A DNA stretch of 64,000 nucleotides from Komagataeibacter sp. FNDCR2 (GTDB taxonomy: Bacteria > Pseudomonadota > Alphaproteobacteria > Acetobacterales > Acetobacteraceae), in NCBI RefSeq assembly GCF_021295395.1, contig NZ_JAIWOU010000001.1, positions 251,001-315,000 on the forward strand, written 5' to 3'. Of this stretch, positions 1 to 64,000 are shown in pieces; positions within the stretch are counted from its first letter, which is position 1; the number at the start of each line of letters is the position of its first letter. The position numbers and the translations under genes were made by a program. The notes beneath the pieces were generated by a model. The model was not told where the DNA came from, made no database searches, and saw only the letters and a list, made by a program, of their open reading frames with translations.

Positions 1-548
1 ACCCGCCGGCCCACGCGCATGACGCGTCCGTCCGCCAGCACGACGGTCAGGCCCAGCACGTTTTCGCGGATCGTGCCGTACCGTACGGCCCCGGTGCCGG
101 AAGCGCGCGTGGCGCACATGCCGCCGATTGTGGCCTCCCCACCCGGATCGACGGGGAAGAACAGCCCTTCGTCACGGAGCAGCAGGTTCAGTTCCTGCCG
201 CGTGATGCCTGCCTGCACGCGGCAGTCCATGTCACCGGAATTGAGCTCCAGCAGGCCGGTCATGCGCGACAGGTCTATGGATATGCCGCCCTCGATGGCG
301 TTGACCTGCCCCTCCAGCGAGGTGCCTGCCCCGAAGGGGATGACGGGCGCGCGGTGGGCGTTGCATACGCGCAGCGCGTGGGCGACATCCTCCGTGGTTT
401 CGGCAAAGACGACCGCCTGCGGCGCATGCTGGGCGTGATAACCCTCCCCATGGGCATGGTGCTCACGCACCGACTGGTTGCGCGACAGGCGTTCGCCAAA
501 ATGGGATGTCAGTTCGGCAATCGCCTGCTCAATTCTGTCCGTCGTCAT
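1..548 (-). CDS. FAD-binding oxidase, D-lactate dehydrogenase (cytochrome)-like, partial at left edge
   Basis: Only the N-terminal ~182 residues are inside the window; the gene continues past base 1. The visible part is the FAD-binding (PCMH/FAD_binding_4) half of a GlcD/LDHD-type 2-hydroxy-acid dehydrogenase. It has the FGAGTSLEGQV loop, a following DLSRM segment, the FFPVDPGGEATIGGM stretch, and TRASGTGAVRYGTIRENVLG, which matches the family's flavin-binding signature. Such enzymes oxidise D-lactate or other D-2-hydroxy acids and pass electrons to cytochrome c or quinone. The chosen ATG (546-548) overlaps the TGA of the upstream aminotransferase, so the two are probably translationally coupled. 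An in-frame ATG 9 nt upstream (557) is possible. The aminotransferase partner suggests a 2-oxo/2-hydroxy acid product is handled here (inference). The exact substrate cannot be read from this fragment. Confidence 0.85.
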   Translation of the reverse strand, partial: MTTDRIEQAIAELTSHFGERLSRNQSVREHHAHGEGYHAQHAPQAVVFAETTEDVAHALRVCNAHRAPVIPFGAGTSLEGQVNAIEGGISIDLSRMTGLLELNSGDMDCRVQAGITRQELNLLLRDEGLFFPVDPGGEATIGGMCATRASGTGAVRYGTIRENVLGLTVVLADGRVMRVGRR

Positions 549-1714
549 TTCACGCATTCCCCTGCGGTTTTACATGCAGGGGCAGGGTGCAGGACTGTCC
601 GCAGGGCTGCAAGGAAGCGGGCGTTTTCTTCCGGCAGGCCGATGCTGACACGCAACCAGTGCGTGTAGCCCGCTTCCTTCCAGGGTTTGACGATCACGCC
701 ATGGTGCAGCAGGGCCTCGGCTACCTCACCTGACGGCTGCGCCGTATGGAAAAACAGGAAATTCCCGTGCGAGGGCGCGACCCGCAGCCCCATCCGTTCA
801 AGTTCCGTCCCGAGCGCCCCACGCGCCGCGACCGTCTGGCCCGTGCCGTGGTCCATGTGGTCCGTGCCCTCCAGGGCGGCAAGGGCCGCCAGTTGCGCCG
901 CGATGTTGGTATTGAACGGATCGCGTATGCGCCCGAGCGCATCGATGATTTCGGGACTCGAGGCGATGGCGTAGCCGATACGCAGCCCCGCAAGCCCATA
1001 TGCCTTGGAGAAGGTACGCAGCACCAGCCAGGGCCGTGACTGTTCCCGCAGGATGGTCCGGGCATCGGGATAGGCGGGGTCGAAGCGGGCATATTCATAA
1101 TAGGCTTCATCCACCACGACCAGGCAGTCGGGCGGGCAGGCGGCAAGGAGCGCGCGCAGGTCGCCCGCCTTCATCATGCACCCCACGGGGTTGGACGGGT
1201 TGGCGAAGATCAGCATCCTGAGCGGGGTGGAGACCGCCCGGATCAGCGCGGGAAGGTCGAATTCGCATGCGGGTGTCACGGGCACCGTCTCGACCTGCCC
1301 GCCCATGGCCTCGACGGTGAGGATATGCAGCCCGAAGGACGGCACGACGGTAACAACACGATCACCGGGGCGGATATAGGCCTGCGCGATCATGCGGATG
1401 ATCTGCTCGGACCCGTTGCCCAGCAGGATGCATGATGCGGGCTCCCCCAGCTTTGCCGCCAGCGCCGCCTTCAGCTTCTGGTCGGCCTCGGGGTAAAGTG
1501 CCACCTGTGCGGCCAGCCCCTGCAGCGCGGCGGCCACGGTGGGCGGGGGGCCGTACGGGTTTTCGTTGCTGCCCAGCTTGGTAATGGTGGTGGCGCCGTA
1601 AGAGTTCTTGACGGCTTCAGTGCTCAGGCCCGCATTATACGGTGCAAGCTGCGCGACTTCCGGTCGGCATGCGGGGGCATTGACCTTTGATATGGAAGCG
1701 GGCTTGGCGGACAT
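545..1714 (-). CDS. HisC-type histidinol-phosphate/aromatic aminotransferase
   Basis: A PLP-dependent fold-type I aminotransferase of about 389 residues, the usual HisC length. Signatures seen are SNENPYGPPP near the N terminus, LGNGSEQII, FANPSNPVG, VVDEAYYEY, and the Schiff-base motif TFSKAYGLAGLRIGYA. HisC-family enzymes transaminate histidinol phosphate, and many paralogs act on aromatic or other amino acids. No other histidine biosynthesis gene is nearby. The gene overlaps an FAD oxidase by 4 nt and diverges from a dioxygenase/ABC importer operon, so a catabolic or dedicated amino acid role is more likely than histidine synthesis (inference). I chose the ATG at 1714 because GGAG lies about 8 nt upstream; a longer form from 1747 would run through that ribosome site and through an operator-like palindrome. 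Confidence 0.85.
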   Translation of the reverse strand: MSAKPASISKVNAPACRPEVAQLAPYNAGLSTEAVKNSYGATTITKLGSNENPYGPPPTVAAALQGLAAQVALYPEADQKLKAALAAKLGEPASCILLGNGSEQIIRMIAQAYIRPGDRVVTVVPSFGLHILTVEAMGGQVETVPVTPACEFDLPALIRAVSTPLRMLIFANPSNPVGCMMKAGDLRALLAACPPDCLVVVDEAYYEYARFDPAYPDARTILREQSRPWLVLRTFSKAYGLAGLRIGYAIASSPEIIDALGRIRDPFNTNIAAQLAALAALEGTDHMDHGTGQTVAARGALGTELERMGLRVAPSHGNFLFFHTAQPSGEVAEALLHHGVIVKPWKEAGYTHWLRVSIGLPEENARFLAALRTVLHPAPACKTAGECVK

Positions 1715-1736
1715 GACCTGATCTCCTGTTCGTTCA

Positions 1737-1748
1737 TGTATATACAAC
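1737..1748. promoter_or_regulatory. Operator-like site C (upstream of the aminotransferase)
   Basis: The perfect palindrome TGTATATACA (1737-1746) lies about 23 nt upstream of the aminotransferase ATG. The plus-strand string GTATATACAAC (1738-1748) lines up with GTACAGACAAC at 1884-1894 and GTATAGACAAC at 6598-6608. Only this right-hand part of the longer element is conserved here, so this copy is the weakest of the three. Confidence 0.45.
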
Positions 1749-1871
1749 CATATAAAATTTCGTTGGTCGAGCGAAATTTATTTCGCGGTCGGGCATGGCG
1801 GATTTCTCCTTTATCTGCCTTATTTTGCTTTGTTTTCAGGGTTAAATATTCTTTTTTGTTTCGTATAAGTG

Positions 1872-1894
1872 TTGACGTATCTTGTACAGACAAC
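1872..1894 (+). promoter_or_regulatory. Operator-like site B overlapping the PhyH operon promoter
   Basis: This 23-nt element has TTGAC at its left end and CTTGTACAGACAAC (1881-1894) at its right end. It matches the element at 6586-6608 without gaps except at a few central positions. It lies between a -35-like TTGACG and a -10-like ATAAAA, about 41 nt upstream of the dioxygenase start. Shared placement at two promoters supports a common repressor. The GTnTAnAC-like core resembles GntR-family sites, but that assignment is inference. Confidence 0.55.
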
Positions 1895-1935
1895 ATAAAA
1901 TCGTTTCATTCTTGCTCATACAGGACGGCCGGAAA

Positions 1936-2751
1936 ATGGAACAGATGGTCTCAATGCTTCCTCTGACCGAACAGGCGGCGACCTTCCGGGAGAATGGTGC
2001 GGTCGTGCTGCGGGGCGTGTTCGCCCCATGGGTCGGGACGTTACGTGCGGGTATCGACCGCCTGATGGCGGATCCCAGCCCCCTTGAACGTTCCTACCAG
2101 CCCGCCGGCTCGGCGCCTTTTTTTCAGGATCTGTGCAACTGGCGGCGCATTCCCGAATTCCGCGATTTTGTCGAGAACTCCCCGCTGGGCCGGATCGCGG
2201 GTGAACTGCTGGGCGCGCATGAGGTGCGTTTTTTTCATGATCATGTGCTGGTGAAGGAACCGGGCACCTCGCTCGTCACCCCCTGGCATCAGGATCGTCC
2301 CTATTACTGCGCCCGTGGCCCGCAGACCATCAGCTTCTGGATCCCGCTGGATCCCGTGCCCGCCGCGAATGCGCTTGAATGCGTGGCCGGTTCCCACAGG
2401 TGGGGGTGCGACCACAGGCCCATGCGCTTTGACGGCACGCCGCTTTATGCGGTCGATGATAGCCCGCCCATGCCCGACATCGATTCGGCGCGGGAGAACT
2501 ACCCTATCCTGAGCTGGGATATGGAGCCGGGCGATGCCGTGGCGTTTGACTTCGGCACCGTTCATGGCGCCGCGGCGACTGTGGAGGCAACCCACCGGCG
2601 GCGCGTCTTCTCGGCGCGGCTGGTGGGGGATGACGCTGTTTTCGTCTCCCGTGACGGGAAAGGTTCGCCGCCTTTCGCGCATCTTGCCCTGCATGACGGT
2701 GACCCGCTGACGGGTGCGGATTTCCCTGTCCTTTATACGGAACCGACGTGA
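1936..2751 (+). CDS. PhyH-family (phytanoyl-CoA dioxygenase-like) Fe(II)/2-oxoglutarate oxygenase
   Basis: About 271 residues, normal for the PhyH family. Iron ligands are visible as the HxD of TPWHQDRPYY and the distal His of GTVHGAA, followed by RRRVFSARL, whose Arg would bind 2-oxoglutarate. Family members hydroxylate or oxidatively demethylate small molecules, with succinate and CO2 as co-products. The substrate is unknown. It is the first gene of a tight operon: its TGA overlaps the GTG start of the solute-binding protein. The oxidised compound is therefore probably the one imported by the ABC system (inference). I prefer the ATG at 1936; upstream codons back to 1882 lie inside the promoter. 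Ectoine hydroxylase is in this superfamily, but its diagnostic WHSDFETWH-like motif is absent. Confidence 0.8.
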   Translation: MEQMVSMLPLTEQAATFRENGAVVLRGVFAPWVGTLRAGIDRLMADPSPLERSYQPAGSAPFFQDLCNWRRIPEFRDFVENSPLGRIAGELLGAHEVRFFHDHVLVKEPGTSLVTPWHQDRPYYCARGPQTISFWIPLDPVPAANALECVAGSHRWGCDHRPMRFDGTPLYAVDDSPPMPDIDSARENYPILSWDMEPGDAVAFDFGTVHGAAATVEATHRRRVFSARLVGDDAVFVSRDGKGSPPFAHLALHDGDPLTGADFPVLYTEPT

Positions 2752-3614
2752 GGGCGGCCTTCCTGCTTGCAATGGGGCTTCTTGCGGCAGCTCTGCCGGT
2801 GGAAAGCCGCGCGGGATGCCTTGATGATATCCGCAAGGCCGGGGTCATGCGGGTCGGGAACGGGCTGCTGGGGGCGCATCCCTCCCTGTGGCAGGATCGC
2901 GATGGCGTCTATCATGGCATAGATGCCGATCTCCTGTCCGAACTGACACGGCGCATGGGGCTGCCACGTTCGGAATTCATCATTACGGAATGGTCAACCA
3001 TCATTCCCGGCCTCAAGGCGGGGCGATGGGATATCGTGCTGTCGGATGTCAATATCACGCAGGAGCGTGAGGTGATGGGGCATGTCCGCTTTTCCATGCC
3101 GTATTTCATGCTCTATGATTATGTCATCGTGCCGGATGATTCCCCCATCCATTCACTGGCCGACCTGAAGGGCAAGACAATCGGGTCCGTGCTGGGCACC
3201 AACGATTCCGCCACGGCCCATCGGCTTGTGGCGCGGGGGATTGGCGCCGCGGTCGCGGATTACGACACGTTTGGTGACCCTTTCCTCGCCCTGCGCAACC
3301 GGCAGATTGACGCGGTCGTGGTCGATCAGGCCACGCTGCATTCCCAGCAGGCGCATTTTGCGGGCCTGCGCACGGTGGGGGAGCCGGTTTTCTATGTGCC
3401 CAAGCAGGAATGGGCCACCGCCCAGGCCGCCGCCCCCTACAGGCTGGGCAGCGAGGGGGTTGTGGTGCGACTTGCCTGCGTCGACCTGCTTGCCGCCATA
3501 AACCACGCCCTGAAGGACATGCACGAGGACGGCACGATCCGTACGATCCTGCAACGGTATGGCGTGTGGGAACCACAGCAGGACCATCTCGTCAAAACAC
3601 CTGGACAGGACTGA
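2748..3614 (+). CDS. ABC transporter substrate-binding protein, polar amino acid type (family 3)
   Basis: About 288 residues with an N-terminal export signal (hydrophobic stretch at residues 4-16, cleavage plausible after SRA near residue 22). A two-lobe SBP_bac_3 domain follows: IRKAGVMRVG, YHGIDADLLSEL, WSTIIPGLKAGRWDIVLSDVNIT, RFSMPYF, then LADLKGKTIGSVLGTNDS and RNRQIDAVVVD. It captures a polar amino acid or related amine in the periplasm for the permease and ATPase encoded next. The GTG start overlaps the dioxygenase stop (GTGA), and the permease starts 10 nt after this gene ends. The specificity cannot be assigned; the family also takes opines and amino acid derivatives. Confidence 0.88.
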   Translation: MRAAFLLAMGLLAAALPVESRAGCLDDIRKAGVMRVGNGLLGAHPSLWQDRDGVYHGIDADLLSELTRRMGLPRSEFIITEWSTIIPGLKAGRWDIVLSDVNITQEREVMGHVRFSMPYFMLYDYVIVPDDSPIHSLADLKGKTIGSVLGTNDSATAHRLVARGIGAAVADYDTFGDPFLALRNRQIDAVVVDQATLHSQQAHFAGLRTVGEPVFYVPKQEWATAQAAAPYRLGSEGVVVRLACVDLLAAINHALKDMHEDGTIRTILQRYGVWEPQQDHLVKTPGQD

Positions 3615-3623
3615 GCGGGATCC

Positions 3624-4334
3624 ATGCACAACTTCCTTTTTTACGAGATCCCGGAACATTTCCCCTTCCTGCTTCAGGGCGCGCTGGTTACGGTCGAACT
3701 GTCGCTGATCTCGATGCTGCTGGGCACGGTGCTGGGGTTTTTCCTTGCGGTCGGCCGCCTGTCGGCCCGGCGCGCGCTGCGCTGGCCACTGGACGCCTTT
3801 GTCGAGGTCGTGCGTGATACGCCGCTGATCGTGCAACTGCTGCTGATCTATTTCTCCCTGCCTGAAGCCGGCATCGTGCTGAGCGCGTTCTGGGCGGGCA
3901 TCGCGGGTCTTACGCTCAACCTCGCGGCCTATCTGTCGGAGGTGTTCCGGGCGGCCATCGTGGCGGTTGACAGGGGCCAGCGGGAGGCCGCGATCTCGCT
4001 CGGCATGTCGCCGGTGGGTGTTTATCGCCGGGTCATCATTCCGCAGGCGGCGCTGGCTTCCCTGCCTACGCTGGGGGGCTATTTCATCGCGCTGCTCAAG
4101 GACTGTTCGCTGGTTTCGTTCATTTCGGTCAATGAACTCCTCCGCCATGCCACGATTGTCATTTCCGATACGTTTGACAGCATGAACACGTATATCATGG
4201 TGGCGATCATCTACTTCATGATGAGCTTTATCAGTGCGCGGATCATCCGCTACATCGAATTGCGGCTGACCCCGTCGAACCGGCGGGCCACTATCAGCAT
4301 ACCCCTGACCATGGACAAGGAGGGCGCGCGATGA
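3624..4334 (+). CDS. Polar amino acid ABC transporter permease (HisMQ type)
   Basis: About 236 residues with around five hydrophobic segments, the usual size for HisM/HisQ/GlnP permeases. The cytoplasmic coupling loop (EAA motif) is visible as REAAISLGMSPVGVYRRVIIPQA. Further family features are VEVVRDTPLIVQLLLIYF and LKDCSLVSFISVNEL. It forms the inner-membrane channel, probably as a homodimer because only one permease gene is present. Its stop overlaps the ATG of the ATPase gene (ATGA), so the stoichiometry is likely fixed by translational coupling. Confidence 0.92.
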   Translation: MHNFLFYEIPEHFPFLLQGALVTVELSLISMLLGTVLGFFLAVGRLSARRALRWPLDAFVEVVRDTPLIVQLLLIYFSLPEAGIVLSAFWAGIAGLTLNLAAYLSEVFRAAIVAVDRGQREAAISLGMSPVGVYRRVIIPQAALASLPTLGGYFIALLKDCSLVSFISVNELLRHATIVISDTFDSMNTYIMVAIIYFMMSFISARIIRYIELRLTPSNRRATISIPLTMDKEGAR

Positions 4335-5113
4335 ACGACCAGTTCAGCCCCCCCGTGCTGAGCGTGCGCCAGATGCGCAAGACCTTTCGGGGCAATGCGG
4401 TCCTCCGGGGCGTGGACCTGACCCTGCATGAAGGCGAGATCGCGTGCCTGATCGGCCCCAGCGGCACGGGCAAGTCCACCATCCTGCGTTGCCTCAATTT
4501 CCTGGAGCGGCCAGATGGGGGGGAAATCACGTTTTTCGGGCAGCATCTATGCTCGGAAGATGGTAACAGCAATATCTTCCGCATCGCCCCGCCGCGCACC
4601 CTGCAGGCCGCGCGGGCGCGCATGCCCATGGTGTTCCAGCACTTCAACCTGTTTTCGCACCGTACGGTCATGGAAAACGTGGTGGAGGGGCAGGTTGTCG
4701 TGCTGCGTCGCGGCAGGGCCGAGGCACGCGACCGGGCGCGTGACTGCCTGGCCCGCGTGGGCATGCTGGACCGTGCGGATTTTTATCCCGACCAGCTTTC
4801 AGGCGGGCAGAAGCAGCGTGTCGGCATTGCGCGCGCGCTGGCCATGTCTCCGGCGCTTATCCTTTTTGATGAACCGACCAGCGCGCTGGACCCCCAACTG
4901 GTGCAGGAAGTGCAGGGCGTGATCCGCGACCTGTCGGCGGAGGGCATGACCATGCTGATCGTGACCCATGAAATGCGATTCGTACGCTCGATCGCGCATA
5001 CCGTCCATTTCTGCGAAGGGGGCCGCATAGCGGAGAGCGGGTCGGCCACCGAAATATTCGGCGCCACTGCGCCGCCCCGCATACGGACCTTCATGGAGGT
5101 GGCCCATGGCTGA
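4331..5113 (+). CDS. Amino acid ABC transporter ATP-binding protein (GlnQ type)
   Basis: About 260 residues. The motifs are in order: Walker A GPSGTGKST, Q-loop region in PMVFQHFNLFSH, signature LSGGQKQRVGIARAL, Walker B LILFDEPTSALDP, and the switch His in VTHEMRF. It powers the importer formed with the two preceding genes. An insertion between Walker A and the Q-loop (about residues 75-95, including SEDGNSNIF) is longer than in E. coli GlnQ, as in the HisP/octopine-type ATPases. It is followed 30 nt later by an NCS1 permease in the same direction. Confidence 0.93.
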   Translation: MNDQFSPPVLSVRQMRKTFRGNAVLRGVDLTLHEGEIACLIGPSGTGKSTILRCLNFLERPDGGEITFFGQHLCSEDGNSNIFRIAPPRTLQAARARMPMVFQHFNLFSHRTVMENVVEGQVVVLRRGRAEARDRARDCLARVGMLDRADFYPDQLSGGQKQRVGIARALAMSPALILFDEPTSALDPQLVQEVQGVIRDLSAEGMTMLIVTHEMRFVRSIAHTVHFCEGGRIAESGSATEIFGATAPPRIRTFMEVAHG

Positions 5114-5143
5114 CAGGAACCGCTTTTACGATAGGGCGCACGC

Positions 5144-6562
5144 ATGATGATCACCCACGGTACGAAAACTGAACCGCACGCAGACCTGATCGAGGATTTC
5201 CTGCCCGAAAAAACCGTTGAATTCCAGACGATCTATCCGGTTGCGGTGTCGGAGCGGCATGGGCGCGCGCGTGACCTGCTGGCGCTGTGGTTTGGCGCCA
5301 ATATGACCATGCTGACCGTAACGACGGGCGGCGTCATGCGCGGGACATTCCACCTTACGCCGCTCACCGCCATCATGGCCGCTATCGTCGGCAATCTGGT
5401 CGGTGGCCTGTTCATGGCGCTGCATGCGGCGCAGGGGCCGCACCTTGGCATACCGCAGATGGTGCAGTCGCGCGCGCAGTTCGGCATGTTGGGCGCGGCC
5501 CCCATGACCGCGCTGATCGTCATCATGTTCCTGGGGTTTTCCGCCTCCAACCTTGTGCTGGGCGCGCAGGGGCTGGCCACGATGGATGGCCATCTCGGCG
5601 GCACGCCGGGCATGCTTGCGGTGGCGTTCCTTTCGCTGGTTCCGGCGGTGCTGGGCTACCGGGCCATCCATGGCGCGACCCGTATCGTATCGCTGCTGTG
5701 TGGGGCGGCGGTGCTTATCTGCCTGGTCGTGGCGCTGTGGCACGTGCCCCGGGGCGGGGCGTGGTGGGTCAGTGACGGGCATGACACGGTACAGGGTTTC
5801 CTGGGGGCCATGTCGCTCGCGGCCCTGTGGCAGATCGCCTACGCGCCCTATGTTTCGGATTATTCGCGCTACCTGCCCAGTAGCCCGGCGGGGGAGCGGC
5901 AGGCGTTCCATGCCAGCTACTGGGGGTGTGTGCTGGGGTCGTTCGTTGCCATGCTGGTTGGCGTGGTGACGGGGGCGGATGTCGCCGCCGTGCTGGGGCG
6001 GGAACTGGGGTGGCTGGCGGCGCCTGTTATCGGGGTGCTGTCGCTGGGCATCATTATCGCCAATGCCATGAACCTTTATTGCGGGGCGTTGTCTTCCATT
6101 ACCGTATTCCACACCCTGGCCCCCCACCGGCATTTCGGGCGTGGCTGGCGCGTGGCGATATCGGTTGTGCTGCTGCTGGTCGCGACCGTGCTTGCGGTTG
6201 GAATGGCGGGGCAGTTCGACAAGGCCTATGCCGGGTTCCTCCAGTTGCTCATGGCCATCATGGTGCCGTGGTCGGCCATCAATCTTGTGGACTATTATGT
6301 GTTGCGTCATGGCAACTATGACCTGCCATCTTTCTTTGCTGCTGATGGGGGGGTGTATGGTCGCTTCAACATGCGGGCAATACTGTCTTACGTTTTCGGC
6401 CTGATCGTACAGGTGCCGTTTCTGGCTAACGAACTGTATATGGGGCCATTTGCACAGGCATTTGGCGGGGCCGATCTGTCGTGGGTGTTCGGGCTGGCCC
6501 TGACCGGGCTTGTCTATGTTGTGGCAATGCGCGGCACGGGGCGCGGAAAAACGACGGACTGA
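5144..6562 (+). CDS. NCS1-family permease (purine-cytosine permease-like)
   Basis: About 472 residues, almost entirely hydrophobic with about 12 predicted membrane spans. This matches the nucleobase:cation symporter-1 family (CodB/purine-cytosine permease branch). The N-terminal motif LLALWFGANMTMLTVTTG and the downstream AQGPHLGIPQMVQSRAQFGMLG stretch are characteristic. Members import nucleobases, allantoin, hydantoins or similar N-heterocycles with a cation. It follows the ABC importer by 30 nt and is probably in the same transcript. An 8-oxoguanine-deaminase-like amidohydrolase lies 6.6 kb downstream, making an N-heterocyclic substrate plausible (inference). Confidence 0.85.
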   Translation: MMITHGTKTEPHADLIEDFLPEKTVEFQTIYPVAVSERHGRARDLLALWFGANMTMLTVTTGGVMRGTFHLTPLTAIMAAIVGNLVGGLFMALHAAQGPHLGIPQMVQSRAQFGMLGAAPMTALIVIMFLGFSASNLVLGAQGLATMDGHLGGTPGMLAVAFLSLVPAVLGYRAIHGATRIVSLLCGAAVLICLVVALWHVPRGGAWWVSDGHDTVQGFLGAMSLAALWQIAYAPYVSDYSRYLPSSPAGERQAFHASYWGCVLGSFVAMLVGVVTGADVAAVLGRELGWLAAPVIGVLSLGIIIANAMNLYCGALSSITVFHTLAPHRHFGRGWRVAISVVLLLVATVLAVGMAGQFDKAYAGFLQLLMAIMVPWSAINLVDYYVLRHGNYDLPSFFAADGGVYGRFNMRAILSYVFGLIVQVPFLANELYMGPFAQAFGGADLSWVFGLALTGLVYVVAMRGTGRGKTTD

Positions 6563-6585
6563 TTGCGTTTCCGATACGAATCTTA

Positions 6586-6608
6586 TTGACTATACTCGTA
6601 TAGACAAC
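6586..6608 (+). promoter_or_regulatory. Operator-like site A upstream of the TonB-dependent receptor
   Basis: The element starts with TTGAC and ends with CTCGTATAGACAAC. It contains a perfect 6-2-6 inverted repeat, CTATAC-TC-GTATAG (6590-6603). It aligns without gaps to the 23-nt element at 1872-1894 and its right half to 1738-1748. TTGACT can serve as a -35 box, with TAGCCT (6610-6615) at 18 nt as a weak -10, so the repeat fills the promoter spacer. It lies about 118 nt upstream of the receptor start. Confidence 0.55.
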
Positions 6609-6725
6609 CTAGCCTGTCTGTAGAACAGATCAGGCTCCGGGTCCCGGGTCGCACATTTCCATAATCTCATGCTAACGAAGGCGCGGCTACTGCCTGCGGT
6701 TAAGCGTCGTATGTAGAGGTCAATA

Positions 6726-9179
6726 ATGATGCGGAATATTTCGTTATCAAAATTATGTCTCTTTTCCACCACGCTCGTCACCATCGGAACCGGCGTGGCA
6801 TCGGCACAGGCGGTTCCGCAAGCCAGCGAGAAAGAAGGGACCGGGGAACACGCCCCCCGCCGGACTGCCGCCCACGCCACGAAACCGGCCAGCGACCACA
6901 CCGCCGCGGGAAACAAGGAGGGGGTCTATCTCAGCTCCACCTCCGAAACATTCAATGTCAGGTCACGCCATGTCTCCCATGGCGCGCTTGTAACCGTCAG
7001 CCAGAAGCTGCTGTCACAGGCCCCCGCCGGGACCAACCCGCTCAAGGTCCTGTCCCAGTTGCCCGGCGTCATGTTCCAGTCCGCCGATGCGCAGGGTGTG
7101 GATATCTGGTCCGAACAGATTTTCATGCACGGTTTCCAGCAGCAGGAAATCGGTTTCACGCTCGATGGCATGCCGTTGGGGGAGCAGTCGCTGCGAAACT
7201 ATAACGGTTTCAATGCGCTACTCGCCATCTCGTCTGAAAATGTCGGGCGTATCGACGTGTCCCAGTCCGCTGGCGCCGAAGATATTGCGGCCACCAACAA
7301 CCTTGGTGGATCGATGGCCTATGTCTCACGCGATCCGTCGCACAAGATGGGGGGTACGATCAGCCAGGGGTTTGGCAGCTTTGCCAATTACCATACGTTC
7401 GTGCGGCTGGAGAGTGGTGACCTGAACCGTACCGGCACGCGTTTCTATACCTCCTACAGCCGTCAGGACGGGCAGATCTGGAAGGGAACGGGTGAGCAGT
7501 TCGTACAGCAGGTCAATGCCAAGCTGGTCCAGCCGCTGGGTGAGGAAAGCTCCCTGTCCGCCTATTTCGACTGGGCCGACATGCACCAGTTCTCGACCCC
7601 CGATGCCTCGCCCGAAGTGATCCAGAAGGCCGGTTACAACGTAACCAACTATTATAACGGCAGGCAGAGCGGGCTGCAGGCTGCGATCAACGCGGCCAAC
7701 GGCATTTTCCCATCATCCTTTTCCGGCCTGCAGGATCCCGAAGATTCGGCCTATTATGACGCCGTTCTCAACAGCGAGGACTATTTTGGCGGTGTCAAGG
7801 CGCATATCAAGCTGTCGCATAACGTCATGTGGGACACCACGGCCTATGGCCATGGTGAAACCACCCAGTCCACATGGACCACGCCCTATTATCCCTCGCC
7901 CAATGGTTCCCCGCTTTCCGAACTGCGAAAGGCACCAGGCATCCGCCGCTACGGCATTATTTCACAGGTGCATTACGATACAAGCAAGAACCAGCTTTCG
8001 GGCGGTGTATGGTATGAAAACAACAGCTATCAGTCGCCTGAATACGACTTCCAGATGCCCAATATCGTGGATGGCCAGTTGACGCAGGCGCTTCCCAACC
8101 CGCTGAACTACTGGAAGCATCCCTTCGCCGAGATCTATAATCAGGATTACAACACCAATACCTTCACGGCGTTCGTGCAGGATACCTTCAGGCCGATCCG
8201 GCACCTGGCCCTGCATTTTGGGTTCAAGTCCGTTCTCAGCACCACGCGTGTGGGGAATGGTTACGCGAACCAGGATTATTATGGCGCGGGCACGGAACTG
8301 GCCAGTGGTGTCGGCCTGACCACGGCCAAGCCCTTCCTGCCGCATATCAGCGCGGACTGGCACTTCATGAAGAATCATGAACTGTTCTTTGATATTTCGG
8401 AAAACGTGCATACATACGCCCAGTGCGGCTACAGCCTCTGCGCCTCGCCCTTTGCCGTGACCCAGCAGGCGTTCAACGCCGAGCGTTCCAACATCCACCC
8501 CGAGACGGACTGGACCTATGCGCTGGGCTATCGTTATTCCACCCAGTTTGTCGGGCTGTCGCTGTATGGTTACCGCACGAACTTCAACAACCGCCTGCAG
8601 CAGATCACGTCGGGACCGGCGGTCAAGCCCCTGTCCACGGTGGCGAACGTGGGTGGCGTGACGATGAACGGTGTGGATGCTGCCCTGACGGTCATGCCCA
8701 TCCATAACCTGACATTCACCAACAGCTTCAGTTATGACCACGCGACGTATGACAACAACCTGATGGATGGGGGCACGCTGTATCACACCCGTGGCGTGCA
8801 GGTTATCAACTATCCGCGCTTCATGTACAAGACCCGCCTGTCCTACGCCTATGGGGGCCTGACGGCCTATGTCGATGCAAATTACAACAGCAGCCGTAAC
8901 TACAGCTACGTGGGCGATGTAAAGATCCCGTCTTACTGGCTTGCCAACCTGGGCGTGCAGTATAACCTCAGCAAGATTGGAGCGATCCACCGCAAGCTTT
9001 CCCCCGCCAAGGATCTGACCTTGTCCTTCAGCGTGACCAACCTTTCGAACTCCCATTATATTTCGACCATGGGTGAAAATGGTAATCCGCTCAGCATTTC
9101 CAAGGGTGCGATGGCCTACCAGTCCTTCCTGATCGGTGCGCCGCGGATGTTCTTCGGTTCGCTCAGTGCGAATTTCTGA
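6726..9179 (+). CDS. TonB-dependent outer membrane receptor
   Basis: About 817 residues. A signal peptide (hydrophobic residues ~8-22, cleavage after ASA) leads to a linker, then the plug domain. The plug includes KLLSQAPAGTNPLKVLSQLPGVMF, an IFMHGFQQQEIGFTLDGMPLG segment and GRIDVSQSAGAEDI. A long beta-barrel follows and ends in Phe (SLSANF), the outer membrane assembly signal. It imports a scarce ligand using energy from TonB/ExbBD. It follows the NCS1 permease and shares an operator-like site with the two upstream divergent operons, so it probably supplies the same substrate to the periplasm (inference). It resembles the receptor at 58115-60490 more than the one at 52840-55320. The ligand is unknown. 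Confidence 0.9.
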   Translation: MMRNISLSKLCLFSTTLVTIGTGVASAQAVPQASEKEGTGEHAPRRTAAHATKPASDHTAAGNKEGVYLSSTSETFNVRSRHVSHGALVTVSQKLLSQAPAGTNPLKVLSQLPGVMFQSADAQGVDIWSEQIFMHGFQQQEIGFTLDGMPLGEQSLRNYNGFNALLAISSENVGRIDVSQSAGAEDIAATNNLGGSMAYVSRDPSHKMGGTISQGFGSFANYHTFVRLESGDLNRTGTRFYTSYSRQDGQIWKGTGEQFVQQVNAKLVQPLGEESSLSAYFDWADMHQFSTPDASPEVIQKAGYNVTNYYNGRQSGLQAAINAANGIFPSSFSGLQDPEDSAYYDAVLNSEDYFGGVKAHIKLSHNVMWDTTAYGHGETTQSTWTTPYYPSPNGSPLSELRKAPGIRRYGIISQVHYDTSKNQLSGGVWYENNSYQSPEYDFQMPNIVDGQLTQALPNPLNYWKHPFAEIYNQDYNTNTFTAFVQDTFRPIRHLALHFGFKSVLSTTRVGNGYANQDYYGAGTELASGVGLTTAKPFLPHISADWHFMKNHELFFDISENVHTYAQCGYSLCASPFAVTQQAFNAERSNIHPETDWTYALGYRYSTQFVGLSLYGYRTNFNNRLQQITSGPAVKPLSTVANVGGVTMNGVDAALTVMPIHNLTFTNSFSYDHATYDNNLMDGGTLYHTRGVQVINYPRFMYKTRLSYAYGGLTAYVDANYNSSRNYSYVGDVKIPSYWLANLGVQYNLSKIGAIHRKLSPAKDLTLSFSVTNLSNSHYISTMGENGNPLSISKGAMAYQSFLIGAPRMFFGSLSANF

Positions 9180-9200
9180 TAGCGTATAGGATCGGTAACA

Positions 9201-9240
9201 ACAGTCGGTGTACGCTTTCAGGGCCTATGCCGACTGTTTT
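9201..9240 (+). terminator. Rho-independent terminator after the TonB receptor
   Basis: An 8-bp perfect stem, ACAGTCGG (9201-9208) with CCGACTGT (9230-9237), encloses a 21-nt loop and is followed by a short T run. It lies about 20 nt after the receptor stop codon, so the next gene needs its own promoter or read-through. Confidence 0.7.
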
Positions 9241-9266
9241 GCTGTCTCGGGAGTATTTTCCTTTCC

Positions 9267-11611
<2,345 letters not shown>

Positions 11612-11676
11612 ACGGGCGTATTCCCCGGCTTTCGGTGTAAGGGGGCACTGTAACGGCCCTTTTGGGAATCTCGGGT

Positions 11677-12861
11677 TCAGTTTCCGTCAGGGTGAAAGAC
11701 TACCTTGGTGCAATTGTCTTTTTTGTCCCTGAATTTCTCATACAGGGCCGGACCATCTTCCAGATTTGTGGAACGATGGCTGATGACGAAGGACGGGTCG
11801 ATCTGCCCGTTCTGGATCCGCTCCAGCAGTGGCCCGAGATATTTCTGCGTATTGGTCTGACCGGTGCGCAAGGTCAGCCCCTTGTTCATGAGAGCGCCGA
11901 TCATGACAGGGCCCAGCACACCGGCATAGACACCCGGCATCGACACGATTCCACCCGGCCGACAGCCAAGAATGGCCTGATTAAGCGCGAAGGGCCGCTC
12001 CAGCGTCGTGGCGGACAGCAGGGCCGAACCGACCTTCTGCATCATGGTGTCAGCACCATGCGCTTCCATCCCGACGGCTTCGATCACCGCATCCGGTCCG
12101 AGCCCGCCTGTCATGTCGACAAGCGTTTCCTGAATATTCCGGGTGCGGAAATCTATGGTTTCAGCCCCGCCCGCCCGCGCCATCGCCAGTCTTTCGGGTA
12201 CTTCATCTATGGCGATGACGCGCTTTGCACCCAGAAGGAAACAGGACCGGATCGCCATCTGTCCAACCGGCCCACAGCCCCAGATCGCGATGGTTTTCTC
12301 GGATTCCGGGGTAATTTCGCAGTTTTCAGCGGCCTGATAGCCCGTAGGGAAAATATCGGAGAGGAACAGGACCTGTTCATCCTCCAGTCCTTGCGGGATC
12401 ACGATCGGCCCGACATCGGCATGGGGGACACGCAGATATTCCGCCTGTCCGCCTGCGAAGCCACCCGTAATATGGGAATAACCAAACAGGCCCGATAATG
12501 GATAACCGAAGGTTTCAGCCTGCTGGCGACCGTTGGGATTCGTCCGTTCGCAGCAACTCCAGTTACCCCATCTGCACTGCCGACATGCGCCACAGGAGAT
12601 GGTGAAGGGCACGACAATACGGTCCCCGACCGACAGGCGGGTGTTGTCCTTTCCGACTTCGACCACTTCTCCCATTGTCTCGTGGCCAAGAATGTCGCCG
12701 CGCTGCATGGTTGGCATCATGCCGTCAAGCAGGTGAAGGTCAGAGCCACAGATGGCGCAGGCCGTCACCTTGATGATGACGTCATGGCCATCGACAATGA
12801 CAGGGTCAGGCACGCTTTCGCATGTGATCCTGCCTTTTTTCTGCCAGGTCAGTGCTTTCAT
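11677..12861 (-). CDS. Zn-dependent alcohol dehydrogenase, formaldehyde-dehydrogenase-like
   Basis: About 394 residues of the medium-chain dehydrogenase superfamily, close to the glutathione-independent formaldehyde dehydrogenase branch. Visible are the catalytic zinc region [21 protein letters not shown] plus [12 protein letters not shown], the structural zinc cysteines in [15 protein letters not shown], and the cofactor-binding [14 protein letters not shown]. The extra loop with [24 protein letters not shown] is typical of that branch. The ATG at 12861 gives the family N terminus MKALTW; reading further upstream adds a cysteine- and proline-rich tail with no similarity to anything. It is convergent with the glutathione-dependent enzyme 66 nt away, so two aldehyde-handling enzymes sit side by side. 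Confidence 0.87.
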
Positions 12862-13179
12862 GGGACATCGTCTTGCTTCGTGTTGATACGAAACAGACGC
12901 GCGCCACGTGCCGTGGTTTTCCCACAATTTCAACTGGAGGCGTTTTCCCGGGAGACAGGATTCCGAAGCGCACGGTTTTCTGGCGTCTGGCGGTGGGGGA
13001 TCGCGGCATGTTTCCGGGCAGTCGTTGCATTGCACGGGACGGCAATGATAGGAATGGTGCCCGTAAACGCCCGTTCGATACCCATGCGATGACGATCCGG
13101 ACCCGCCACGTCCGGTACAGGGCTTCATCACGACGGTACGGTAACCGTCTCATTCCCGGTATTGAACGAAGGCACGCGC
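12862..13179. other. Divergent intergenic region, no gene recognised
   Basis: A 318-nt gap between the start of the Zn dehydrogenase (leftward) and the amidohydrolase (rightward). It must contain both promoters. It stays GC-rich, and several frames are open by chance, but none has a ribosome site plus protein-like composition. I see no clear operator or repeat. Confidence 0.5.
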
Positions 13180-14535
13180 ATGATCACTGATCTCCTGATT
13201 ACCGACGCCTACATCTATGTGGACCGCAATCGTGAAATTCCCGGTGGCTGGATCGCCATAAAGGATGGGCGCATCCATTCCGTTGGCGAAAGCGCCCAGC
13301 TCCCCCCAGCCGCCAGCAGGACAATTGACGCGCGTGGCCAGTTGGTCACGCCCGGTCTGATCAACGCCCACCACCATATGTACCAGAACCTGACCCGGTC
13401 CTATGCCCCGGTTACCAATGGCACGCTGTTCGAGTGGTTGCAGGGCCTGTATCCCCTCTGGGCCGGGCTGGATGAGGAATCCGTCTATCTCTCCACCTTT
13501 GTCGCCATGGTGGAACTGTTGATGGGGGGATGCACGACCTCCATGGATCATATGTATGTCCATCCCGGCCCCAACCTGATCGATGCACAGTTCCGCGCGG
13601 CGCATGAAATCGGCTTCCGTTTCCACGCCACGCGGGGATCAATGACACGCTCGGTCGAAGATGGTGGCCTGCCACCGGCATCGGTCGTGCAGGATGAAGA
13701 TACAATCCTTGCGGATAGCGAACGCCTGGTCGGCAAATTTCATGATCCCGCCCCCGGCGCCATGGACCGTGTGGCCCTGGCGCCATGTTCCCTGTTCAGC
13801 GTGTCCGAACGGATCATGCGCGAATCAGCCGCCATGGCCGAGAAGCATGACCTGCGCCTGCATACCCATCTTGCGGAAGACAGGGATGAAGATACTTACT
13901 GCGCCGAGGTGTACGGCTGCACCCCGACCGAGTATCTTGAACGGGTGGGCTGGGCCTCCCCCCGCTCATGGGTGGCGCATTACATCTATCCATCCCCCGG
14001 CGAAATCGACCGCCTTGCCCATGCTGGCGTGTGTACGGTGCAATGTCCCTGTTCCAACATGATGATTGGTGGCGGCGCGGCAGATGCCATGAACCTGCGT
14101 GCGCGGGGCATGCAGGTAGGGCTCGGGTGTGATGGCTCGGCCTCGACGGATCATGCTTCAATGTGGCTGGAAACGCGGATGGCGCTGCTTTTGGGCCGTT
14201 TCAGGAATGGCCCCCATTCCATGTCCGCCCGCGATGCGCTGGATATGGCGACGCAGGGCGGCGCCGCCTGTCTGGGCCGGACAGATGAACTGGGTCATTT
14301 GCGTCCCGGCGCCTGCGCGGATCTGGTTATCTGGAAAATGTCTGAATTTGCCCTAGCAGGGGCCCTGACCGACCCGGTGGAAGCGTGGCTCCGCTGTGCG
14401 CCAGCAGTAGCGGGCACGACCATCGTCAACGGGAAAATCCTGGTGGAGGACGGCGTGCCCTGCCTGTCGGGCCTGAACGAGATCCTGCGCGCCCATATGC
14501 GTGAAGCCAGCCGTATCCAACGTCTGACCCGGTAA
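13180..14535 (+). CDS. Amidohydrolase, 8-oxoguanine deaminase / hydroxydechloroatrazine hydrolase type
   Basis: About 451 residues, full length for the TrzF/ATZ-like amidohydrolases. Metal and substrate motifs are visible: PGLINAHHHMYQNLTR (HxH pair), HTHLAEDRDED, WVAHYIYPS, and GLGCDGSASTDH with the catalytic Asp. The NAHHHxYQ form and the DEDTYC segment are those of 8-oxoguanine deaminases, which convert 8-oxoguanine to urate and ammonia. Related enzymes act on triazines, so the substrate needs testing. The ATG at 13180 has GAAGG 7 nt upstream; a TTG at 13162 is less likely. The NCS1 permease upstream could supply a purine-like substrate (inference). Confidence 0.82.
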   Translation: MITDLLITDAYIYVDRNREIPGGWIAIKDGRIHSVGESAQLPPAASRTIDARGQLVTPGLINAHHHMYQNLTRSYAPVTNGTLFEWLQGLYPLWAGLDEESVYLSTFVAMVELLMGGCTTSMDHMYVHPGPNLIDAQFRAAHEIGFRFHATRGSMTRSVEDGGLPPASVVQDEDTILADSERLVGKFHDPAPGAMDRVALAPCSLFSVSERIMRESAAMAEKHDLRLHTHLAEDRDEDTYCAEVYGCTPTEYLERVGWASPRSWVAHYIYPSPGEIDRLAHAGVCTVQCPCSNMMIGGGAADAMNLRARGMQVGLGCDGSASTDHASMWLETRMALLLGRFRNGPHSMSARDALDMATQGGAACLGRTDELGHLRPGACADLVIWKMSEFALAGALTDPVEAWLRCAPAVAGTTIVNGKILVEDGVPCLSGLNEILRAHMREASRIQRLTR

Positions 14536-14638
14536 GGATGTAATGCTTATGACATGGCTGGTAAAATGACATCTCCAGCACACTCGCTACGGTCCTGAGC
14601 AAAGCGGGGAAGGCCATGATGATGGTGGCCAGTCATAC

Positions 14639-15883
14639 TCATTCACGGCTCATTACGACCTCTCGCGCCTGTGGTTTCGGTACTACGGCATGGGTGGCGC
14701 TGGTCAGCGGGTGGGGTGTGCTTTCACGGGGCTCAGCCTGCTGTCGGGAATAATATTCCGCCAACCCCACCAGCCCCAGCCCGATAAAGGCAAAACAGGC
14801 AGACAGGACCGGCAGCCCGGCATAGGACCAGTGCGTCTCCACCATATGGCTGCCTGCCCACGCGCCAATTGCGTTGCCGAAGTTGAAGGAACTCTGGTTC
14901 ATGGCGGCGGCGATGTTGGGCGCGGCCCCCGCGCAGGCGACCACGTATGTCTGTAGCGGAGCCATGGGCGCATAGATGAACACCCCCCACAGGAACAGCA
15001 GCGCAAGACAGACCCATGGGTGCAGGCTACCAGGCACAAGCAGGACCTGTACCACCGCCACGGCGGCCATTAGCCCCGCGCAGGATGGCAGCATCTTCCA
15101 GTCCGCCAGCCGTCCGCCCAGCAGGTTGCCCAGACAGAGGCCACCCCCGATCATGAGCAGGATACCGTCGATCATGCGCGTGCTGAAACCTGTGCGGATC
15201 TGCAGGAAGGGGGAGATATAGGTAAACAGGGTAAACATGCTGGCGGCGGTACAGAGCGAAACCAGCATCATGGTCACGACAAGCGGATGCAGCATGGCCC
15301 GGAACTGCGCCGCCAGCGCAATGGCGGGCCCGCTGGCCCGGTCCTGCGGGATCCATATCCACATGGTGGCCCATGCGATTAGCCCGACCGCGCAGATCAG
15401 CCAGAACGCCATGCGCCATGATGTCAGTTGGGCCACGACCGTGCCCATCGGTACGCCAAGGATCATGGCCAGCGTCAGTCCGATATAGACGAGGGAGAGC
15501 GCCTGCGCCCTCCTGTCGGGCGCGACGACCTGACATGCTATGATTGAAGCCGCGCCATAGAACGTCCCGTGCGAGAACGATGTCAGCACGCGCGCCAGCA
15601 TAAGGCTGCCATACCCCGGCGCCATGGCGCTGCATGCATTGCCCGCGATGAATATTCCCATTGTCAGCAGCAGTGTCGCGCGCCGTGACAGGCTGTTGGT
15701 CAGGATTGACACGAGGGGGGAGGCGATGGTCACCCCGATGGCATAGCCAGACACCAGCAGTCCCGCCTGTGCGATGGAGACGTGCAACCCGGAGGAAAGC
15801 TGCGGCAGCAGCCCCATGACAATGGTTTCGGTAGTGCCGAGGCCAAATGCCCCGATGGCAAGGGCCAGCAACGCAATGGGCAA
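14639..15883 (-). CDS. MFS transporter, DHA1/AraJ-like exporter
   Basis: About 414 residues with 12 hydrophobic spans. The opening, LLALAIGAFGLGTTETIVMGLLPQ, is the standard start of AraJ/YdhP/PbuE-type drug:H+ antiporter-1 proteins, which export sugars, nucleosides, purines or drugs. The MFS loop signature is present as SRRATLLL. The start appears to be a TTG with GAGG about 9 nt upstream. It is convergent with the amidohydrolase. Its cargo is unknown; a purine efflux role would fit the context but is only inference. Confidence 0.8.
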   Translation of the reverse strand: MPIALLALAIGAFGLGTTETIVMGLLPQLSSGLHVSIAQAGLLVSGYAIGVTIASPLVSILTNSLSRRATLLLTMGIFIAGNACSAMAPGYGSLMLARVLTSFSHGTFYGAASIIACQVVAPDRRAQALSLVYIGLTLAMILGVPMGTVVAQLTSWRMAFWLICAVGLIAWATMWIWIPQDRASGPAIALAAQFRAMLHPLVVTMMLVSLCTAASMFTLFTYISPFLQIRTGFSTRMIDGILLMIGGGLCLGNLLGGRLADWKMLPSCAGLMAAVAVVQVLLVPGSLHPWVCLALLFLWGVFIYAPMAPLQTYVVACAGAAPNIAAAMNQSSFNFGNAIGAWAGSHMVETHWSYAGLPVLSACFAFIGLGLVGLAEYYSRQQAEPRESTPHPLTSATHAVVPKPQAREVVMSRE

Positions 15884-16254
15884 GGCAGGTGTCCTCAGTT
15901 TACGGTGGCAGCCTGTTATAACGCCCCTAAATTATTACAATGCCCGCTCGGTAAAAATGGTATAAATGCGATGCTGCCATGCGTAATAAATTACTTTTGC
16001 AAAAAATGTGATTTATACAATAATAATGATAATTAATGGATGTCATACATCATATGTCCAAATAGTGGATGGCATTGTGTGGACGCCACATAACGGCACA
16101 GGCCCTGATGACTTTGCCTGTATCGACCCCCAGGGCCATACTGGCTGATCGGGGTATGATAGCGACAGCTTCCGACAGGGCCTGTTGAGACATGGTATCC
16201 TGCCGGTCATCCATGCCCGTCACCATCTGGCCAAGGGTAATGGACAGGTAATTT
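15884..16254. other. Intergenic region, AT-rich in its left half
   Basis: This 371-nt gap lies upstream of the MFS gene and downstream of the photolyase, both on the minus strand. About 15950-16040 is clearly AT-rich, as expected for the MFS promoter. A minus-strand frame near 16050-16200 encodes a short peptide I do not recognise and do not call as a gene. Confidence 0.4.
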
Positions 16255-17655
16255 TCAGGGGGTTGCGCCGCGTAACATTCGCCAGGCAGACAGGGCGCGA
16301 TCCCGTGCCACCTCGTGACTGACGATCGGCGGCGGATACCCTTCGGCACCCCCAGCCAGCCATGGCGTATGGATATGCTTATCCGGCAGGCCAGACAGTT
16401 CCGGTACCCACGAGCGGATATAAGCGCCGGACGGATCGAATTTGCGGGACTGGATCAGTGGATTCATTATCCGGAAAAACGGTGCGGCATCGATGCCGGT
16501 CCCCGCGACCCATTGCCAGTTCATGCCGTTGCTGGCCGGATCGTAATCGACCAGCGTGTGGGCGAACCAGCGCTCGCCTTCCCGCCAGTCGATCAGCAGA
16601 TGCTTCACCAGGAACGATGCGGCCACCATTCGCACCCGGTTATGCATCCAGCCCGTTTGCCATAATTGGCGCATGCCCGCATCCACCAGCGGGTAGCCGG
16701 TCAGACCACGCTGCCACGCACGCAGACCGGACGGGTCATGCCGCCATGCCATCATATCGAATTCCGGACGCAGGTTGCGCGAGACCAGATCGGGACAGCC
16801 AAACAGTACCGACCATGCAAAATCCCGCCAGCCCAGTTCCATCATGAATTTTGTCGCCCCACCTGACTGCGACCGTGCAACGACTGCCTCCCGAATCTGC
16901 GCTGGCGTAATATGACCCCAGCGCAGGAAAGGAGACAGGCGGGACGTCGCCGGTTGAGCCGGCATATCCCGATCATGTGCGTAATCCTCCAGCGGACCAT
17001 CCACGAATGTCTCCAGGACCGTATGTGCCGAGACTTCGTCAGGGCGCCAGGCTTCGTCCAGCCCGTCGGTCCAGCCGGTTGCATGCATCTCCTGGCTGAT
17101 CATGTCGGGATCGACCATCGGCGGCAGGCCAGCCTGGGCCGGAGTTGCAAATGTCAGCCGTTCCGGCGCCGGTAGCAACGGGCGTTCATGCCCCGCCTGA
17201 CAGGCCGCACGCCAATAGGCGCCAAAAACACGATAAGGCTGTCCCGTCCGGGTCTGGATCGTCCACGGTTCATGCAATAAGGCGCCGGCAAAACTATGAA
17301 CGGGAGTTCCCGCCGCCTTCAGCATGGTCTTCAGCCGTGTATCCGTCTCCTTTCCGCCCGGATCGTACCGCCGGTTCCAAAATACCGCCCGCGCCCGGGT
17401 TGCGGCCACCACCGCCGGTAGCACCCGGTTCGCTGACCCGCGAAAGACGTGCAACGCCCCATTACGCCGCCGCAGGGCTGCGTCAAACAACTCCAGTGCC
17501 CGGCCCAGCCACCAACGCGCCGCAACCTGTTCGGTCGCATCGTCAAGGATATAGATACATAGAACCGGCGCGCCGGTCGCCACCGCCGCACTCAGCGCCG
17601 CATTGTCCATCAGGCGGAAATCATGGCGAAACCAGACGATCACTGGAGAAGTCAC
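16255..17655 (-). CDS. phrB: Deoxyribodipyrimidine photolyase
   Basis: About 466 residues, typical of class I CPD photolyases, which use light and FADH- to split cyclobutane pyrimidine dimers. The N-terminal antenna domain begins IVWFRHDFRLMDNAAL. The C-terminal FAD domain contains TSRLSPFLRWGHITPAQIREAV, LGWRDFAW, the MHNRVRMVAASFLVKHLLIDW segment and DYDPASNGMNWQWVAGTG. The start is taken as GTG at 17655, which yields the conserved N terminus directly after its Val and has AAAGGAA upstream. A frame open to 17976 adds about 107 residues with no family match and would overlap the divergent glycosyltransferase region. Confidence 0.92.
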   Translation of the reverse strand: MTSPVIVWFRHDFRLMDNAALSAAVATGAPVLCIYILDDATEQVAARWWLGRALELFDAALRRRNGALHVFRGSANRVLPAVVAATRARAVFWNRRYDPGGKETDTRLKTMLKAAGTPVHSFAGALLHEPWTIQTRTGQPYRVFGAYWRAACQAGHERPLLPAPERLTFATPAQAGLPPMVDPDMISQEMHATGWTDGLDEAWRPDEVSAHTVLETFVDGPLEDYAHDRDMPAQPATSRLSPFLRWGHITPAQIREAVVARSQSGGATKFMMELGWRDFAWSVLFGCPDLVSRNLRPEFDMMAWRHDPSGLRAWQRGLTGYPLVDAGMRQLWQTGWMHNRVRMVAASFLVKHLLIDWREGERWFAHTLVDYDPASNGMNWQWVAGTGIDAAPFFRIMNPLIQSRKFDPSGAYIRSWVPELSGLPDKHIHTPWLAGGAEGYPPPIVSHEVARDRALSAWRMLRGATP

Positions 17656-17821
17656 AATAATCGGTTCCTTTCGCACATTTATTCCTTGTTGATTACAGTT
17701 AGCAGAACTCTGGCATTCGCCCAAACCAGCCGATATGGAACATGAGCCTGCCGTTACAGATACCCCATGCAACCGGGCTGTGGATTGGGCGTTCAGGACT
17801 TGCTCAGCTAAAGGGTCACCC

Positions 17822-18985
17822 ATGCTTCCGGCCCGCCTCCGTATCCATCCACTCGTTGTGGCCATTCCCGTCCGTAATGAGGCGGAACGGATCAACACCT
17901 GCCTGTCCGCACTTGCCAGCCAGCGCGAAGCCCGCCTGACCCATGCGGTTCTGCTGCTCAATAATTGCACTGACAATACGCCATGTTGTGTACGCGATTA
18001 TGCTGCACGGCTGCCTTTTGCCGTTTCGGTTATTGCGCGCACATATCCGCCGTCCATCGCCCATGTGGGCACCGCGCGACGCGAAGCCATGGAGATTGCG
18101 GCCCGGATCGCCGGCCCCGACGGCATCCTGTTCACGACCGATGCCGATGGCGCTCCATCCCCCGACTGGCTGGTCAACACACTCGCCGCCTTTGACAGGG
18201 GAGCCGACGCGGTATGTGGCCGTGCCGTGATCGACCCGGTGGAGGCGCTGTTGATTCCAGCGCATCTCCACCGTGATGACGAGGCGGAAAGTGCCTATGC
18301 CACGCTGCTGGACCGCATCCATGACCTGATCGACCCAGACCCGCATGACCCATGGCCACGCCATACGGAACATTCCGGGGCAAGTATTGCCGTAAGTGTT
18401 TCTGGCTGGGAACGGGCGGGCGGCATTCCCGCGCTGCCTTTGGGTGAAGACCGGGGCTTTCTGGCCGCGCTGCGCCGTGTGGATGCGGCCATTCGGCATG
18501 CGCCTGATGTGGTGGTGAGCGTATCGGGGCGCGTGCAGGGACGTGCCTCTGGCGGCATGGCCGATACCATGGCCCGCCGTCTGGTCCGGCAGGACGAAAT
18601 GCTGGATGATACACTGGAACCCGCTGCCGACTGCCTGCGCCGGGCGCAGGCGCGCGCGCGACTGCGCGGCCTGTACGGCCTGCCCTCCGGCAGCGTGCCA
18701 CGGCAGGCCGCGATAGGGCAGTTGGCGGATCGGTTGAAGCTGCCCCCCCGGCATGTGGCGGACATAGCGCGAAGCCCGTTTTTCGGTATGGCATGGGACA
18801 GGCTGGAGGCCGCGGCGGGCGCGGTACTGCGCCGCAGGCCAGTCAGGCGGGTCGATCTGGAGCGGGAGTTCCGGCAGGCCGAACGGATTGTGCGGCGTTT
18901 ACTGGCGGCACGGGCTACGTCGCCTCATCCGGCACTCCCCAGTCCCGGCAGCCTGCTCCCGCCATTGAGCATGTCGAGCCGGTAA
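17822..18985 (+). CDS. Glycosyltransferase family 2
   Basis: About 387 residues from the ATG at 17822; an ATG at 17735 would add 29. The GT-A fold is seen in VVAIPVRNEAERINTCLSALASQ, the TTDADGAPSPDWL segment (DxD-like metal site) and the acceptor-side GGIPALPLGEDRGFLAALRR. It would transfer a sugar from a nucleotide donor to an unknown acceptor. The C-terminal third (residues ~260-387) is Arg- and Ala-rich and is not part of the catalytic core. Its last 61 nt overlap tail-to-tail with the methyltransferase gene. Together with the next three genes it looks like one pathway of unknown product. Confidence 0.82.
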   Translation: MLPARLRIHPLVVAIPVRNEAERINTCLSALASQREARLTHAVLLLNNCTDNTPCCVRDYAARLPFAVSVIARTYPPSIAHVGTARREAMEIAARIAGPDGILFTTDADGAPSPDWLVNTLAAFDRGADAVCGRAVIDPVEALLIPAHLHRDDEAESAYATLLDRIHDLIDPDPHDPWPRHTEHSGASIAVSVSGWERAGGIPALPLGEDRGFLAALRRVDAAIRHAPDVVVSVSGRVQGRASGGMADTMARRLVRQDEMLDDTLEPAADCLRRAQARARLRGLYGLPSGSVPRQAAIGQLADRLKLPPRHVADIARSPFFGMAWDRLEAAAGAVLRRRPVRRVDLEREFRQAERIVRRLLAARATSPHPALPSPGSLLPPLSMSSR

Positions 18986-19545
18986 TGGGGAAAGCGGCGG
19001 CCATGGATCACCCCTACACCTTCGGCGCGGCAGAAGGTTATGAAATGTTCGGCAGCCTCATCGCCATGGCATGGCGTATCGGTCTGTCCCGTCCAGTTTA
19101 CCAGAATGATGGGTGCATCAGGCTTGCGTACATGCAGGCATCGGGCGGCAAGCTGGATGATATCGACACGTGAAAGGAAGTACAGCAGCTCGGAAACCAT
19201 GATCAGGTCGCATGTATGCCGGGGCAGGGGCGGAAACGCGTCGGGCAACTGTCCATGATGGAACGATACTCCCGCCAGCCCCGCACAATGATGGCGTGCG
19301 CGCATAAGTGCGGTTTCAGCCACATCCACCGCCAGCACATGGTCGCATTGCCGTGCAAGCTGGGCGGTCATGACCCCGATGGAGCACCCCAGTTCCAGTG
19401 CCTGGCTGAAATGCAGGCCCGCCAGCAGGGTCAGCGTCTGGTGGTATTTGTCCTGTTCGTAGGCGCGCGTGCGGAACCCCCATGGGTCCGGGTGCTGTTG
19501 ATACATCCTCTCGAATACAACGCGGGACCAGCTGGGGTTAGTCAT
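18925..19545 (-). CDS. SAM-dependent methyltransferase, NodS-like
   Basis: About 206 residues. The SAM-binding motif I is ALELGCSIGVMTAQLA, with the acidic residue of motif II in VLAVDVAETAL and motif IV in CDLIMVSELLYFLS. The N terminus, FERMYQQHPDPWGFRTRAYEQDKY, is the usual start of NodS-type methyltransferases, which N-methylate deacetylated amino sugars in lipo-chitooligosaccharides. The ATG overlaps the stop of the PIG-L deacetylase by 4 nt. Deacetylation of a sugar followed by N-methylation is an attractive reading of that pair (inference). Confidence 0.82.
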   Translation of the reverse strand: MTNPSWSRVVFERMYQQHPDPWGFRTRAYEQDKYHQTLTLLAGLHFSQALELGCSIGVMTAQLARQCDHVLAVDVAETALMRARHHCAGLAGVSFHHGQLPDAFPPLPRHTCDLIMVSELLYFLSRVDIIQLAARCLHVRKPDAPIILVNWTGQTDTPCHGDEAAEHFITFCRAEGVGVIHGRRFPHYRLDMLNGGSRLPGLGSAG

Positions 19546-20270
19546 GGTTCGACGAAAACCTCAAAATCCGTAATCAGCATGTCCAGCAGGGCGGCCGGCA
19601 GGCTGAAGCCGGTCGGGTCGTCGGTAATCAGGTGACCGTACTGGCTTTCATGCATCCCGATCGCACGCTGCTTTAGCGCGCGGTAGGGCGCAATATCCAG
19701 CAGCATGCCCGTAGGCAGGCGATGGTCGAGTTCCGTATCGGCGGGAAGCAGCCAGCCCCATACCGGATAGGCAAGCAGGGCTGTGCCGCAACGCCGTTGC
19801 AGGGCCACACCCATTTTCCATGTCGCTTCATGGTCACAATGGGGGTCGGCCCGCCATGGGGCGATGATGGTTGTGCATCCATGGGTCTGGAGCAGTTGCT
19901 CCAGATGGTTCACCACCTGCTCAAAAACGGGCCCTTCATGGGGGGTGGCCGCATCGGGCAGGCCCAGAAAGACCAGATGGTCGGGCGTAAGGCCCAGGCA
20001 TGCGACCGCGCGCAGGGCCTCCGCCTGGCGTTGGGCCCGCAGGCGCGGCGGCGGCCACGCGCCCGAATGGGGGTGGGAGGCCGCCCCGTCGGTCACGATC
20101 ACGACCAGCGGCGGCCGTCCCGCGGCGCAGCAGGCCGCAATCAGGCCACCACAGCCAAGGCTTTCATCATCCGCATGCGGCGCCAGAATCAGGGCCCGGC
20201 CCGGAACGATGGCCGACAGGGGCGCAGGCGGCAGGGTGCGCATTGCGGCCTGTATCACGACCGCCTTCAT
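19542..20270 (-). CDS. PIG-L family N-deacetylase
   Basis: About 242 residues, a single LmbE/PIG-L domain. The zinc site is visible as ALILAPHADDESLGCGG near residue 30 and APWRADPHCDHEAT near residue 140; these provide the His/Asp/His ligands. The family removes acetyl groups from GlcNAc-containing glycolipids or thiol cofactors. It overlaps its neighbours by 4 nt at both ends, so the three minus-strand genes are translationally coupled. The substrate is probably the glycan made with the neighbouring glycosyltransferase (inference). Confidence 0.85.
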   Translation of the reverse strand: MKAVVIQAAMRTLPPAPLSAIVPGRALILAPHADDESLGCGGLIAACCAAGRPPLVVIVTDGAASHPHSGAWPPPRLRAQRQAEALRAVACLGLTPDHLVFLGLPDAATPHEGPVFEQVVNHLEQLLQTHGCTTIIAPWRADPHCDHEATWKMGVALQRRCGTALLAYPVWGWLLPADTELDHRLPTGMLLDIAPYRALKQRAIGMHESQYGHLITDDPTGFSLPAALLDMLITDFEVFVEP

Positions 20271-21376
20271 GGCGCGGCCTCCGTCTGGGGCAGGTCACGC
20301 CGGGTGAACCATTGGGCGGCTTCGGCTAATGCCTCATCTGGCGCGGGCTGGCGCAGATAGGTGGCAAGGTCACGATTCAGGCGCTCCACGATGTTTGTCC
20401 TGACAAAGGCGGAAAGTCCCAGCCCGCGCTGAACCACTTCAATCACATCCAGCCCCGCCCGTTCCACGGCGTGCCGCGCCAGATTGACGGTGGCCGTGAT
20501 ATCACCCGCCTCGTGACGGGTTTGCCCGGAGGCGATCAGGGCGGCCCTGCGTGTCCATAACAGGGCGGTTTCCGCCGCGATCAGCGCCGTGCCGATCCGG
20601 ACCTGCTGGGCGGGGCTGTCAGCCCGCCCCCGTTCGACCAACTGGCCGCGCAGCAGGGTGGTAAGCCGTTCGATCCCGCCAAGGGCCACGGCCATGGCGC
20701 GCCATGCCCCGGCGGAGAATTCAGGCTGGCGCAGATAATCATCCGCCTGACCGATCAGCCCGTCCGCCTGCAGGACGGTGCCGTTGAAATCGTAGTTCCC
20801 GGTGCCCGCCCCACGCATGCCGGCAATCCCGTCCATGGAGGGATAGGCGGCATGGCCTGCATCCAGCGGGACCAGAAGCATCCGGGTCGTATTATCGCGC
20901 GCATGTGCCGTTACAAGCGCCCGCGTGACATGAAACGCACCGGAGGCCAGGATTTTCCTGCCCTGTAACATGATGGTGTCGCCCGACCATTCCATGCGCA
21001 GCGGTGTACCGCCCTCCGTGACCCAGACGCCAAACAGGGCCCCGTCATGCACATCTTCCGCCGCGCGGGCCAGTTGCTCGGTCGTTCCATAACGGGAGAT
21101 CAGGCGGATGGCATTGACATGCCCCTCCACAATGCGCCCAAGCGACAGGCTGGCCTGTCCCGTCAGCCGCAGGAGATGCAGTAACCCCAGGGCGCCATCG
21201 GGTTCGGTGCCAAAACCGCAGCCGCCGAGCGTCCGCGGCAGAACCGCCGATAAAACACCCAGTTGCCGCAGGCGGCTCAGGCCGGACAGGGGAAACAGGG
21301 CCTGCGCGTCATTCGCGGTGGCTTCTTCCTCCAGTTCCGCGCGGCAGGCGGCCAAGGCTGCGAAGGGAAAGGTCAT
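20267..21376 (-). CDS. Acyl-CoA dehydrogenase-like flavoprotein
   Basis: About 369 residues with the acyl-CoA dehydrogenase layout: an alpha-helical N domain (LSRLRQLGVLSAVLPRTLGGCGFG), a middle beta domain (FGVWVTEGGTPLRMEW, GRKILASGAFHVTRALVTA) and a C-terminal helical domain. The catalytic Glu is not obvious, so it may be a noncanonical member or act on a carrier-bound or non-CoA substrate. The ATG at 21376 has AAGGA upstream and begins the recognisable domain; the frame remains open to 21607 without similarity. It is first in a three-gene overlapping operon with PIG-L and NodS-like genes. Confidence 0.75.
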   Translation of the reverse strand: MTFPFAALAACRAELEEEATANDAQALFPLSGLSRLRQLGVLSAVLPRTLGGCGFGTEPDGALGLLHLLRLTGQASLSLGRIVEGHVNAIRLISRYGTTEQLARAAEDVHDGALFGVWVTEGGTPLRMEWSGDTIMLQGRKILASGAFHVTRALVTAHARDNTTRMLLVPLDAGHAAYPSMDGIAGMRGAGTGNYDFNGTVLQADGLIGQADDYLRQPEFSAGAWRAMAVALGGIERLTTLLRGQLVERGRADSPAQQVRIGTALIAAETALLWTRRAALIASGQTRHEAGDITATVNLARHAVERAGLDVIEVVQRGLGLSAFVRTNIVERLNRDLATYLRQPAPDEALAEAAQWFTRRDLPQTEAAP

Positions 21377-22013
21377 GAACCGCGCTATCCTTCCGGCTGG
21401 ATGTCTGGCCTGCCGGGAATTTCGAACGGCAGGAAGCACGGGTCTCGCCCATGCCGGGAAACAATGCGGCAGGACACATGGGGTTCCCGTAATGTGACCG
21501 GTTCTGTCAACGGTCGCGGGATTTCCCTTTGCGTTCCGGCCGGATATGCTAGCCCGTGTGCCGCAGGGTAACGTCGACTTGAGGCCGCGCGACGTCGGTT
21601 GCGGCATGGTTCTTGTGCTTGAACGCGTGAATACCCATATCCATGGTCATAATGGACCTGCCATCGCACGACTCTGAAGTTCCCCCGCGCTCCCGACCGC
21701 ATCATGCTTTCCCCCAGCCCGAAGCTGTATCTTCATCATGGAAATCAGGGTGCTGATGGGGTAGGTATATGCGGCCCGCTGAACAGGGGTACGAACCGGA
21801 GGGTATCTGCCAGATATGTAACCGCCCCAATCTGTCACTTACTGCATCGGGCCATCATTCAGCACCAGTGCAAGGCGGTTTGCATATTTTGTATTCACGT
21901 TTATTCACCTATATTTTAACTTGTTAATCAATGAACTCTGGGGACATTATATATAATGCTCAATCATCGTTTTGATGATATATAAGTATTAAAAGAAGGA
22001 TGAATGAATAACC
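21377..22013. other. Intergenic region with a nested inverted repeat
   Basis: This 637-nt gap separates diverging genes and holds no convincing coding sequence. Around 21559-21606 there are nested repeats: TGCCGCA (21559-21565) with TGCGGCA (21600-21606), and inside them ACGTCG (21571-21576) with CGACGT (21590-21595). The last 130 nt before the aldolase gene are AT-rich and probably carry its promoter. Confidence 0.45.
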
Positions 22014-22910
22014 ATGCCTGTTAATCAAATGCGTAAACACATGTCGGAAAGTGCGGGCTTTATCGCGGCCCTGGACCAGAGCGGCGGATCGACACCGGGC
22101 GCGCTCAGGCATTACGGCATTCCCGATAGTGCCTACAGCACCGATGCGCAGATGTTCGCCCTCATGCACGAAATGCGCGTAAGGGTCATTACCGCCCCCG
22201 CATTTACAGGGAAAAAGGTTATCGCGGCCATCCTGTTCGAGCAGACCATGAACGGGCTGGTAAAGGAGACGCCGGTCCCGACCTATCTATGGCAGGAGAA
22301 GGGCGTTGTCCCGTTCCTGAAGGTTGACAAGGGGCTGGAAGCCGAAGCGGGGGGCGTCCAGTTGATGAAGCCCATCCCCAATCTGGAAGCACTGCTTGGT
22401 CAGGCGATCAGCAAGGGGATTTACGGCACGAAGGCCCGCTCCGTCATCCGCCTGCCCGAGCCCGAAGGCGTGGCGGCGATCGTGAAGCAGCAGTTTGGCC
22501 TTGCGCAGCAGATTGCGGACCGGGGCCTTGTGCCCATCATGGAGCCTGAAGTCCTGATCAAAAGCCCGGACAAGGCCGGTGCGGAAGCCCTGCTGCATGA
22601 TGAACTGCGCCGTGGGCTCGATGCGCTGCCCGGCGACTATCAGGTCATGATCAAGGTCTCGATCCCGGAAAAGGCCGATCTCTACCTTGACCTGATCAAG
22701 CACCCGCGTGTGCAGCGTGTGGTGGCGCTTTCGGGTGGTTACCCGCGTGATGAAGCCTGCCAGCGCCTGTCGGCCAACCATGGCATGATCGCCAGCTTCT
22801 CGCGCGCGTTGCTGGAAGATCTGCGTTACACCATGACCGATGTGGAATTCGATGCGGCCCTCGCGAAGTCCATCGACCAGATATTCAAGGCTTCTACCCA
22901 GAAAGCCTGA
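22014..22910 (+). CDS. fda: Fructose-bisphosphate aldolase class I
   Basis: About 298 residues, matching the bacterial class I (Schiff-base) aldolase group near FBA class 1 of Staphylococcus. It cleaves fructose 1,6-bisphosphate to DHAP and glyceraldehyde 3-phosphate without metal. Motifs are FIAALDQSGGSTPGAL near the N terminus, AILFEQTM, FLKVDKGLE, VPIMEPEVLI, and MIKVSIPEK, which carries the candidate Schiff-base Lys. It shares a bidirectional terminator with the convergent sugar transporter. The pentose phosphate cluster begins 2.6 kb downstream. Confidence 0.92.
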   Translation: MPVNQMRKHMSESAGFIAALDQSGGSTPGALRHYGIPDSAYSTDAQMFALMHEMRVRVITAPAFTGKKVIAAILFEQTMNGLVKETPVPTYLWQEKGVVPFLKVDKGLEAEAGGVQLMKPIPNLEALLGQAISKGIYGTKARSVIRLPEPEGVAAIVKQQFGLAQQIADRGLVPIMEPEVLIKSPDKAGAEALLHDELRRGLDALPGDYQVMIKVSIPEKADLYLDLIKHPRVQRVVALSGGYPRDEACQRLSANHGMIASFSRALLEDLRYTMTDVEFDAALAKSIDQIFKASTQKA

Positions 22911-22957
22911 AACACGATCCATGCCCCGGCAGCACGATAGCACCGGGGCGGACAGTA

Positions 22958-22995
22958 CAGAAAACGGCTTCCAGGGTTCTGGAAGCCGTTTTCTG
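22958..22995. terminator. Bidirectional rho-independent terminator
   Basis: A perfect 17-bp inverted repeat: bases 22958-22974 pair with 22979-22995 around a GGTT loop. The stem ends in AAAA on the left and TTTT on the right, so it can stop transcription in both directions, serving the aldolase gene and the convergent sugar transporter gene. Confidence 0.85.
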
Positions 22996-23009
22996 TGTCT
23001 GCGATCCAT

Positions 23010-24491
23010 TCACGAAGAAGGATGTGTGGATACCTCGGATGCACGTGGCAGGGCGCGCGCGCCCAGATCACGCAGGGGCCAGCCCGCAAGCAGGTGGGAT
23101 TCAATATCCTCCAGCGAGACCCCCTTCGTTTCCGGCACGTAAAGCAGTGTGATCCCGATAAACAGGGCATTCATCGCGGCGAACAGCCAGAATGTATGGG
23201 CCTCCCCCAGCGTGTCGAGCACGCTGAGGAAGGTATTGCTGACAGCCCAGTTGGTGGCCCAGTTGGTAAAGGTGGAACACACAATGCCGAAGTCACGGCC
23301 ACGCAGGGGCTGGATCTCGGCGCATAATGTCCATACCAGCGGCCCCGCGCCAATGGCGAAGCCCAGGACGAACACCAGCAGTGACCCGACCATGGCAATC
23401 TGGGCCATGGTGTCATGCCCGCCATAGGCAACCAGCCCGCCTGCCAGCAGCATGCTGCCCGTCATGATGGCGCAGCTCAGCAGCAGGAGCGGCCGGCGGC
23501 CCCACCGGTCAACGGTAACGATCGCGACACATGTGGCGACAAGATTGATCAGCCCGATCAGGGCCGTGGCCCAGCCTGCGGCGGACGCGCCGAAATTGGC
23601 GGCCTGAAAGACCTTGGGCGCGTAATACATCAGTACGTTGATGCCAGTAAGCTGCTGCATGACCTGCAACACGATACCCAGCCCGACCGAGCGCCGGAAA
23701 TTGGCGTTATGACGGAAAAAGGATAGGCCCTCTGACCGGCCGCGGGTCAGTTCGGTGGCAATGTCGGATATTTCCCGGTCGGCCTGCTGGGGGGTGGGGC
23801 GCAGGTAGCGCATGACCTTGCGCGCCCGCGCGTTCTCTCCACGCATCATGAGCCAGCGCGGGCTGTCAGGCAGGAACAGGCACCCGATAAGGAATACGGT
23901 GGCGGGCACCGTCATGAGCCCCAGCATCCACCGCCAGTGCGCGCCATCCGCCAGCATGCCATCGGTTACGTAGGACAGGAAAATGCCGCCCGTCATCATT
24001 AGCTGGTAGCATGCGATCATGGAGCCGCGCTGGGCTACGGCCGAGACTTCGGAAATGTAGAGGGGCGCCGTGAAGGCGGCTATTCCCACGGCAAAACCCA
24101 AAAAAATCCGCCCGATGATGAGTATGGCAACGGAAGGGGCAAGCGCGCTGACCAATGAGCCGACCAGAAAGAGCAGGGATGAACCCAGCAGCGCGCGCCT
24201 GCGACCAAAGCGGAAGGATATCGTACCGGCAATCAGCGACCCGACGGCCGCCGCCGCCATCATGGAGGAGACGATCCATTCCTGTGTGCGGGGTGATGCG
24301 TTGAAATCATTACCGATAAAGCGCAGCGCGCCGGCGATTACCCCCGTATCCAGCCCGAACATGAGACCGGCAAGGGCCGCCAGCACACCCACGACAATGG
24401 CATGTCCCGGCGAGGGCGCGCTCATGGATGGCGCTCTGGCCTGCGGGGATACATGGGTCACGTCATGATCAACCAAGTCTTCTTCGGGCAT
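23010..24491 (-). CDS. Sugar porter family MFS transporter (sugar/H+ symporter)
   Basis: About 493 residues with 12 hydrophobic spans and the sugar porter signatures: GLMFGLDTGVIAGALRFI in span 1, RFGRRRALL, GFAVGIAAFTAPLYISEVS, LPDSPRWLMMRGE, GIVLQVMQQLTGINVLMYYAP and VPETKGVSLEDIE at the end. It closely resembles GalP/AraE/XylE-type proton symporters for hexoses or pentoses. The ATG at 24491 (MPEEDLVD) has AGAAGG upstream; the frame extends to 24551 without need. The location next to aldolase and the pentose phosphate genes fits sugar supply to that pathway. Confidence 0.9.
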   Translation of the reverse strand: MPEEDLVDHDVTHVSPQARAPSMSAPSPGHAIVVGVLAALAGLMFGLDTGVIAGALRFIGNDFNASPRTQEWIVSSMMAAAAVGSLIAGTISFRFGRRRALLGSSLLFLVGSLVSALAPSVAILIIGRIFLGFAVGIAAFTAPLYISEVSAVAQRGSMIACYQLMMTGGIFLSYVTDGMLADGAHWRWMLGLMTVPATVFLIGCLFLPDSPRWLMMRGENARARKVMRYLRPTPQQADREISDIATELTRGRSEGLSFFRHNANFRRSVGLGIVLQVMQQLTGINVLMYYAPKVFQAANFGASAAGWATALIGLINLVATCVAIVTVDRWGRRPLLLLSCAIMTGSMLLAGGLVAYGGHDTMAQIAMVGSLLVFVLGFAIGAGPLVWTLCAEIQPLRGRDFGIVCSTFTNWATNWAVSNTFLSVLDTLGEAHTFWLFAAMNALFIGITLLYVPETKGVSLEDIESHLLAGWPLRDLGARALPRASEVSTHPSS

Positions 24492-25519
24492 TGAGCGGTA
24501 CCTTCTCTTTTTATTTATTGAAATACGCCTGTCCTGCTGTACGATTTCCACATACGCCCCCGGACAGTCGGGACCGGTAGTGATGAATGGCGGGTAGTCA
24601 CGGACGCTGGTATGGATGCATCAATGCATATATTGCCCCATTCCGGACAATATATATGAAGCGGATCCCCAACATTTTTCTGTGACTGAAATATTTAATA
24701 TTTTTATATAAAATAGAAAAAAAGATTAATAATGGCGGGAAGCCACCCATCTGTCGGTCCCCGTGGCTGCCACTTTTGCGGGGCGGGCGCGAACGGACGC
24801 GTCCCGATGGTGCCCGGAATGTGTTATGTGAAAATAGCATCGCTGATATAAGTAACGGTATTGGCATAATAATAAGAGTCGGATGCCTGATTGAATTCGG
24901 TACCTAAATGTATTTTAAATGTGGATATATTATATCCAATAATCCTAAAAATATATTCGATTCCTTGCGTTGGTTATTTCATGATGGGTCCGTGACGCAC
25001 ATATTTTTGTGTACGAAGCCGGTATTCGGGTCCATTTCACAGGGCCGGAACCGTCTCTCTCCCATTGCTCCATTCGCCCCGCATGCTGCGCAAAAAGTAC
25101 GGAAAACCGTATGTTTCGTGTTGCTGACACGCCTTTTCGCATTCCCATAACAGCATATGAAAAATGTATGGCCATGCGCGGACAGAATAAATCCGTATCA
25201 AGCAGTCGTGATTGGGCGAGGGTGGTATTGGGAAAGAATCAGGACTTCAATACAGGAACTGCCGCGCCGGACATGACGGCCTGTTCATATCAAGAAACCG
25301 CAAGACTGAATCAATTGCAGCCGGATTTCTGGTTATATTGGGAAGATGTCAGCGCATCAGTTCCTGTACTGTCATGGATGGCAGCAGGGTAATGGATCTC
25401 GGCACAGGTATGTGACGTACGTGGCATGCAGGTATGACCGGATGGAAGCATCCCCCCATGCCGTTCCATGTAACGCCCGTAGCGAACAGGGCTGGCCGTG
25501 ACAATGGAGGACGGTTTTT
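24492..25519. other. 1-kb AT-rich intergenic region upstream of transketolase
   Basis: The stretch between the diverging sugar porter and transketolase genes is unusually long for this window and clearly AT-rich at 24640-24760 and 24840-25010. A plus-strand frame at 25009-25392 is open for 127 codons, but its composition is not protein-like and I do not recognise it. The region must carry the transketolase promoter. I see no tRNA, transposon end or CRISPR repeat. Confidence 0.45.
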
Positions 25520-27640
25520 ATGCGTTCATTATTTCCTTGTCCCGCATGGGCACCCGATGGTGCCGGAAATGCACGGGCGGATATTGATACCCTCTGCATC
25601 AATACAATCCGTACACTGGCCATGGATGCGGTACAGAAAGCCAATTCCGGCCACCCGGGCACCCCGATGGCGCTGGCCCCACCAGCCTACGCATTATGGC
25701 GCGAGGTCCTGAATTACGATCCGGCCAACCCCCTATGGCCCAACCGGGACAGGTTTGTGCTGTCCATCGGCCACGCCTCCATGCTGCTTTATTCGCTGAT
25801 CTATCTCGCCGGTATTCGCGACGTGAAGGATGGGCGCGTGATGGCGGACACGCCGTCTCTCACCCTGGCTGACCTAAAGCAGTTCCGCCAGCTCAATTCC
25901 CGCACCCCCGGCCACCCGGAATATGGGCATACCAGCGGCGTGGAGACCACCACCGGTCCGCTGGGGCAGGGATGTGGCAATTCGGTTGGCATGGGCATTG
26001 CCCAGAAATGGCTGGCCGCGCATTTCAACCGGCCCGGCTTTGAGTTGTTCGATTATCATATCTACACATTCTGCGGCGATGGCGACAACATGGAGGGGGT
26101 ATCAAGCGAAGCCGCCTCCATCGCGGGGCACCTGAAGCTCGGCAACCTGACATGGATTTACGACAGCAACCACATTTCCATCGAGGGCAATACCCGCATC
26201 GCCTTTACCGAGAGCGTGCACAAACGTTTCGAGGCCTATGGCTGGCATGTCCTTGAACTCAAGGATGCCAACGACACCGGGGATTTCCGCCGCCTGCTGG
26301 CCGAGGCGAAGGCCGAGACATCCCGCCCGACGCTGATCATCGTGCATTCCATCATCGGGTGGGGTTCACCGCACAAGGCGGGCACGGCAGCGGCCCATGG
26401 CGCCCCGCTGGGGGTGGAGGAAATCCGCGAGACCAAGAAATTCTACGGCTGGCCGGAAGACAAGAGCTTCTATGTGCCGGACGGCGTGCCCGAACATTTC
26501 CAAAAAGGCATCGCCACGCGCGGGGCCGCCGCCAGCAAGGCATGGTACGAACTGCTGGCGCGCTACCGCAAGGCGCATCCGGACCTGGCCGCCGAACTTG
26601 ACCTTGTTCTGTCCGGAAAGCTGCCCGAAGGCTGGAACAGCCAGATCAGCGATTTTCCCGCCGACCCGAAGGGCCTTGCCTCACGCGCCAGTTCCGCCAC
26701 GGTGCTCAATCAGGTCGCGGCCCGCTATCCATGGATGATTGGCGGATCGGCCGACCTGTCACCCTCCACCAAGACGCACCTGACATTCGATGGCGCGGGT
26801 GATTTCCAGCCCCCGCAATGGGGCGGCACCTATGGCGGGCGCAACCTGCATTTCGGTGTGCGCGAACATGCCATGGGTTCGATCTGCAACGGGCTGGCGC
26901 TGTCCTACCTGCGGCCCTACTGCTCGGGCTTCTTCATCTTCTCCGATTACATGAAGCCGCCCATCCGCCTTGCCGCGCTGATGAAGCTGCCGGTGCTGTA
27001 TATCTTCACCCATGATTCCATCGGGGTGGGGGAAGACGGCCCGACCCACCAGCCCATCGAGCAGCTTGCCCAGCTCCGCGCCACGCCGGGGGTCACGCTC
27101 ATCCGCCCGGCGGACGCCAATGAGGTGGCGGAGGCCTGGCGCACCCTTGTCACGCTGGTTGACCGCCCCACCGTGCTGGTGCTGACGCGCCAGAACCTGC
27201 CCACCCTGTGCCGCAGAACCTATGCGCCCGCGACGGGTCTGGCGAAGGGGGCCTACGTGCTGGCCGATAACAGCAGCGGCACGCCCGATGTCATTCTCAT
27301 GGCCACGGGCAGCGAGGTCGGGCTGATCGTCAAGGCGTTCGAACAGCTCGGGGCGGAAGGGGTAAAAGCCCGTATCGTCTCCATGCCCTCATGGGATCTG
27401 TTCGAGGCCCAGCCCCAGTCCTACCGCGATAGCGTGCTGCCGCCGGATGTGAGTGCGCGCGTGGCGGTGGAACAGGGCGCGCGCCTTGGGTGGGAACGCT
27501 ATGTCGGCCTGCGCGGCGCGACCATCGTGATGCACACATTCGGCGCCTCGGCCCCGGCGGGTGAGTTGGAGGTCAAGTTCGGCTTCACGGTGGAAGCCGT
27601 ACTGGCCGAAGCCCGCAGGCAACTCGCCGCCGCGCGCTGA
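25520..27640 (+). CDS. tkt: Transketolase
   Basis: About 706 residues, slightly longer than usual at the N terminus. It moves two-carbon units between sugar phosphates using thiamine diphosphate. Family motifs in order are MDAVQKANSGHPGTPMALAP, DRFVLSIGHASMLLYSL, HTSGVETTTGPLGQG, FCGDGDNMEGVSSEAAS (ThDP-binding GDG...N), and FGVREHAMGSICNGLAL with HDSIGVGEDGPTHQPIEQL in the pyrimidine domain. GGAGG lies about 8 nt before the ATG. It is the first gene of the pentose phosphate cluster and precedes tal-pgi by 87 nt. Confidence 0.95.
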   Translation: MRSLFPCPAWAPDGAGNARADIDTLCINTIRTLAMDAVQKANSGHPGTPMALAPPAYALWREVLNYDPANPLWPNRDRFVLSIGHASMLLYSLIYLAGIRDVKDGRVMADTPSLTLADLKQFRQLNSRTPGHPEYGHTSGVETTTGPLGQGCGNSVGMGIAQKWLAAHFNRPGFELFDYHIYTFCGDGDNMEGVSSEAASIAGHLKLGNLTWIYDSNHISIEGNTRIAFTESVHKRFEAYGWHVLELKDANDTGDFRRLLAEAKAETSRPTLIIVHSIIGWGSPHKAGTAAAHGAPLGVEEIRETKKFYGWPEDKSFYVPDGVPEHFQKGIATRGAAASKAWYELLARYRKAHPDLAAELDLVLSGKLPEGWNSQISDFPADPKGLASRASSATVLNQVAARYPWMIGGSADLSPSTKTHLTFDGAGDFQPPQWGGTYGGRNLHFGVREHAMGSICNGLALSYLRPYCSGFFIFSDYMKPPIRLAALMKLPVLYIFTHDSIGVGEDGPTHQPIEQLAQLRATPGVTLIRPADANEVAEAWRTLVTLVDRPTVLVLTRQNLPTLCRRTYAPATGLAKGAYVLADNSSGTPDVILMATGSEVGLIVKAFEQLGAEGVKARIVSMPSWDLFEAQPQSYRDSVLPPDVSARVAVEQGARLGWERYVGLRGATIVMHTFGASAPAGELEVKFGFTVEAVLAEARRQLAAAR

Positions 27641-27727
27641 ACAGGGCGCATAACCGCAATAAGACCGGGCCGCCATCGCGCACTTCCTGCGTGACGGCGC
27701 GCCGTGGGAATACAGAGGAAACATATC

Positions 27728-30595
27728 ATGGCAGCATATGAAGCCGGTACCGGTGAAGCCGCGAACCCGCTGAAGCAACTGGCCCGCTATGGCCAGTCAC
27801 CCTGGCTGGACTTTATCCAGCGTTCCTATACCGAAAGTGGCCAGTTGAAAAAGCTGGTGGATGAAGACGGACTGAAGGGCGTGACCTCCAACCCGTCGAT
27901 CTTCCAGAAGGCCATGGGCCACGGAACCGATTACGATCCGCAGATCCGCCAGATCCTTGAACACCAGATCGTTGACGCCGGAACCCTGTATGAGACACTG
28001 GCAATCCATGACATCCGTGCCGCGGCCAAGGTGCTGCACCCGGTCTATGAAGAGACCCGGAAGGTGGACGGCTACGTGAGCCTTGAGGTCTCGCCCTATC
28101 TGGCGCGCGATACCAAGGCCACGATTACGGAGGCCCGTCGGCTGTGGCTCGCCGTGAACGCGCCCAACCTCATGATCAAGATTCCCGGAACGGATGAGGG
28201 CGCGCCCGCGGTGCACGCCGCCATCGCGGAGGGGATCAATGTCAACGTAACCCTGCTGTTTTCACTCAGCGCCTACAAGAAAGTGGTCGAAGCCTATATC
28301 GCCGGGCTGGAGGACCGCCTTGCGCGTGGCGAGAGTGTCGCGGGGATTGCGAGTGTCGCTTCCTTCTTCGTCAGCCGCATCGATGTGAAGATCGACAAGG
28401 AAATCGACGACCGTGTTGCCGCGGGAGACAGGGAATCCGCCAGCCTGAAGGCCCTGCGTGGCAAGGTCGCCATCGCCAACGCCAAGCAGGCCTATGAATA
28501 TTGGCAGACCGTTATAAAGAGCGCGCGGTGGCAGAAACTGGCGAAGGCCGGCGCCATGCCGCAGCGCCTGCTCTGGGCCAGCACCAGTACGAAGGACAAG
28601 ACCTTCAGCGACGTGCTGTACGTGGACGGGCTGATCGGCCCCGAGACCGTCAACACCATTCCGCCCGCCACCTTCGATGACTTCCGCGATCATGGCAGGG
28701 TGGCCGAGACCCTGACACAGGATCTGGCGGGCGCGCACAAGGTCATCAGTGAAGCCCGACGCCTTGGCCTTGATCTGGACGGCGTGACCCGGACATTGGT
28801 GGATGAGGGCGTACGTGGTTTCGAGGATGCGTTTGACGCCCTGCTCGGCGCGATCGCGGCCAAGCAGGCGGCATTTCTGGGGCGCAAGGTCACCACAACC
28901 ACACTGAACCTGCCTGCCGGTCTTGACGCGGCGGTCAGGAATGAACTGGAGGTATGGCGCAAGGCAGGCAATGTCCGCCGTGTGTGGCAACACGACGCCA
29001 CGCTGTGGACGGGCCGGGACGAGGCAAGCTGGCTGAAATGGCTGACGATCGTCGATGACCAGCGTCTCGCGCTGTCGAAGTTCGAGGAATTCCAGGCGGA
29101 AGTAAAGGCGCGCGGTTTCCGTGATGCGCTGCTGCTGGGCATGGGGGGATCCAGCCTCGGGCCGGAAGTCCTGTCCGTGACATTCGGCAGGCATGAAGGC
29201 TTCCCGCATCTCCATGTCCTTGACAGCACGGACCCGCAGCAGATCAGGGATTTCCAGGACAGGATCGATATTTCCAAAACCCTGTTCATCGTCTCGTCCA
29301 AGTCGGGCGGCACGCTGGAGCCGAACATCCTCAAGGCCTATTTCTTCGATCAGGCGAAAAAGGTGCTGGGCGACAAGGTGGGATCCCACTTCATCACCGT
29401 GACCGACCCCGGCTCCCACATGGAAGACGTGGCGAAGAAGGATGGGTTCTGGAAAATTTTCTATGGCGATAAACAGATCGGTGGCCGCTACTCCGTGCTG
29501 TCCGATTTTGGCATGGTGCCCGCCGCTGTCGCTGGCCTGCCGCTGAAAGGCTTGCTGGACTCTGCCCTGCGTGGCGAAAAATCCTGTGCCGCCTCGGTCC
29601 CGCCCGCGCAGAATCCCGGCGTGGTGCTGGGCAGCGTGCTGGGTGTGGCCGCACGCTCGTTCGGTCGTGACAAGGTGACACTCCTTGCCTCCCCCGCCAT
29701 TTACGACATGGGCGCGTGGCTGGAGCAGTTGCTGGCGGAATCGACGGGCAAGGACGGCAAGGGCCTGATCCCCATCGATGGCGAAACAGCGGGGCCGGCC
29801 TCGGTCTATGGCAAGGACCGTGTATTCATTTACCTGCGCCTGAGCGAAAAACCGTGCGAGACGCAGGACGCGGCGTTCAGGAAGCTGATTGCGGCGGGCG
29901 AGCCGGTCGTGACCATTGAACTGCACGACAGGTACCAGATTGCCGAGGAATTCTTCCGCTGGGAGTTCGCCACCGCCGTCGCCGGTTCGATCATCGGCAT
30001 CAACGCCTTCAACCAGCCCGATGTCGAGGCCTCGAAGATCGAGACCAAGAAGATCACCACCGCCTATAACGAAACCGGCAGGCTGCCGCCCTATGAACCC
30101 TTTGCTAAGGATGGAAGCTTCGCCTTCTATGCCGACCCGAAAAACGCGGCGGCGCTGAAGGGCGGCAAGACGGCGGAAGGCATCCTGAAGGCCCATTTCG
30201 CCCGCGGCAAGGCGGGTGATTACGTGGCGCTGCTGGCCTATATCGACCGTGACACGGCAACGCGCGAATGGATCCAGAAGGTCCGGCTGGACGTGCGTGA
30301 TGCGCTGAAGGTCGCCACGGCCGCCGAATTCGGCCCGCGCTTCCAGCATTCGACCGGGCAGGCGTACAAGGGCGGCCCCAACACGGGCGTCTTCCTGCAG
30401 ATCACCTGCGATGATGAGGTGAACCTGCCGGTGCCGGGGGAGAAATATACCTTCAGCATCGTGAAGGAAGCCCAAGCGCGCGGGGATCTGGAAGTGCTGG
30501 GTGAACGGGGCCGCCGTGTCCTGCGGGTGCATATCCATGGTGAGCTGAAATCCGGCCTCGAGAAACTGGCGCAGGCCATCAAGGCAGCGGTCTGA
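27728..30595 (+). CDS. Bifunctional transaldolase / glucose-6-phosphate isomerase (Tal-Pgi fusion)
   Basis: About 955 residues. Residues ~1-370 are a transaldolase: GLKGVTSNPSIFQKAMG, LEVSPYLA, LMIKIPGTDEGAPAV with the Schiff-base Lys, and PQRLLWASTSTKD. Residues ~390-955 are a phosphoglucose isomerase: GMGGSSLGPEVL, VSSKSGGTLEPN, FWKIFYGDKQIGGRYSVLS and ELHDRYQIAEEFFRWEFATA. One polypeptide therefore links the non-oxidative pentose phosphate branch to glucose 6-phosphate. Such fusions are known in acetic acid bacteria and some other bacteria. The ATG at 27728 follows GAGGAA; the start at 27704 lies upstream of that site. A strong terminator follows the stop codon. Confidence 0.93.
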   Translation: MAAYEAGTGEAANPLKQLARYGQSPWLDFIQRSYTESGQLKKLVDEDGLKGVTSNPSIFQKAMGHGTDYDPQIRQILEHQIVDAGTLYETLAIHDIRAAAKVLHPVYEETRKVDGYVSLEVSPYLARDTKATITEARRLWLAVNAPNLMIKIPGTDEGAPAVHAAIAEGINVNVTLLFSLSAYKKVVEAYIAGLEDRLARGESVAGIASVASFFVSRIDVKIDKEIDDRVAAGDRESASLKALRGKVAIANAKQAYEYWQTVIKSARWQKLAKAGAMPQRLLWASTSTKDKTFSDVLYVDGLIGPETVNTIPPATFDDFRDHGRVAETLTQDLAGAHKVISEARRLGLDLDGVTRTLVDEGVRGFEDAFDALLGAIAAKQAAFLGRKVTTTTLNLPAGLDAAVRNELEVWRKAGNVRRVWQHDATLWTGRDEASWLKWLTIVDDQRLALSKFEEFQAEVKARGFRDALLLGMGGSSLGPEVLSVTFGRHEGFPHLHVLDSTDPQQIRDFQDRIDISKTLFIVSSKSGGTLEPNILKAYFFDQAKKVLGDKVGSHFITVTDPGSHMEDVAKKDGFWKIFYGDKQIGGRYSVLSDFGMVPAAVAGLPLKGLLDSALRGEKSCAASVPPAQNPGVVLGSVLGVAARSFGRDKVTLLASPAIYDMGAWLEQLLAESTGKDGKGLIPIDGETAGPASVYGKDRVFIYLRLSEKPCETQDAAFRKLIAAGEPVVTIELHDRYQIAEEFFRWEFATAVAGSIIGINAFNQPDVEASKIETKKITTAYNETGRLPPYEPFAKDGSFAFYADPKNAAALKGGKTAEGILKAHFARGKAGDYVALLAYIDRDTATREWIQKVRLDVRDALKVATAAEFGPRFQHSTGQAYKGGPNTGVFLQITCDDEVNLPVPGEKYTFSIVKEAQARGDLEVLGERGRRVLRVHIHGELKSGLEKLAQAIKAAV

Positions 30596-30610
30596 TCGGG
30601 GATCGGGCCA

Positions 30611-30650
30611 GCCCCGTCATGCCCATAGGTCATGACGGGGCCTGTTTTTT
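30611..30650 (+). terminator. Rho-independent terminator between tal-pgi and gnd
   Basis: A perfect 11-bp stem, GCCCCGTCATG (30611-30621) with CATGACGGGGC (30631-30641), has a 9-nt loop and is followed by CTGTTTTTT. It starts about 15 nt after the tal-pgi stop. It should separate tkt/tal-pgi expression from gnd and the downstream genes or reduce read-through. Confidence 0.88.
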
Positions 30651-30711
30651 CACCAGCCCGGGCATGGGCTGAAGCGCAGGGCAAGGCCCTGTAGCGGGAG
30701 TAGTGACAGTT

Positions 30712-31713
30712 ATGCAGATTGGTATAGTGGGACTGGGTAAAATGGGTGGCAACATTGCTACGCGCCTGACACGCCACGGGCACGACGTGGTGCTTTATGA
30801 CCGGGACCCGGCCGTCATTTCCAAGGTGGGCGCGCAGGCCGTGGCCGGAAAGACCATCGCTTCATCCGGCCTGAAGGACATGGTGTCCAAATTGACATCC
30901 GGCCGCCGGATCATCTGGCTCATGCTGCCAGCGGGCCATGTGACCGAAACCGCGGTGGAGGAACTGGGCGGCCTGCTGGGCCGCAATGACATCCTGATCG
31001 ATGGCGGCAATTCCTTTTACAAGGATGACCTCCGCCGTGCGGCCGCACTCGCTGCGAAAGGCATCCATTACATTGATGTTGGCACCTCGGGCGGCGTGTG
31101 GGGGCTGGAGCGCGGCTACTGCATGATGTACGGCGGCAGCAAGGACGCCACCGACCATGTGGATCCCATCCTGTCCGCGCTTGCGCCGGGGCTGGGTGAC
31201 ATTCCGCGCACGCCGGGCCGTGACAAGCCCGGCTTCGACCCCCGTGCCGAACAGGGCTACCTGCATTGTGGCCCCGCCGGTTCCGGCCATTTCGTGAAGA
31301 TGGTCCATAACGGCATCGAATACGGCATCATGCAGGCCTTTGCCGAGGGCTTCCATGTCATGATGTCCAAGAACTCGACCGAACTGCCCGAAGACCAGCG
31401 TTTCGACCTGAACATGACCGACATTGCCGAGGTCTGGCGGCGTGGCAGCGTGGTGTCCTCGTGGTTGCTGGACCTTTCGGCCCGCGCGCTGGCGGGCAAC
31501 CCCGACCTGTCCAACTACAAGGGCGACGTGGCGGATTCCGGCGAGGGGCGCTGGACCATCGAGGCCGCGATCGAGGAAGCGGTACCCGTCCCGGTCATGT
31601 CGGAGGCCCTGTTCACACGCTTCCGCTCCCGCACCGGCAACAACTTCGCCGAGAAGATGCTGTCGGCCATGCGCTTTGGCTTTGGTGGCCATATCGAAGG
31701 CACGAACAACTGA
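30712..31713 (+). CDS. gnd: 6-phosphogluconate dehydrogenase (decarboxylating), short NAD-type
   Basis: About 333 residues, well below the ~470 of the E. coli enzyme and equal to the short GntZ/YqeC-like group. It converts 6-phosphogluconate to ribulose 5-phosphate and CO2. The cofactor site reads [16 protein letters not shown], followed by VVLYDRDP; the Asp after the second strand suggests NAD preference (inference from the fold). Substrate motifs are [28 protein letters not shown] and [16 protein letters not shown]. The ATG at 30712 is chosen because GGGAG lies about 11 nt upstream. The GTG at 30703 is too close to that site. Confidence 0.93.
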
Positions 31714-31733
31714 TGCCGCGCGCCTGATAACGC

Positions 31734-31800
31734 ACCCGGCCGGCATGACCATGCTGGCACCATAACGACCACGGGCAATCCGGCCGGGTTTCATACTTTT
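31734..31800 (+). terminator. Terminator-like inverted repeat between gnd and zwf
   Basis: A perfect 10-bp stem, ACCCGGCCGG (31734-31743) with CCGGCCGGGT (31780-31789), encloses a 36-nt loop and is followed by a T-containing tail (TTCATACTTTT). The large loop makes it weaker than the terminator at 30611, so it may only attenuate transcription into zwf. Confidence 0.45.
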
Positions 31801-31821
31801 AAAAGTTCAGGGAGAAGCAGG

Positions 31822-33354
31822 ATGGAAAGCATTATTGCCTCCGCGTCATCGCAGATTGACGATGCGCGGCATGAAAACATGCCGCGCCGTGGGCCACCGG
31901 GCGTATTTGTCATATTTGGCGGTGGGGGCGACCTGACACACCGGCTGCTCGTTCCCGCAATCTATAACCTGGCTGGCGCGGGACTGCTGGATAGCGATTT
32001 TTCGATCATCATGGTGGACTGGGCGGACATATCGCCAGACCAGTTGCGGCAGGACTTTCATGATTCCCTGGAAAACTTCGTAACCAGTCGCGGCACCGAA
32101 GCCGTCGCGCTGCACGGGGATGTGTGGAAGCGGCTGGCGTCGCGTATCGATTATGTCCGTGGTTCATTCGAGGACGGGGCGACCTACGACACCCTTGCCA
32201 AGAAAACCGCGAACAGGAACTGCATCTTTTACCTTGCGGTCGCCGCACGTTTTTTTGGCACGATTGTCGATCATCTGGGGCAGTCGGGACTGGCGCGTGA
32301 AACAGGTGGCGTTTTCCGTCGCGTCATCATCGAAAAGCCTTTCGGCAGCGATCTCGCCTCCGCCGTGGCGCTGAACGCGCGCCTGCTCAGGAACCTTGAT
32401 GAGCGCCAGATCTATCGCATCGATCATTACCTGGGCAAGGAAACGGTCCAGAACATTCTGGCCCTGCGCTTTTCCAACGGATTTTTCGAGCCGTTATGGA
32501 ACCGCGACAATATAGATCATGTCCAGATCACCGCCGCCGAGACGGTGGGCGTGGAACAGCGCGCCAAATTCTACGAAGGCACGGGCGCCGTGCGTGACAT
32601 GGTGCCCAACCACGTCATGCAGTTACTGGCGATGACGGCGATGGAAGCCCCCATCTCCTTCGATGCCGATGCCGTGCGTGACGAGAAGACCAAGGTGCTG
32701 AAGGCCATTCATACACTCCAGCGCCACGACGTGGTGCGGGGGCAATATACGGCCGGTACGATAAAGGGGCAGCCCGTTGCGGGATACCGTGAGGAACCGG
32801 GCGTGGACCCCCATTCCGGTACGGAAACCTATGTTGCGATGAAGCTCCAGATCGATAACTGGCGCTGGGCTGGCGTGCCGTTTTACGTACGCACGGGCAA
32901 GCGGCTGGCGGCGCGCAAGACGGAAGTCGCGATCCATTTCAAGTCCGCCCCCTATGCGCTGTTCCGTGATACGCCCGTGGATAAACTGACGCCCAACATC
33001 ATGATGCTGCATATCCAGCCCACCGAAGGGGTGACCATGCAGTTTTCCGCCAAAATTCCCGGCCCTACCGTGCATCTGGGCGGGGTGCGGATGAAATTCG
33101 ATTATTCCGAATGGTTCCATGAAGGGCCCAGCACCGGCTACGAGACGCTGATCTACGACTGCATGATCGGTGATGCGACGCTGTTCCAGCGCGCGGACAA
33201 TATCGAGGCCGGATGGCGCGTCGTCCAGCCTGCCCTGGAATGGGGACAGGATCCCGCATCCCTGAACGTTTACCCGGCCGGGTCCGAAGGGCCGAAAGCC
33301 GCCGATGACCTGCTGGCGCGCGATCACCGTCACTGGCTGAAGATCGGATCATGA
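31822..33354 (+). CDS. zwf: Glucose-6-phosphate dehydrogenase
   Basis: About 510 residues, standard for Zwf. It oxidises glucose 6-phosphate to 6-phosphogluconolactone with NAD(P). Signatures are GGGGDLTHRLLVPAIYNL (cofactor loop), VIIEKPFGSDLASA, and the active-site RIDHYLGKETVQNILALRF. The C-terminal part includes YVRTGKRLAARKTEV. A short N-terminal extension of about 25 residues precedes the Rossmann strand. GAGAAGCAGG lies just before the ATG. It stands downstream of gnd and upstream of a HAD phosphatase and pgl. Confidence 0.95.
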   Translation: MESIIASASSQIDDARHENMPRRGPPGVFVIFGGGGDLTHRLLVPAIYNLAGAGLLDSDFSIIMVDWADISPDQLRQDFHDSLENFVTSRGTEAVALHGDVWKRLASRIDYVRGSFEDGATYDTLAKKTANRNCIFYLAVAARFFGTIVDHLGQSGLARETGGVFRRVIIEKPFGSDLASAVALNARLLRNLDERQIYRIDHYLGKETVQNILALRFSNGFFEPLWNRDNIDHVQITAAETVGVEQRAKFYEGTGAVRDMVPNHVMQLLAMTAMEAPISFDADAVRDEKTKVLKAIHTLQRHDVVRGQYTAGTIKGQPVAGYREEPGVDPHSGTETYVAMKLQIDNWRWAGVPFYVRTGKRLAARKTEVAIHFKSAPYALFRDTPVDKLTPNIMMLHIQPTEGVTMQFSAKIPGPTVHLGGVRMKFDYSEWFHEGPSTGYETLIYDCMIGDATLFQRADNIEAGWRVVQPALEWGQDPASLNVYPAGSEGPKAADDLLARDHRHWLKIGS

Positions 33355-33404
33355 CAATGCGCGCCATCATTTGGAAAAACACAGGGATCGGGGAGTAACG
33401 GAAC

Positions 33405-34238
33405 ATGACATCAACACGGACACCAGCCGTGCCTGGAACGGACATACGCCTTGTACTGGCGGATGTGGATGGCACCCTGGTCACGAAAGACAAGATCCTG
33501 ACCCCGCGCGCGATCCGCGCCGTGGCGCGCCTGCGTGAGCGCGGTATCCTGTTCACCATCACCAGCGGCCGCCCGCCCAAGGGCATGAAGATGGTCATCG
33601 ACCCGCTTGAAATTTCCGAGCCGATCGCAGGCTTCAATGGCGGCATGATGGTCAGGCCCGACTTTACCGTGATCGAGGCGCGGACCCTGCCCGCCGATAC
33701 GGCGCGCCGGGTCATCGGTATCATCCGCGACCACAAGGCGGACCCGTGGGTCTATAACGGCAATGACTGGATCGTCTCGAACAGCGAGGCCCCGCATGTC
33801 GCGCGCGAACAGTGGACCGTGAAATTCCCGCCCGTGGTGGGGAAGGTGGACGAAAAGCTGGACCAGGTGGTCAAGATTACCGGGGTGAGCGACGACCTTG
33901 CGCTGATGAAGCGCCTTGAGCATGACCTCCAGCAGGCGCTGGGCGATACGGCCTCCGCCGCCCTGTCGCAGCCCTATTACGTGGATGTGACCAACCGCGA
34001 CGCGAACAAGGGCGGCGTGGTGATGACGCTCGAACGCCTGCTGGGCATCCCCGCCGCGCAGATGGTCACGCTGGGCGACCAGCCCAATGACGTGCTGATG
34101 TTCCGCAAGAGCGGCATGTCCATCGCCATGGGGCAGGCCAGCGCGGAGGTGCAGGCACAGGCGACCCATGTCTCGACATCGTGCGAGGAGGAAGGGTTCG
34201 CCAACGGGATCGAGAAATACGTGCTGGGAGATGCATGA
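33405..34238 (+). CDS. HAD-superfamily hydrolase, Cof/subclass IIB type
   Basis: About 277 residues. HAD motif I is LVLADVDGTLVTKD, motif II lies in FTITSGRPP, the motif III Lys is probably in the NRDANKGGVVMTLERLLG stretch, and motif IV is TLGDQPNDVLMF. A cap of the C2b kind occupies roughly residues 85-190. These enzymes dephosphorylate sugar phosphates and similar small phosphomonoesters. It lies between zwf and pgl, and pgl starts 1 nt after its stop codon. A substrate from the pentose phosphate pathway is therefore likely, but which one cannot be said from sequence. Confidence 0.85.
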   Translation: MTSTRTPAVPGTDIRLVLADVDGTLVTKDKILTPRAIRAVARLRERGILFTITSGRPPKGMKMVIDPLEISEPIAGFNGGMMVRPDFTVIEARTLPADTARRVIGIIRDHKADPWVYNGNDWIVSNSEAPHVAREQWTVKFPPVVGKVDEKLDQVVKITGVSDDLALMKRLEHDLQQALGDTASAALSQPYYVDVTNRDANKGGVVMTLERLLGIPAAQMVTLGDQPNDVLMFRKSGMSIAMGQASAEVQAQATHVSTSCEEEGFANGIEKYVLGDA

Positions 34239-34239
34239 C

Positions 34240-34980
34240 ATGACAGGCGGACATGACGTGAAGACGGGGGCGATGGTGGTCCTGCCGGATGGGGAAGCCA
34301 TCGCGCAGCACATGGCGAAATGGCTGACCGGACAGGCGCTGGCCAAACAGGACGGCCCGTTCGTGCTGGCGCTGTCGGGGGGCTCCACGCCCAAGCGGCT
34401 GTACCAGATTCTGGCCTCGGCCGACTATCGCGACCGCTTCCCGTGGGCGCGCACGCAGTTCTTTTTTGGCGATGAACGCTTCGTGCCGCCGGGCGATGCG
34501 GCCAGCAACTACCACATGGTCGAGACCGAGATGCTGGCCCATGTGCCGGTGCCGGCGCAGAATGTGCATCCCATGCCCACCTCGGGCGACCCGGCGCAGG
34601 CGGCGGCCCGCTACCAGGCGGAACTGGAAAAGGTCTATGGTGGTACCACGCTGGAAGCCGGGCGGCCGCTGTTTGACGTGGTGATGCTGGGCCTGGGCGA
34701 TAACGGGCATACCGCCTCGCTCTTCCCGCGCCAGCCGGTGCTGGAGGAACGCAGGCTGTGGGTCTCGACCTGCGTGCCCGACGATGCGCCGCATACGCGC
34801 CTGACCCTGACCTACCCCGCCATCCATTCCAGCCGCCATGTGGTGTTCATGCTGGCCGGGGCGGGCAAGCGCGCCGCGTTCGCGAAGGTGCGCGCGGGCG
34901 ACCCGACGGAACCCGCCAGCCATATCACCACCGAGGGTGAACTCATCTGGCTTATGGACACGGCGGCGGCGGGGCAGTGA
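34240..34980 (+). CDS. pgl: 6-phosphogluconolactonase (DevB type)
   Basis: About 246 residues, normal for Pgl/DevB. It hydrolyses the lactone made by Zwf. Motifs are LALSGGSTPKRLYQIL, the FFFGDERFVPPGDAASNYHM stretch, and VMLGLGDNGHTASLFP. I prefer the ATG at 34240, with GGGAG 9 nt upstream; the ATG at 34231 directly abuts that site. The stop overlaps a GTG that could start an extended rpiA. Confidence 0.93.
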   Translation: MTGGHDVKTGAMVVLPDGEAIAQHMAKWLTGQALAKQDGPFVLALSGGSTPKRLYQILASADYRDRFPWARTQFFFGDERFVPPGDAASNYHMVETEMLAHVPVPAQNVHPMPTSGDPAQAAARYQAELEKVYGGTTLEAGRPLFDVVMLGLGDNGHTASLFPRQPVLEERRLWVSTCVPDDAPHTRLTLTYPAIHSSRHVVFMLAGAGKRAAFAKVRAGDPTEPASHITTEGELIWLMDTAAAGQ

Positions 34981-35057
34981 GCTACATGAACGCGCCCGCA
35001 CGGTCATCGGCGCACATGACGGGTACAGCCAGCCAGAAGGATAGCAGGAACGCAGAC

Positions 35058-35762
35058 ATGACAAGCCAGATAAGTGACCCCCGCGAGGAACTGAAACGAC
35101 AGGCCGCGATCGAGGCCGCATCCATGGTTCAGGACGGCATGGTGGTCGGCCTGGGTTCGGGCACCACCTCCGCCTACATGATCGACGAACTGGGCCGGCG
35201 CTGGGCCGAAGGGCTGCGGTTTTCCGCCATCCCCACTTCGGAACGTTCGGCCGAGCAGGCCCGGTCGCACGGGATCAGGCTGGTGACATTCGCGGCCCAT
35301 CCCCGGATCGACCTTGATATCGATGGCGCGGATGAAGTGGAGATGGGCACGCTCAACCTGATCAAGGGGCGGGGCGGGGCGCTGTTTCGTGAGAAGATCG
35401 TGGCCGCGGCGTCGCGCCGGTTCGTGGTGGTCGTGGATGGAAGCAAGCTGGTCAAACGGCTTGGCCACCACATGCCCGTACCTGTGGAGGTGACAACCTT
35501 CGGCTGGGAAATGACGTCCGCCCGGCTGGAATCCCTTGGGGCGCGTGCGGTATTGCGGGTGGATCCGCAGGGTAAGCCATTCGTAACCGACGGTGGCAAC
35601 CTGATCCTGGATTGCAATTTCGGGGAAATCGCGGATTCCGTGGCGTTGGCAAGGCGGATCCGCTCCATTGTGGGCGTGATTGAAAGTGGCCTGTTCATTG
35701 GCCGTACGTCTGAAGTCATCGTCGCGGGTGAGGACGGCCTGAAGCATCTCACGGCCGGATAA
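35058..35762 (+). CDS. rpiA: Ribose-5-phosphate isomerase A
   Basis: About 234 residues from the ATG at 35058, the normal RpiA length. It interconverts ribose 5-phosphate and ribulose 5-phosphate. Visible are VGLGSGTTSAYMIDELG, IPTSERSAEQAR, DLDIDGADEVE (active-site Asp pair), LIKGRGGALFREKIVA and DGSKLVKRLG. AGGAA lies 7 nt before the chosen ATG. A longer form from GTG at 34977 would add 27 unconserved residues but would explain the overlap with pgl, so the start is not certain. Confidence 0.92.
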   Translation: MTSQISDPREELKRQAAIEAASMVQDGMVVGLGSGTTSAYMIDELGRRWAEGLRFSAIPTSERSAEQARSHGIRLVTFAAHPRIDLDIDGADEVEMGTLNLIKGRGGALFREKIVAAASRRFVVVVDGSKLVKRLGHHMPVPVEVTTFGWEMTSARLESLGARAVLRVDPQGKPFVTDGGNLILDCNFGEIADSVALARRIRSIVGVIESGLFIGRTSEVIVAGEDGLKHLTAG

Positions 35763-35767
35763 TAATC

Positions 35768-37237
35768 ATGTTTGTCGGGATAGATCTGGGCACATCGGCC
35801 CTGAAGGCCGTGCTGGTGGACGGCGCGCAGCAGGTGCTGGGCAGTTCCACCCAGCCGCTGCGGGTGAGTACCCCCCATACAGGCTGGAGCGAGCAGGCGC
35901 CACAGGACTGGTGGGCCGCGCTGATGGGCGCCATGGATGCGCTGGTGGCGGCTCACCCGCGGGAAATGGCCGGTGTAACCGGCATGGGCCTGTCGGGCCA
36001 GCAGCATGGCGCGGTCCTGCTGGATGGCCATGGCGAGGTGCTGCGGCCGTGCATATTATGGAATGACGAGCGTGCGGCGCGGGAATGTGCGGTGTTCGAA
36101 CGCAGGTTCCCCCGGAGCCGACAGGTCTGCGGCACTATCGCCATGCCCGGTTTTACCGCGCCCAAGCTGATATGGGTCGCGCGGCATGAGCCTGACATCT
36201 TTCACGCAACCCGCCATGTGCTGCTGCCCAAGGCCTGGCTGCGCTACCGCCTGAGCGGTGAGATGCTTGAGGACATGTCCGATGCATCCGGTTCGCTATG
36301 GCTGGATGTGGGGCAACGGCAATGGTCGCGTGAGGCTCTGGATGCGACGGGCCTTGCCCCGGCGAACATGCCCGCGCTGGTGGAAGGCACCGAGCGCGCG
36401 GGCTGGCTGGATCAGGATCTGGCCCGGCGCTGGGGCATGAAAACGCGCCCGGTTATCGCGGGCAGCGCGGGTGACAATGCGGCCGGTGCGGTCGGGCTGG
36501 GGGCGGTCGGGGCTGGGGCGTCCTTTCTGTCGCTGGGCACGTCAGGGGTTGTCTGGGTCACAACGGATCGCTTCCGGCCGCATCCGGATGGCGGCGTGCA
36601 TGCATTCTGCCATACCGTGCCGCGAACATGGCACCAGATGGGGGTGACGCTTTCGGCCGCGTCCTCGCTTGCTTGGTGGGCGCGGACAGCAGGCATGTCC
36701 ATCGCTGACCTTCTGGCCGAGCTGCCAGCGGCGGTGGAACGGCCATCGCCCGTGGTGTTCCTGCCCTATCTGTCCGGGGATCGCACGCCGCATAACGATG
36801 CTGACATACGCGGGGTATTCGCGGGCCTGTCGCATGATACAACCCGCGCGGACATGACACAGGCGGTGCTGGAGGGGGTGGCGTTCTCGTTTCGTGATGT
36901 TGTGGATGTGCTGGCGCAGGCCGGTTCCGCCATCACTCAGGCCGACGTGATCGGGGGCGGTTCACGTAGCGCCCTATGGGTTTCCATACTGTCCACGGTT
37001 ACCGGCCTGTCATTGCATAGGCTGGCGCATGGCGAGGTGGATGGCGCGTTTGGCGCGGCCCGGCTGGCACGTATTGCCGTGAGCGGGGAAAGTGTCACCG
37101 CAGTGTGCCTGCCACCGCAGCGCAAGGAAACCGTGGCCCCCGATCCCGCGCTGGGTGATGCCTATCATATCCAGCAGGCCCGTTATCGCGCCCTGTACCC
37201 GGCGATGCGCACGGCTTTTCCGCCCTGTGCGCCATGA
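35768..37237 (+). CDS. xylB: Xylulokinase (FGGY family)
   Basis: About 489 residues, typical of XylB. It phosphorylates D-xylulose to xylulose 5-phosphate, feeding transketolase. Motifs are MFVGIDLGTSALKAVLVD at the start (phosphate loop), GMGLSGQQHGAVLLD, WNDERAARE, GSAGDNAAGAVGLGAV, and VIGGGSRSALWVSIL in the C-terminal half. It starts 5 nt after rpiA and is probably the last gene of the operon. No xylose isomerase is in the window, so xylulose may come from arabitol or xylitol oxidation (inference). Confidence 0.93.
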   Translation: MFVGIDLGTSALKAVLVDGAQQVLGSSTQPLRVSTPHTGWSEQAPQDWWAALMGAMDALVAAHPREMAGVTGMGLSGQQHGAVLLDGHGEVLRPCILWNDERAARECAVFERRFPRSRQVCGTIAMPGFTAPKLIWVARHEPDIFHATRHVLLPKAWLRYRLSGEMLEDMSDASGSLWLDVGQRQWSREALDATGLAPANMPALVEGTERAGWLDQDLARRWGMKTRPVIAGSAGDNAAGAVGLGAVGAGASFLSLGTSGVVWVTTDRFRPHPDGGVHAFCHTVPRTWHQMGVTLSAASSLAWWARTAGMSIADLLAELPAAVERPSPVVFLPYLSGDRTPHNDADIRGVFAGLSHDTTRADMTQAVLEGVAFSFRDVVDVLAQAGSAITQADVIGGGSRSALWVSILSTVTGLSLHRLAHGEVDGAFGAARLARIAVSGESVTAVCLPPQRKETVAPDPALGDAYHIQQARYRALYPAMRTAFPPCAP

Positions 37238-37266
37238 CAGGACCAGTGTGCCTGTCCTGTCATGGC
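37231..37266. terminator. Perfect 13-bp hairpin between convergent xylB and MFS genes
   Basis: GCCATGACAGGAC (37231-37243) pairs with its exact complement at 37254-37266 around a 10-nt loop. The xylB stop codon (37235-37237) lies inside the left arm. There is no T run on either side, so it may act as a transcript-end or mRNA-stabilising hairpin more than a classical terminator. Confidence 0.5.
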
Positions 37267-37278
37267 ATTCCGGGGGCC

Positions 37279-38541
37279 TTATCCCGCCCGTCCGTCCATC
37301 CGGATCGGGGTGCGCACCATGGCCAGCGACAGCAGGGCCGCGACAATCAGGGCCAGCGCGCACATATACCATGCCATGTCGAAGCTGCCGGTCCATGAGA
37401 CGATATATCCGGTCAGGATGGGGGAGAGCAGCCCCAGCGAATTGCTGCATGTGAGTGTGACGCCCGTTACGGCACCCATCTTCCGCCCGTCTTCCACCAT
37501 GTCGGTCAGCAGCGCGGTATTGGCGCCATTGGCCGCGATCAGGCAGGCCAGCGCGCCGGACAGCACCAGCAGGATGGGTGTCATGGTATGGAAATGCGGC
37601 AGCAGCCCGATTGTCGCCGCCCCGACAAGGCAGGTGGCGACGACAAAACGCCGGTGCGGCGGGTGGATACCGTTGCGGAAGACGAAATGCTCCAGTATCC
37701 GCCCGATAATGACCGCGCCAATGGCCGCCACCAGATAGCACAGGGCCGTACTGTTGCCGGTGCCGGTAATGTTGATGTGCAGTTCATGGATAAGGTACAG
37801 CGGCATCCACGACATGACCAGGAAGTTCAGGTAATTCTGCGTACACTGCACCACCAGTATCCCGATGAAGGAGGATGAGCGGAACAGGTTGCGTATTTCC
37901 CCGATCGAGATGGGTTTGCGCCGTGGCGCGTCGGCTTTTTCCTCCGGGTCGCGGTAAACCAGCCACCAGACCAGCGCCCACGCGATACCGACACAGCCCA
38001 GCGCCATGAACTCAAAGCGCCAGCCAAAGAAGGTGATGAGATAGGCCCCCGCGATCGTGCCACCGGCCAGGCCAAGCTGCATGCCGGTCAGCAGTATGGT
38101 CATGACCGATCCCCGCTCCCTGGGCAGCGCCCAGTTACGCACGACGGTCGCCCCCACGCCAAAGGTCGGGGCTTCCCCCACGCCCAGCAGCATCCGGGTG
38201 AGCAGGAACTGCGTAATGTTCTGCACCATGCCGCCCAGCAGCATGGCGAACGACCACACCCCCACGGCCAGACTGCCGATGGCGCGCGCGCCCACCATGT
38301 CGAGCACGATGGTGGAAGGCAGGTTGAGCAGGAAATACGACCACAGGAAACTGGACGAGACCCAGCCCATCTGCACCGGCGTCAGGGAAAATTCCTTGCC
38401 CATTGTCGGCAGGGCGATGGACAGCGCGGCACGGTCGCCATAGCTGATGGCGTACATCAGGAAGACGAGGAAGAAGAACACGTAGCGGGCGGGAATAGCA
38501 CGCCTGCTTCGTGCGTCAGTGGCGGTTTCACCTGTTGTCAC
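37279..38541 (-). CDS. MFS transporter, anion:cation symporter (ACS) type
   Basis: About 420 residues with 12 hydrophobic spans. The N-terminal span reads ARYVFFFLVFLMYAISYGDRAALSIALP, followed by GWVSSSFLWSYFLLNLPS and GVGEAPTFGVGATVVRNW. This is the pattern of hexuronate, glucarate or organic acid uptake proteins (ExuT/GudP/phthalate group). Related carriers import sugar acids, which acetic acid bacteria produce in large amounts. It is convergent with xylB and upstream of an EamA gene. The exact substrate is open. Confidence 0.83.
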   Translation of the reverse strand: MTTGETATDARSRRAIPARYVFFFLVFLMYAISYGDRAALSIALPTMGKEFSLTPVQMGWVSSSFLWSYFLLNLPSTIVLDMVGARAIGSLAVGVWSFAMLLGGMVQNITQFLLTRMLLGVGEAPTFGVGATVVRNWALPRERGSVMTILLTGMQLGLAGGTIAGAYLITFFGWRFEFMALGCVGIAWALVWWLVYRDPEEKADAPRRKPISIGEIRNLFRSSSFIGILVVQCTQNYLNFLVMSWMPLYLIHELHINITGTGNSTALCYLVAAIGAVIIGRILEHFVFRNGIHPPHRRFVVATCLVGAATIGLLPHFHTMTPILLVLSGALACLIAANGANTALLTDMVEDGRKMGAVTGVTLTCSNSLGLLSPILTGYIVSWTGSFDMAWYMCALALIVAALLSLAMVRTPIRMDGRAG

Positions 38542-38606
38542 GCTGCGGGACTCCTGATGTGCCTTGAATTGACCATGGGGAAGGGGCTGCCACGTTCAGT
38601 GCCGGG

Positions 38607-39530
38607 TCATGGTGGGGTGCCCGTGGCCGCATCCATTGTTCCCTCGGCCACGATCTTGCGTTTCGCGGGGCGGTCATGGCGCAGCATCCACACGCCTGAG
38701 CCGATGATCAGCAGCCCACCCATCACCATGGCGATGCCGGGCATTTCCCCAAAGCCGAACCACCCGATGAGCGCGGCCCAAAGCAGCCCCGAATAGGCGA
38801 AGGGACCAATGGCTGAAACCTGTGCCGAGGCGAAGGCTTCGGTCTGCAGCACCTGCGCGATACCGGCGAAGGCCCCCACGGCGACAAGGCAGGCGGCCTC
38901 GGTCAGGCCGGGCGTAGTCCAGATGAAGGGCAGGGGCAGCGCGGTCATGACCGTCATCAGGATGGCCTGCCACAGGGCGATGGTGGTGCTGGATTCCGTG
39001 GCGGAAAGCTGGCGGATCTGCATGGTGGTCAGGGCGCCCACGGCCCCCTGCGCCAGCGCCATGAAATAGGCCCAGCTCGGGACGGCGCTGCCCGCGCCAT
39101 GCAGCAGCCCCTTGCCCAGCGCGACCACGATCACGCCGGAAAACCCGATCGAGACCGCAACCCACCGCTGGAGCGACGGCCGTTCATGCAGGAGCGGGAT
39201 GGACAGCAGGACCAGGAACAGTGGCTGCGTGTAGGACAGGACCTGCTGCTCCGCCAGTGGCAGGCGCGTTACGGTTATCACCACCATGATCATGCTGACC
39301 AGCCCGACAACCGAGCGCAGCACATGGCCCCCGAAATGATGTGTTTTCAGTACAATGCCCGTGCGCGCCGCGATCAGCAGCACGAAGGGCAGGGAAAACA
39401 GGTTTCGGAAGAAAATGATCTCAAGGGCGGGAAGGCTCGATCCTGTCAGTTTCTGCAGGGCATTGAGGGCGGCGGTAAAAAACGTCGCCGATGCCAGAAG
39501 GAGTGCCCCACGTTTCAGGTCATGCTTCAT
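38607..39530 (-). CDS. DMT-superfamily transporter (EamA domains)
   Basis: About 307 residues with ten predicted membrane spans forming two EamA halves. Typical stretches are LQKLTGSSLPALEIIFFRNLFSLPF in the first half and FAYSGLLWAALIGWFGFGEMPG in the second. Members export amino acids or metabolites, or import S-adenosylmethionine in some bacteria. It is transcribed in the same direction as the neighbouring MFS gene. No specific cargo can be named. Confidence 0.82.
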   Translation of the reverse strand: MKHDLKRGALLLASATFFTAALNALQKLTGSSLPALEIIFFRNLFSLPFVLLIAARTGIVLKTHHFGGHVLRSVVGLVSMIMVVITVTRLPLAEQQVLSYTQPLFLVLLSIPLLHERPSLQRWVAVSIGFSGVIVVALGKGLLHGAGSAVPSWAYFMALAQGAVGALTTMQIRQLSATESSTTIALWQAILMTVMTALPLPFIWTTPGLTEAACLVAVGAFAGIAQVLQTEAFASAQVSAIGPFAYSGLLWAALIGWFGFGEMPGIAMVMGGLLIIGSGVWMLRHDRPAKRKIVAEGTMDAATGTPP

Positions 39531-39597
39531 TTTGTCCGTACCTCAATGCACGACATGGACGAGGGCGCGCTTCATGAAGGATCAATGCCGGTCAATA

Positions 39598-39638
39598 CCC
39601 CCTGCGTGTTTCACGTTGCGTTACCGTAACGCAGGGGG
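39598..39638 (-). terminator. Hairpin downstream of the pxp operon
   Basis: CCCCCTGCGT (39598-39607) pairs perfectly with ACGCAGGGGG (39629-39638). The right arm also overlaps a shorter palindrome, GCGTTAC-C-GTAACGC (39618-39632), so two alternative hairpins can form. It lies about 60 nt after the pxpA stop on the minus strand. There is no clear T run. Confidence 0.45.
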
Positions 39639-39697
39639 CCTGTTCCGGGTTATAGGAGTTCGTTGCCGGGTAATAAGAAATTCTTATGGCTGGGCCG

Positions 39698-40465
39698 TCA
39701 GTCCCCAAGCTCGCAGGCCGGGGTCAGCACGCCGCCGCTGACCTCGATTTCCGCGCGGATGGCGCGGGCCAGTTCCAGTGAACCGGGGGTGTCGCTATGT
39801 ACCAGAATGGACCGGGCCCTGACCGGCAGGCGCGTGCCGTCGATGGTCGTGACGGACCCATCGTGCAGGAACTGGTTCACGCGGGCCCGTACGGATGCCA
39901 GATCATGGATGACCGCACCGGGCTGCCCGCGCGGAACCAGCGTGCCCTGTGTCGTATATGCCCGGTCGGCCAGGAACAGGGTCCGTGCCCGCAGCCCGGC
40001 TTTTTCAGCGGCCCGTTCCGTTGCCTGACCGGGCATGCAGAACACGCTCAGTTCCCGGTCCAGCGCGGCGATGGCGCGGGTCAGGCGCAGGGCGAGGGCT
40101 TCATCCGCATTGGCCATGTTACCGAACGCGGCATGGTAGCTGACATGCGTCACCCGATGGCCGTGGCGCGCGGCAATGCCCTGCAGGGCGCCGATCTGGT
40201 AGCACAGCATGGATTCCATATCCGCATCGGATACGGCCATGGCGCGCCGCCCGAAACCGGTCAGGTCCGGCAGGCCGGGATGTGCGCCGATACCAACGCC
40301 CTTTTCCTTCGCCAGCCGCACGGTGCGGTCCATGATGGCGTAGTCACCCGCATGGAAACCGCAGGCGATATTGGCCGAGGAGACGGTATCCATCAGCCCG
40401 TCATCATCGGCAATGCGCCAGCGGCCAAAGCCTTCGCCCATGTCGGAATTGAGGTCGATCTTCAT
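39698..40465 (-). CDS. pxpA: 5-oxoprolinase subunit PxpA (LamB/YcsF family)
   Basis: About 255 residues, the normal LamB/YcsF length. Family motifs are KIDLNSDMGEGFGRW at the N terminus, ANIACGFHAGDYAIMDRTVRLA, GVGIGAHPGLPDLTGFGRR, and the C-terminal VHSDTPGSLELARAIR. With PxpB and PxpC it forms the ATP-dependent 5-oxoprolinase of many bacteria, which opens pyroglutamate to glutamate. It overlaps pxpC by 4 nt. Because biotin carboxylase subunits lie on the other side of this locus, a role with a biotin-dependent carboxylase is also possible (inference). Confidence 0.9.
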   Translation of the reverse strand: MKIDLNSDMGEGFGRWRIADDDGLMDTVSSANIACGFHAGDYAIMDRTVRLAKEKGVGIGAHPGLPDLTGFGRRAMAVSDADMESMLCYQIGALQGIAARHGHRVTHVSYHAAFGNMANADEALALRLTRAIAALDRELSVFCMPGQATERAAEKAGLRARTLFLADRAYTTQGTLVPRGQPGAVIHDLASVRARVNQFLHDGSVTTIDGTRLPVRARSILVHSDTPGSLELARAIRAEIEVSGGVLTPACELGD

Positions 40466-41472
40466 GCCTTGTCTCCAGACTTTACACCAGTGCGGCGGCG
40501 GGCGGATGCGCGGTAATGGGCAACCATCATGCGCAGGTCGTCAAGATAGGCGTTGACCGGCCGCATGGCCGCGACACCCTGTTCGAAGCTGCATTCATGC
40601 AACTGGATGCGCGTGCCGATACGCGCCTGCGCCAGACGCCACAGGTCGGCTTCGATCACGGTGGCGATGCGGGGATAGCCGCCAACGGTATTGGCGTCGG
40701 CCAGTTGCACGATCGGCTCGCCCGCGGGCGGAACCTGCACGATACCGGCAACGACACCGTAGGAACGCAGCTCCACCCGATGGCGCAGCTCAAGCGGTTC
40801 GCCCGTCAGACGGTAGCCCACGCGATTGCTCTGGGGTGTGATGCGCCACTGGGTGTTCCACAGGCGTTCCTGTGCCTCAGGCGTAAAAAGCCCGTAATCG
40901 GTCGCTGTCATGGCGCGCAGGTGGATGAGCTTGCTGTCATCCTGCCCGGCTACGGTATCCAGAACCGTAGTGGGGGGAAGGGCGCCATAACCCGAGACCT
41001 CGGGCGGGGCGCCAGTAATTTCCAGCGTGTCACCCGCCTCCAGCGGGCGGCCGTCCAGCCCGCCAAAGCCGCCACGTAGCTGCGTGCTGCGCGAACCCAG
41101 CACAACCGGCACCTCGATCCCGCCCGTAACGCAGATATAGCCGCGCGCACCTTTTCGGGGTGGTCCCACGCGAAGTTCCTGCCCTGCCGCCGCCGTTGCG
41201 ACCATCCATGGCAGGATGGTCAGGCCATCAAGCTCGATCACGGCGTCGATGCCGGTCACTACAAAGCTGGTCGCCGCGTCAAATCGCAGGGCGAACGGAT
41301 AGGTCTGGAGCTCGATGCAGGCATCATCGACCTCATTGCCCAGCAGGATATTGCCCACCTGCAAGGCAAGGGGGTCCATCACCCCCGATGTGCCCACGCC
41401 GAGATCACGGTAACCGGGGCGACCCAGATCCTGCACCGTGTTCAGGGCTGATGTTTCAAGGATCGTAATCAC
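40462..41472 (-). CDS. pxpC: PxpC / biotin-dependent carboxyltransferase family subunit (KipA-like)
   Basis: About 336 residues, an AHS2-type domain. Features are ALNTVQDLGRPGYRDLGVGTSGVMDPLALQVGN at the N terminus, CVTGGIEVPVVLGSRST, and SNRVGYRLTGEPLE. It is homologous to one half of the carboxyltransferase part of urea carboxylase, and in other bacteria it is the C subunit of 5-oxoprolinase. The ATG overlaps the pxpB stop by 4 nt, and its own stop overlaps pxpA, so the three are strictly co-translated. Confidence 0.9.
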   Translation of the reverse strand: MITILETSALNTVQDLGRPGYRDLGVGTSGVMDPLALQVGNILLGNEVDDACIELQTYPFALRFDAATSFVVTGIDAVIELDGLTILPWMVATAAAGQELRVGPPRKGARGYICVTGGIEVPVVLGSRSTQLRGGFGGLDGRPLEAGDTLEITGAPPEVSGYGALPPTTVLDTVAGQDDSKLIHLRAMTATDYGLFTPEAQERLWNTQWRITPQSNRVGYRLTGEPLELRHRVELRSYGVVAGIVQVPPAGEPIVQLADANTVGGYPRIATVIEADLWRLAQARIGTRIQLHECSFEQGVAAMRPVNAYLDDLRMMVAHYRASARRRTGVKSGDKA

Positions 41473-42161
41473 AGCTCTATGCTTTCCGGATAAAAGCGGA
41501 TGCGGTCGCCAACGGCAAACAGGGCGGGCGGCTGCCTGTCGGGATCAAACAGGCGCAACTCCGTATAACCGATGGAATTCCATCCATTAGGCCCGGTCAG
41601 CGCGGAAATGCCAGCCTGCATGCCGCCGATGATGACCGTCCCGGCCTGCATGTTCAGCGACGGCACGGTCTTGCGGGGCGTTGCGATGCGCGGATCCAGC
41701 CCGTGCAGGTACCCAAAGCCCGGCGCGCTGCCTATGGCGCAGACCGTGTACTCGCTGCCATGGTGGATGGAAATCACCTCCTGCGGCGGCAGGCCTGCAT
41801 GGGCGCAGACCGCTGCAAGATCTTCACCCAGCGCGCCACCGTAGCGCACGCCGATTTCAAACAGGCGGCCCTCGATATGCCGTTCGGGCAGGGTGTCCCA
41901 TGCATGGCGCAGCCACTCGGCCACGGCTTCGGGGCTTGCGGGCGGGGCGGAAAAGACCAGCATGAGGTTGGTCACGCCGGGAATAAGCTCCCGCACGTCG
42001 GGCCGGGCCCGCGCCGCGTCCATCAGTGCCCAGATGCGGCGCTGATGGGCCATGGTAAAATCACCCGGCGCCTCGAACAGCATGGCGCGCGTGCCGATCA
42101 TGCTTATGGCAGGAGCCGCACCTGTATCGCGCTCCACATCGTTCTTCATATCCGTGTTCAA
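41469..42161 (-). CDS. pxpB: PxpB / KipI-like carboxyltransferase family subunit
   Basis: About 230 residues of the AHS1 (KipI) family. Conserved elements are HHGSEYTVCAIGSAPGFGYLHGLD, ATPRKTVPSLNMQAGTVIIGGMQAGISAL, and the C-terminal GPNGWNSIGYTELRLFDPDRQPPALFAVGDRIRF. It is the other half of the urea-carboxylase-type carboxyltransferase and pairs with PxpC. It is the first gene of the pxpB-pxpC-pxpA operon. The N-terminal ~25 residues vary in the family, so the start could be a few codons further in. Confidence 0.9.
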   Translation of the reverse strand: MNTDMKNDVERDTGAAPAISMIGTRAMLFEAPGDFTMAHQRRIWALMDAARARPDVRELIPGVTNLMLVFSAPPASPEAVAEWLRHAWDTLPERHIEGRLFEIGVRYGGALGEDLAAVCAHAGLPPQEVISIHHGSEYTVCAIGSAPGFGYLHGLDPRIATPRKTVPSLNMQAGTVIIGGMQAGISALTGPNGWNSIGYTELRLFDPDRQPPALFAVGDRIRFYPESIEL

Positions 42162-42561
42162 AATACACAGTCCCTGGAACAGTGCTGGTTCATGCCCTGA
42201 AAATGGCCGGCTCCGGCATTGATCCAGAACCGTAACGATACAAGTCTCGCGGCATCATGTGCCTGCCCTGAAAGTATGGGCGTTTGCGTAACGATAGCCA
42301 GCACAATTCTGGTTGTGAGGCTATCGGATAATCTTATGGATCAAGGTGCTAGTTGTTTGGTCCCGGGATTTGATCGGGGCAGATACGCCATGGCGGCGTC
42401 ACGACCACGCACGCCGCCTGAGACTGCCCGCAGGTCTGGTGGGAACAGGGCGGCAGGGTGTCTGAAAACCCTTTTGCAGGGCAGGTGTGAGAGGCCTGTT
42501 GCGGCAGGCCACTCCGCATTCGGCGTTATGTCCGGGCCGTGAGATATGTTCGCCAGCCCGG
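42162..42561. other. Intergenic region upstream of pxpB
   Basis: This 400-nt gap separates the pxpB start from the end of the Sel1-repeat gene, both on the minus strand. It must contain the pxp promoter. A 107-codon plus-strand frame here has no recognisable features and no good ribosome site. I see no mobile element remains. Confidence 0.4.
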
Positions 42562-43959
42562 TCAGTGGGCATTCTGGCGGGCTCGTGTTTTCAGGAACAG
42601 AGTCCACCAGTACTGGCTCTGGGCCTTGTCAATCGGTGCCGTGCCGTCCGGGACGTTGGTGCCGCTATAAACTAGGCTAAGGTCTCGCATTGCCTCGATG
42701 TTGTTGCCGTCTGCCGCTTTCTTCAGCAGTTCAATACCCTTGGCCGGATTGGCTTCTTCCCTGGGCATGCCGATCCGCATTACATAGTCCCAACCGGCCT
42801 TCTGCATGCCGACGACATTGCCGACATCGGTGGCTTTCAGATACATCCGGAGGCTTTTGGCGGAAGGGTTCTCGATATACAAAGGGTTGCTTGCGTACCA
42901 GTCCCCGGCCGCCACCATGGCATCGGAACTTCCGGTATTGGCGGCCTGTATATAAAGTTCTTCTGCTATTTCTTTGCCTTTTGGTCCACCTACGATGAAC
43001 AGGTTGTCGCTGTCATAAAAATTCGCCAACTCGATTAGTGCCGCTGCATTTCCGGTTCTGGCGGCCTGCAGGAAATATTTGCTCGCGAGGGAATCATCTC
43101 TCGCCGTTCCGCCGATCCCGTGGTAGTAGAACCAGCCCAGCCGGTCCATTGCATCCGCATCACCGGCGGCGGCAGCTTTTGTGTACCACTCCTTCGCTGC
43201 GGCGTAGTCCTGCATCACGTTCATGCCCTGCTCATAGGACCGGCCGATTTCGTACATGGTTCTGGCATCGGTCTGTGGCACACCTTCCATGCCCGGGACC
43301 GGAGGCGGCGGTGTTGGCTGCGATGGCGCCGGAGCGGGGACTGCCGGAAGTGCATCCGCCGCGGCTTTCGGCTTCTGGTGATCGGGCTCGTTCAGGTAGG
43401 TATCGTCCTGTGTGAACGGGGCGGGCAGGTTATCAAGGTGCTGTGAGAGAACGCAGTCCCGTTTCATCGCCTTCATGGCGAAATAGGCCTTTGTCAGGTC
43501 CACCTTCCATGTCTGGCTCACGGGTGCCGAGATCGTCAGGGTGAGCACCCTTGCATCGGACAGGGAGCGGACCAGACCGGGAAGATCCTTCGCGTCCACA
43601 ACGTGACTGACAGTGCCCGCATTGGCTGAGACAGCGGAAGCATAGCGCAGGGATGGGGTGTCATCGAATTTCATGTCAACAGTAACGTTGGCGTGATCAA
43701 GGGTGGAAGTCTTGTAGGCGGCATTGATAAGTAGGATCGCAACCTTGTTGTCATCGGAAGCCTGCACGGCAAAGCCAGCGCCCTCGGCAACCTTGGCCAC
43801 GACGGTACATGAGCGAACGCCGTTGTCCGAACCGCCATAAACCATCCAGGGATCGATATATTCCTCGGCAATGCGGGATATTCCTGCTCGTGCGTCGCTT
43901 GCGATTATCGTAGTGCATGCAAGTGTGGCCAATAGCACGAAAGAAAAAGGCAGTTTCAT
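42562..43959 (-). CDS. Exported Sel1-repeat (TPR-like) protein
   Basis: About 465 residues. A signal peptide (hydrophobic residues ~4-19, cleavage after DARA) leads to a ~180-residue N-terminal domain I do not recognise. A Pro-rich linker follows (PVPGMEG region), then Sel1 repeats from about residue 235: MYEIGRSYEQGMNVMQDYAAAKEWYTKAA, AMDRLGWFYYHGIGG, LIELANFYDS and related blocks to near the end. Such repeats mediate protein contacts, often at the envelope. AGGTGA precedes the ATG at 43959. It lies between two halves of a carboxylase-like locus, with which it has no obvious link. Confidence 0.75.
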   Translation of the reverse strand: MKLPFSFVLLATLACTTIIASDARAGISRIAEEYIDPWMVYGGSDNGVRSCTVVAKVAEGAGFAVQASDDNKVAILLINAAYKTSTLDHANVTVDMKFDDTPSLRYASAVSANAGTVSHVVDAKDLPGLVRSLSDARVLTLTISAPVSQTWKVDLTKAYFAMKAMKRDCVLSQHLDNLPAPFTQDDTYLNEPDHQKPKAAADALPAVPAPAPSQPTPPPPVPGMEGVPQTDARTMYEIGRSYEQGMNVMQDYAAAKEWYTKAAAAGDADAMDRLGWFYYHGIGGTARDDSLASKYFLQAARTGNAAALIELANFYDSDNLFIVGGPKGKEIAEELYIQAANTGSSDAMVAAGDWYASNPLYIENPSAKSLRMYLKATDVGNVVGMQKAGWDYVMRIGMPREEANPAKGIELLKKAADGNNIEAMRDLSLVYSGTNVPDGTAPIDKAQSQYWWTLFLKTRARQNAH

Positions 43960-44353
43960 CAAGTCACCTGATCAGGTCTGTGCCTCCGGGCTGGCCGGAA
44001 GGATGGAGAAAGCCGTGGTATGATAACCATGACGCGCCCTGATGACGAGACTGCTTGGCGAACCGGATATTATTATCGGTCAGGATGGTATGGACCTGAA
44101 AGGGCACGACACGCAGAATATGGCGATGCGGCACGGAGCGTGCCTGATACAGTTGGATATGCTGATGAAAGGTGCATGTCATCGCTTCGCCTGCCCCGTG
44201 CAGGGACGGTAAGCGCGGTTTTCTGGACCAGCCTTCTGGTCCTTCCGCCACAGCGTACCATATTGCCATGACGTATCCATTCCATGGAGGTGTTACTTAA
44301 AAATTGTGGAATGTAATGTCATGGCGAGGCGTATCATTTATCAATATTCAAAT
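43960..44353. other. Intergenic region, no gene recognised
   Basis: A 394-nt gap between two minus-strand genes of unknown function. It should hold the Sel1-protein promoter. Several frames of about 70-100 codons are open but none looks like a protein. The right end (44280-44350) becomes AT-rich and merges into the atypical gene that follows. Confidence 0.4.
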
Positions 44354-45142
44354 TCAGTTTTTCCCGATAATCTGTTTGTAAGAAAACTCGATCATGGAAA
44401 TGCCTGAGTTCGATCTGTTGGCTATGTCCATCGCCTGCGCCAGGGCCGAAGTATTAATGCCTTCATGGCTGTATGCGTATTTCAGGTTGAGATAGGCGTC
44501 ATAGTCCTGCGACAATACAAAATTGACCTCGTTATAATCAACAACTCCCCTTTTGGTCCATTTTGCGGTCTGGGAATCAAACAGGGGTTTCCCCCAGGAA
44601 AAACCACCAATCTTCTGCGCTGTTTCTACAAGTCTGGCGTAACCTTCCCTTTCCTCATTGATGCAGTAATTCTCCATTTCCTGGTCGAGAACCCCTCTCT
44701 TGGTCCACTGTTCCGCACATGACTGGTTCGTGGCGGCTGCATCATACGGGTACATTTCAATACGATCAGGACCCGGCAACTCATCAAGGAAAGCTTTGGC
44801 GGAACTGTCGGTACTTTGGGGCTGCGCCGACGCCATGACTGGCTGCTGCAACCCGGTAGCGGTTTTTATGGTGTGCTGGTGTAAACTGGAAATAAAGACC
44901 GCAATTATAAATATAATACCTATTATAGATCCAACCGAATAGAAAATGAATTGAAGAATTTTCACGATAAAGGGTCTCACAGCAACAATGTGCGATGGGA
45001 TACCAGATAATCCGGCCGCCTTGAACAGATTTTTGTGGGGTCGGGTGTAGGGATCTGCTTGGATATGCCGCGCTCGCTCCAGCGGATGAACCGGATATGG
45101 AATATCTTGCGTGGCCCCAACCCTCGGGGCGCGCCCTTTCAC
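44354..45142 (-). CDS. Unrecognised single-span membrane protein with an internal repeat
   Basis: About 262 residues and no family that I recognise. A cytoplasmic N terminus of ~55 residues is followed by one hydrophobic segment (residues ~60-86). After that comes a soluble part with two copies of a repeat opening WTKRGV at residues 146 and 195. Within each copy, Asn follows about 10 residues later and Tyr-x-x-Leu further on. The spacing of 49 residues suggests duplication of a small helical unit. The GTG start at 45142 has AAGGA 5 nt upstream. Base composition is lower in GC than in the surrounding genes, which may mean recent acquisition. It lies just beyond the Sel1-repeat gene and may belong with it, but no function can be given. 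Confidence 0.6.
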   Translation of the reverse strand: MKGRAPRVGATQDIPYPVHPLERARHIQADPYTRPHKNLFKAAGLSGIPSHIVAVRPFIVKILQFIFYSVGSIIGIIFIIAVFISSLHQHTIKTATGLQQPVMASAQPQSTDSSAKAFLDELPGPDRIEMYPYDAAATNQSCAEQWTKRGVLDQEMENYCINEEREGYARLVETAQKIGGFSWGKPLFDSQTAKWTKRGVVDYNEVNFVLSQDYDAYLNLKYAYSHEGINTSALAQAMDIANRSNSGISMIEFSYKQIIGKN

Positions 45143-45356
45143 TGCAATCCTTCATAGAGAACTGAAATACATATGGATCATATCGTAAGGTGGTCTGGTC
45201 CAGCGGGGTTATCGTATTATGTTATGGCGTGAGAACGAAGTGCTCTTGGCGCGCGTTGGACGTGCTCGTTAGCATGGGATGAATATTTGAGCATCCGGCA
45301 TCCATTCAGGGGCCGGGTGATGTTGTTTCTCTAGTTCAGGATCGGGTTTTCTTACC

Positions 45357-46112
45357 ATGGGCAACCAGCCGTATCGTACCGCTCTCGTCACTGGCGCATC
45401 CTCCGGCATCGGGGCGGCGATTGTCCGCCGGCTGGCGGCGGAAGGGATTGAAGTGCATGCCGTGGCGCGTGACGCGGCGCGGCTGGAAAAACTGGCGCAG
45501 GAGACCGGCTGTATCGCGCATGCGGTCAGCGTGTCCGACCAGGCCGGGATCGAAGCCCTGATCAGCGATCTCGAGATTGACGTGCTGGTCAACAATGCCG
45601 GGCAGTCGCGCACGGGCAACATCGCCAACACCACGCCGGAGGATATCGACGCGCTGGTGGATGTGAACCTGCGCGCGGTGCTGCAGCTTACACGGCTGGT
45701 GGTGGCGGGCATGATCGCGCGCGACCGGGGGCATATCGTCAACATCACCTCCATTGCCGGGCATTATGCCTTTGCCGGTGGCAACACCGTCTATCATGCC
45801 ACCAAGGCCGGTGTGCATTCGCTGTCGCAGCAACTGCGCTGCGATCTGTTCGGACGCCACATCCGCGTGACCGAAGTCTCGCCCGCGCGCGTGGAGACCG
45901 AAGTGTTCGGCCGCCTGATCGGCAATATGGAAGAGGCGAAGAAGCGTTTCTTTGACGAATATGATTCCCTGCTGCCCGAGGATATCGCCAACTCCGTGGC
46001 CTTTGCCGTCATGGCGCCGCAGCGCATGAATGTCAGCTTCATGGAAGTGCTGCCGACCATGCAGGTGGTGGGCGGCCTGAACTTCGCCAAGAAGACAGCC
46101 GGCGCGGCGTGA
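45357..46112 (+). CDS. Short-chain dehydrogenase/reductase (SDR)
   Basis: About 251 residues, a classical SDR. The cofactor loop is TGASSGIGAAIVRRLA, the structural motif is NNAGQSR, and the catalytic residues are Ser in ITSIAGHYAF and the YxxxK of YHATKAG. It most resembles the YdfG/serine 3-dehydrogenase branch, which oxidises 3-hydroxy acids with NADP. Its stop overlaps the GTG start of the biotin carrier gene, so it is co-translated with the carboxylase subunits and probably acts in the same pathway (inference). Its substrate is unknown. Confidence 0.87.
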   Translation: MGNQPYRTALVTGASSGIGAAIVRRLAAEGIEVHAVARDAARLEKLAQETGCIAHAVSVSDQAGIEALISDLEIDVLVNNAGQSRTGNIANTTPEDIDALVDVNLRAVLQLTRLVVAGMIARDRGHIVNITSIAGHYAFAGGNTVYHATKAGVHSLSQQLRCDLFGRHIRVTEVSPARVETEVFGRLIGNMEEAKKRFFDEYDSLLPEDIANSVAFAVMAPQRMNVSFMEVLPTMQVVGGLNFAKKTAGAA

Positions 46113-46561
46113 GAGCGGTGGATCTCACGCATGTCAGGCGGCTGATCGACCTGCTGGCCCATGCCCCGGTAACGGAGCTTGAGGTGGAGGAAGGCGGCTG
46201 CCGCATCCGCATCACCCGCGGGGGCGCGCCATCGGCAGCCCCGGCCACACCCACCACGCCGGTCGTGAGCGTGGCCCCCGTGCCGGTGGAGGCCGCCCTT
46301 CCGGCGGCATTGCCCGACGCGGTGGCGGAGACGGTCATCACGGCGCCCTCCTACGGGGTGTTCCACCTCTCGCCATCTCCCGGCGCGGCGCCTTACGTCA
46401 TTGTGGGGCAGGTCGTGCAGGTCGGGCAGGAAGTGGGGCTGGTCGAGGCCATGAAGGTGTTCAATGCGGTTCGCGCCACGGCTGCGGGCGAGATCGCGGC
46501 CGTGCTGGTGGAAGACGGCACGGAAGTGGAGGCAGGCACCCCCCTGTTCCGACTGGCATGA
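46109..46561 (+). CDS. Biotin carboxyl carrier protein (AccB-like)
   Basis: About 150 residues, AccB size. An N-terminal helical segment and an Ala/Pro/Thr-rich linker (residues ~38-75) lead to the biotinyl domain. The domain has the biotinylation motif EAMKV with Lys at 116, and continues [33 protein letters not shown]. The GTG start overlaps the SDR stop, and its own stop overlaps the carboxylase ATG. It would carry carboxybiotin between the carboxylase encoded next and a carboxyltransferase. No AccA/AccD is present here, and PxpB/PxpC are the nearest candidates. Confidence 0.88.
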
Positions 46562-47925
46562 GTGAGATCCCACGCTTCAGCCGGGTGCTGATCGCCAATC
46601 GCGGCGAGATCGCCCTGCGCATCCAGCGCGCCTGCCGCCAGCTCGGGCTTGAGACGGTGGCCGTGCATTCCGAGGCCGATGCCGACAGCCGCCATGTGCA
46701 CGAGGCCGATATGGCCCTGTGCATCGGTCCCGCCGCCGCGGCCCGCAGCTATCTCGACCCCGACGGGCTGCTGCTTGCCGCCCGCCTGACGGGCGCGCAG
46801 GCCATCCATCCCGGTTATGGTTTCCTGTCGGAAAATGCTGATTTTGCCGATGCGGTGGAAGCTGCCGGCCTGACCTTCATCGGGCCGACAGGGGCGTCCA
46901 TCCGCATGATGGGCGACAAGATCACCGCCAAGCGCGCCATGCGCGAGGCCGGGGTGCCCTGCGTGCCCGGTTCGGACGGGCCGCTGCCCGCCGATATGGA
47001 CGCGGTGAAGGCCATTGCGCTGCAGGTGGGCTTTCCGGTCATCGTCAAGGCTTCGGGCGGTGGTGGCGGGCGCGGCATGCGTGTGGTCGAGCGTGAGGCG
47101 GACCTGGCGCAGGCGGTCACGCTCACGGCCAAGGAGGCCCAGCAGGCCTTTGGCAACCCGACGCTGTATCTCGAACGCTTCATGCAGAAGCCGCGCCATA
47201 TCGAGATTCAGGTGCTGTGCGACACGCACGGCACGGCGCTATGGCTGGGCGCGCGCGACTGCTCCTTGCAGCGCCGCCACCAGAAAGTGCTGGAGGAAGC
47301 CTCCGCCCCCGGCATCGCCCCCGAGACGATTGCCCAGATCGGCGAACGCTGCGCCGAGGCCTGCCGCCGCATCGGCTACCGGGGCGCGGGGACGTTCGAA
47401 TTCCTGTATGAGGACGGTGTCTTCGCCTTTATCGAGATGAACACCCGCGTACAGGTCGAACACCCCATTACGGAAGAGACGACGGGCATCGACATCGTGG
47501 CCCAGCAACTGCGCATTGCCCAGGGCGAACCGCTTGGCATCGCGCAGGCGGACATCGGGCTGCTGGGGCATTCCATTGAATGCCGCCTCAATGCCGAGGA
47601 CCCGTTCACCTTCATGCCCTCGCCGGGCACCATCACGCGTTGGGACCTGCCCGGTGGCCCGGGAATCCGGGTCGATACGCATGTGGTGGCGGGCTATACG
47701 GTGCAGCCTTATTATGACTCGCTGATCGGCAAGATCATCAGTCATGGCGCCACACGTGCGCAGGCGATCGCGCGGATGCGGGTGGCGCTGGCGGAAATGC
47801 GGGTGGAAGGGGTCTCGACCAATATCGCCCTGCATCAGGACCTGCTGGCGGACCCACAGTTCCAGCGCGGCGGGGTTGATATCCATTACCTTGAACGCTG
47901 GCTTGCGCAAAGGACGGCCCCATGA
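46558..47925 (+). CDS. Biotin carboxylase (AccC-like)
   Basis: About 455 residues, full-length AccC type. It carboxylates biotin on the carrier with ATP and bicarbonate. Motifs are [37 protein letters not shown], the ATP-grasp Gly-rich loop [31 protein letters not shown], and the catalytic [17 protein letters not shown]. It overlaps both neighbouring carrier-type genes by 4 nt. It is probably a second biotin carboxylase that is not for fatty acid synthesis, because its partners here are PxpB/C-like (inference). Confidence 0.92.
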
Positions 47926-48380
47926 ACACCCGGCCCGAACAACTGGTGCCCGCCTTTGACCGGCTGCCCGAGCCCGAACAGATCGCCCAGATGGCGACAT
48001 GGCTGGCGCAGGCGGGGCTCGACAGCCTCGAACTGTCGAATGAGGCAGCGGGGCTGAAGCTGCGCATCCGCGTGGGGCAGGCTGCTATAGCTGCGGTTTC
48101 CCCCACCGTTGCGGCCCCACCGGCGCAGGCCGGGACGGCGATGGTTGCGGTAAAGGCCCCGTATTTTGGCCATCTGTGCCTGACCCATCCGTTGCGTGAC
48201 GCGCCCTTCGCCCCAGTCGGGGCAAAGGTGGGGCAGGGGGACGTGGTGGCGCTGCTGACACTCGACACCCTGCAGGTTCCCGTGCCGGCGCCCGTGGCGG
48301 GTACGGTGGTGGATATCGTGGCCCAGCCCGACGCGTTGGTGGGTTATGGCGCGGTTATCCTGAACATCCAGCCTGACTGA
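47922..48380 (+). CDS. Biotin carrier-like protein lacking the biotinyl lysine
   Basis: About 152 residues with the AccB layout: an N-terminal helical part, an Ala/Pro linker (residues ~57-72), and a C-terminal lipoyl/biotinyl beta-sandwich ([19 protein letters not shown], then [22 protein letters not shown]). In an ungapped comparison with the neighbouring carrier, the EAMK tetrad is replaced by residues 113-116, TLDT. Thr therefore stands in place of the biotinylated Lys, and no other Lys is close. It cannot be biotinylated in the usual way and may be a structural or regulatory subunit (inference). It overlaps accC by 4 nt. Confidence 0.75.
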
Positions 48381-48395
48381 CCTGATCCGGGGTGG

Positions 48396-48423
48396 ACGCC
48401 GCCTTTGTTCAAAAAGGCGGCGT
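48396..48423. repeat. Perfect 11-bp inverted repeat after the carboxylase operon
   Basis: ACGCCGCCTTT (48396-48406) pairs with AAAGGCGGCGT (48413-48423) around a 6-nt loop, 16 nt after the last gene of the operon. There is no T run, so it is more likely an mRNA 3'-end hairpin or a Rho-linked stop than an intrinsic terminator. Confidence 0.55.
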
Positions 48424-48507
48424 TGCCTGAAGCTTTCCTCAATAATTTAGGGGATGTTCCGCAGGCCGTATTGTCCTGTTCTTACGTTGCCTCCCAACCC
48501 GGATCAT

Positions 48508-48543
48508 AAAAAAAGCCGGAGCCTCCCATGGGGCTCCGGCTTT
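48508..48543 (-). terminator. Rho-independent terminator for the aspartate aminotransferase gene
   Basis: AAAGCCGGAGCC (48512-48523) pairs with GGCTCCGGCTTT (48532-48543). On the minus strand the stem is followed by an uninterrupted T run (the A run from 48508). It lies about 20 nt after the aminotransferase stop and would also block read-through from the convergent carboxylase operon. Confidence 0.85.
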
Positions 48544-48563
48544 CTGGTTTTGGGGGGGCGGGC

Positions 48564-49766
48564 TTACTTCAGCCCGTCCACAAAGGCTGCGATCCGGCGG
48601 CAGCCTTCGCGCAGCGTGGCCGTGTCGGTGGCGTAGGAGATGCGGAAGAACGGGCTCATCCCGTAAGCCGCCCCCTGCACGGACGCCACCTGCTGTTCTT
48701 CCAGCAGCGCCATGACGAAGTCGGCGTCGGTAGCGATCAGTCGCCCCCCCGCCGAGGTCTTGCCCATGCAGGCACTGATGTCTGGATAGACATAGAACGC
48801 GCCCTGCGGCGTATGGCACTGCACGCCGGGAATGGCGTTGAGCAGGCTGACCACAAGGTCGCGCCGGGCCTGGTATTCGGCGGCACGGTCCTTCAGGTAA
48901 TCCTGCGGGCCGTTGAGTGCGGCCACGGCGGCTGCCTGCGCCAGCGTGTTGATGCCGCTGGTTGACTGGCCCTGCATGTTGTTCATGGCCGCGATCAGTT
49001 CACGCGGGCCGCCACAGTAGCCCACGCGCCAGCCGGTCATGGCATAGGCCTTGGACACGCCATTGACGGTCAGCACGCGGTCCTTGAGCCGTGGCTCGAC
49101 CTCGGCCAGCGTGCAGAAGGTGAACCCGTCATAGATCAGGTGTTCGTAGATATCATCGGTCATGATCCACACCTGCGGGTGCTTCAGCAGGACGGCGGCG
49201 ATGGCCTCCATGTCCGCGCGCGGGCAGCATGCGCCGGTCGGGTTGCCGGGGAAGTTGAGGACCAGCCATTTGGTCCTGGGCGTAATGGCGGCCTCCAGGG
49301 CTTCGGCCGACAGGCGAAAACCGCTTCCGGCGGGGCAGGGCACGGACACGATGCTGGCGCCGGCAAGGCGGGCGATGTCGGCATAGCTGATCCAGCTTGG
49401 GGTGGGCAGGACCACCTCGTCACCGGGGTTGATGGTGGCCATCATGGCGTCATAGATGATCTGCTTGGCGCCGTTGGCCACCAGGATCTCGTCAAGTGCG
49501 TAATCAAGGTGGTTCTCGCGCTGGAACTTGGCCTGCACCGCCTTCTTGAGCGCGGGCTTGCCGTCCTGCGGCGGGTATTTGGTGTCTCCCGCATGTGCCG
49601 CGGCAATGGCGGCTTCCACCACATGTCCGGGCGTGGGGAAGTCAGGTTCGCCCGAGGAGAGGCTGACGATCTTCAGCCCTTCGGCCTTCAGCACCGATGC
49701 CTTGTCGGTCATCGCGGCGGAAGCCGAAATCCCAATTCCATTCAGTCGATCCGCAAACCCAGGCAT
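48564..49766 (-). CDS. aspC: Aspartate aminotransferase (class I, PLP-dependent)
   Basis: About 400 residues, close to the AspC/AatA group of alphaproteobacteria. It interconverts aspartate and 2-oxoglutarate with oxaloacetate and glutamate. Motifs are SGEPDFPTPGHVVEAA, DEILVANGAKQIIYDAMMA, LNFPGNPTGACCPRADMEAI, MTDDIYEHLIYDG, and the Schiff-base VNGVSKAYAMTGWRVGY. GGAG lies about 10 nt before the ATG at 49766. It diverges from aspartase across 249 nt, so aspartate is handled on both sides. Members of this group may also accept prephenate. Confidence 0.9.
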   Translation of the reverse strand: MPGFADRLNGIGISASAAMTDKASVLKAEGLKIVSLSSGEPDFPTPGHVVEAAIAAAHAGDTKYPPQDGKPALKKAVQAKFQRENHLDYALDEILVANGAKQIIYDAMMATINPGDEVVLPTPSWISYADIARLAGASIVSVPCPAGSGFRLSAEALEAAITPRTKWLVLNFPGNPTGACCPRADMEAIAAVLLKHPQVWIMTDDIYEHLIYDGFTFCTLAEVEPRLKDRVLTVNGVSKAYAMTGWRVGYCGGPRELIAAMNNMQGQSTSGINTLAQAAAVAALNGPQDYLKDRAAEYQARRDLVVSLLNAIPGVQCHTPQGAFYVYPDISACMGKTSAGGRLIATDADFVMALLEEQQVASVQGAAYGMSPFFRISYATDTATLREGCRRIAAFVDGLK

Positions 49767-50015
49767 CTGACGCTCTCTCCACTTTTAATCATGCAACGCA
49801 ATACATGCTCTCGCCACATCGTAAATGGTTTCGACGCCAGTTAGATACCGACGAAAATTGTCTGGCCCCATACAACAATCCTATGAGGTCAGGACGCACC
49901 CACCCCCATAGGATCGGGAGAAAGACAAGAAATGGCGCATAATCATGCGCGCTCCGGCCTGCCTTTGTTCGGGCCGGGATTTTTCTGGCATTATTCCAAA
50001 CGTGGATAGACCGAA

Positions 50016-51518
50016 ATGACTAATATGCCCCTGCCCGCAAAAGATGCTGCGCCCCGCGTGCCCACGGGGCAGATGGCGCCTGCGGGGCAGGGGGACGGGC
50101 CGCCGCCCGGCAGCCGCATCGAGCGTGACCTGCTGGGTGAGGTCACGATTCCGGCTGGAGTCTTGTGGGGTGTGCATACAGGGCGCGCGGTTGAGAATTT
50201 TCCCATAAGCGGCACGACCATCGGTACGTTTGGGGAACTGGTTCAGGGGCTGGTGACCGTCAAGCAGGCGGCGGCAAGGGCCAATTTCGCCCTGGGCTAT
50301 CTGGACAGGACGCGCGCCGACGCCATCGAGGCCGCATGCGTGCGGATACGGGACAACCCCGCCTATCGTGACCAGTTCGTGGTGGACGCCATGCAGGGTG
50401 GGGCCGGTACTTCCACCAACATGAACGCCAATGAGGTCATTGCCAACGTGGCCCTTGGGCTGCTGGGCGAAAAACCGGGCGCGTATGCCGTGCTGCACCC
50501 CAACGACCATGTCAACATGGCGCAGTCCACCAATGATGTTTACCCAACCGCGCTCAGGCTGGGCATGCTGCTGGCGGTTGATCCGCTGGTGGCGGCGCTT
50601 GAGGGGCTGCTCGGAGCGCTGGATGAAAAGGCGCGGGCGTTCGGCGCGATCCTGAAGGTGGGCCGCACGCAGTTGCGTGATGCCGTGCCCATGACACTGG
50701 GGCAGGAATTCAGGGCTTTCCATACCGCCATCGCGACGGAAATCAGAAGCATAAAGGCGCATGCCACCGCTTTTGAGCAGGTCAATCTGGGGGGCACCGC
50801 CATTGGCACGGGGCTGAATACCGACCCGCGTTATGCCCCGACCGTCATGGCGGAGCTGCGCGCCCTGACCGGGCGGCCCATGACCGGTTCGCCGGACCTG
50901 ATCGAGGCGACATCCGATGTGGGGGCCTTTGTCCTCTTTTCCGGTGTGCTCAAGCGACTGGCGCTGAAGCTGTCCAAGATGTCCAGCGACCTGCGCCTGC
51001 TTTCCAGCGGGCCACGAGCAGGCCTGGGTGAAATCGTGCTGCCTGCGGTGCAGGCGGGATCCTCCATCATGCCGGGCAAGGTCAATCCCGTCATACCCGA
51101 GGCGGTCAACCAGGTGGCCTATCTTGTGGCCGGCCATGACCTGACCATTACCATGTGCGCCGATGGCGGCCAGTTGCAGCTCAATCCATTCGAGCCGATG
51201 ATTGGCTACTGCCTGTTCACGTCCATCAGGATTTTACGTGCGGCTACGGAAACCCTGACAACGCGGTGCATTAGCGGCATTTCAGCCGATCGGGAGCGTT
51301 GCCAGTATCTGTCCGGCATCAATATCGGGATCATCACGGCGCTGGTGCCGGTATTGGGTTATGATACCTGCTCGACCATTGCCAGGCGCGCGCTGGCGGA
51401 AAACCGCAAGGTGACTGACCTGATCGTGGAGGAGGAACTGCTCTCTCCCCAACGGCTGGCGGAACTGCTGCGCCCCGATGCGCTGACCAGCCCCAATGTG
51501 GGCAGGCAGGCAGGCTGA
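50016..51518 (+). CDS. aspA: Aspartate ammonia-lyase (aspartase)
   Basis: About 500 residues; a ~32-residue Pro/Ala-rich N-terminal extension precedes the conserved core SRIERDLLGEVTIPAGVLWGVHTGRAVENF. It reversibly splits aspartate into fumarate and ammonia. Family motifs are GGAGTSTNMNANEVIAN, HPNDHVNMAQSTNDVYPTA, GRTQLRDAVPMTLGQEF, and the catalytic-loop signature GSSIMPGKVNPVIPEAVNQ. The upstream ribosome site is weak, so an internal start near the core is possible. A LysR regulator gene is convergent with it 4 nt away. Confidence 0.92.
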   Translation: MTNMPLPAKDAAPRVPTGQMAPAGQGDGPPPGSRIERDLLGEVTIPAGVLWGVHTGRAVENFPISGTTIGTFGELVQGLVTVKQAAARANFALGYLDRTRADAIEAACVRIRDNPAYRDQFVVDAMQGGAGTSTNMNANEVIANVALGLLGEKPGAYAVLHPNDHVNMAQSTNDVYPTALRLGMLLAVDPLVAALEGLLGALDEKARAFGAILKVGRTQLRDAVPMTLGQEFRAFHTAIATEIRSIKAHATAFEQVNLGGTAIGTGLNTDPRYAPTVMAELRALTGRPMTGSPDLIEATSDVGAFVLFSGVLKRLALKLSKMSSDLRLLSSGPRAGLGEIVLPAVQAGSSIMPGKVNPVIPEAVNQVAYLVAGHDLTITMCADGGQLQLNPFEPMIGYCLFTSIRILRAATETLTTRCISGISADRERCQYLSGINIGIITALVPVLGYDTCSTIARRALAENRKVTDLIVEEELLSPQRLAELLRPDALTSPNVGRQAG

Positions 51519-51522
51519 ACGT

Positions 51523-52473
51523 TCAGGCGGAAGGCTGGGTTCCCGGCCAGTTATGCGAAGCGGCCATGGTTTTGGCCAGATCGATGAGCAGTTCGCGCAC
51601 CGCCACCGAGGCTTCTGTTTCAGGAATGATTTCGGGGATGCAGAGCGAAACATCTTCCTGAATGACGGGATTGCGCAGCGGATAGATGCGCGACTTGCCC
51701 GGCACGACAATCCGGCTGGCGACGGACCACGGCAGGATGGTGCTGCCAATGCCCTCTTCTATGGCGCCCTGCAGGGTAATCAGGGCCTCGATTTCGGCCA
51801 CGATGCACGGCTCAAGCTGTTTGCGCATGAAGGCCATGTCCACGCTCTTGCGGACAAAATTATGCTTGGGCGGCAGAAGCAGCGGGATGCCCGCTATGTC
51901 GGCCAGTTGCACCGCCCCGGTGCCGTCTTGCGGGAATTCCAGCGCATGGGGGGCGAGCAGGAAGAATTCCTCCTTCATCAGGGGGGTGAAGATCACACCC
52001 TTGATCGGCCCGGCGCCGTGGATGACGGCCATGTCCAGCCGCCCGGTCATGATCAGTTCGCTATAAATATCATCAAAACTTTCGGTCAGGTGCAGCGTAA
52101 TATTGGGCAGACGCTCCCGCACGCGCTGCAGCAGTTTGACCGAAAGCGTGGAGCCCGCACTATAGGGTGACAGCCCGACCGAGACCTTGCCCACCAGCGG
52201 GCCGGATCCGTGGCTGATTTCAACCATGGCCCGGTCGAACTGTTTGGTCAGGGTCTGGGCATGCCGGTACAGTTCCGCCCCGGCGGTGGTGGGGGTGACA
52301 CCGCTCTTGCTCCGGATGACAAGCTTCTGTTTGAAGACGTTTTCAAGTGTTGCCAGTTGTTGGCTCAGTGCGGGCTGGGCAATATTGAGCAGGTCGGCCG
52401 CACGGGAAATGCTGCCAAGATCGATGATTTTGATAAAAGCCTGCAGTCGCCGTATATCCAACTGGAACTCCAT
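51523..52473 (-). CDS. LysR-family transcriptional regulator
   Basis: About 316 residues. The N-terminal winged helix-turn-helix occupies residues ~6-65 (RRLQAFIKIIDLGSISRAADLLNIAQPALSQQLATLE), and the rest is the effector-binding domain, starting at VGKVSVGLSPYS. It resembles Nac-type nitrogen assimilation regulators in general pattern. It ends 4 nt from the aspartase stop, so it may control aspA or aspC, though LysR genes usually regulate the divergent neighbour. The divergent neighbour here is the TonB receptor gene 366 nt away. Confidence 0.88.
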   Translation of the reverse strand: MEFQLDIRRLQAFIKIIDLGSISRAADLLNIAQPALSQQLATLENVFKQKLVIRSKSGVTPTTAGAELYRHAQTLTKQFDRAMVEISHGSGPLVGKVSVGLSPYSAGSTLSVKLLQRVRERLPNITLHLTESFDDIYSELIMTGRLDMAVIHGAGPIKGVIFTPLMKEEFFLLAPHALEFPQDGTGAVQLADIAGIPLLLPPKHNFVRKSVDMAFMRKQLEPCIVAEIEALITLQGAIEEGIGSTILPWSVASRIVVPGKSRIYPLRNPVIQEDVSLCIPEIIPETEASVAVRELLIDLAKTMAASHNWPGTQPSA

Positions 52474-52839
52474 GAGTTTTATGGGCTAGGGGCTTTACTG
52501 CATTGATAATACGCATGTTTCTTTAATTGTCAATATATTGCCATGCGGAGGCGTGGCGTTTGGGAAAATTAACGTCTCCGTCATGCCGTGGCCCGCATGC
52601 CGGGTCGTTCGGGCCACGAAACGCGGTCGCATAATACTTGCCTGAACAGTGTCAAAAACGCGACACTTCTAAAACTTTACAGCAATTTCAGTTATATAGT
52701 TTGTGCTTTCCAAGCAAGAGCCCGCTCCGGCTTCCAACATATCAATAATCCATATGACGCCACATCATAACGAGTACGCATCATAACCTCAGCACATATT
52801 CGTTACGAATGTCCGGCGAGTTTCAGGGGGGGAAGGCAA
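52474..52839. promoter_or_regulatory. Divergent region between LysR regulator and TonB receptor
   Basis: This 366-nt gap has an inverted repeat AGTGTC (52649-52654) with GACACT (52663-52668), separated by 8 nt, followed by AT-rich sequence with TTATAT/TATAGT strings near 52692-52700. This is a plausible promoter/operator region for the receptor, perhaps bound by the LysR protein, though a T-n11-A box is not obvious. Confidence 0.4.
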
Positions 52840-55320
52840 ATGGCATGCCTGTCAAAGCGGAAGTTGTATCTTGTGGCTGGGGTGGCTTTTGGTACATTTG
52901 TACCGGCTGTAGGTGAAGCCGCGACGGCAACCGTTTCCACCCCTGAAAAACACTACAAGGTCGAGGCCCGTAAAAAGGCGCCCGCGCAGGCGCACGCCAC
53001 GCCCACGGCCCTGCGTGCCTCCGCCGAGCCGGAAGTGATCCATGTGGGTGGTCACTCGACCAATTCCATCTTCTCCCCCGGCACGGCACGCCACAGCACC
53101 ACGCAGGTTACGGTCGTGACCGGCGCGGAACTGCTCAAGACCGGCCAGAGCAATGTGCTGTCCGCGCTGGCGCAGGCCAACCCCGCCATCACCACCGCGG
53201 CCCTGCCCGGTGGTGGCGCGAGTTCCTTTGTCCAGACCATGCAGTTGCGCGGCCAGTCGCCCGATGACACGCTGATCCTGGTTAACGGCCACCGCCGACA
53301 TATCGGCGCCAACTTCAATTCGAACGCGGGCACCAACTGGGGCAGCGAACCGGCTGATATTTCGCTTATCCCCATCAGCGCGATCGACCATATCGAAGTC
53401 ATTACCGAAGGCGCTTCCGCGCTGTATGGGCAGGATGCCATCGCGGGCGCCGTCAATATCGTGCTGAAGCGCGAGACGCATGGCGGCAGCATCAACTTCA
53501 AGAACAGCGGCTATTACGCGGGCGATGGTCAGGCGCTTGACGGTTCGGCCAACTATGCCATGGCGCTGGGCAACAAGGGCGGGTACCTCGACCTTGCGGC
53601 ACAGGTCACCCACCAGTTGCCCACGACCCGTGGCGGTGACTTCTATGGCACCCTGTTTGCCGATCCCACCCGCAACGCGACGGCGGACCGCGATGTGCAG
53701 CGTGGCCTGGGCCTGCCCAAGACCACGCTCGAGACCCTGAGCGAAAACATGTCCATTCCCGTGACGCAGGGGTTCAGTTTTTACAGCACCTCCACCTTCT
53801 CGCATCGCCGGGCCAACGTGCCGGAAACCTACCGGGCCAATTCGGGCACGGATACATGGATCAATCCGTCGCTCTACCCCAATGGTGACCAGCCCTACAT
53901 CACCATGGACCAGTACGATTTCGAGACGGATAACGGAATCCGCACGCATAAATTCGGTTTCGCATGGGATGCGTACGTAACCTATGGGCGCGACCAGCAG
54001 ACATACGGCACCAAGGATTCCGAAAACGCCTCGATGACGGGGGGCGCGTATACCTACGATCCGACCCAGACGGCCTTCTATGATGGTCAGTCGGTTTCCT
54101 CCGAACTGACGGCCGGGCTGAAGGGGTCACGTTCATTCCATACGGGTCTGCTGCCCAAGGATATCAACCTGAAATTCGGCGCGGAATATCGTCATGACAC
54201 CTTCCAGATGACGCAGGGTGAAACCGCGTCATGGGGCGGGCAGGGCGCGACCGATCACCCCGGTAACGTGCCCATGGCGGTCACGAACCAGAACCGCGAC
54301 GTGTATGAAGGTTTCGCCAACCTTGATTTCTACGTTACCAACAAGTGGGAATGGACACTTGGCGGGCGTGTCGCGAGCTACAATAACCTGGCTACGGTCG
54401 CGACCGGTTCCGTGGGCACGCGCTACAACTTCAACAAGCGCTGGGCGATCCGGGCCAATATCAATTCCGGTTACCGTCCGCCCACGCTGGGTGAAATGTC
54501 CTATTTCTATTCAGCGCCCTATCCCGGTTACACCGTGGACCAGGTCCCGGCGAACAGCGCCATCGCCAAGTACCTTGGTGCTGGCAACATGAAGGGCGAA
54601 TATTCCCGCAGCTACACGATCGGGCTTGATGCGACGCCTGTGGATGATTTCCATATCACGGGCAACCTGTACTACATCGCGATCAATGACCGCATGGGCA
54701 GCACGCAGTCCTATACGGTCAACCCGAATGACGCCACGCTACAGCAACTGCTGGCGCAGGCCAATATTTCAAGCGCAACATCGCTGTCATACTATGCCAA
54801 TCTCTATAATACCCAGACGTTTGGCGGTGACCTGAACGCCGATTACACCCTGCGCACGAGTCGGTTTGGCAAGTTCCGCTTCGCCATGGGCATCAACTTC
54901 TCCGATAACGAGATCCGGTCCGCCCGCAACAACCTGGTGAACGAATACACCAAGGAAATGGTGCTGCATTCCGCCCCGAAAAACCGTGAGCAGATCAGCG
55001 TGAACTGGCAGTACAAGAAGTGGTCGGTCTTCGTGCAGGAAATGCGCTATGGCTCCATTACCTACATGGCGGCCCCCACCGGCCCCGGTTCCGTGCCGTT
55101 TGAACAGAACCCGGCCTTCATCACCAACCTGGAAGTTGACTACAAGCCCATGCCGCGGTGGACCATCGGGGTCGGCGCCAATAACCTTGGCAATAAATAC
55201 CCGACCCGTATTTCCAGCTCGATCGCCAACTCGCAGCAGGGCCTTGCGAAATACGCTTCCTACTCGCCCTACGGGTTCAATGGCGGCATGTATTACGTCA
55301 AGACCTCTCTCGATTTCTGA
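52840..55320 (+). CDS. TonB-dependent outer membrane receptor
   Basis: About 826 residues. A signal peptide (residues ~1-27, cleavage after GEA) and a basic Ala-rich linker lead to the plug: TTQVTVVTGAELLKTGQSNV, MQLRGQSPDDTLILVNGHRRH, IDHIEVITEGASALYGQDAIAGAVNIVLKRE. The barrel ends in Phe (VKTSLDF). The plug is of the common iron/vitamin/carbohydrate-receptor type and differs from the other two receptors here. It ends 83 nt from the convergent phospholipase C gene. The ligand is unknown; a LysR gene diverges upstream. Confidence 0.92.
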   Translation: MACLSKRKLYLVAGVAFGTFVPAVGEAATATVSTPEKHYKVEARKKAPAQAHATPTALRASAEPEVIHVGGHSTNSIFSPGTARHSTTQVTVVTGAELLKTGQSNVLSALAQANPAITTAALPGGGASSFVQTMQLRGQSPDDTLILVNGHRRHIGANFNSNAGTNWGSEPADISLIPISAIDHIEVITEGASALYGQDAIAGAVNIVLKRETHGGSINFKNSGYYAGDGQALDGSANYAMALGNKGGYLDLAAQVTHQLPTTRGGDFYGTLFADPTRNATADRDVQRGLGLPKTTLETLSENMSIPVTQGFSFYSTSTFSHRRANVPETYRANSGTDTWINPSLYPNGDQPYITMDQYDFETDNGIRTHKFGFAWDAYVTYGRDQQTYGTKDSENASMTGGAYTYDPTQTAFYDGQSVSSELTAGLKGSRSFHTGLLPKDINLKFGAEYRHDTFQMTQGETASWGGQGATDHPGNVPMAVTNQNRDVYEGFANLDFYVTNKWEWTLGGRVASYNNLATVATGSVGTRYNFNKRWAIRANINSGYRPPTLGEMSYFYSAPYPGYTVDQVPANSAIAKYLGAGNMKGEYSRSYTIGLDATPVDDFHITGNLYYIAINDRMGSTQSYTVNPNDATLQQLLAQANISSATSLSYYANLYNTQTFGGDLNADYTLRTSRFGKFRFAMGINFSDNEIRSARNNLVNEYTKEMVLHSAPKNREQISVNWQYKKWSVFVQEMRYGSITYMAAPTGPGSVPFEQNPAFITNLEVDYKPMPRWTIGVGANNLGNKYPTRISSSIANSQQGLAKYASYSPYGFNGGMYYVKTSLDF

Positions 55321-55358
55321 GTGTGGGCCGGAAATACAGCCAATGTCATAAGCCGCGC

Positions 55359-55389
55359 CGGGCTGGCAGGTGGACGAGCCGCCAGCCCG
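55359..55389. terminator. Hairpin between convergent receptor and phospholipase genes
   Basis: CGGGCTGGC (55359-55367) pairs with GCCAGCCCG (55381-55389), with extra GC pairing outside. It lies midway between the two stop codons. It lacks a T run, so its strength as a terminator is uncertain. Confidence 0.4.
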
Positions 55390-55402
55390 CGCGGTCGGAT
55401 AT

Positions 55403-57913
55403 CTACCCCGCAGTCCGGGCTGGCGGGACCACCGTGCCCATGGCCGGGTCCGTCCGCCCGGGCCGGCCGGTCTCGATCCGCCCGGCGAACTGGTAAAGCA
55501 GGGCGCGCTCGTCCGGAGTGGTCAGCGTAACATCATACCACATCATGTCCTGCGCCAGATCGAAGGGTACTTCGACCGTACGACCGGGTACGATATACGC
55601 TGACTGTGTCGTGTCGTGTGCCGCCAGCGTGCATCTCACATCCACAGGCTTCGACCCGTGGTTTGTGACCCGCACGACCAGATCCTTGCCCGGACCATGC
55701 AGATAGGCGCATTCCGCCTGCAGGCGCAGGCCACCCTGCATTCCCTTGTACAGACGGTAGAAACCGTTGGGCGCATGCACCACTACATCGTAAAGGCCAT
55801 CGCGGAATTCCGAAAGGGCGAAGGCGCTTTCCAGCGTGTCGCCTGCCGCCACGGCATAGGTGCCTGCCTGCATGCCGGTTTCGGTTTTTACGCCATGACG
55901 ATAGATATTGAACGGCAGGCCAGCGGCGTGGGTGCCGAACTGGTTCCTTCCGGCGCGCAGATGAATGACCGCCATCTTGCCATCTGCTGACACGCCGCCG
56001 TTGCAATATGGTTCATAGGGCAGGGCGCAGGCGGGGCGGGTGCCAGATTCCTGCCCCACGGTTTCACGCATTTTTCGCGGGTCGTCACGCAGGGCGGTAA
56101 TTTCCGCTGCGTCCAATGCACGAAAACCCCCGGGCATGGGCCGGTCACGCGCATTCTCGACGGTACGCAGGTAGGCGTCCCGCTCCAGGAAAGGCAGGTG
56201 CGGCACACTCCCGTCATAGGGGCGAAAGCACGATGTCAGGTCACCGCTGATGGCGCGACGCCAGGGCGAGATATTGCTTTCCTTTATTTTCTTGCCGAAT
56301 TTGCCCCCTACGAACGCCTCCAGAAAACGCAGCGTGGATGTATGTTCGAACAACTGGGAGTTGACCCATCCCCCCCGGCTCCACGGCGAAGCTACGACCA
56401 TCGGCACGCGATACCCCAGCCCGATCGGCCCGCTGCGCGCCAGGCGTTCGGGCACCCCGCGTTTTATTTCATCCCGCGCGCTCGTGTATTCCAGTCCGTT
56501 CTGCCCGATGCGTCGTGACGAATACCCGGTGTCCGGCCGCCTGGGATCCGGGGCGGCATAGGAGCAGCAGTGATCGAAATAACCGTCATTTTCATCATAG
56601 GTCATGATGAAAATCGTTTTTTTCCAGACCTCGGGATTTTCGGTCAGAATGTCCATGATCTCCGAAACATACCAGGCCCCATACCATGGTGAAGTCGGAT
56701 GGTCGGAGAAATGCTCGGGTGCGGCCAGCCATGACACCGTGGGCAGTTTGCCCGCTCTCACATCCTGACGAAACTGATGGAGGACATCGCCCCCGGGCGC
56801 GTTCATGTGAATGGCTTTTTTGCCATCATGGAAAGTCAGTTTCTCAAGCTGGCGATAATTGCTGTCACCACTGTTGGTGGTAAAGGCCCTCTCGAACAAC
56901 GCGCGTTCCCGGGGCGTCAGTTTTTCCATGGACTGCCCGGTCGTCGTGCGGCGTCGTAGCAATACGTTCAGCAGAGCACGTGCTTCGGCAAGCTGCTCGG
57001 CACGTGTTTCGGAAACAAGCATTTCCTGGCTGTTCAACCGCTCGATATGAGTCCGGCAGTCACTGATACGCTCTTCAAGCCACATGGCGAAGCCGGGATT
57101 GGCCGTGACGTGGTACTGATCGAAATACTCCAGGACATTGCAGCCAAAATTGGAAAGCCATGCCCGTTCCTTTCCACTCATGCCGCCAGTTTGCGTAAGT
57201 TCGTTCTGATAGAATCTCCACGAAATCCCGGCCTGCTCCAGCCGCTCGGGGAATGTGGTCCATTTCATGCCGCCTTCGCAGATCTCGCCATTGCGCATGT
57301 ACACACTGGATGCCGCGTCCTGCCGGTCACGCACGGTTCCGGTCCAGAATAACAGGCGGTTGGGCGTCGTGCTGGTCATTGCGCCACAGTAGTTCTGGTC
57401 ACAGACGGTAAAGGCATCGGCCAGTGCGTAATAAAATGGCAGGTCATCACGTGTATAATGGCCCATGGTCAGTGGATAGCGGGCATAATCCTTATGGTGC
57501 GATTTCTTGGCGTCGATCCACCTGTCATGGCCGCCATTGTTCCATGCATCGACCTGACTGTCGCGTGAGTGCGGGATCGACCCCATCCACGTAATGCGCG
57601 TGTCACGGATATTGAGCCGCCAGGGCAGGTAGGTCTCGCCTGACTGGCTGCTCTGGACGAAGGCCGGGTTGCCACCGGGTAACCGGATGGCCCGTGGGTC
57701 ATTGAACCCCCGCACACCCTGAAGAGTGCCGAAAACATGATCGAATGATCTGTTTTCCTGCATGAGGATCACGACATGCTCGGCATCCAGCCAGGTGGAC
57801 CCGACCTCTGGCGCGATGGCGAAGGCCCGGCTGATGGCGGCGGGCAGTCTTGACGCCGAACCGACGGCACCGGACAAAAGGGCATATTTCAGGAAATCTC
57901 TACGTGTCGTCAT
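55403..57913 (-). CDS. Tat-exported phospholipase C, phosphocholine-specific type
   Basis: About 836 residues from the ATG at 57913. The N terminus has a twin-arginine signal, TTRRDFLKYALLSG, so it is exported folded. The phosphoesterase domain follows: HVVILMQENRSFDHVFGTLQGVRGF, NHGGxDRW-like GGHDRWID, DQNYCGAMTSTTPNR, and TYDENDGYFDHCCSYAAPD. The C terminus (after ~residue 620) carries two beta-rich domains of the kind found only in these enzymes. Members hydrolyse phosphatidylcholine or sphingomyelin and help release phosphate or choline. The frame extends 16 codons upstream to 57961, which would place extra residues before the Tat signal. It lies between two TonB receptors. Confidence 0.9.
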   Translation of the reverse strand: MTTRRDFLKYALLSGAVGSASRLPAAISRAFAIAPEVGSTWLDAEHVVILMQENRSFDHVFGTLQGVRGFNDPRAIRLPGGNPAFVQSSQSGETYLPWRLNIRDTRITWMGSIPHSRDSQVDAWNNGGHDRWIDAKKSHHKDYARYPLTMGHYTRDDLPFYYALADAFTVCDQNYCGAMTSTTPNRLLFWTGTVRDRQDAASSVYMRNGEICEGGMKWTTFPERLEQAGISWRFYQNELTQTGGMSGKERAWLSNFGCNVLEYFDQYHVTANPGFAMWLEERISDCRTHIERLNSQEMLVSETRAEQLAEARALLNVLLRRRTTTGQSMEKLTPRERALFERAFTTNSGDSNYRQLEKLTFHDGKKAIHMNAPGGDVLHQFRQDVRAGKLPTVSWLAAPEHFSDHPTSPWYGAWYVSEIMDILTENPEVWKKTIFIMTYDENDGYFDHCCSYAAPDPRRPDTGYSSRRIGQNGLEYTSARDEIKRGVPERLARSGPIGLGYRVPMVVASPWSRGGWVNSQLFEHTSTLRFLEAFVGGKFGKKIKESNISPWRRAISGDLTSCFRPYDGSVPHLPFLERDAYLRTVENARDRPMPGGFRALDAAEITALRDDPRKMRETVGQESGTRPACALPYEPYCNGGVSADGKMAVIHLRAGRNQFGTHAAGLPFNIYRHGVKTETGMQAGTYAVAAGDTLESAFALSEFRDGLYDVVVHAPNGFYRLYKGMQGGLRLQAECAYLHGPGKDLVVRVTNHGSKPVDVRCTLAAHDTTQSAYIVPGRTVEVPFDLAQDMMWYDVTLTTPDERALLYQFAGRIETGRPGRTDPAMGTVVPPARTAG

Positions 57914-57967
57914 GGTTCGCTCATGCAAGGATGGGGCAGGTTGAAAAGCCGGATGAGACAATGCGCG

Positions 57968-58084
57968 TTACGGCAGGTATTCGACCTTGATATGCGCAAC
58001 CCGACGCCGGCGGGACGTGGCGCATTTCAGATATCCCTTTGCATCGGTCATTCCTGTCATCTTGCGCGGTTTGACAGTCATCAT
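57968..58084 (-). CDS. Candidate small basic protein (38 residues)
   Basis: A 38-codon frame begins with two consecutive ATGs (58082-58084, then 58079-58081) and ends in TAA at 57968-57970. GGAA lies about 9 nt upstream. The peptide is basic, with an Arg-rich run near residues 25-28 and a single Cys. It sits between a receptor gene and the phospholipase gene, all on the same strand. I recognise no family. It could be chance in a GC-rich genome. Confidence 0.3.
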   Translation of the reverse strand: MMTVKPRKMTGMTDAKGYLKCATSRRRRVAHIKVEYLP

Positions 58085-58114
58085 TGTGGAATACTTCCTG
58101 TGTTTTAAATTTTA

Positions 58115-60490
58115 TTAGAAATCAGCGGAAAGAGTGGCCATGACGACGAAGGGGGAGCCGATTACATAGGTCGGCTGGGAGCCCGAAAAGCTCTTTCCCG
58201 TGACAATGCCCTTCTGGGGCGTCGCGTTGGTCGTATATCCATACATTGAAGACAGGTAACGCTCATTACCAAGATTGATGAGATTGAGCCTGAACTTCGG
58301 CGCGACCCTGCCAACTTTCGGCAGGGTCCGGCCTACGCCCAGATTGGCCGTTATATAGCTGGGAATGCTCTGGTCGTTCATGAGGGTCGAGTATTGGGAG
58401 TCGGTATATTGCAAGGTAAAGTTGCCGAACCATATGCCATCATTATATGTCAGGCCAAGTGAGCCGGAGAATTTGGGCGCCCCGACTTCCTGCTTCCCCT
58501 TTGTCGCCATATAATCACCTTCATAGGCAATATTGTTACCATTTCTGGTATGCATGTACTGACCGGATGCATAGAAGCTCAGGTGGTGCCAGGGATGCGT
58601 GGCAAGTTCGGCCTGAATACCGTAAGCCTCCAGCCCGCCAGCATTGATCAGCTGTGATATGGTTGACGTTGATCCGGGTTCATAGCTTTCGGCGGAGATC
58701 TGATGGTTCGTTACATTGTAATGGAATCCAGCCAGATTGGCCATTAAAAGACCACTGTAGCGATAGCCGATTTCTTCATTGATCATATATTCGGGCTTGT
58801 AATCGGCCATGGGTAGCGACGTCGCCTTGCCGGTCGAATAACTATATGAGGCAAGCTGTGAACTCAACGCGGCCGGAAGGTGATAACCTGTTGTGCCATT
58901 CACGTAAATCTGGTGGTCTGGATTGAAACGATAGCTTATGAGAACCTGAGGCGAGGGGACGAATACATTCTTGATCGACTTCCTCGCTGTGACATCTGGC
59001 AGATCCTGGGTGAACTGACGGTTCACCATGGCCATTCTGATGCCCCCGTCAATTGTCAGCCGGTCATGAAGGAACGACATCTTGTCGTCCACGGCAAAAC
59101 TGTTCAACTGCTGCAGGCCGTTTTCATTATCCTCATTAATGGGGATTCCGCCGTTGGCCGTCAGCGGGGCGCCACGGGAATTCCATTGCCCGTTGCTGTT
59201 GACAGGGTAAAATGTCTCACTTGCCGCTTCCTGGGCGTAGGAATACCAGTACGAGAAGTTCAGTGTATTGAACTTATGCTTCCAGTGCCCGACAAGTGTC
59301 AGGCCGGAGGATATCGTATACCAGTTTGAAACTTCAACCGAAGTGAGTTTGCTGCTGGAAGGGCTGTACCCCGGAAGGTTCTGGTAATTGTCCAGATGCT
59401 GATATTTCTCGGCGCCGACATAGCCATTCGAGACGGGAACACTTTCTCCGTAATAATAGGGACCATGGAATTCAACGGAATAAGCTTCCGCATCAAGACT
59501 CAGGCCATGACCAAAACTGAAATGGTTTTTCAACGCGCCATAGATCGCACCGGTATTCTTGCCGTTCAGGCCGACATAATGGGTGTCTCCATTATAATAC
59601 TGGCTATTCAGGCCGTAATTGACGCCATATGTCTTCCAGTTCGCCAACGATGGATATAGCCATTCGCCCTGGGCGGCCTGTGTAAAGCCGAAGATGGCTT
59701 CCGACTCATTACCCCGCGACCAGCTCTTGGTTAGGGCCGCGTCCACATGCCATCTTCTTATGTCACCCTCTCCACGCCACATGTCGCTACGGGAATAGGA
59801 GCCTGAAACAAAGGCACGGACGCCGGAGCGCCCGATTTCTCCCGTATCATAACGGATAAAATCCTTGTTGGTGCCGTATGAGCCTCCGGACCCGGAAATA
59901 TGTATGTTCTGGCGATCGGATGGACGGCGTATCGAGGTGGAAATCTCGGCGCCCGTGGCGTTGTAGGTGGGTGAATTGATATCAACCGAACCCTGTAGCA
60001 CATTGACCTGGCCCATATTCTCACTATCGACGAGTGACGGGGTATAGGTGCTGTATGTAAAGGGATTGGAGGCAGGCATTCCCTCCAGCGTAACGCCGAT
60101 TTCCGCCTGCGCCATGCCGCGGATATGGATGGTGGAAAAGGATGTGGTGAGAGGCCCTTCGCTTGCGGATACAACACCGGGAAGGTTTTGGATAAGGGAT
60201 TCGATGGTCGCGGTTGGCGACTGCATGGCGATATAATCGTGCGTGAGCGAACTGACGGTTTTTGGGGTGGTATGCCGCACCATCATGCCACCGCCCGCTA
60301 CCTTCCGGCGGGAAAGAACGGCGATTTTTTCGGCCGTGCCGTTCGTTTTTTCCGCCGGTTTTTTCGGCATGTCCGGGTTGGCCTGTTTTGTCCGGTGCTG
60401 TTTGTTGTCGGACTTGTCTTTAGCCATTGCCGATGTGTCGTACGCAAAGACCCAGACAGCACTCAACAGTAAAGCTCGTTTCATTGCCAT
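58115..60490 (-). CDS. TonB-dependent outer membrane receptor
   Basis: About 791 residues. A signal peptide (residues ~1-23, cleavage after SAMA) and a Lys-rich linker lead to the plug: IESLIQNLPGVVSASEGP, STIHIRGMAQAEIGVTLEGMPASNPF, MGQVNVLQGSVDINSPTYNATGAEISTSIRRPS. The barrel ends in Phe (ATLSADF). It resembles the receptor at 6726-9179 in the plug and early barrel (SYSRSDMWRGEG, NYGLNSQYYNG) and so may bind a related ligand. Two ATGs, at 60490 and 60484, are possible starts. An RpiR-type regulator is divergent, and the phospholipase gene follows in the same direction. Confidence 0.9.
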   Translation of the reverse strand: MAMKRALLLSAVWVFAYDTSAMAKDKSDNKQHRTKQANPDMPKKPAEKTNGTAEKIAVLSRRKVAGGGMMVRHTTPKTVSSLTHDYIAMQSPTATIESLIQNLPGVVSASEGPLTTSFSTIHIRGMAQAEIGVTLEGMPASNPFTYSTYTPSLVDSENMGQVNVLQGSVDINSPTYNATGAEISTSIRRPSDRQNIHISGSGGSYGTNKDFIRYDTGEIGRSGVRAFVSGSYSRSDMWRGEGDIRRWHVDAALTKSWSRGNESEAIFGFTQAAQGEWLYPSLANWKTYGVNYGLNSQYYNGDTHYVGLNGKNTGAIYGALKNHFSFGHGLSLDAEAYSVEFHGPYYYGESVPVSNGYVGAEKYQHLDNYQNLPGYSPSSSKLTSVEVSNWYTISSGLTLVGHWKHKFNTLNFSYWYSYAQEAASETFYPVNSNGQWNSRGAPLTANGGIPINEDNENGLQQLNSFAVDDKMSFLHDRLTIDGGIRMAMVNRQFTQDLPDVTARKSIKNVFVPSPQVLISYRFNPDHQIYVNGTTGYHLPAALSSQLASYSYSTGKATSLPMADYKPEYMINEEIGYRYSGLLMANLAGFHYNVTNHQISAESYEPGSTSTISQLINAGGLEAYGIQAELATHPWHHLSFYASGQYMHTRNGNNIAYEGDYMATKGKQEVGAPKFSGSLGLTYNDGIWFGNFTLQYTDSQYSTLMNDQSIPSYITANLGVGRTLPKVGRVAPKFRLNLINLGNERYLSSMYGYTTNATPQKGIVTGKSFSGSQPTYVIGSPFVVMATLSADF

Positions 60491-60892
60491 GGAGGATTTC
60501 CAATAATGAATCGTAATGCGCGTTCATCTATCAAGTTTTTAAACCGGATTATACTGGTTCAATAAAACTTCATTTAACATTCTTTAAATATTCACATAAG
60601 GTGGATAGACATGCTGAAAAACCGCACGGGATTGGAAGGAAGTGCTTCATTTGTGAATTTTTTATTTATTTTTACTTCATCCGGCTGCGACGGACTGGAG
60701 AGTCTCGCCTGAAAAAACGGTCACGTCGCGGAATGCATGGGAATGGATGCGGATAGATCACTGCCGGGCTAACCGTCCGGGTTTTCAACCATTGGGGCAT
60801 GATATGTTGCATCCATGCCCTCCCGCGCTACGGTAGGGCGGGGAGCCTGATCGCTCTTGTGGATTGAGGAAATGTCGGAAGGAAAGCGAACA
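60491..60892. promoter_or_regulatory. AT-rich divergent region between receptor and RpiR regulator
   Basis: A 402-nt gap, AT-rich at 60530-60680, between diverging genes. It should hold the receptor promoter and the regulator promoter. RpiR proteins often bind near their own gene, so an operator here is likely, but I could not pick out a convincing palindrome. Confidence 0.4.
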
Positions 60893-61789
60893 GTGACCGA
60901 ACACAAGCCCCCGGCAACATATGAGGAGCTTATTCGCGTCATCCATGACCGTTACGACCAGATGAGCCGCTCCTATCAGAAGATTGCGGTTTACATCACG
61001 CAGAACCCGAATGATGTCGCCATTGTCTCCGTTCATGCGGCGGGGGAAAAATGCGGGGTCCATGCATCAGGCTGTGTCCGGTTCGCCCAGTCGCTTGGTT
61101 ATCGGGGGTTCAGGGAGCTTCAGGCAGTATTCCGGCGGCGTCTTTCCCCGGTCGCCCTCGGCCCCAATGCTCACATGCAGGCGCTTGGGGATGAACCGGA
61201 CAGTCGCGACGGGCATGGCGAGATGCATTTCCTGCGGGAACTGATCCTGCGTGACACCTCATCGTTGCAGGAACTGCTGGTAAATGTTTCCGAAGAACAG
61301 GTTACGGAAGCGGTCGATCTTATGGAAAAGGCGGATACGATTTATCTTATCGGCCAGCTACGGTCCGCACCTGTGACCGAACTGCTGCGCTATACACTTA
61401 CAATGCTTGGCAAACGTACGGCCCTTCTGGATGTGGCTGGTGGTCTTGCAACCCATATGGCCCGGACCATCCGGCCCGATGATCTTCTGTTCGTGGTGTC
61501 ATTCCGCTTCTATGCGGATGAGATTGTGAATATTGTAGGGGAAACGGCTGGTCGGGATATACCCGTGGTGGCCATCAGTGACAGCACGCTGTCCCCCGTC
61601 GCGAAGAACGCGCGCGTAATCTTTGCCGTGCCGGAGCATGAATATACGTTCTCCCGTTCGCTGGCTGCGCCCATGTGTCTTGCCCAGGCCCTGATTATCG
61701 CCCTGGCCTCACGGTTGCAGAATAAGTCCCGCAAGCCCCGGATCCCGGTCGTCACGCAGAAGCAGGGCGGCAGGGACGGTCCAGCCTGA
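60893..61789 (+). CDS. RpiR-family transcriptional regulator (HTH plus SIS domain)
   Basis: About 298 residues. The N-terminal HTH_6 domain (residues ~8-85) includes RYDQMSRSYQKIAVYITQNPNDVA and KCGVHASGCVRFAQSLGYRGF. The C-terminal SIS sugar-phosphate-binding domain is seen in ADTIYLIGQLRSAPVTELLRYTL and VVAISDSTLSPVAKNARV. Such regulators sense phosphosugars or amino sugars. The GTG at 60893 has GGAAGG about 10 nt upstream; the ATG at 60872 (and TTG at 60857) would be longer starts with poorly placed ribosome sites. It diverges from the TonB receptor gene and may control it (inference). Confidence 0.87.
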   Translation: MTEHKPPATYEELIRVIHDRYDQMSRSYQKIAVYITQNPNDVAIVSVHAAGEKCGVHASGCVRFAQSLGYRGFRELQAVFRRRLSPVALGPNAHMQALGDEPDSRDGHGEMHFLRELILRDTSSLQELLVNVSEEQVTEAVDLMEKADTIYLIGQLRSAPVTELLRYTLTMLGKRTALLDVAGGLATHMARTIRPDDLLFVVSFRFYADEIVNIVGETAGRDIPVVAISDSTLSPVAKNARVIFAVPEHEYTFSRSLAAPMCLAQALIIALASRLQNKSRKPRIPVVTQKQGGRDGPA

Positions 61790-61858
61790 AGGCAGGATCC
61801 GGGCCATCAGTCGGGCAGGTCCATCAATGCCTGAACGCGACAGCGCCCTTGCGCATAA

Positions 61859-62557
61859 TCAGTGGGCTGACGTGTTTTCATGACCCTCCATATGGGTTTC
61901 GTCCGTTAGCGGCATGTCACCGCCTGACTGCATGCCGCCCCCACCGCCAGCGTTACCCGAGCCTTCTTTTTTTCCTTCTTCCTTTCCACGGGAACCTGAA
62001 GCCTGCGTACGGGCAGGCCCCTGCATTGGAATGGCAAGGTCGGAGGGGACGGGTTCGAGGTCAAGCGCCTTGCGGATGAAATTGCGCAGGGAGACGACCA
62101 GATCATGCGTATGCATGCGTTGTCCGGACACCAGTTCCCGTGCCGCGTGTTCAGCCAGGCGGACATGTTCTTCAGTCCCCAGAAGAATGATATCCGACAA
62201 AGCGGCCTCAACGGCGTCACGGATGCGCCGGGCCCGCTCAGACCCCGTGGCGCTGATGACATCCATTCCATCATCCATATTGGGGAAGGAAAGATCTTGT
62301 GCCTGAATCGCTGTCCGAATTTCCCGGCGATGCCGTGGGTCCACGGACAGATCGCCAGTAAAGGAACCACCCAGCGTGCGATAGGCGGCAATCAGGGTGC
62401 GCAGGCGTTCGTTGATCTGACGGTTCATGCGTTCACGCCGTTGCTGGATCGCAACCATCATCAACAGCCGGATGCCAACGCCGATCAGCGTAATCAGGGA
62501 TAGCCCGATCATGGTGATCAGGAAGCTGTGCCACGAACTGAAATCAGGGTTGTGCAT
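61859..62557 (-). CDS. Small inner-membrane protein of unknown function
   Basis: About 232 residues and no family I can name. One strong membrane segment lies at residues ~10-35 (SFLITMIGLSLITLIGVGIRLLMMVA). A cytoplasmic helical region follows, rich in Arg and Glu (RRERMNRQINERLRTLIAAYRTLGGSFTGD). The middle part has LSFPNMDDGMDVISATGSERARRIRDAVEAALSD, and the C-terminal ~45 residues are low-complexity Gly/Lys/Glu. AAGGAG lies before the ATG at 62557. Neighbours do not suggest a role. Confidence 0.7.
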   Translation of the reverse strand: MHNPDFSSWHSFLITMIGLSLITLIGVGIRLLMMVAIQQRRERMNRQINERLRTLIAAYRTLGGSFTGDLSVDPRHRREIRTAIQAQDLSFPNMDDGMDVISATGSERARRIRDAVEAALSDIILLGTEEHVRLAEHAARELVSGQRMHTHDLVVSLRNFIRKALDLEPVPSDLAIPMQGPARTQASGSRGKEEGKKEGSGNAGGGGGMQSGGDMPLTDETHMEGHENTSAH

Positions 62558-62988
62558 GACTGGCTCCTTGCATATGGGCCGCGTATAAAACGGCATGGCT
62601 ACCGTAGCCTATTGGAACCCGATTGGTGGCACGGGCATAAACCATGCAATCACCCGGTATCACCAAGTCCGGCCCGCCCGCTGCGTCCTCCCTTCCATTG
62701 GCCTGTATAATAAGCAGCGCATTGAACAGAAATTATCTGGCCCATGGCAGTGTGCTGTGCGGAAACTCTTGTAGCAGCATAACGTTACGGGGACAGACAT
62801 CATATGCATGATGTGTTACCGGTTCAGTATAATTCTTCCTGTCACTGACGGTATGATCATTCGTAATTGTATATAAATAGAATCGCGGTATTTATTCACG
62901 CTTTATCATGCACGCATGATTTTGCGCTTCGATGAAGCATGACTGCCGATGTTTCACTTTCCGATATCAAAAAAAGAAAGTCAAATTC
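62558..62988. other. Intergenic region upstream of the acyltransferase gene
   Basis: This 431-nt gap between diverging genes is AT-rich from about 62830 to 62980, as expected for promoters. I see no gene, no clear operator and no repeat. Confidence 0.4.
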
Positions 62989-64000
62989 ATGCGGAAACAG
63001 ATGTTCCATACAGTGGATGGACTGCGTGGTATTGCTGCGCTAGGGGTGGCGATGCTCCATATGCGAATATTATTTCCCTCAGTCTGGTATTTACAAGGGG
63101 GATATCTGGCTGTTGATCTGTTCTTCTGTCTGAGTGGATTTGTGTTGGCGGAAGCGTATTCGGCCCGACTTGATTCCGGTTTTCCGTTATCCGTTTTTGT
63201 CAAGAAACGTCTGTTACGCCTGTGGCCGCTTTACGCTCTTGGCCTGTTGATCGGTGCTTTCATGACCCTGTTGCGCATCGTTTTTGGTTATGATTCGCCC
63301 GCCAGCCTGATCTCTTTCATTCCAGCCCTGTTTTATATTCCGTGGAACGGGCCACTGGGTGAGCTTTATCCCCTCAATTTTCCAGCATGGTCGCTTTTTT
63401 ATGAGCTGGTGGTCAATATCCTTATGGTCGTTATCTGGCGGAAGCTCGATAATCGAACGCTGGTTACCCTGATAGGCTTATCCGGCGTCGCCCTTGTTAT
63501 TTCAGCATTTATGTGGGGTTCCCTGAATGCCGGTTTTTCTTGGGCCGGAGCCGGTGTGGCTATGGCGCGCGTGGGGTTTTCATTCTTCCTCGGCATCCTG
63601 CTCTGGCGGATGAAGCCAGCGCCTTCGCATCTTAGCGCATGGGTGCCTGCAATATTGCTGGCCGCCGCGCTCATGGTTGATGGCGCCGGTGTCCCGCGCG
63701 CGGTAACCGATCTGATAGATGTGATGATGGTGTTTCCGCTGATCGTGTGGCTTGGCGCCATAACCCGGCCCCGTGGTATCAGCCTGCTGTTTTTTGAAGC
63801 GATCGGGGCAGCCTCTTACGCTTTATATACCATTCACATGCCCATGCTGCGGCTGCTGGCCATGTTCATAAGCAAGGTCATGCATATTCCCCTTGATACT
63901 GTTCCCTATGTAGCCTGTCTGGAAATTCTGGCTGGCCTGCTTACGCTCGCATGGTTCCTGAACCGGATAGATATCATGGTCCGGAGAAAACTGGATGATG
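62989..64000 (+). CDS. Acyltransferase family 3 membrane protein (OafA-like), partial at right edge
   Basis: The first ~337 residues are inside the window and no stop occurs before base 64000. The N-terminal motif HTVDGLRGIAALGVAMLHM and the following YLAVDLFFCLSGFVLAEAY are diagnostic for acyltransferase-3 proteins, which transfer acetyl or other acyl groups to sugars or lipids across the inner membrane. KKRLLRLWPLYALG is the next conserved block. About ten hydrophobic spans can be counted. The ATG at 62989 has only a weak ribosome site; the ATG at 63001 is an alternative start. The target molecule is unknown. Confidence 0.85.
   Translation, partial: MRKQMFHTVDGLRGIAALGVAMLHMRILFPSVWYLQGGYLAVDLFFCLSGFVLAEAYSARLDSGFPLSVFVKKRLLRLWPLYALGLLIGAFMTLLRIVFGYDSPASLISFIPALFYIPWNGPLGELYPLNFPAWSLFYELVVNILMVVIWRKLDNRTLVTLIGLSGVALVISAFMWGSLNAGFSWAGAGVAMARVGFSFFLGILLWRMKPAPSHLSAWVPAILLAAALMVDGAGVPRAVTDLIDVMMVFPLIVWLGAITRPRGISLLFFEAIGAASYALYTIHMPMLRLLAMFISKVMHIPLDTVPYVACLEILAGLLTLAWFLNRIDIMVRRKLDD

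Follow-up and report, generated by a model that had tools for sequence, protein, structure and literature searches.

A Pxp gene cluster with its own biotin carboxylase in Komagataeibacter sp. FNDCR2 as a candidate dissected urea-carboxylase-like enzyme

The pxpA, pxpB and pxpC homologues of Komagataeibacter sp. FNDCR2 share a locus with genes for a biotin carboxylase (AccC), a biotin carboxyl carrier (BCCP), an SDR oxidoreductase and a second carrier homologue that lacks the biotin-accepting lysine, and this seven-gene set is conserved in other genomes. The dissected, urea-carboxylase-like architecture is well supported, and PxpB/PxpC would be the subunits that transfer the carboxyl group. We propose, with moderate confidence, that the locus encodes a multi-subunit biotin-dependent enzyme that hydrolyses a lactam or amide derivative of an amino acid, activated by carboxylation, to obtain nitrogen. 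We know of no activity for any locus of this kind (type IV).

Gene content of the locus

The window, by which we mean the whole stretch of DNA analyzed, comprises 64,000 nt (GCF_021295395.1, NZ_JAIWOU010000001.1, 251,001-315,000; C1:251001-315000), and no tRNA was found in it. Genes were called by longest ORF and with home-made profiles whose score limits were set by hand, so that borderline cases make the presence counts approximate. Family profiles placed an AccC-like protein, PxpB, PxpC and a carrier with an EAMK motif in separate genes, as the original prediction had described, and also located the PxpA (LamB/YcsF) and SDR genes that it had listed as additional. The genes form two groups, pxpB-pxpC-pxpA (39698-42161, minus strand) and SDR-BCCP-AccC (45357-47925, plus strand). 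In window positions, the features are:

37279-38541, minus strand: MFS transporter, neighbour in acetic acid bacteria
38607-39530, minus strand: EamA-type transporter, neighbour in acetic acid bacteria
39698-40465, minus strand: PxpA homologue (LamB/YcsF), proposed hydrolase (NF003814, 333 bits vs cut-off 226)
40462-41472, minus strand: PxpC homologue, carboxyltransferase subdomains A/B (TIGR00724, 290 bits vs cut-off 230; Pfam CT_A_B)
41469-42161, minus strand: PxpB homologue, carboxyltransferase subdomains C/D (TIGR00370, 169 bits vs cut-off 145.6; Pfam CT_C_D)
42162-42343, no strand: ancestral divergent promoter spacer, pxpB-side part (blastn with spacers of seven relatives)
45202-45356, no strand: ancestral divergent promoter spacer, SDR-side part (blastn with spacers of seven relatives)
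45357-46112, plus strand: SDR oxidoreductase (best family YdfG-type 3-hydroxyacid dehydrogenase, 165 bits vs cut-off 411)
46109-46561, plus strand: BCCP with EAMK (TIGR00531, 108.3 bits, below cut-off 115.2)
46558-47925, plus strand: AccC (TIGR00514, 649.7 bits vs cut-off 626.5; catalytic motifs present)
47922-48380, plus strand: pseudo-carrier, related to BCCP over its whole length but with no biotin-accepting lysine
48564-49766, minus strand: aminotransferase, aspartate-transaminase-like, conserved neighbour
50016-51518, plus strand: aspartate ammonia-lyase-like protein, neighbour in acetic acid bacteria
51523-52473, minus strand: LysR regulator like NAC, conserved neighbour (297 bits vs cut-off 309)

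The full PxpABC complement is present, and both carboxyltransferase (CT) domain families, PF02626 (subdomains A/B) and PF02682 (C/D), scored above their cut-offs. PxpC matched the broader TIGR00724 but fell short of the PxpC equivalog NF045499 (276.2 bits vs 500), and the Pfam scan gave no match to an ATP-binding domain in PxpB or PxpC.

The pseudo-carrier gene, which the earlier reading had overlooked, overlaps accC by 4 bases at its start. Its product is related over its full length to AccB and has the carrier fold, and in the alignment used none of 94 pseudo-carrier homologues has a lysine at the biotin-acceptor column. Its probable role is to dock PxpBC to AccC and the carrier or to help assemble them.

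No AccA/AccD partner was found at the locus, in line with the original prediction; the genome's ACCA match (C1:2652975-2653901) and its single further carboxyl-transferase match (C1:2007705-2008217) lie far outside the window. Elsewhere the genome carries another accBC pair (C1:2058955-2060516), with an AccC 59% identical to that of the locus, and encodes a urea carboxylase fused into one chain of 1228 aa (C1:2409382-2412912). In quick trees with SH-aLRT support only, in which branches are long for several type I rows, locus-type AccC form a clade apart from housekeeping AccC, a label assigned from position and identity. The AccC tree holds 26 type IV rows for 22 genes, four being entered twice, and type IV rows without a local AccC were counted as linked.

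Linkage of the two halves across genomes

In seven relatives, the Pxp half and the carboxylase half are separated by a divergent spacer of 0.32-0.39 kb alone. Both ends of this spacer were found in the window, where they flank an insertion of about 2.86 kb; the halves therefore belong together, and the idea that they are unrelated across a 3 kb gap was ruled out. A scan of 42100-45400 gave 5 promoter and 4 terminator sites, against 3.3 and 3.1 in shuffled sequence. More distant relatives carry the identical seven genes all on one strand, and conservation of the neighbourhood rules out an arrangement by chance.

Co-occurrence of the two halves in other genomes was one half of the original prediction's own test, and they do co-occur. 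Among the best 80 PxpC loci of the matches listed in our scan of named genomes, hence close relatives of the query, AccC was nearby in 70, the pseudo-carrier in 77 and the complete seven-gene set in 61; PxpC, AccC, BCCP and pseudo-carrier occurred together in 68. The ten loci without AccC by profile are varied: in two the contig ends too early (L122, L157), in one only the beginning of the carrier and the final part of AccC are left (L139), one has a partial AccC match (L158), one encodes both carrier and pseudo-carrier yet lacks AccC (L099), and at five no AccC was found (L095, L101, L134, L161, L162). The profile found no pseudo-carrier in three of the 80 (L095, L134, L139). At one further locus (G020/L053), pxpA, pseudo-carrier, AccC, carrier and SDR are present and the genome has no PxpB or PxpC match; its LysR gene is shortened and adjoining ORFs look like transposases, and by eye we read it as a damaged locus.

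A sample of Pseudomonadota, from which fused urea carboxylases, a contig-edge fragment (G123) and the window itself were excluded, comprised 76 stand-alone PxpC genes; 19 of these had an AccC no more than about 7 kb away, in several arrangements (binomial value 6.7e-16, given an assumed 2% background), and the other 57 had none nearby. In seven genomes that carry a type IV locus there is a single AccC (E <= 1e-130), and in four of them the pseudo-carrier was found (L101, L161, L162, L217). A dedicated carboxylase is thus not indispensable, given these seven genomes and the 57 loci.

Conserved residues, proposed reaction and alternatives

Window PxpA has S109 and L163 where the compared type I PxpA have K109 and E163 (invariant in 49/49), and window PxpB has S145 where the compared type I PxpB have F145 (invariant in 56/56). 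These three type I invariants are mostly replaced across type IV, in which PxpB R168 is also often replaced (S168 in the window). Since positions that do not vary among the canonical PxpA and PxpB compared carry other residues here, we do not consider this a plain 5-oxoprolinase. The replacements speak against plain 5-oxoproline as the substrate, short of excluding it.

Window PxpB R163 aligns with the one CT-domain lysine that all of the 24 urea carboxylases share, and all 99 type IV PxpB have Arg there. We take this column to be K1605 of the K. lactis enzyme (position estimate, 1576). A passage of PMC5770610 names K1605 as the likely general base of urea carboxylase. With Arg in place of this presumed base, the locus would not encode a plain urea carboxylase. 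What stood of the predicted dissected urea-carboxylase-like enzyme is the mapping of its parts onto urea carboxylase domains, the co-occurrence of the halves and a complex that, by its title and chain names, contains PxpBC homologues (PDB 9yx5); the Arg, the seven single-AccC genomes and the 57 loci without AccC count against it.

In the reaction we propose, AccC would carboxylate the biotin of the EAMK carrier with bicarbonate at the expense of ATP, and the carrier would bring the carboxyl group to the PxpB/PxpC carboxyltransferase for transfer onto the amide nitrogen of the substrate. Hydrolysis of this activated N-carboxy intermediate by PxpA would then yield an amino acid and CO2, in a sequence comparable to that of urea carboxylase and allophanate hydrolase, with the pseudo-carrier linking PxpBC to AccC and the carrier. 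Nitrogen might be released by the aminotransferase and, in the window locus, by the aspartase-like enzyme, and the SDR may work on the carbon skeleton. The substrate could be 5-oxoproline, with a relative of it more likely. Candidates weighed were 5-oxoproline, hydantoins and 4-substituted pyroglutamates, the last because an RraA-type aldolase is present at 36 of 93 loci. A more far-reaching version, in which the seven genes encode a carboxylation-activated lactam hydrolase with a biotin-free carrier look-alike and an amino-acid-like substrate that is neither urea nor plain 5-oxoproline, and in which PxpBC are generally biotin-dependent carboxyltransferases and borrow the cell's AccBC where a dedicated pair is missing, is one we hold only tentatively.

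An ordinary 5-oxoprolinase is unlikely but the strongest of the rival readings: PxpABC would activate 5-oxoproline, by an assumed phosphorylation, and hydrolyse it, and accBC would serve another step and share no more than regulation with them. PxpA and PxpB pass curated cut-offs, 57 of the 76 sampled PxpC loci manage without a nearby AccC, growth on 5-oxoproline requires canonical PxpABC in B. subtilis and C. glutamicum (PMC13274462) and ATP hydrolysis is reported for co-purified PxpBC, with reference to others (PMC8453981). However, AccC, BCCP and pseudo-carrier stay with PxpC in 68 of the best 80 loci, PxpC reaches little more than half of its 500-bit equivalog cut-off, and the type I invariants are mostly lost. 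Less probable still is a regulatory module: attached to a biotin carboxylase complex, PxpBC and the pseudo-carrier would adjust its activity to the supply of nitrogen and carboxylate no substrate of their own. The presence of PxpBC homologues in the acyl-CoA carboxylase complex of 9yx5, the pseudo-carrier in four of seven single-AccC genomes and the adjoining NAC-like regulator would fit such a role; yet a regulator of the housekeeping enzyme would not need the dedicated AccC/BCCP pair seen in those 68 loci, and PxpA, SDR and aminotransferase look like metabolic enzymes. That accBC form a second acetyl-CoA carboxylase half, using the cell's AccA/AccD and placed beside pxp by history, is very improbable: the AccC score, the 59% identity and the genome's one AccA and one further carboxyl-transferase match agree with it, but the pxp linkage is conserved in many genera, other Pxp types are also linked to AccC, BCCP falls below its cut-off, and an extra acetyl-CoA carboxylase alone is disfavoured by the separate AccC clade and the missing local AccA/AccD.

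Relation to known systems

In architecture PxpBC resemble the carboxyltransferase of urea carboxylase, yet according to PMC13274462, where the C. glutamicum genes are described as a pxpTABC operon, they are assumed to phosphorylate 5-oxoproline. Two adjacent genes resembling halves of the urea carboxylase CT domain were noted in 2011 without functional data (PMC3199775), and an extra BC/BCCP pair and pxpB/pxpC appear as separate findings for L. pentosus (PMC12427679). In the literature searched, mostly titles, abstract starts and passages, we found no treatment of AccBC and PxpABC as one enzyme, and the portions seen of PMC11001197 and PMC12344293 held nothing direct on the question. PxpBC loci with their own biotin carboxylase make it testable how PxpBC act; were PxpBC general carboxyltransferases, the assumed phosphorylation mechanism of prokaryotic 5-oxoprolinase would be overturned. 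For a biotin enzyme, a conserved subunit that resembles the carrier yet lacks the biotin lysine would be unusual, and the substrate could serve as a nitrogen source for many rhizobia, Burkholderiales, pseudomonads and acetic acid bacteria.

Compared with acetyl-CoA carboxylase, the locus has an AccC above the TIGR00514 equivalog cut-off, a BCCP below that of TIGR00531 and no AccA/AccD partner. Its parts match the domains of urea carboxylase/urea amidolyase (K. lactis, PDB 3va7, 5i8i), but BC, CT and BCCP, which there form one polypeptide, are separate genes here; the invariant lysine is Arg, the hydrolase belongs to the PxpA family rather than being an allophanate hydrolase, and there is an extra pseudo-carrier. 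Relative to the PxpABC 5-oxoprolinase (E. coli YbgJK/YbgL, 5dud, 1xw8), the locus adds its own AccC, carrier and pseudo-carrier and its type replaces PxpA K109 and E163, PxpB F145 and often R168. Two other Pxp types likewise have AccC, and mostly a carrier, beside pxpA, pxpB and pxpC, and the profile used detected no pseudo-carrier in either. Of the 5 type II loci, 4 show a carrier (EVMK in 3) and all 5 retain the urea-carboxylase-like lysine, and in type III (11 loci) AccC and carrier apparently share one frame and PxpB-PxpC are apparently fused in 10/11. As far as its title and chain names tell, 9yx5 is the M. smegmatis long-chain acyl-CoA carboxylase complex with the PxpBC homologues MSMEG_0435-MSMEG_0436 bound; its carboxylase differs in that it is an acyl-CoA carboxylase from another lineage whose AccA3 chain combines BC and BCCP, and the likeness to the locus is that PxpBC homologues share a complex with a biotin carboxylase.

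A seven-gene locus in two halves

The window corresponds to G000:C1:251001-315000 in the 3.29 Mb source genome, and its PxpC is closest, among the named-genome matches listed, to PxpC of Komagataeibacter species (82-83% identity). Adjacent genes overlap by 4 bases inside each half of the locus (pxpB-pxpC-pxpA and SDR-BCCP-AccC-carrier 2), and the locus is followed by genes for an aspartate-transaminase-like and an aspartase-like enzyme and for a LysR regulator resembling NAC.

Genes of the locus and of its insertion, in window positions
39698-40465, minus strand, pxpA
40462-41472, minus strand, pxpC
41469-42161, minus strand, pxpB
42562-43962, Sel1-repeat gene within the insertion 42344-45201
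44354-45142, gene without family match within the insertion 42344-45201
45357-46112, plus strand, SDR
46109-46561, plus strand, BCCP with EAMK
46558-47925, plus strand, AccC
47922-48380, plus strand, second carrier-like gene (carrier 2, or pseudo-carrier, a BCCP homologue without the biotin-accepting lysine)

In seven relatives (loci L047, L048, L049, L084, L085, L086 and L098), SDR and pxpB start divergently from one spacer, excised as 318-394 bp. The window aligns with parts of every one of these spacers, to the left and to the right of about 2.86 kb of inserted DNA (roughly 42344-45201). More distant family members, such as locus L054, carry accB, accC, pxpB, pxpC, carrier 2, pxpA and SDR in this order on one strand. 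The pxp half and the SDR-BCCP-AccC half therefore belong together. Among 19 genomes of the genus checked, the insertion gene at 44354-45142 was present in the source genome and one other. To the left of the locus, ORFs at 31822-37237 resemble by eye a sugar-phosphate cluster (glucose-6-phosphate dehydrogenase, phosphatase, 6-phosphogluconolactonase, ribose-5-phosphate isomerase and a xylulokinase-like protein).

Conservation and types of Pxp loci

Named genomes were scanned with a PxpC alignment, and gene presence was scored by home-made profiles in the best 80 loci of a longer list. All 80 had PxpB, 78 had PxpA, 77 the pseudo-carrier, 71 BCCP, 70 AccC, 70 an aminotransferase and 69 SDR; AccC, BCCP and pseudo-carrier occurred together in 68/80 and the complete seven-gene set in 61/80. 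Their hosts include Rhizobium, Agrobacterium, Sinorhizobium, Bradyrhizobium, Paraburkholderia, Variovorax, Pseudomonas, Erwinia and Acetobacteraceae. Two Bradyrhizobium loci (L087, L165) each hold two PxpBC copies, placed around one copy each of AccC, carrier, pseudo-carrier and PxpA. In another relative (genome G020; L053 6300-10540), pxpA, pseudo-carrier, AccC, carrier and SDR are retained, yet PxpB and PxpC had no match anywhere in the genome; a shortened LysR and ORFs that by eye resemble transposases are adjacent to this locus.

CT_A_B was found in 81 of 199 sampled Pseudomonadota genomes. AccC lay within about 7 kb of PxpC in 19 of 76 stand-alone PxpC loci fetched from this sample, and no AccC lay within that distance in the other 57 (type I denotes loci without AccC, type IV the window's kind). 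Type II comprises five loci (L206, L207, L210, L213, L216) with pxpA, a short carrier (found in 4/5, with EVMK in 3), AccC, pxpB and pxpC. In the 11 type III loci (L220, L227, L228, L235, L236, L238, L239, L240, L244, L250, L257), AccC and carrier apparently share one frame beside pxpA; the PxpC frame is at least 537 aa in 10/11, so that PxpC is apparently fused to PxpB in these ten. Locus L232 represents one further AccC-linked arrangement. In a joined PxpC and PxpB tree of 118 rows, type IV formed a single clade (37 rows, SH-aLRT 100), and AccC linkage required four changes, with type IV rows that lack a local AccC counted as linked.

Active sites, neighbours and the preferred reading

The window AccC contains six biotin carboxylase motifs. 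One lysine in the C/D subdomains is invariant in 24 urea carboxylases, and no lysine occurs among the invariant polar columns of their A/B subdomains. This column is likely K1605 of K. lactis urea amidolyase (1576 by our position estimate), which is called the likely general base in PMC5770610. At this column PxpB carries Arg in type IV (99/99), type I (55/56) and type III (11/11), and Lys in type II (5/5). Residues of type I also change in type IV: PxpA K109 (49/49 in type I) is S in 84/95 and K in 4/95; PxpA E163 (49/49) is L in 56/95, T in 24/95 and E in 4/95; PxpB F145 (56/56) is S in 93/99; and PxpB R168 (48/56) is S in 58/99, V in 30/99 and R in 7/99. These joint changes in hydrolase and carboxyltransferase suggest that type IV may have an altered substrate or altered chemistry relative to type I.

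Clustering by blastp over 93 loci gave as frequent neighbours an aminotransferase (82) and a NAC-like LysR (73). The parts of an amino-acid ABC transporter were also common (ATPase in 69, binding protein and permease in 63 each), as were an RraA-type aldolase or oxaloacetate decarboxylase (36) and a D-2-hydroxyacid dehydrogenase (21). Acetic acid bacteria instead have an aspartase-like enzyme together with transporters of the MFS and EamA kinds. These neighbours fit an amino-acid-like compound as nitrogen source.

PDB 9yx5, 'Structure of the long chain acyl-CoA carboxylase complex from Mycobacterium smegmatis with MSMEG_0435-MSMEG_0436 bound', contains, by its title and chain names, PxpB and PxpC homologues and an AccA3 subunit. 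This entry shows that PxpBC-type proteins are able to associate with a biotin carboxylase complex, which concerns binding rather than carboxyl transfer. The widely conserved gene set and this solved complex in a relative bear out the original prediction that AccC, carrier, PxpB and PxpC have a dissected urea-carboxylase-like architecture.

The most likely reading, at about an even chance, is a carboxylating mechanism with 5-oxoproline or a related compound as substrate. Counted against it are the 57/76 PxpC loci without nearby AccC, growth on 5-oxoproline served by canonical PxpABC in B. subtilis and C. glutamicum (PMC13274462, which also says that PxpBC is assumed to phosphorylate 5-oxoproline) and ATP hydrolysis stated for co-purified PxpBC in PMC8453981; the growth and the ATP hydrolysis are each compatible with a host biotin carboxylase taking part or not. 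That the locus is a plain 5-oxoprolinase is rather doubtful, and a regulatory module is improbable. The genome holds, elsewhere, another accBC, one AccA, one further carboxyl-transferase gene and one fused urea carboxylase; type IV AccC forms a single clade (26 rows = 22 genes, SH-aLRT 99), separate from 14 AccC that we labelled housekeeping, 13 of which cluster together while the remaining one (L281) sits beside type IV. A mere extra acetyl-CoA carboxylase is very improbable.

Comparison with 5-oxoprolinase and urea carboxylase

Compared with plain 5-oxoprolinase, the window PxpC scores below the level required by the equivalog, and residues invariant in the compared type I proteins are replaced; with this score and these replacements, the sequences do not establish a plain 5-oxoprolinase identity. 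Unlike urea carboxylase, the window locus is not fused and lacks the invariant lysine, and for these reasons the system does not count as a urea carboxylase. Type II loci, because they keep lysine at the presumed general-base column (5/5), resemble a true dissected urea carboxylase more than the window does.
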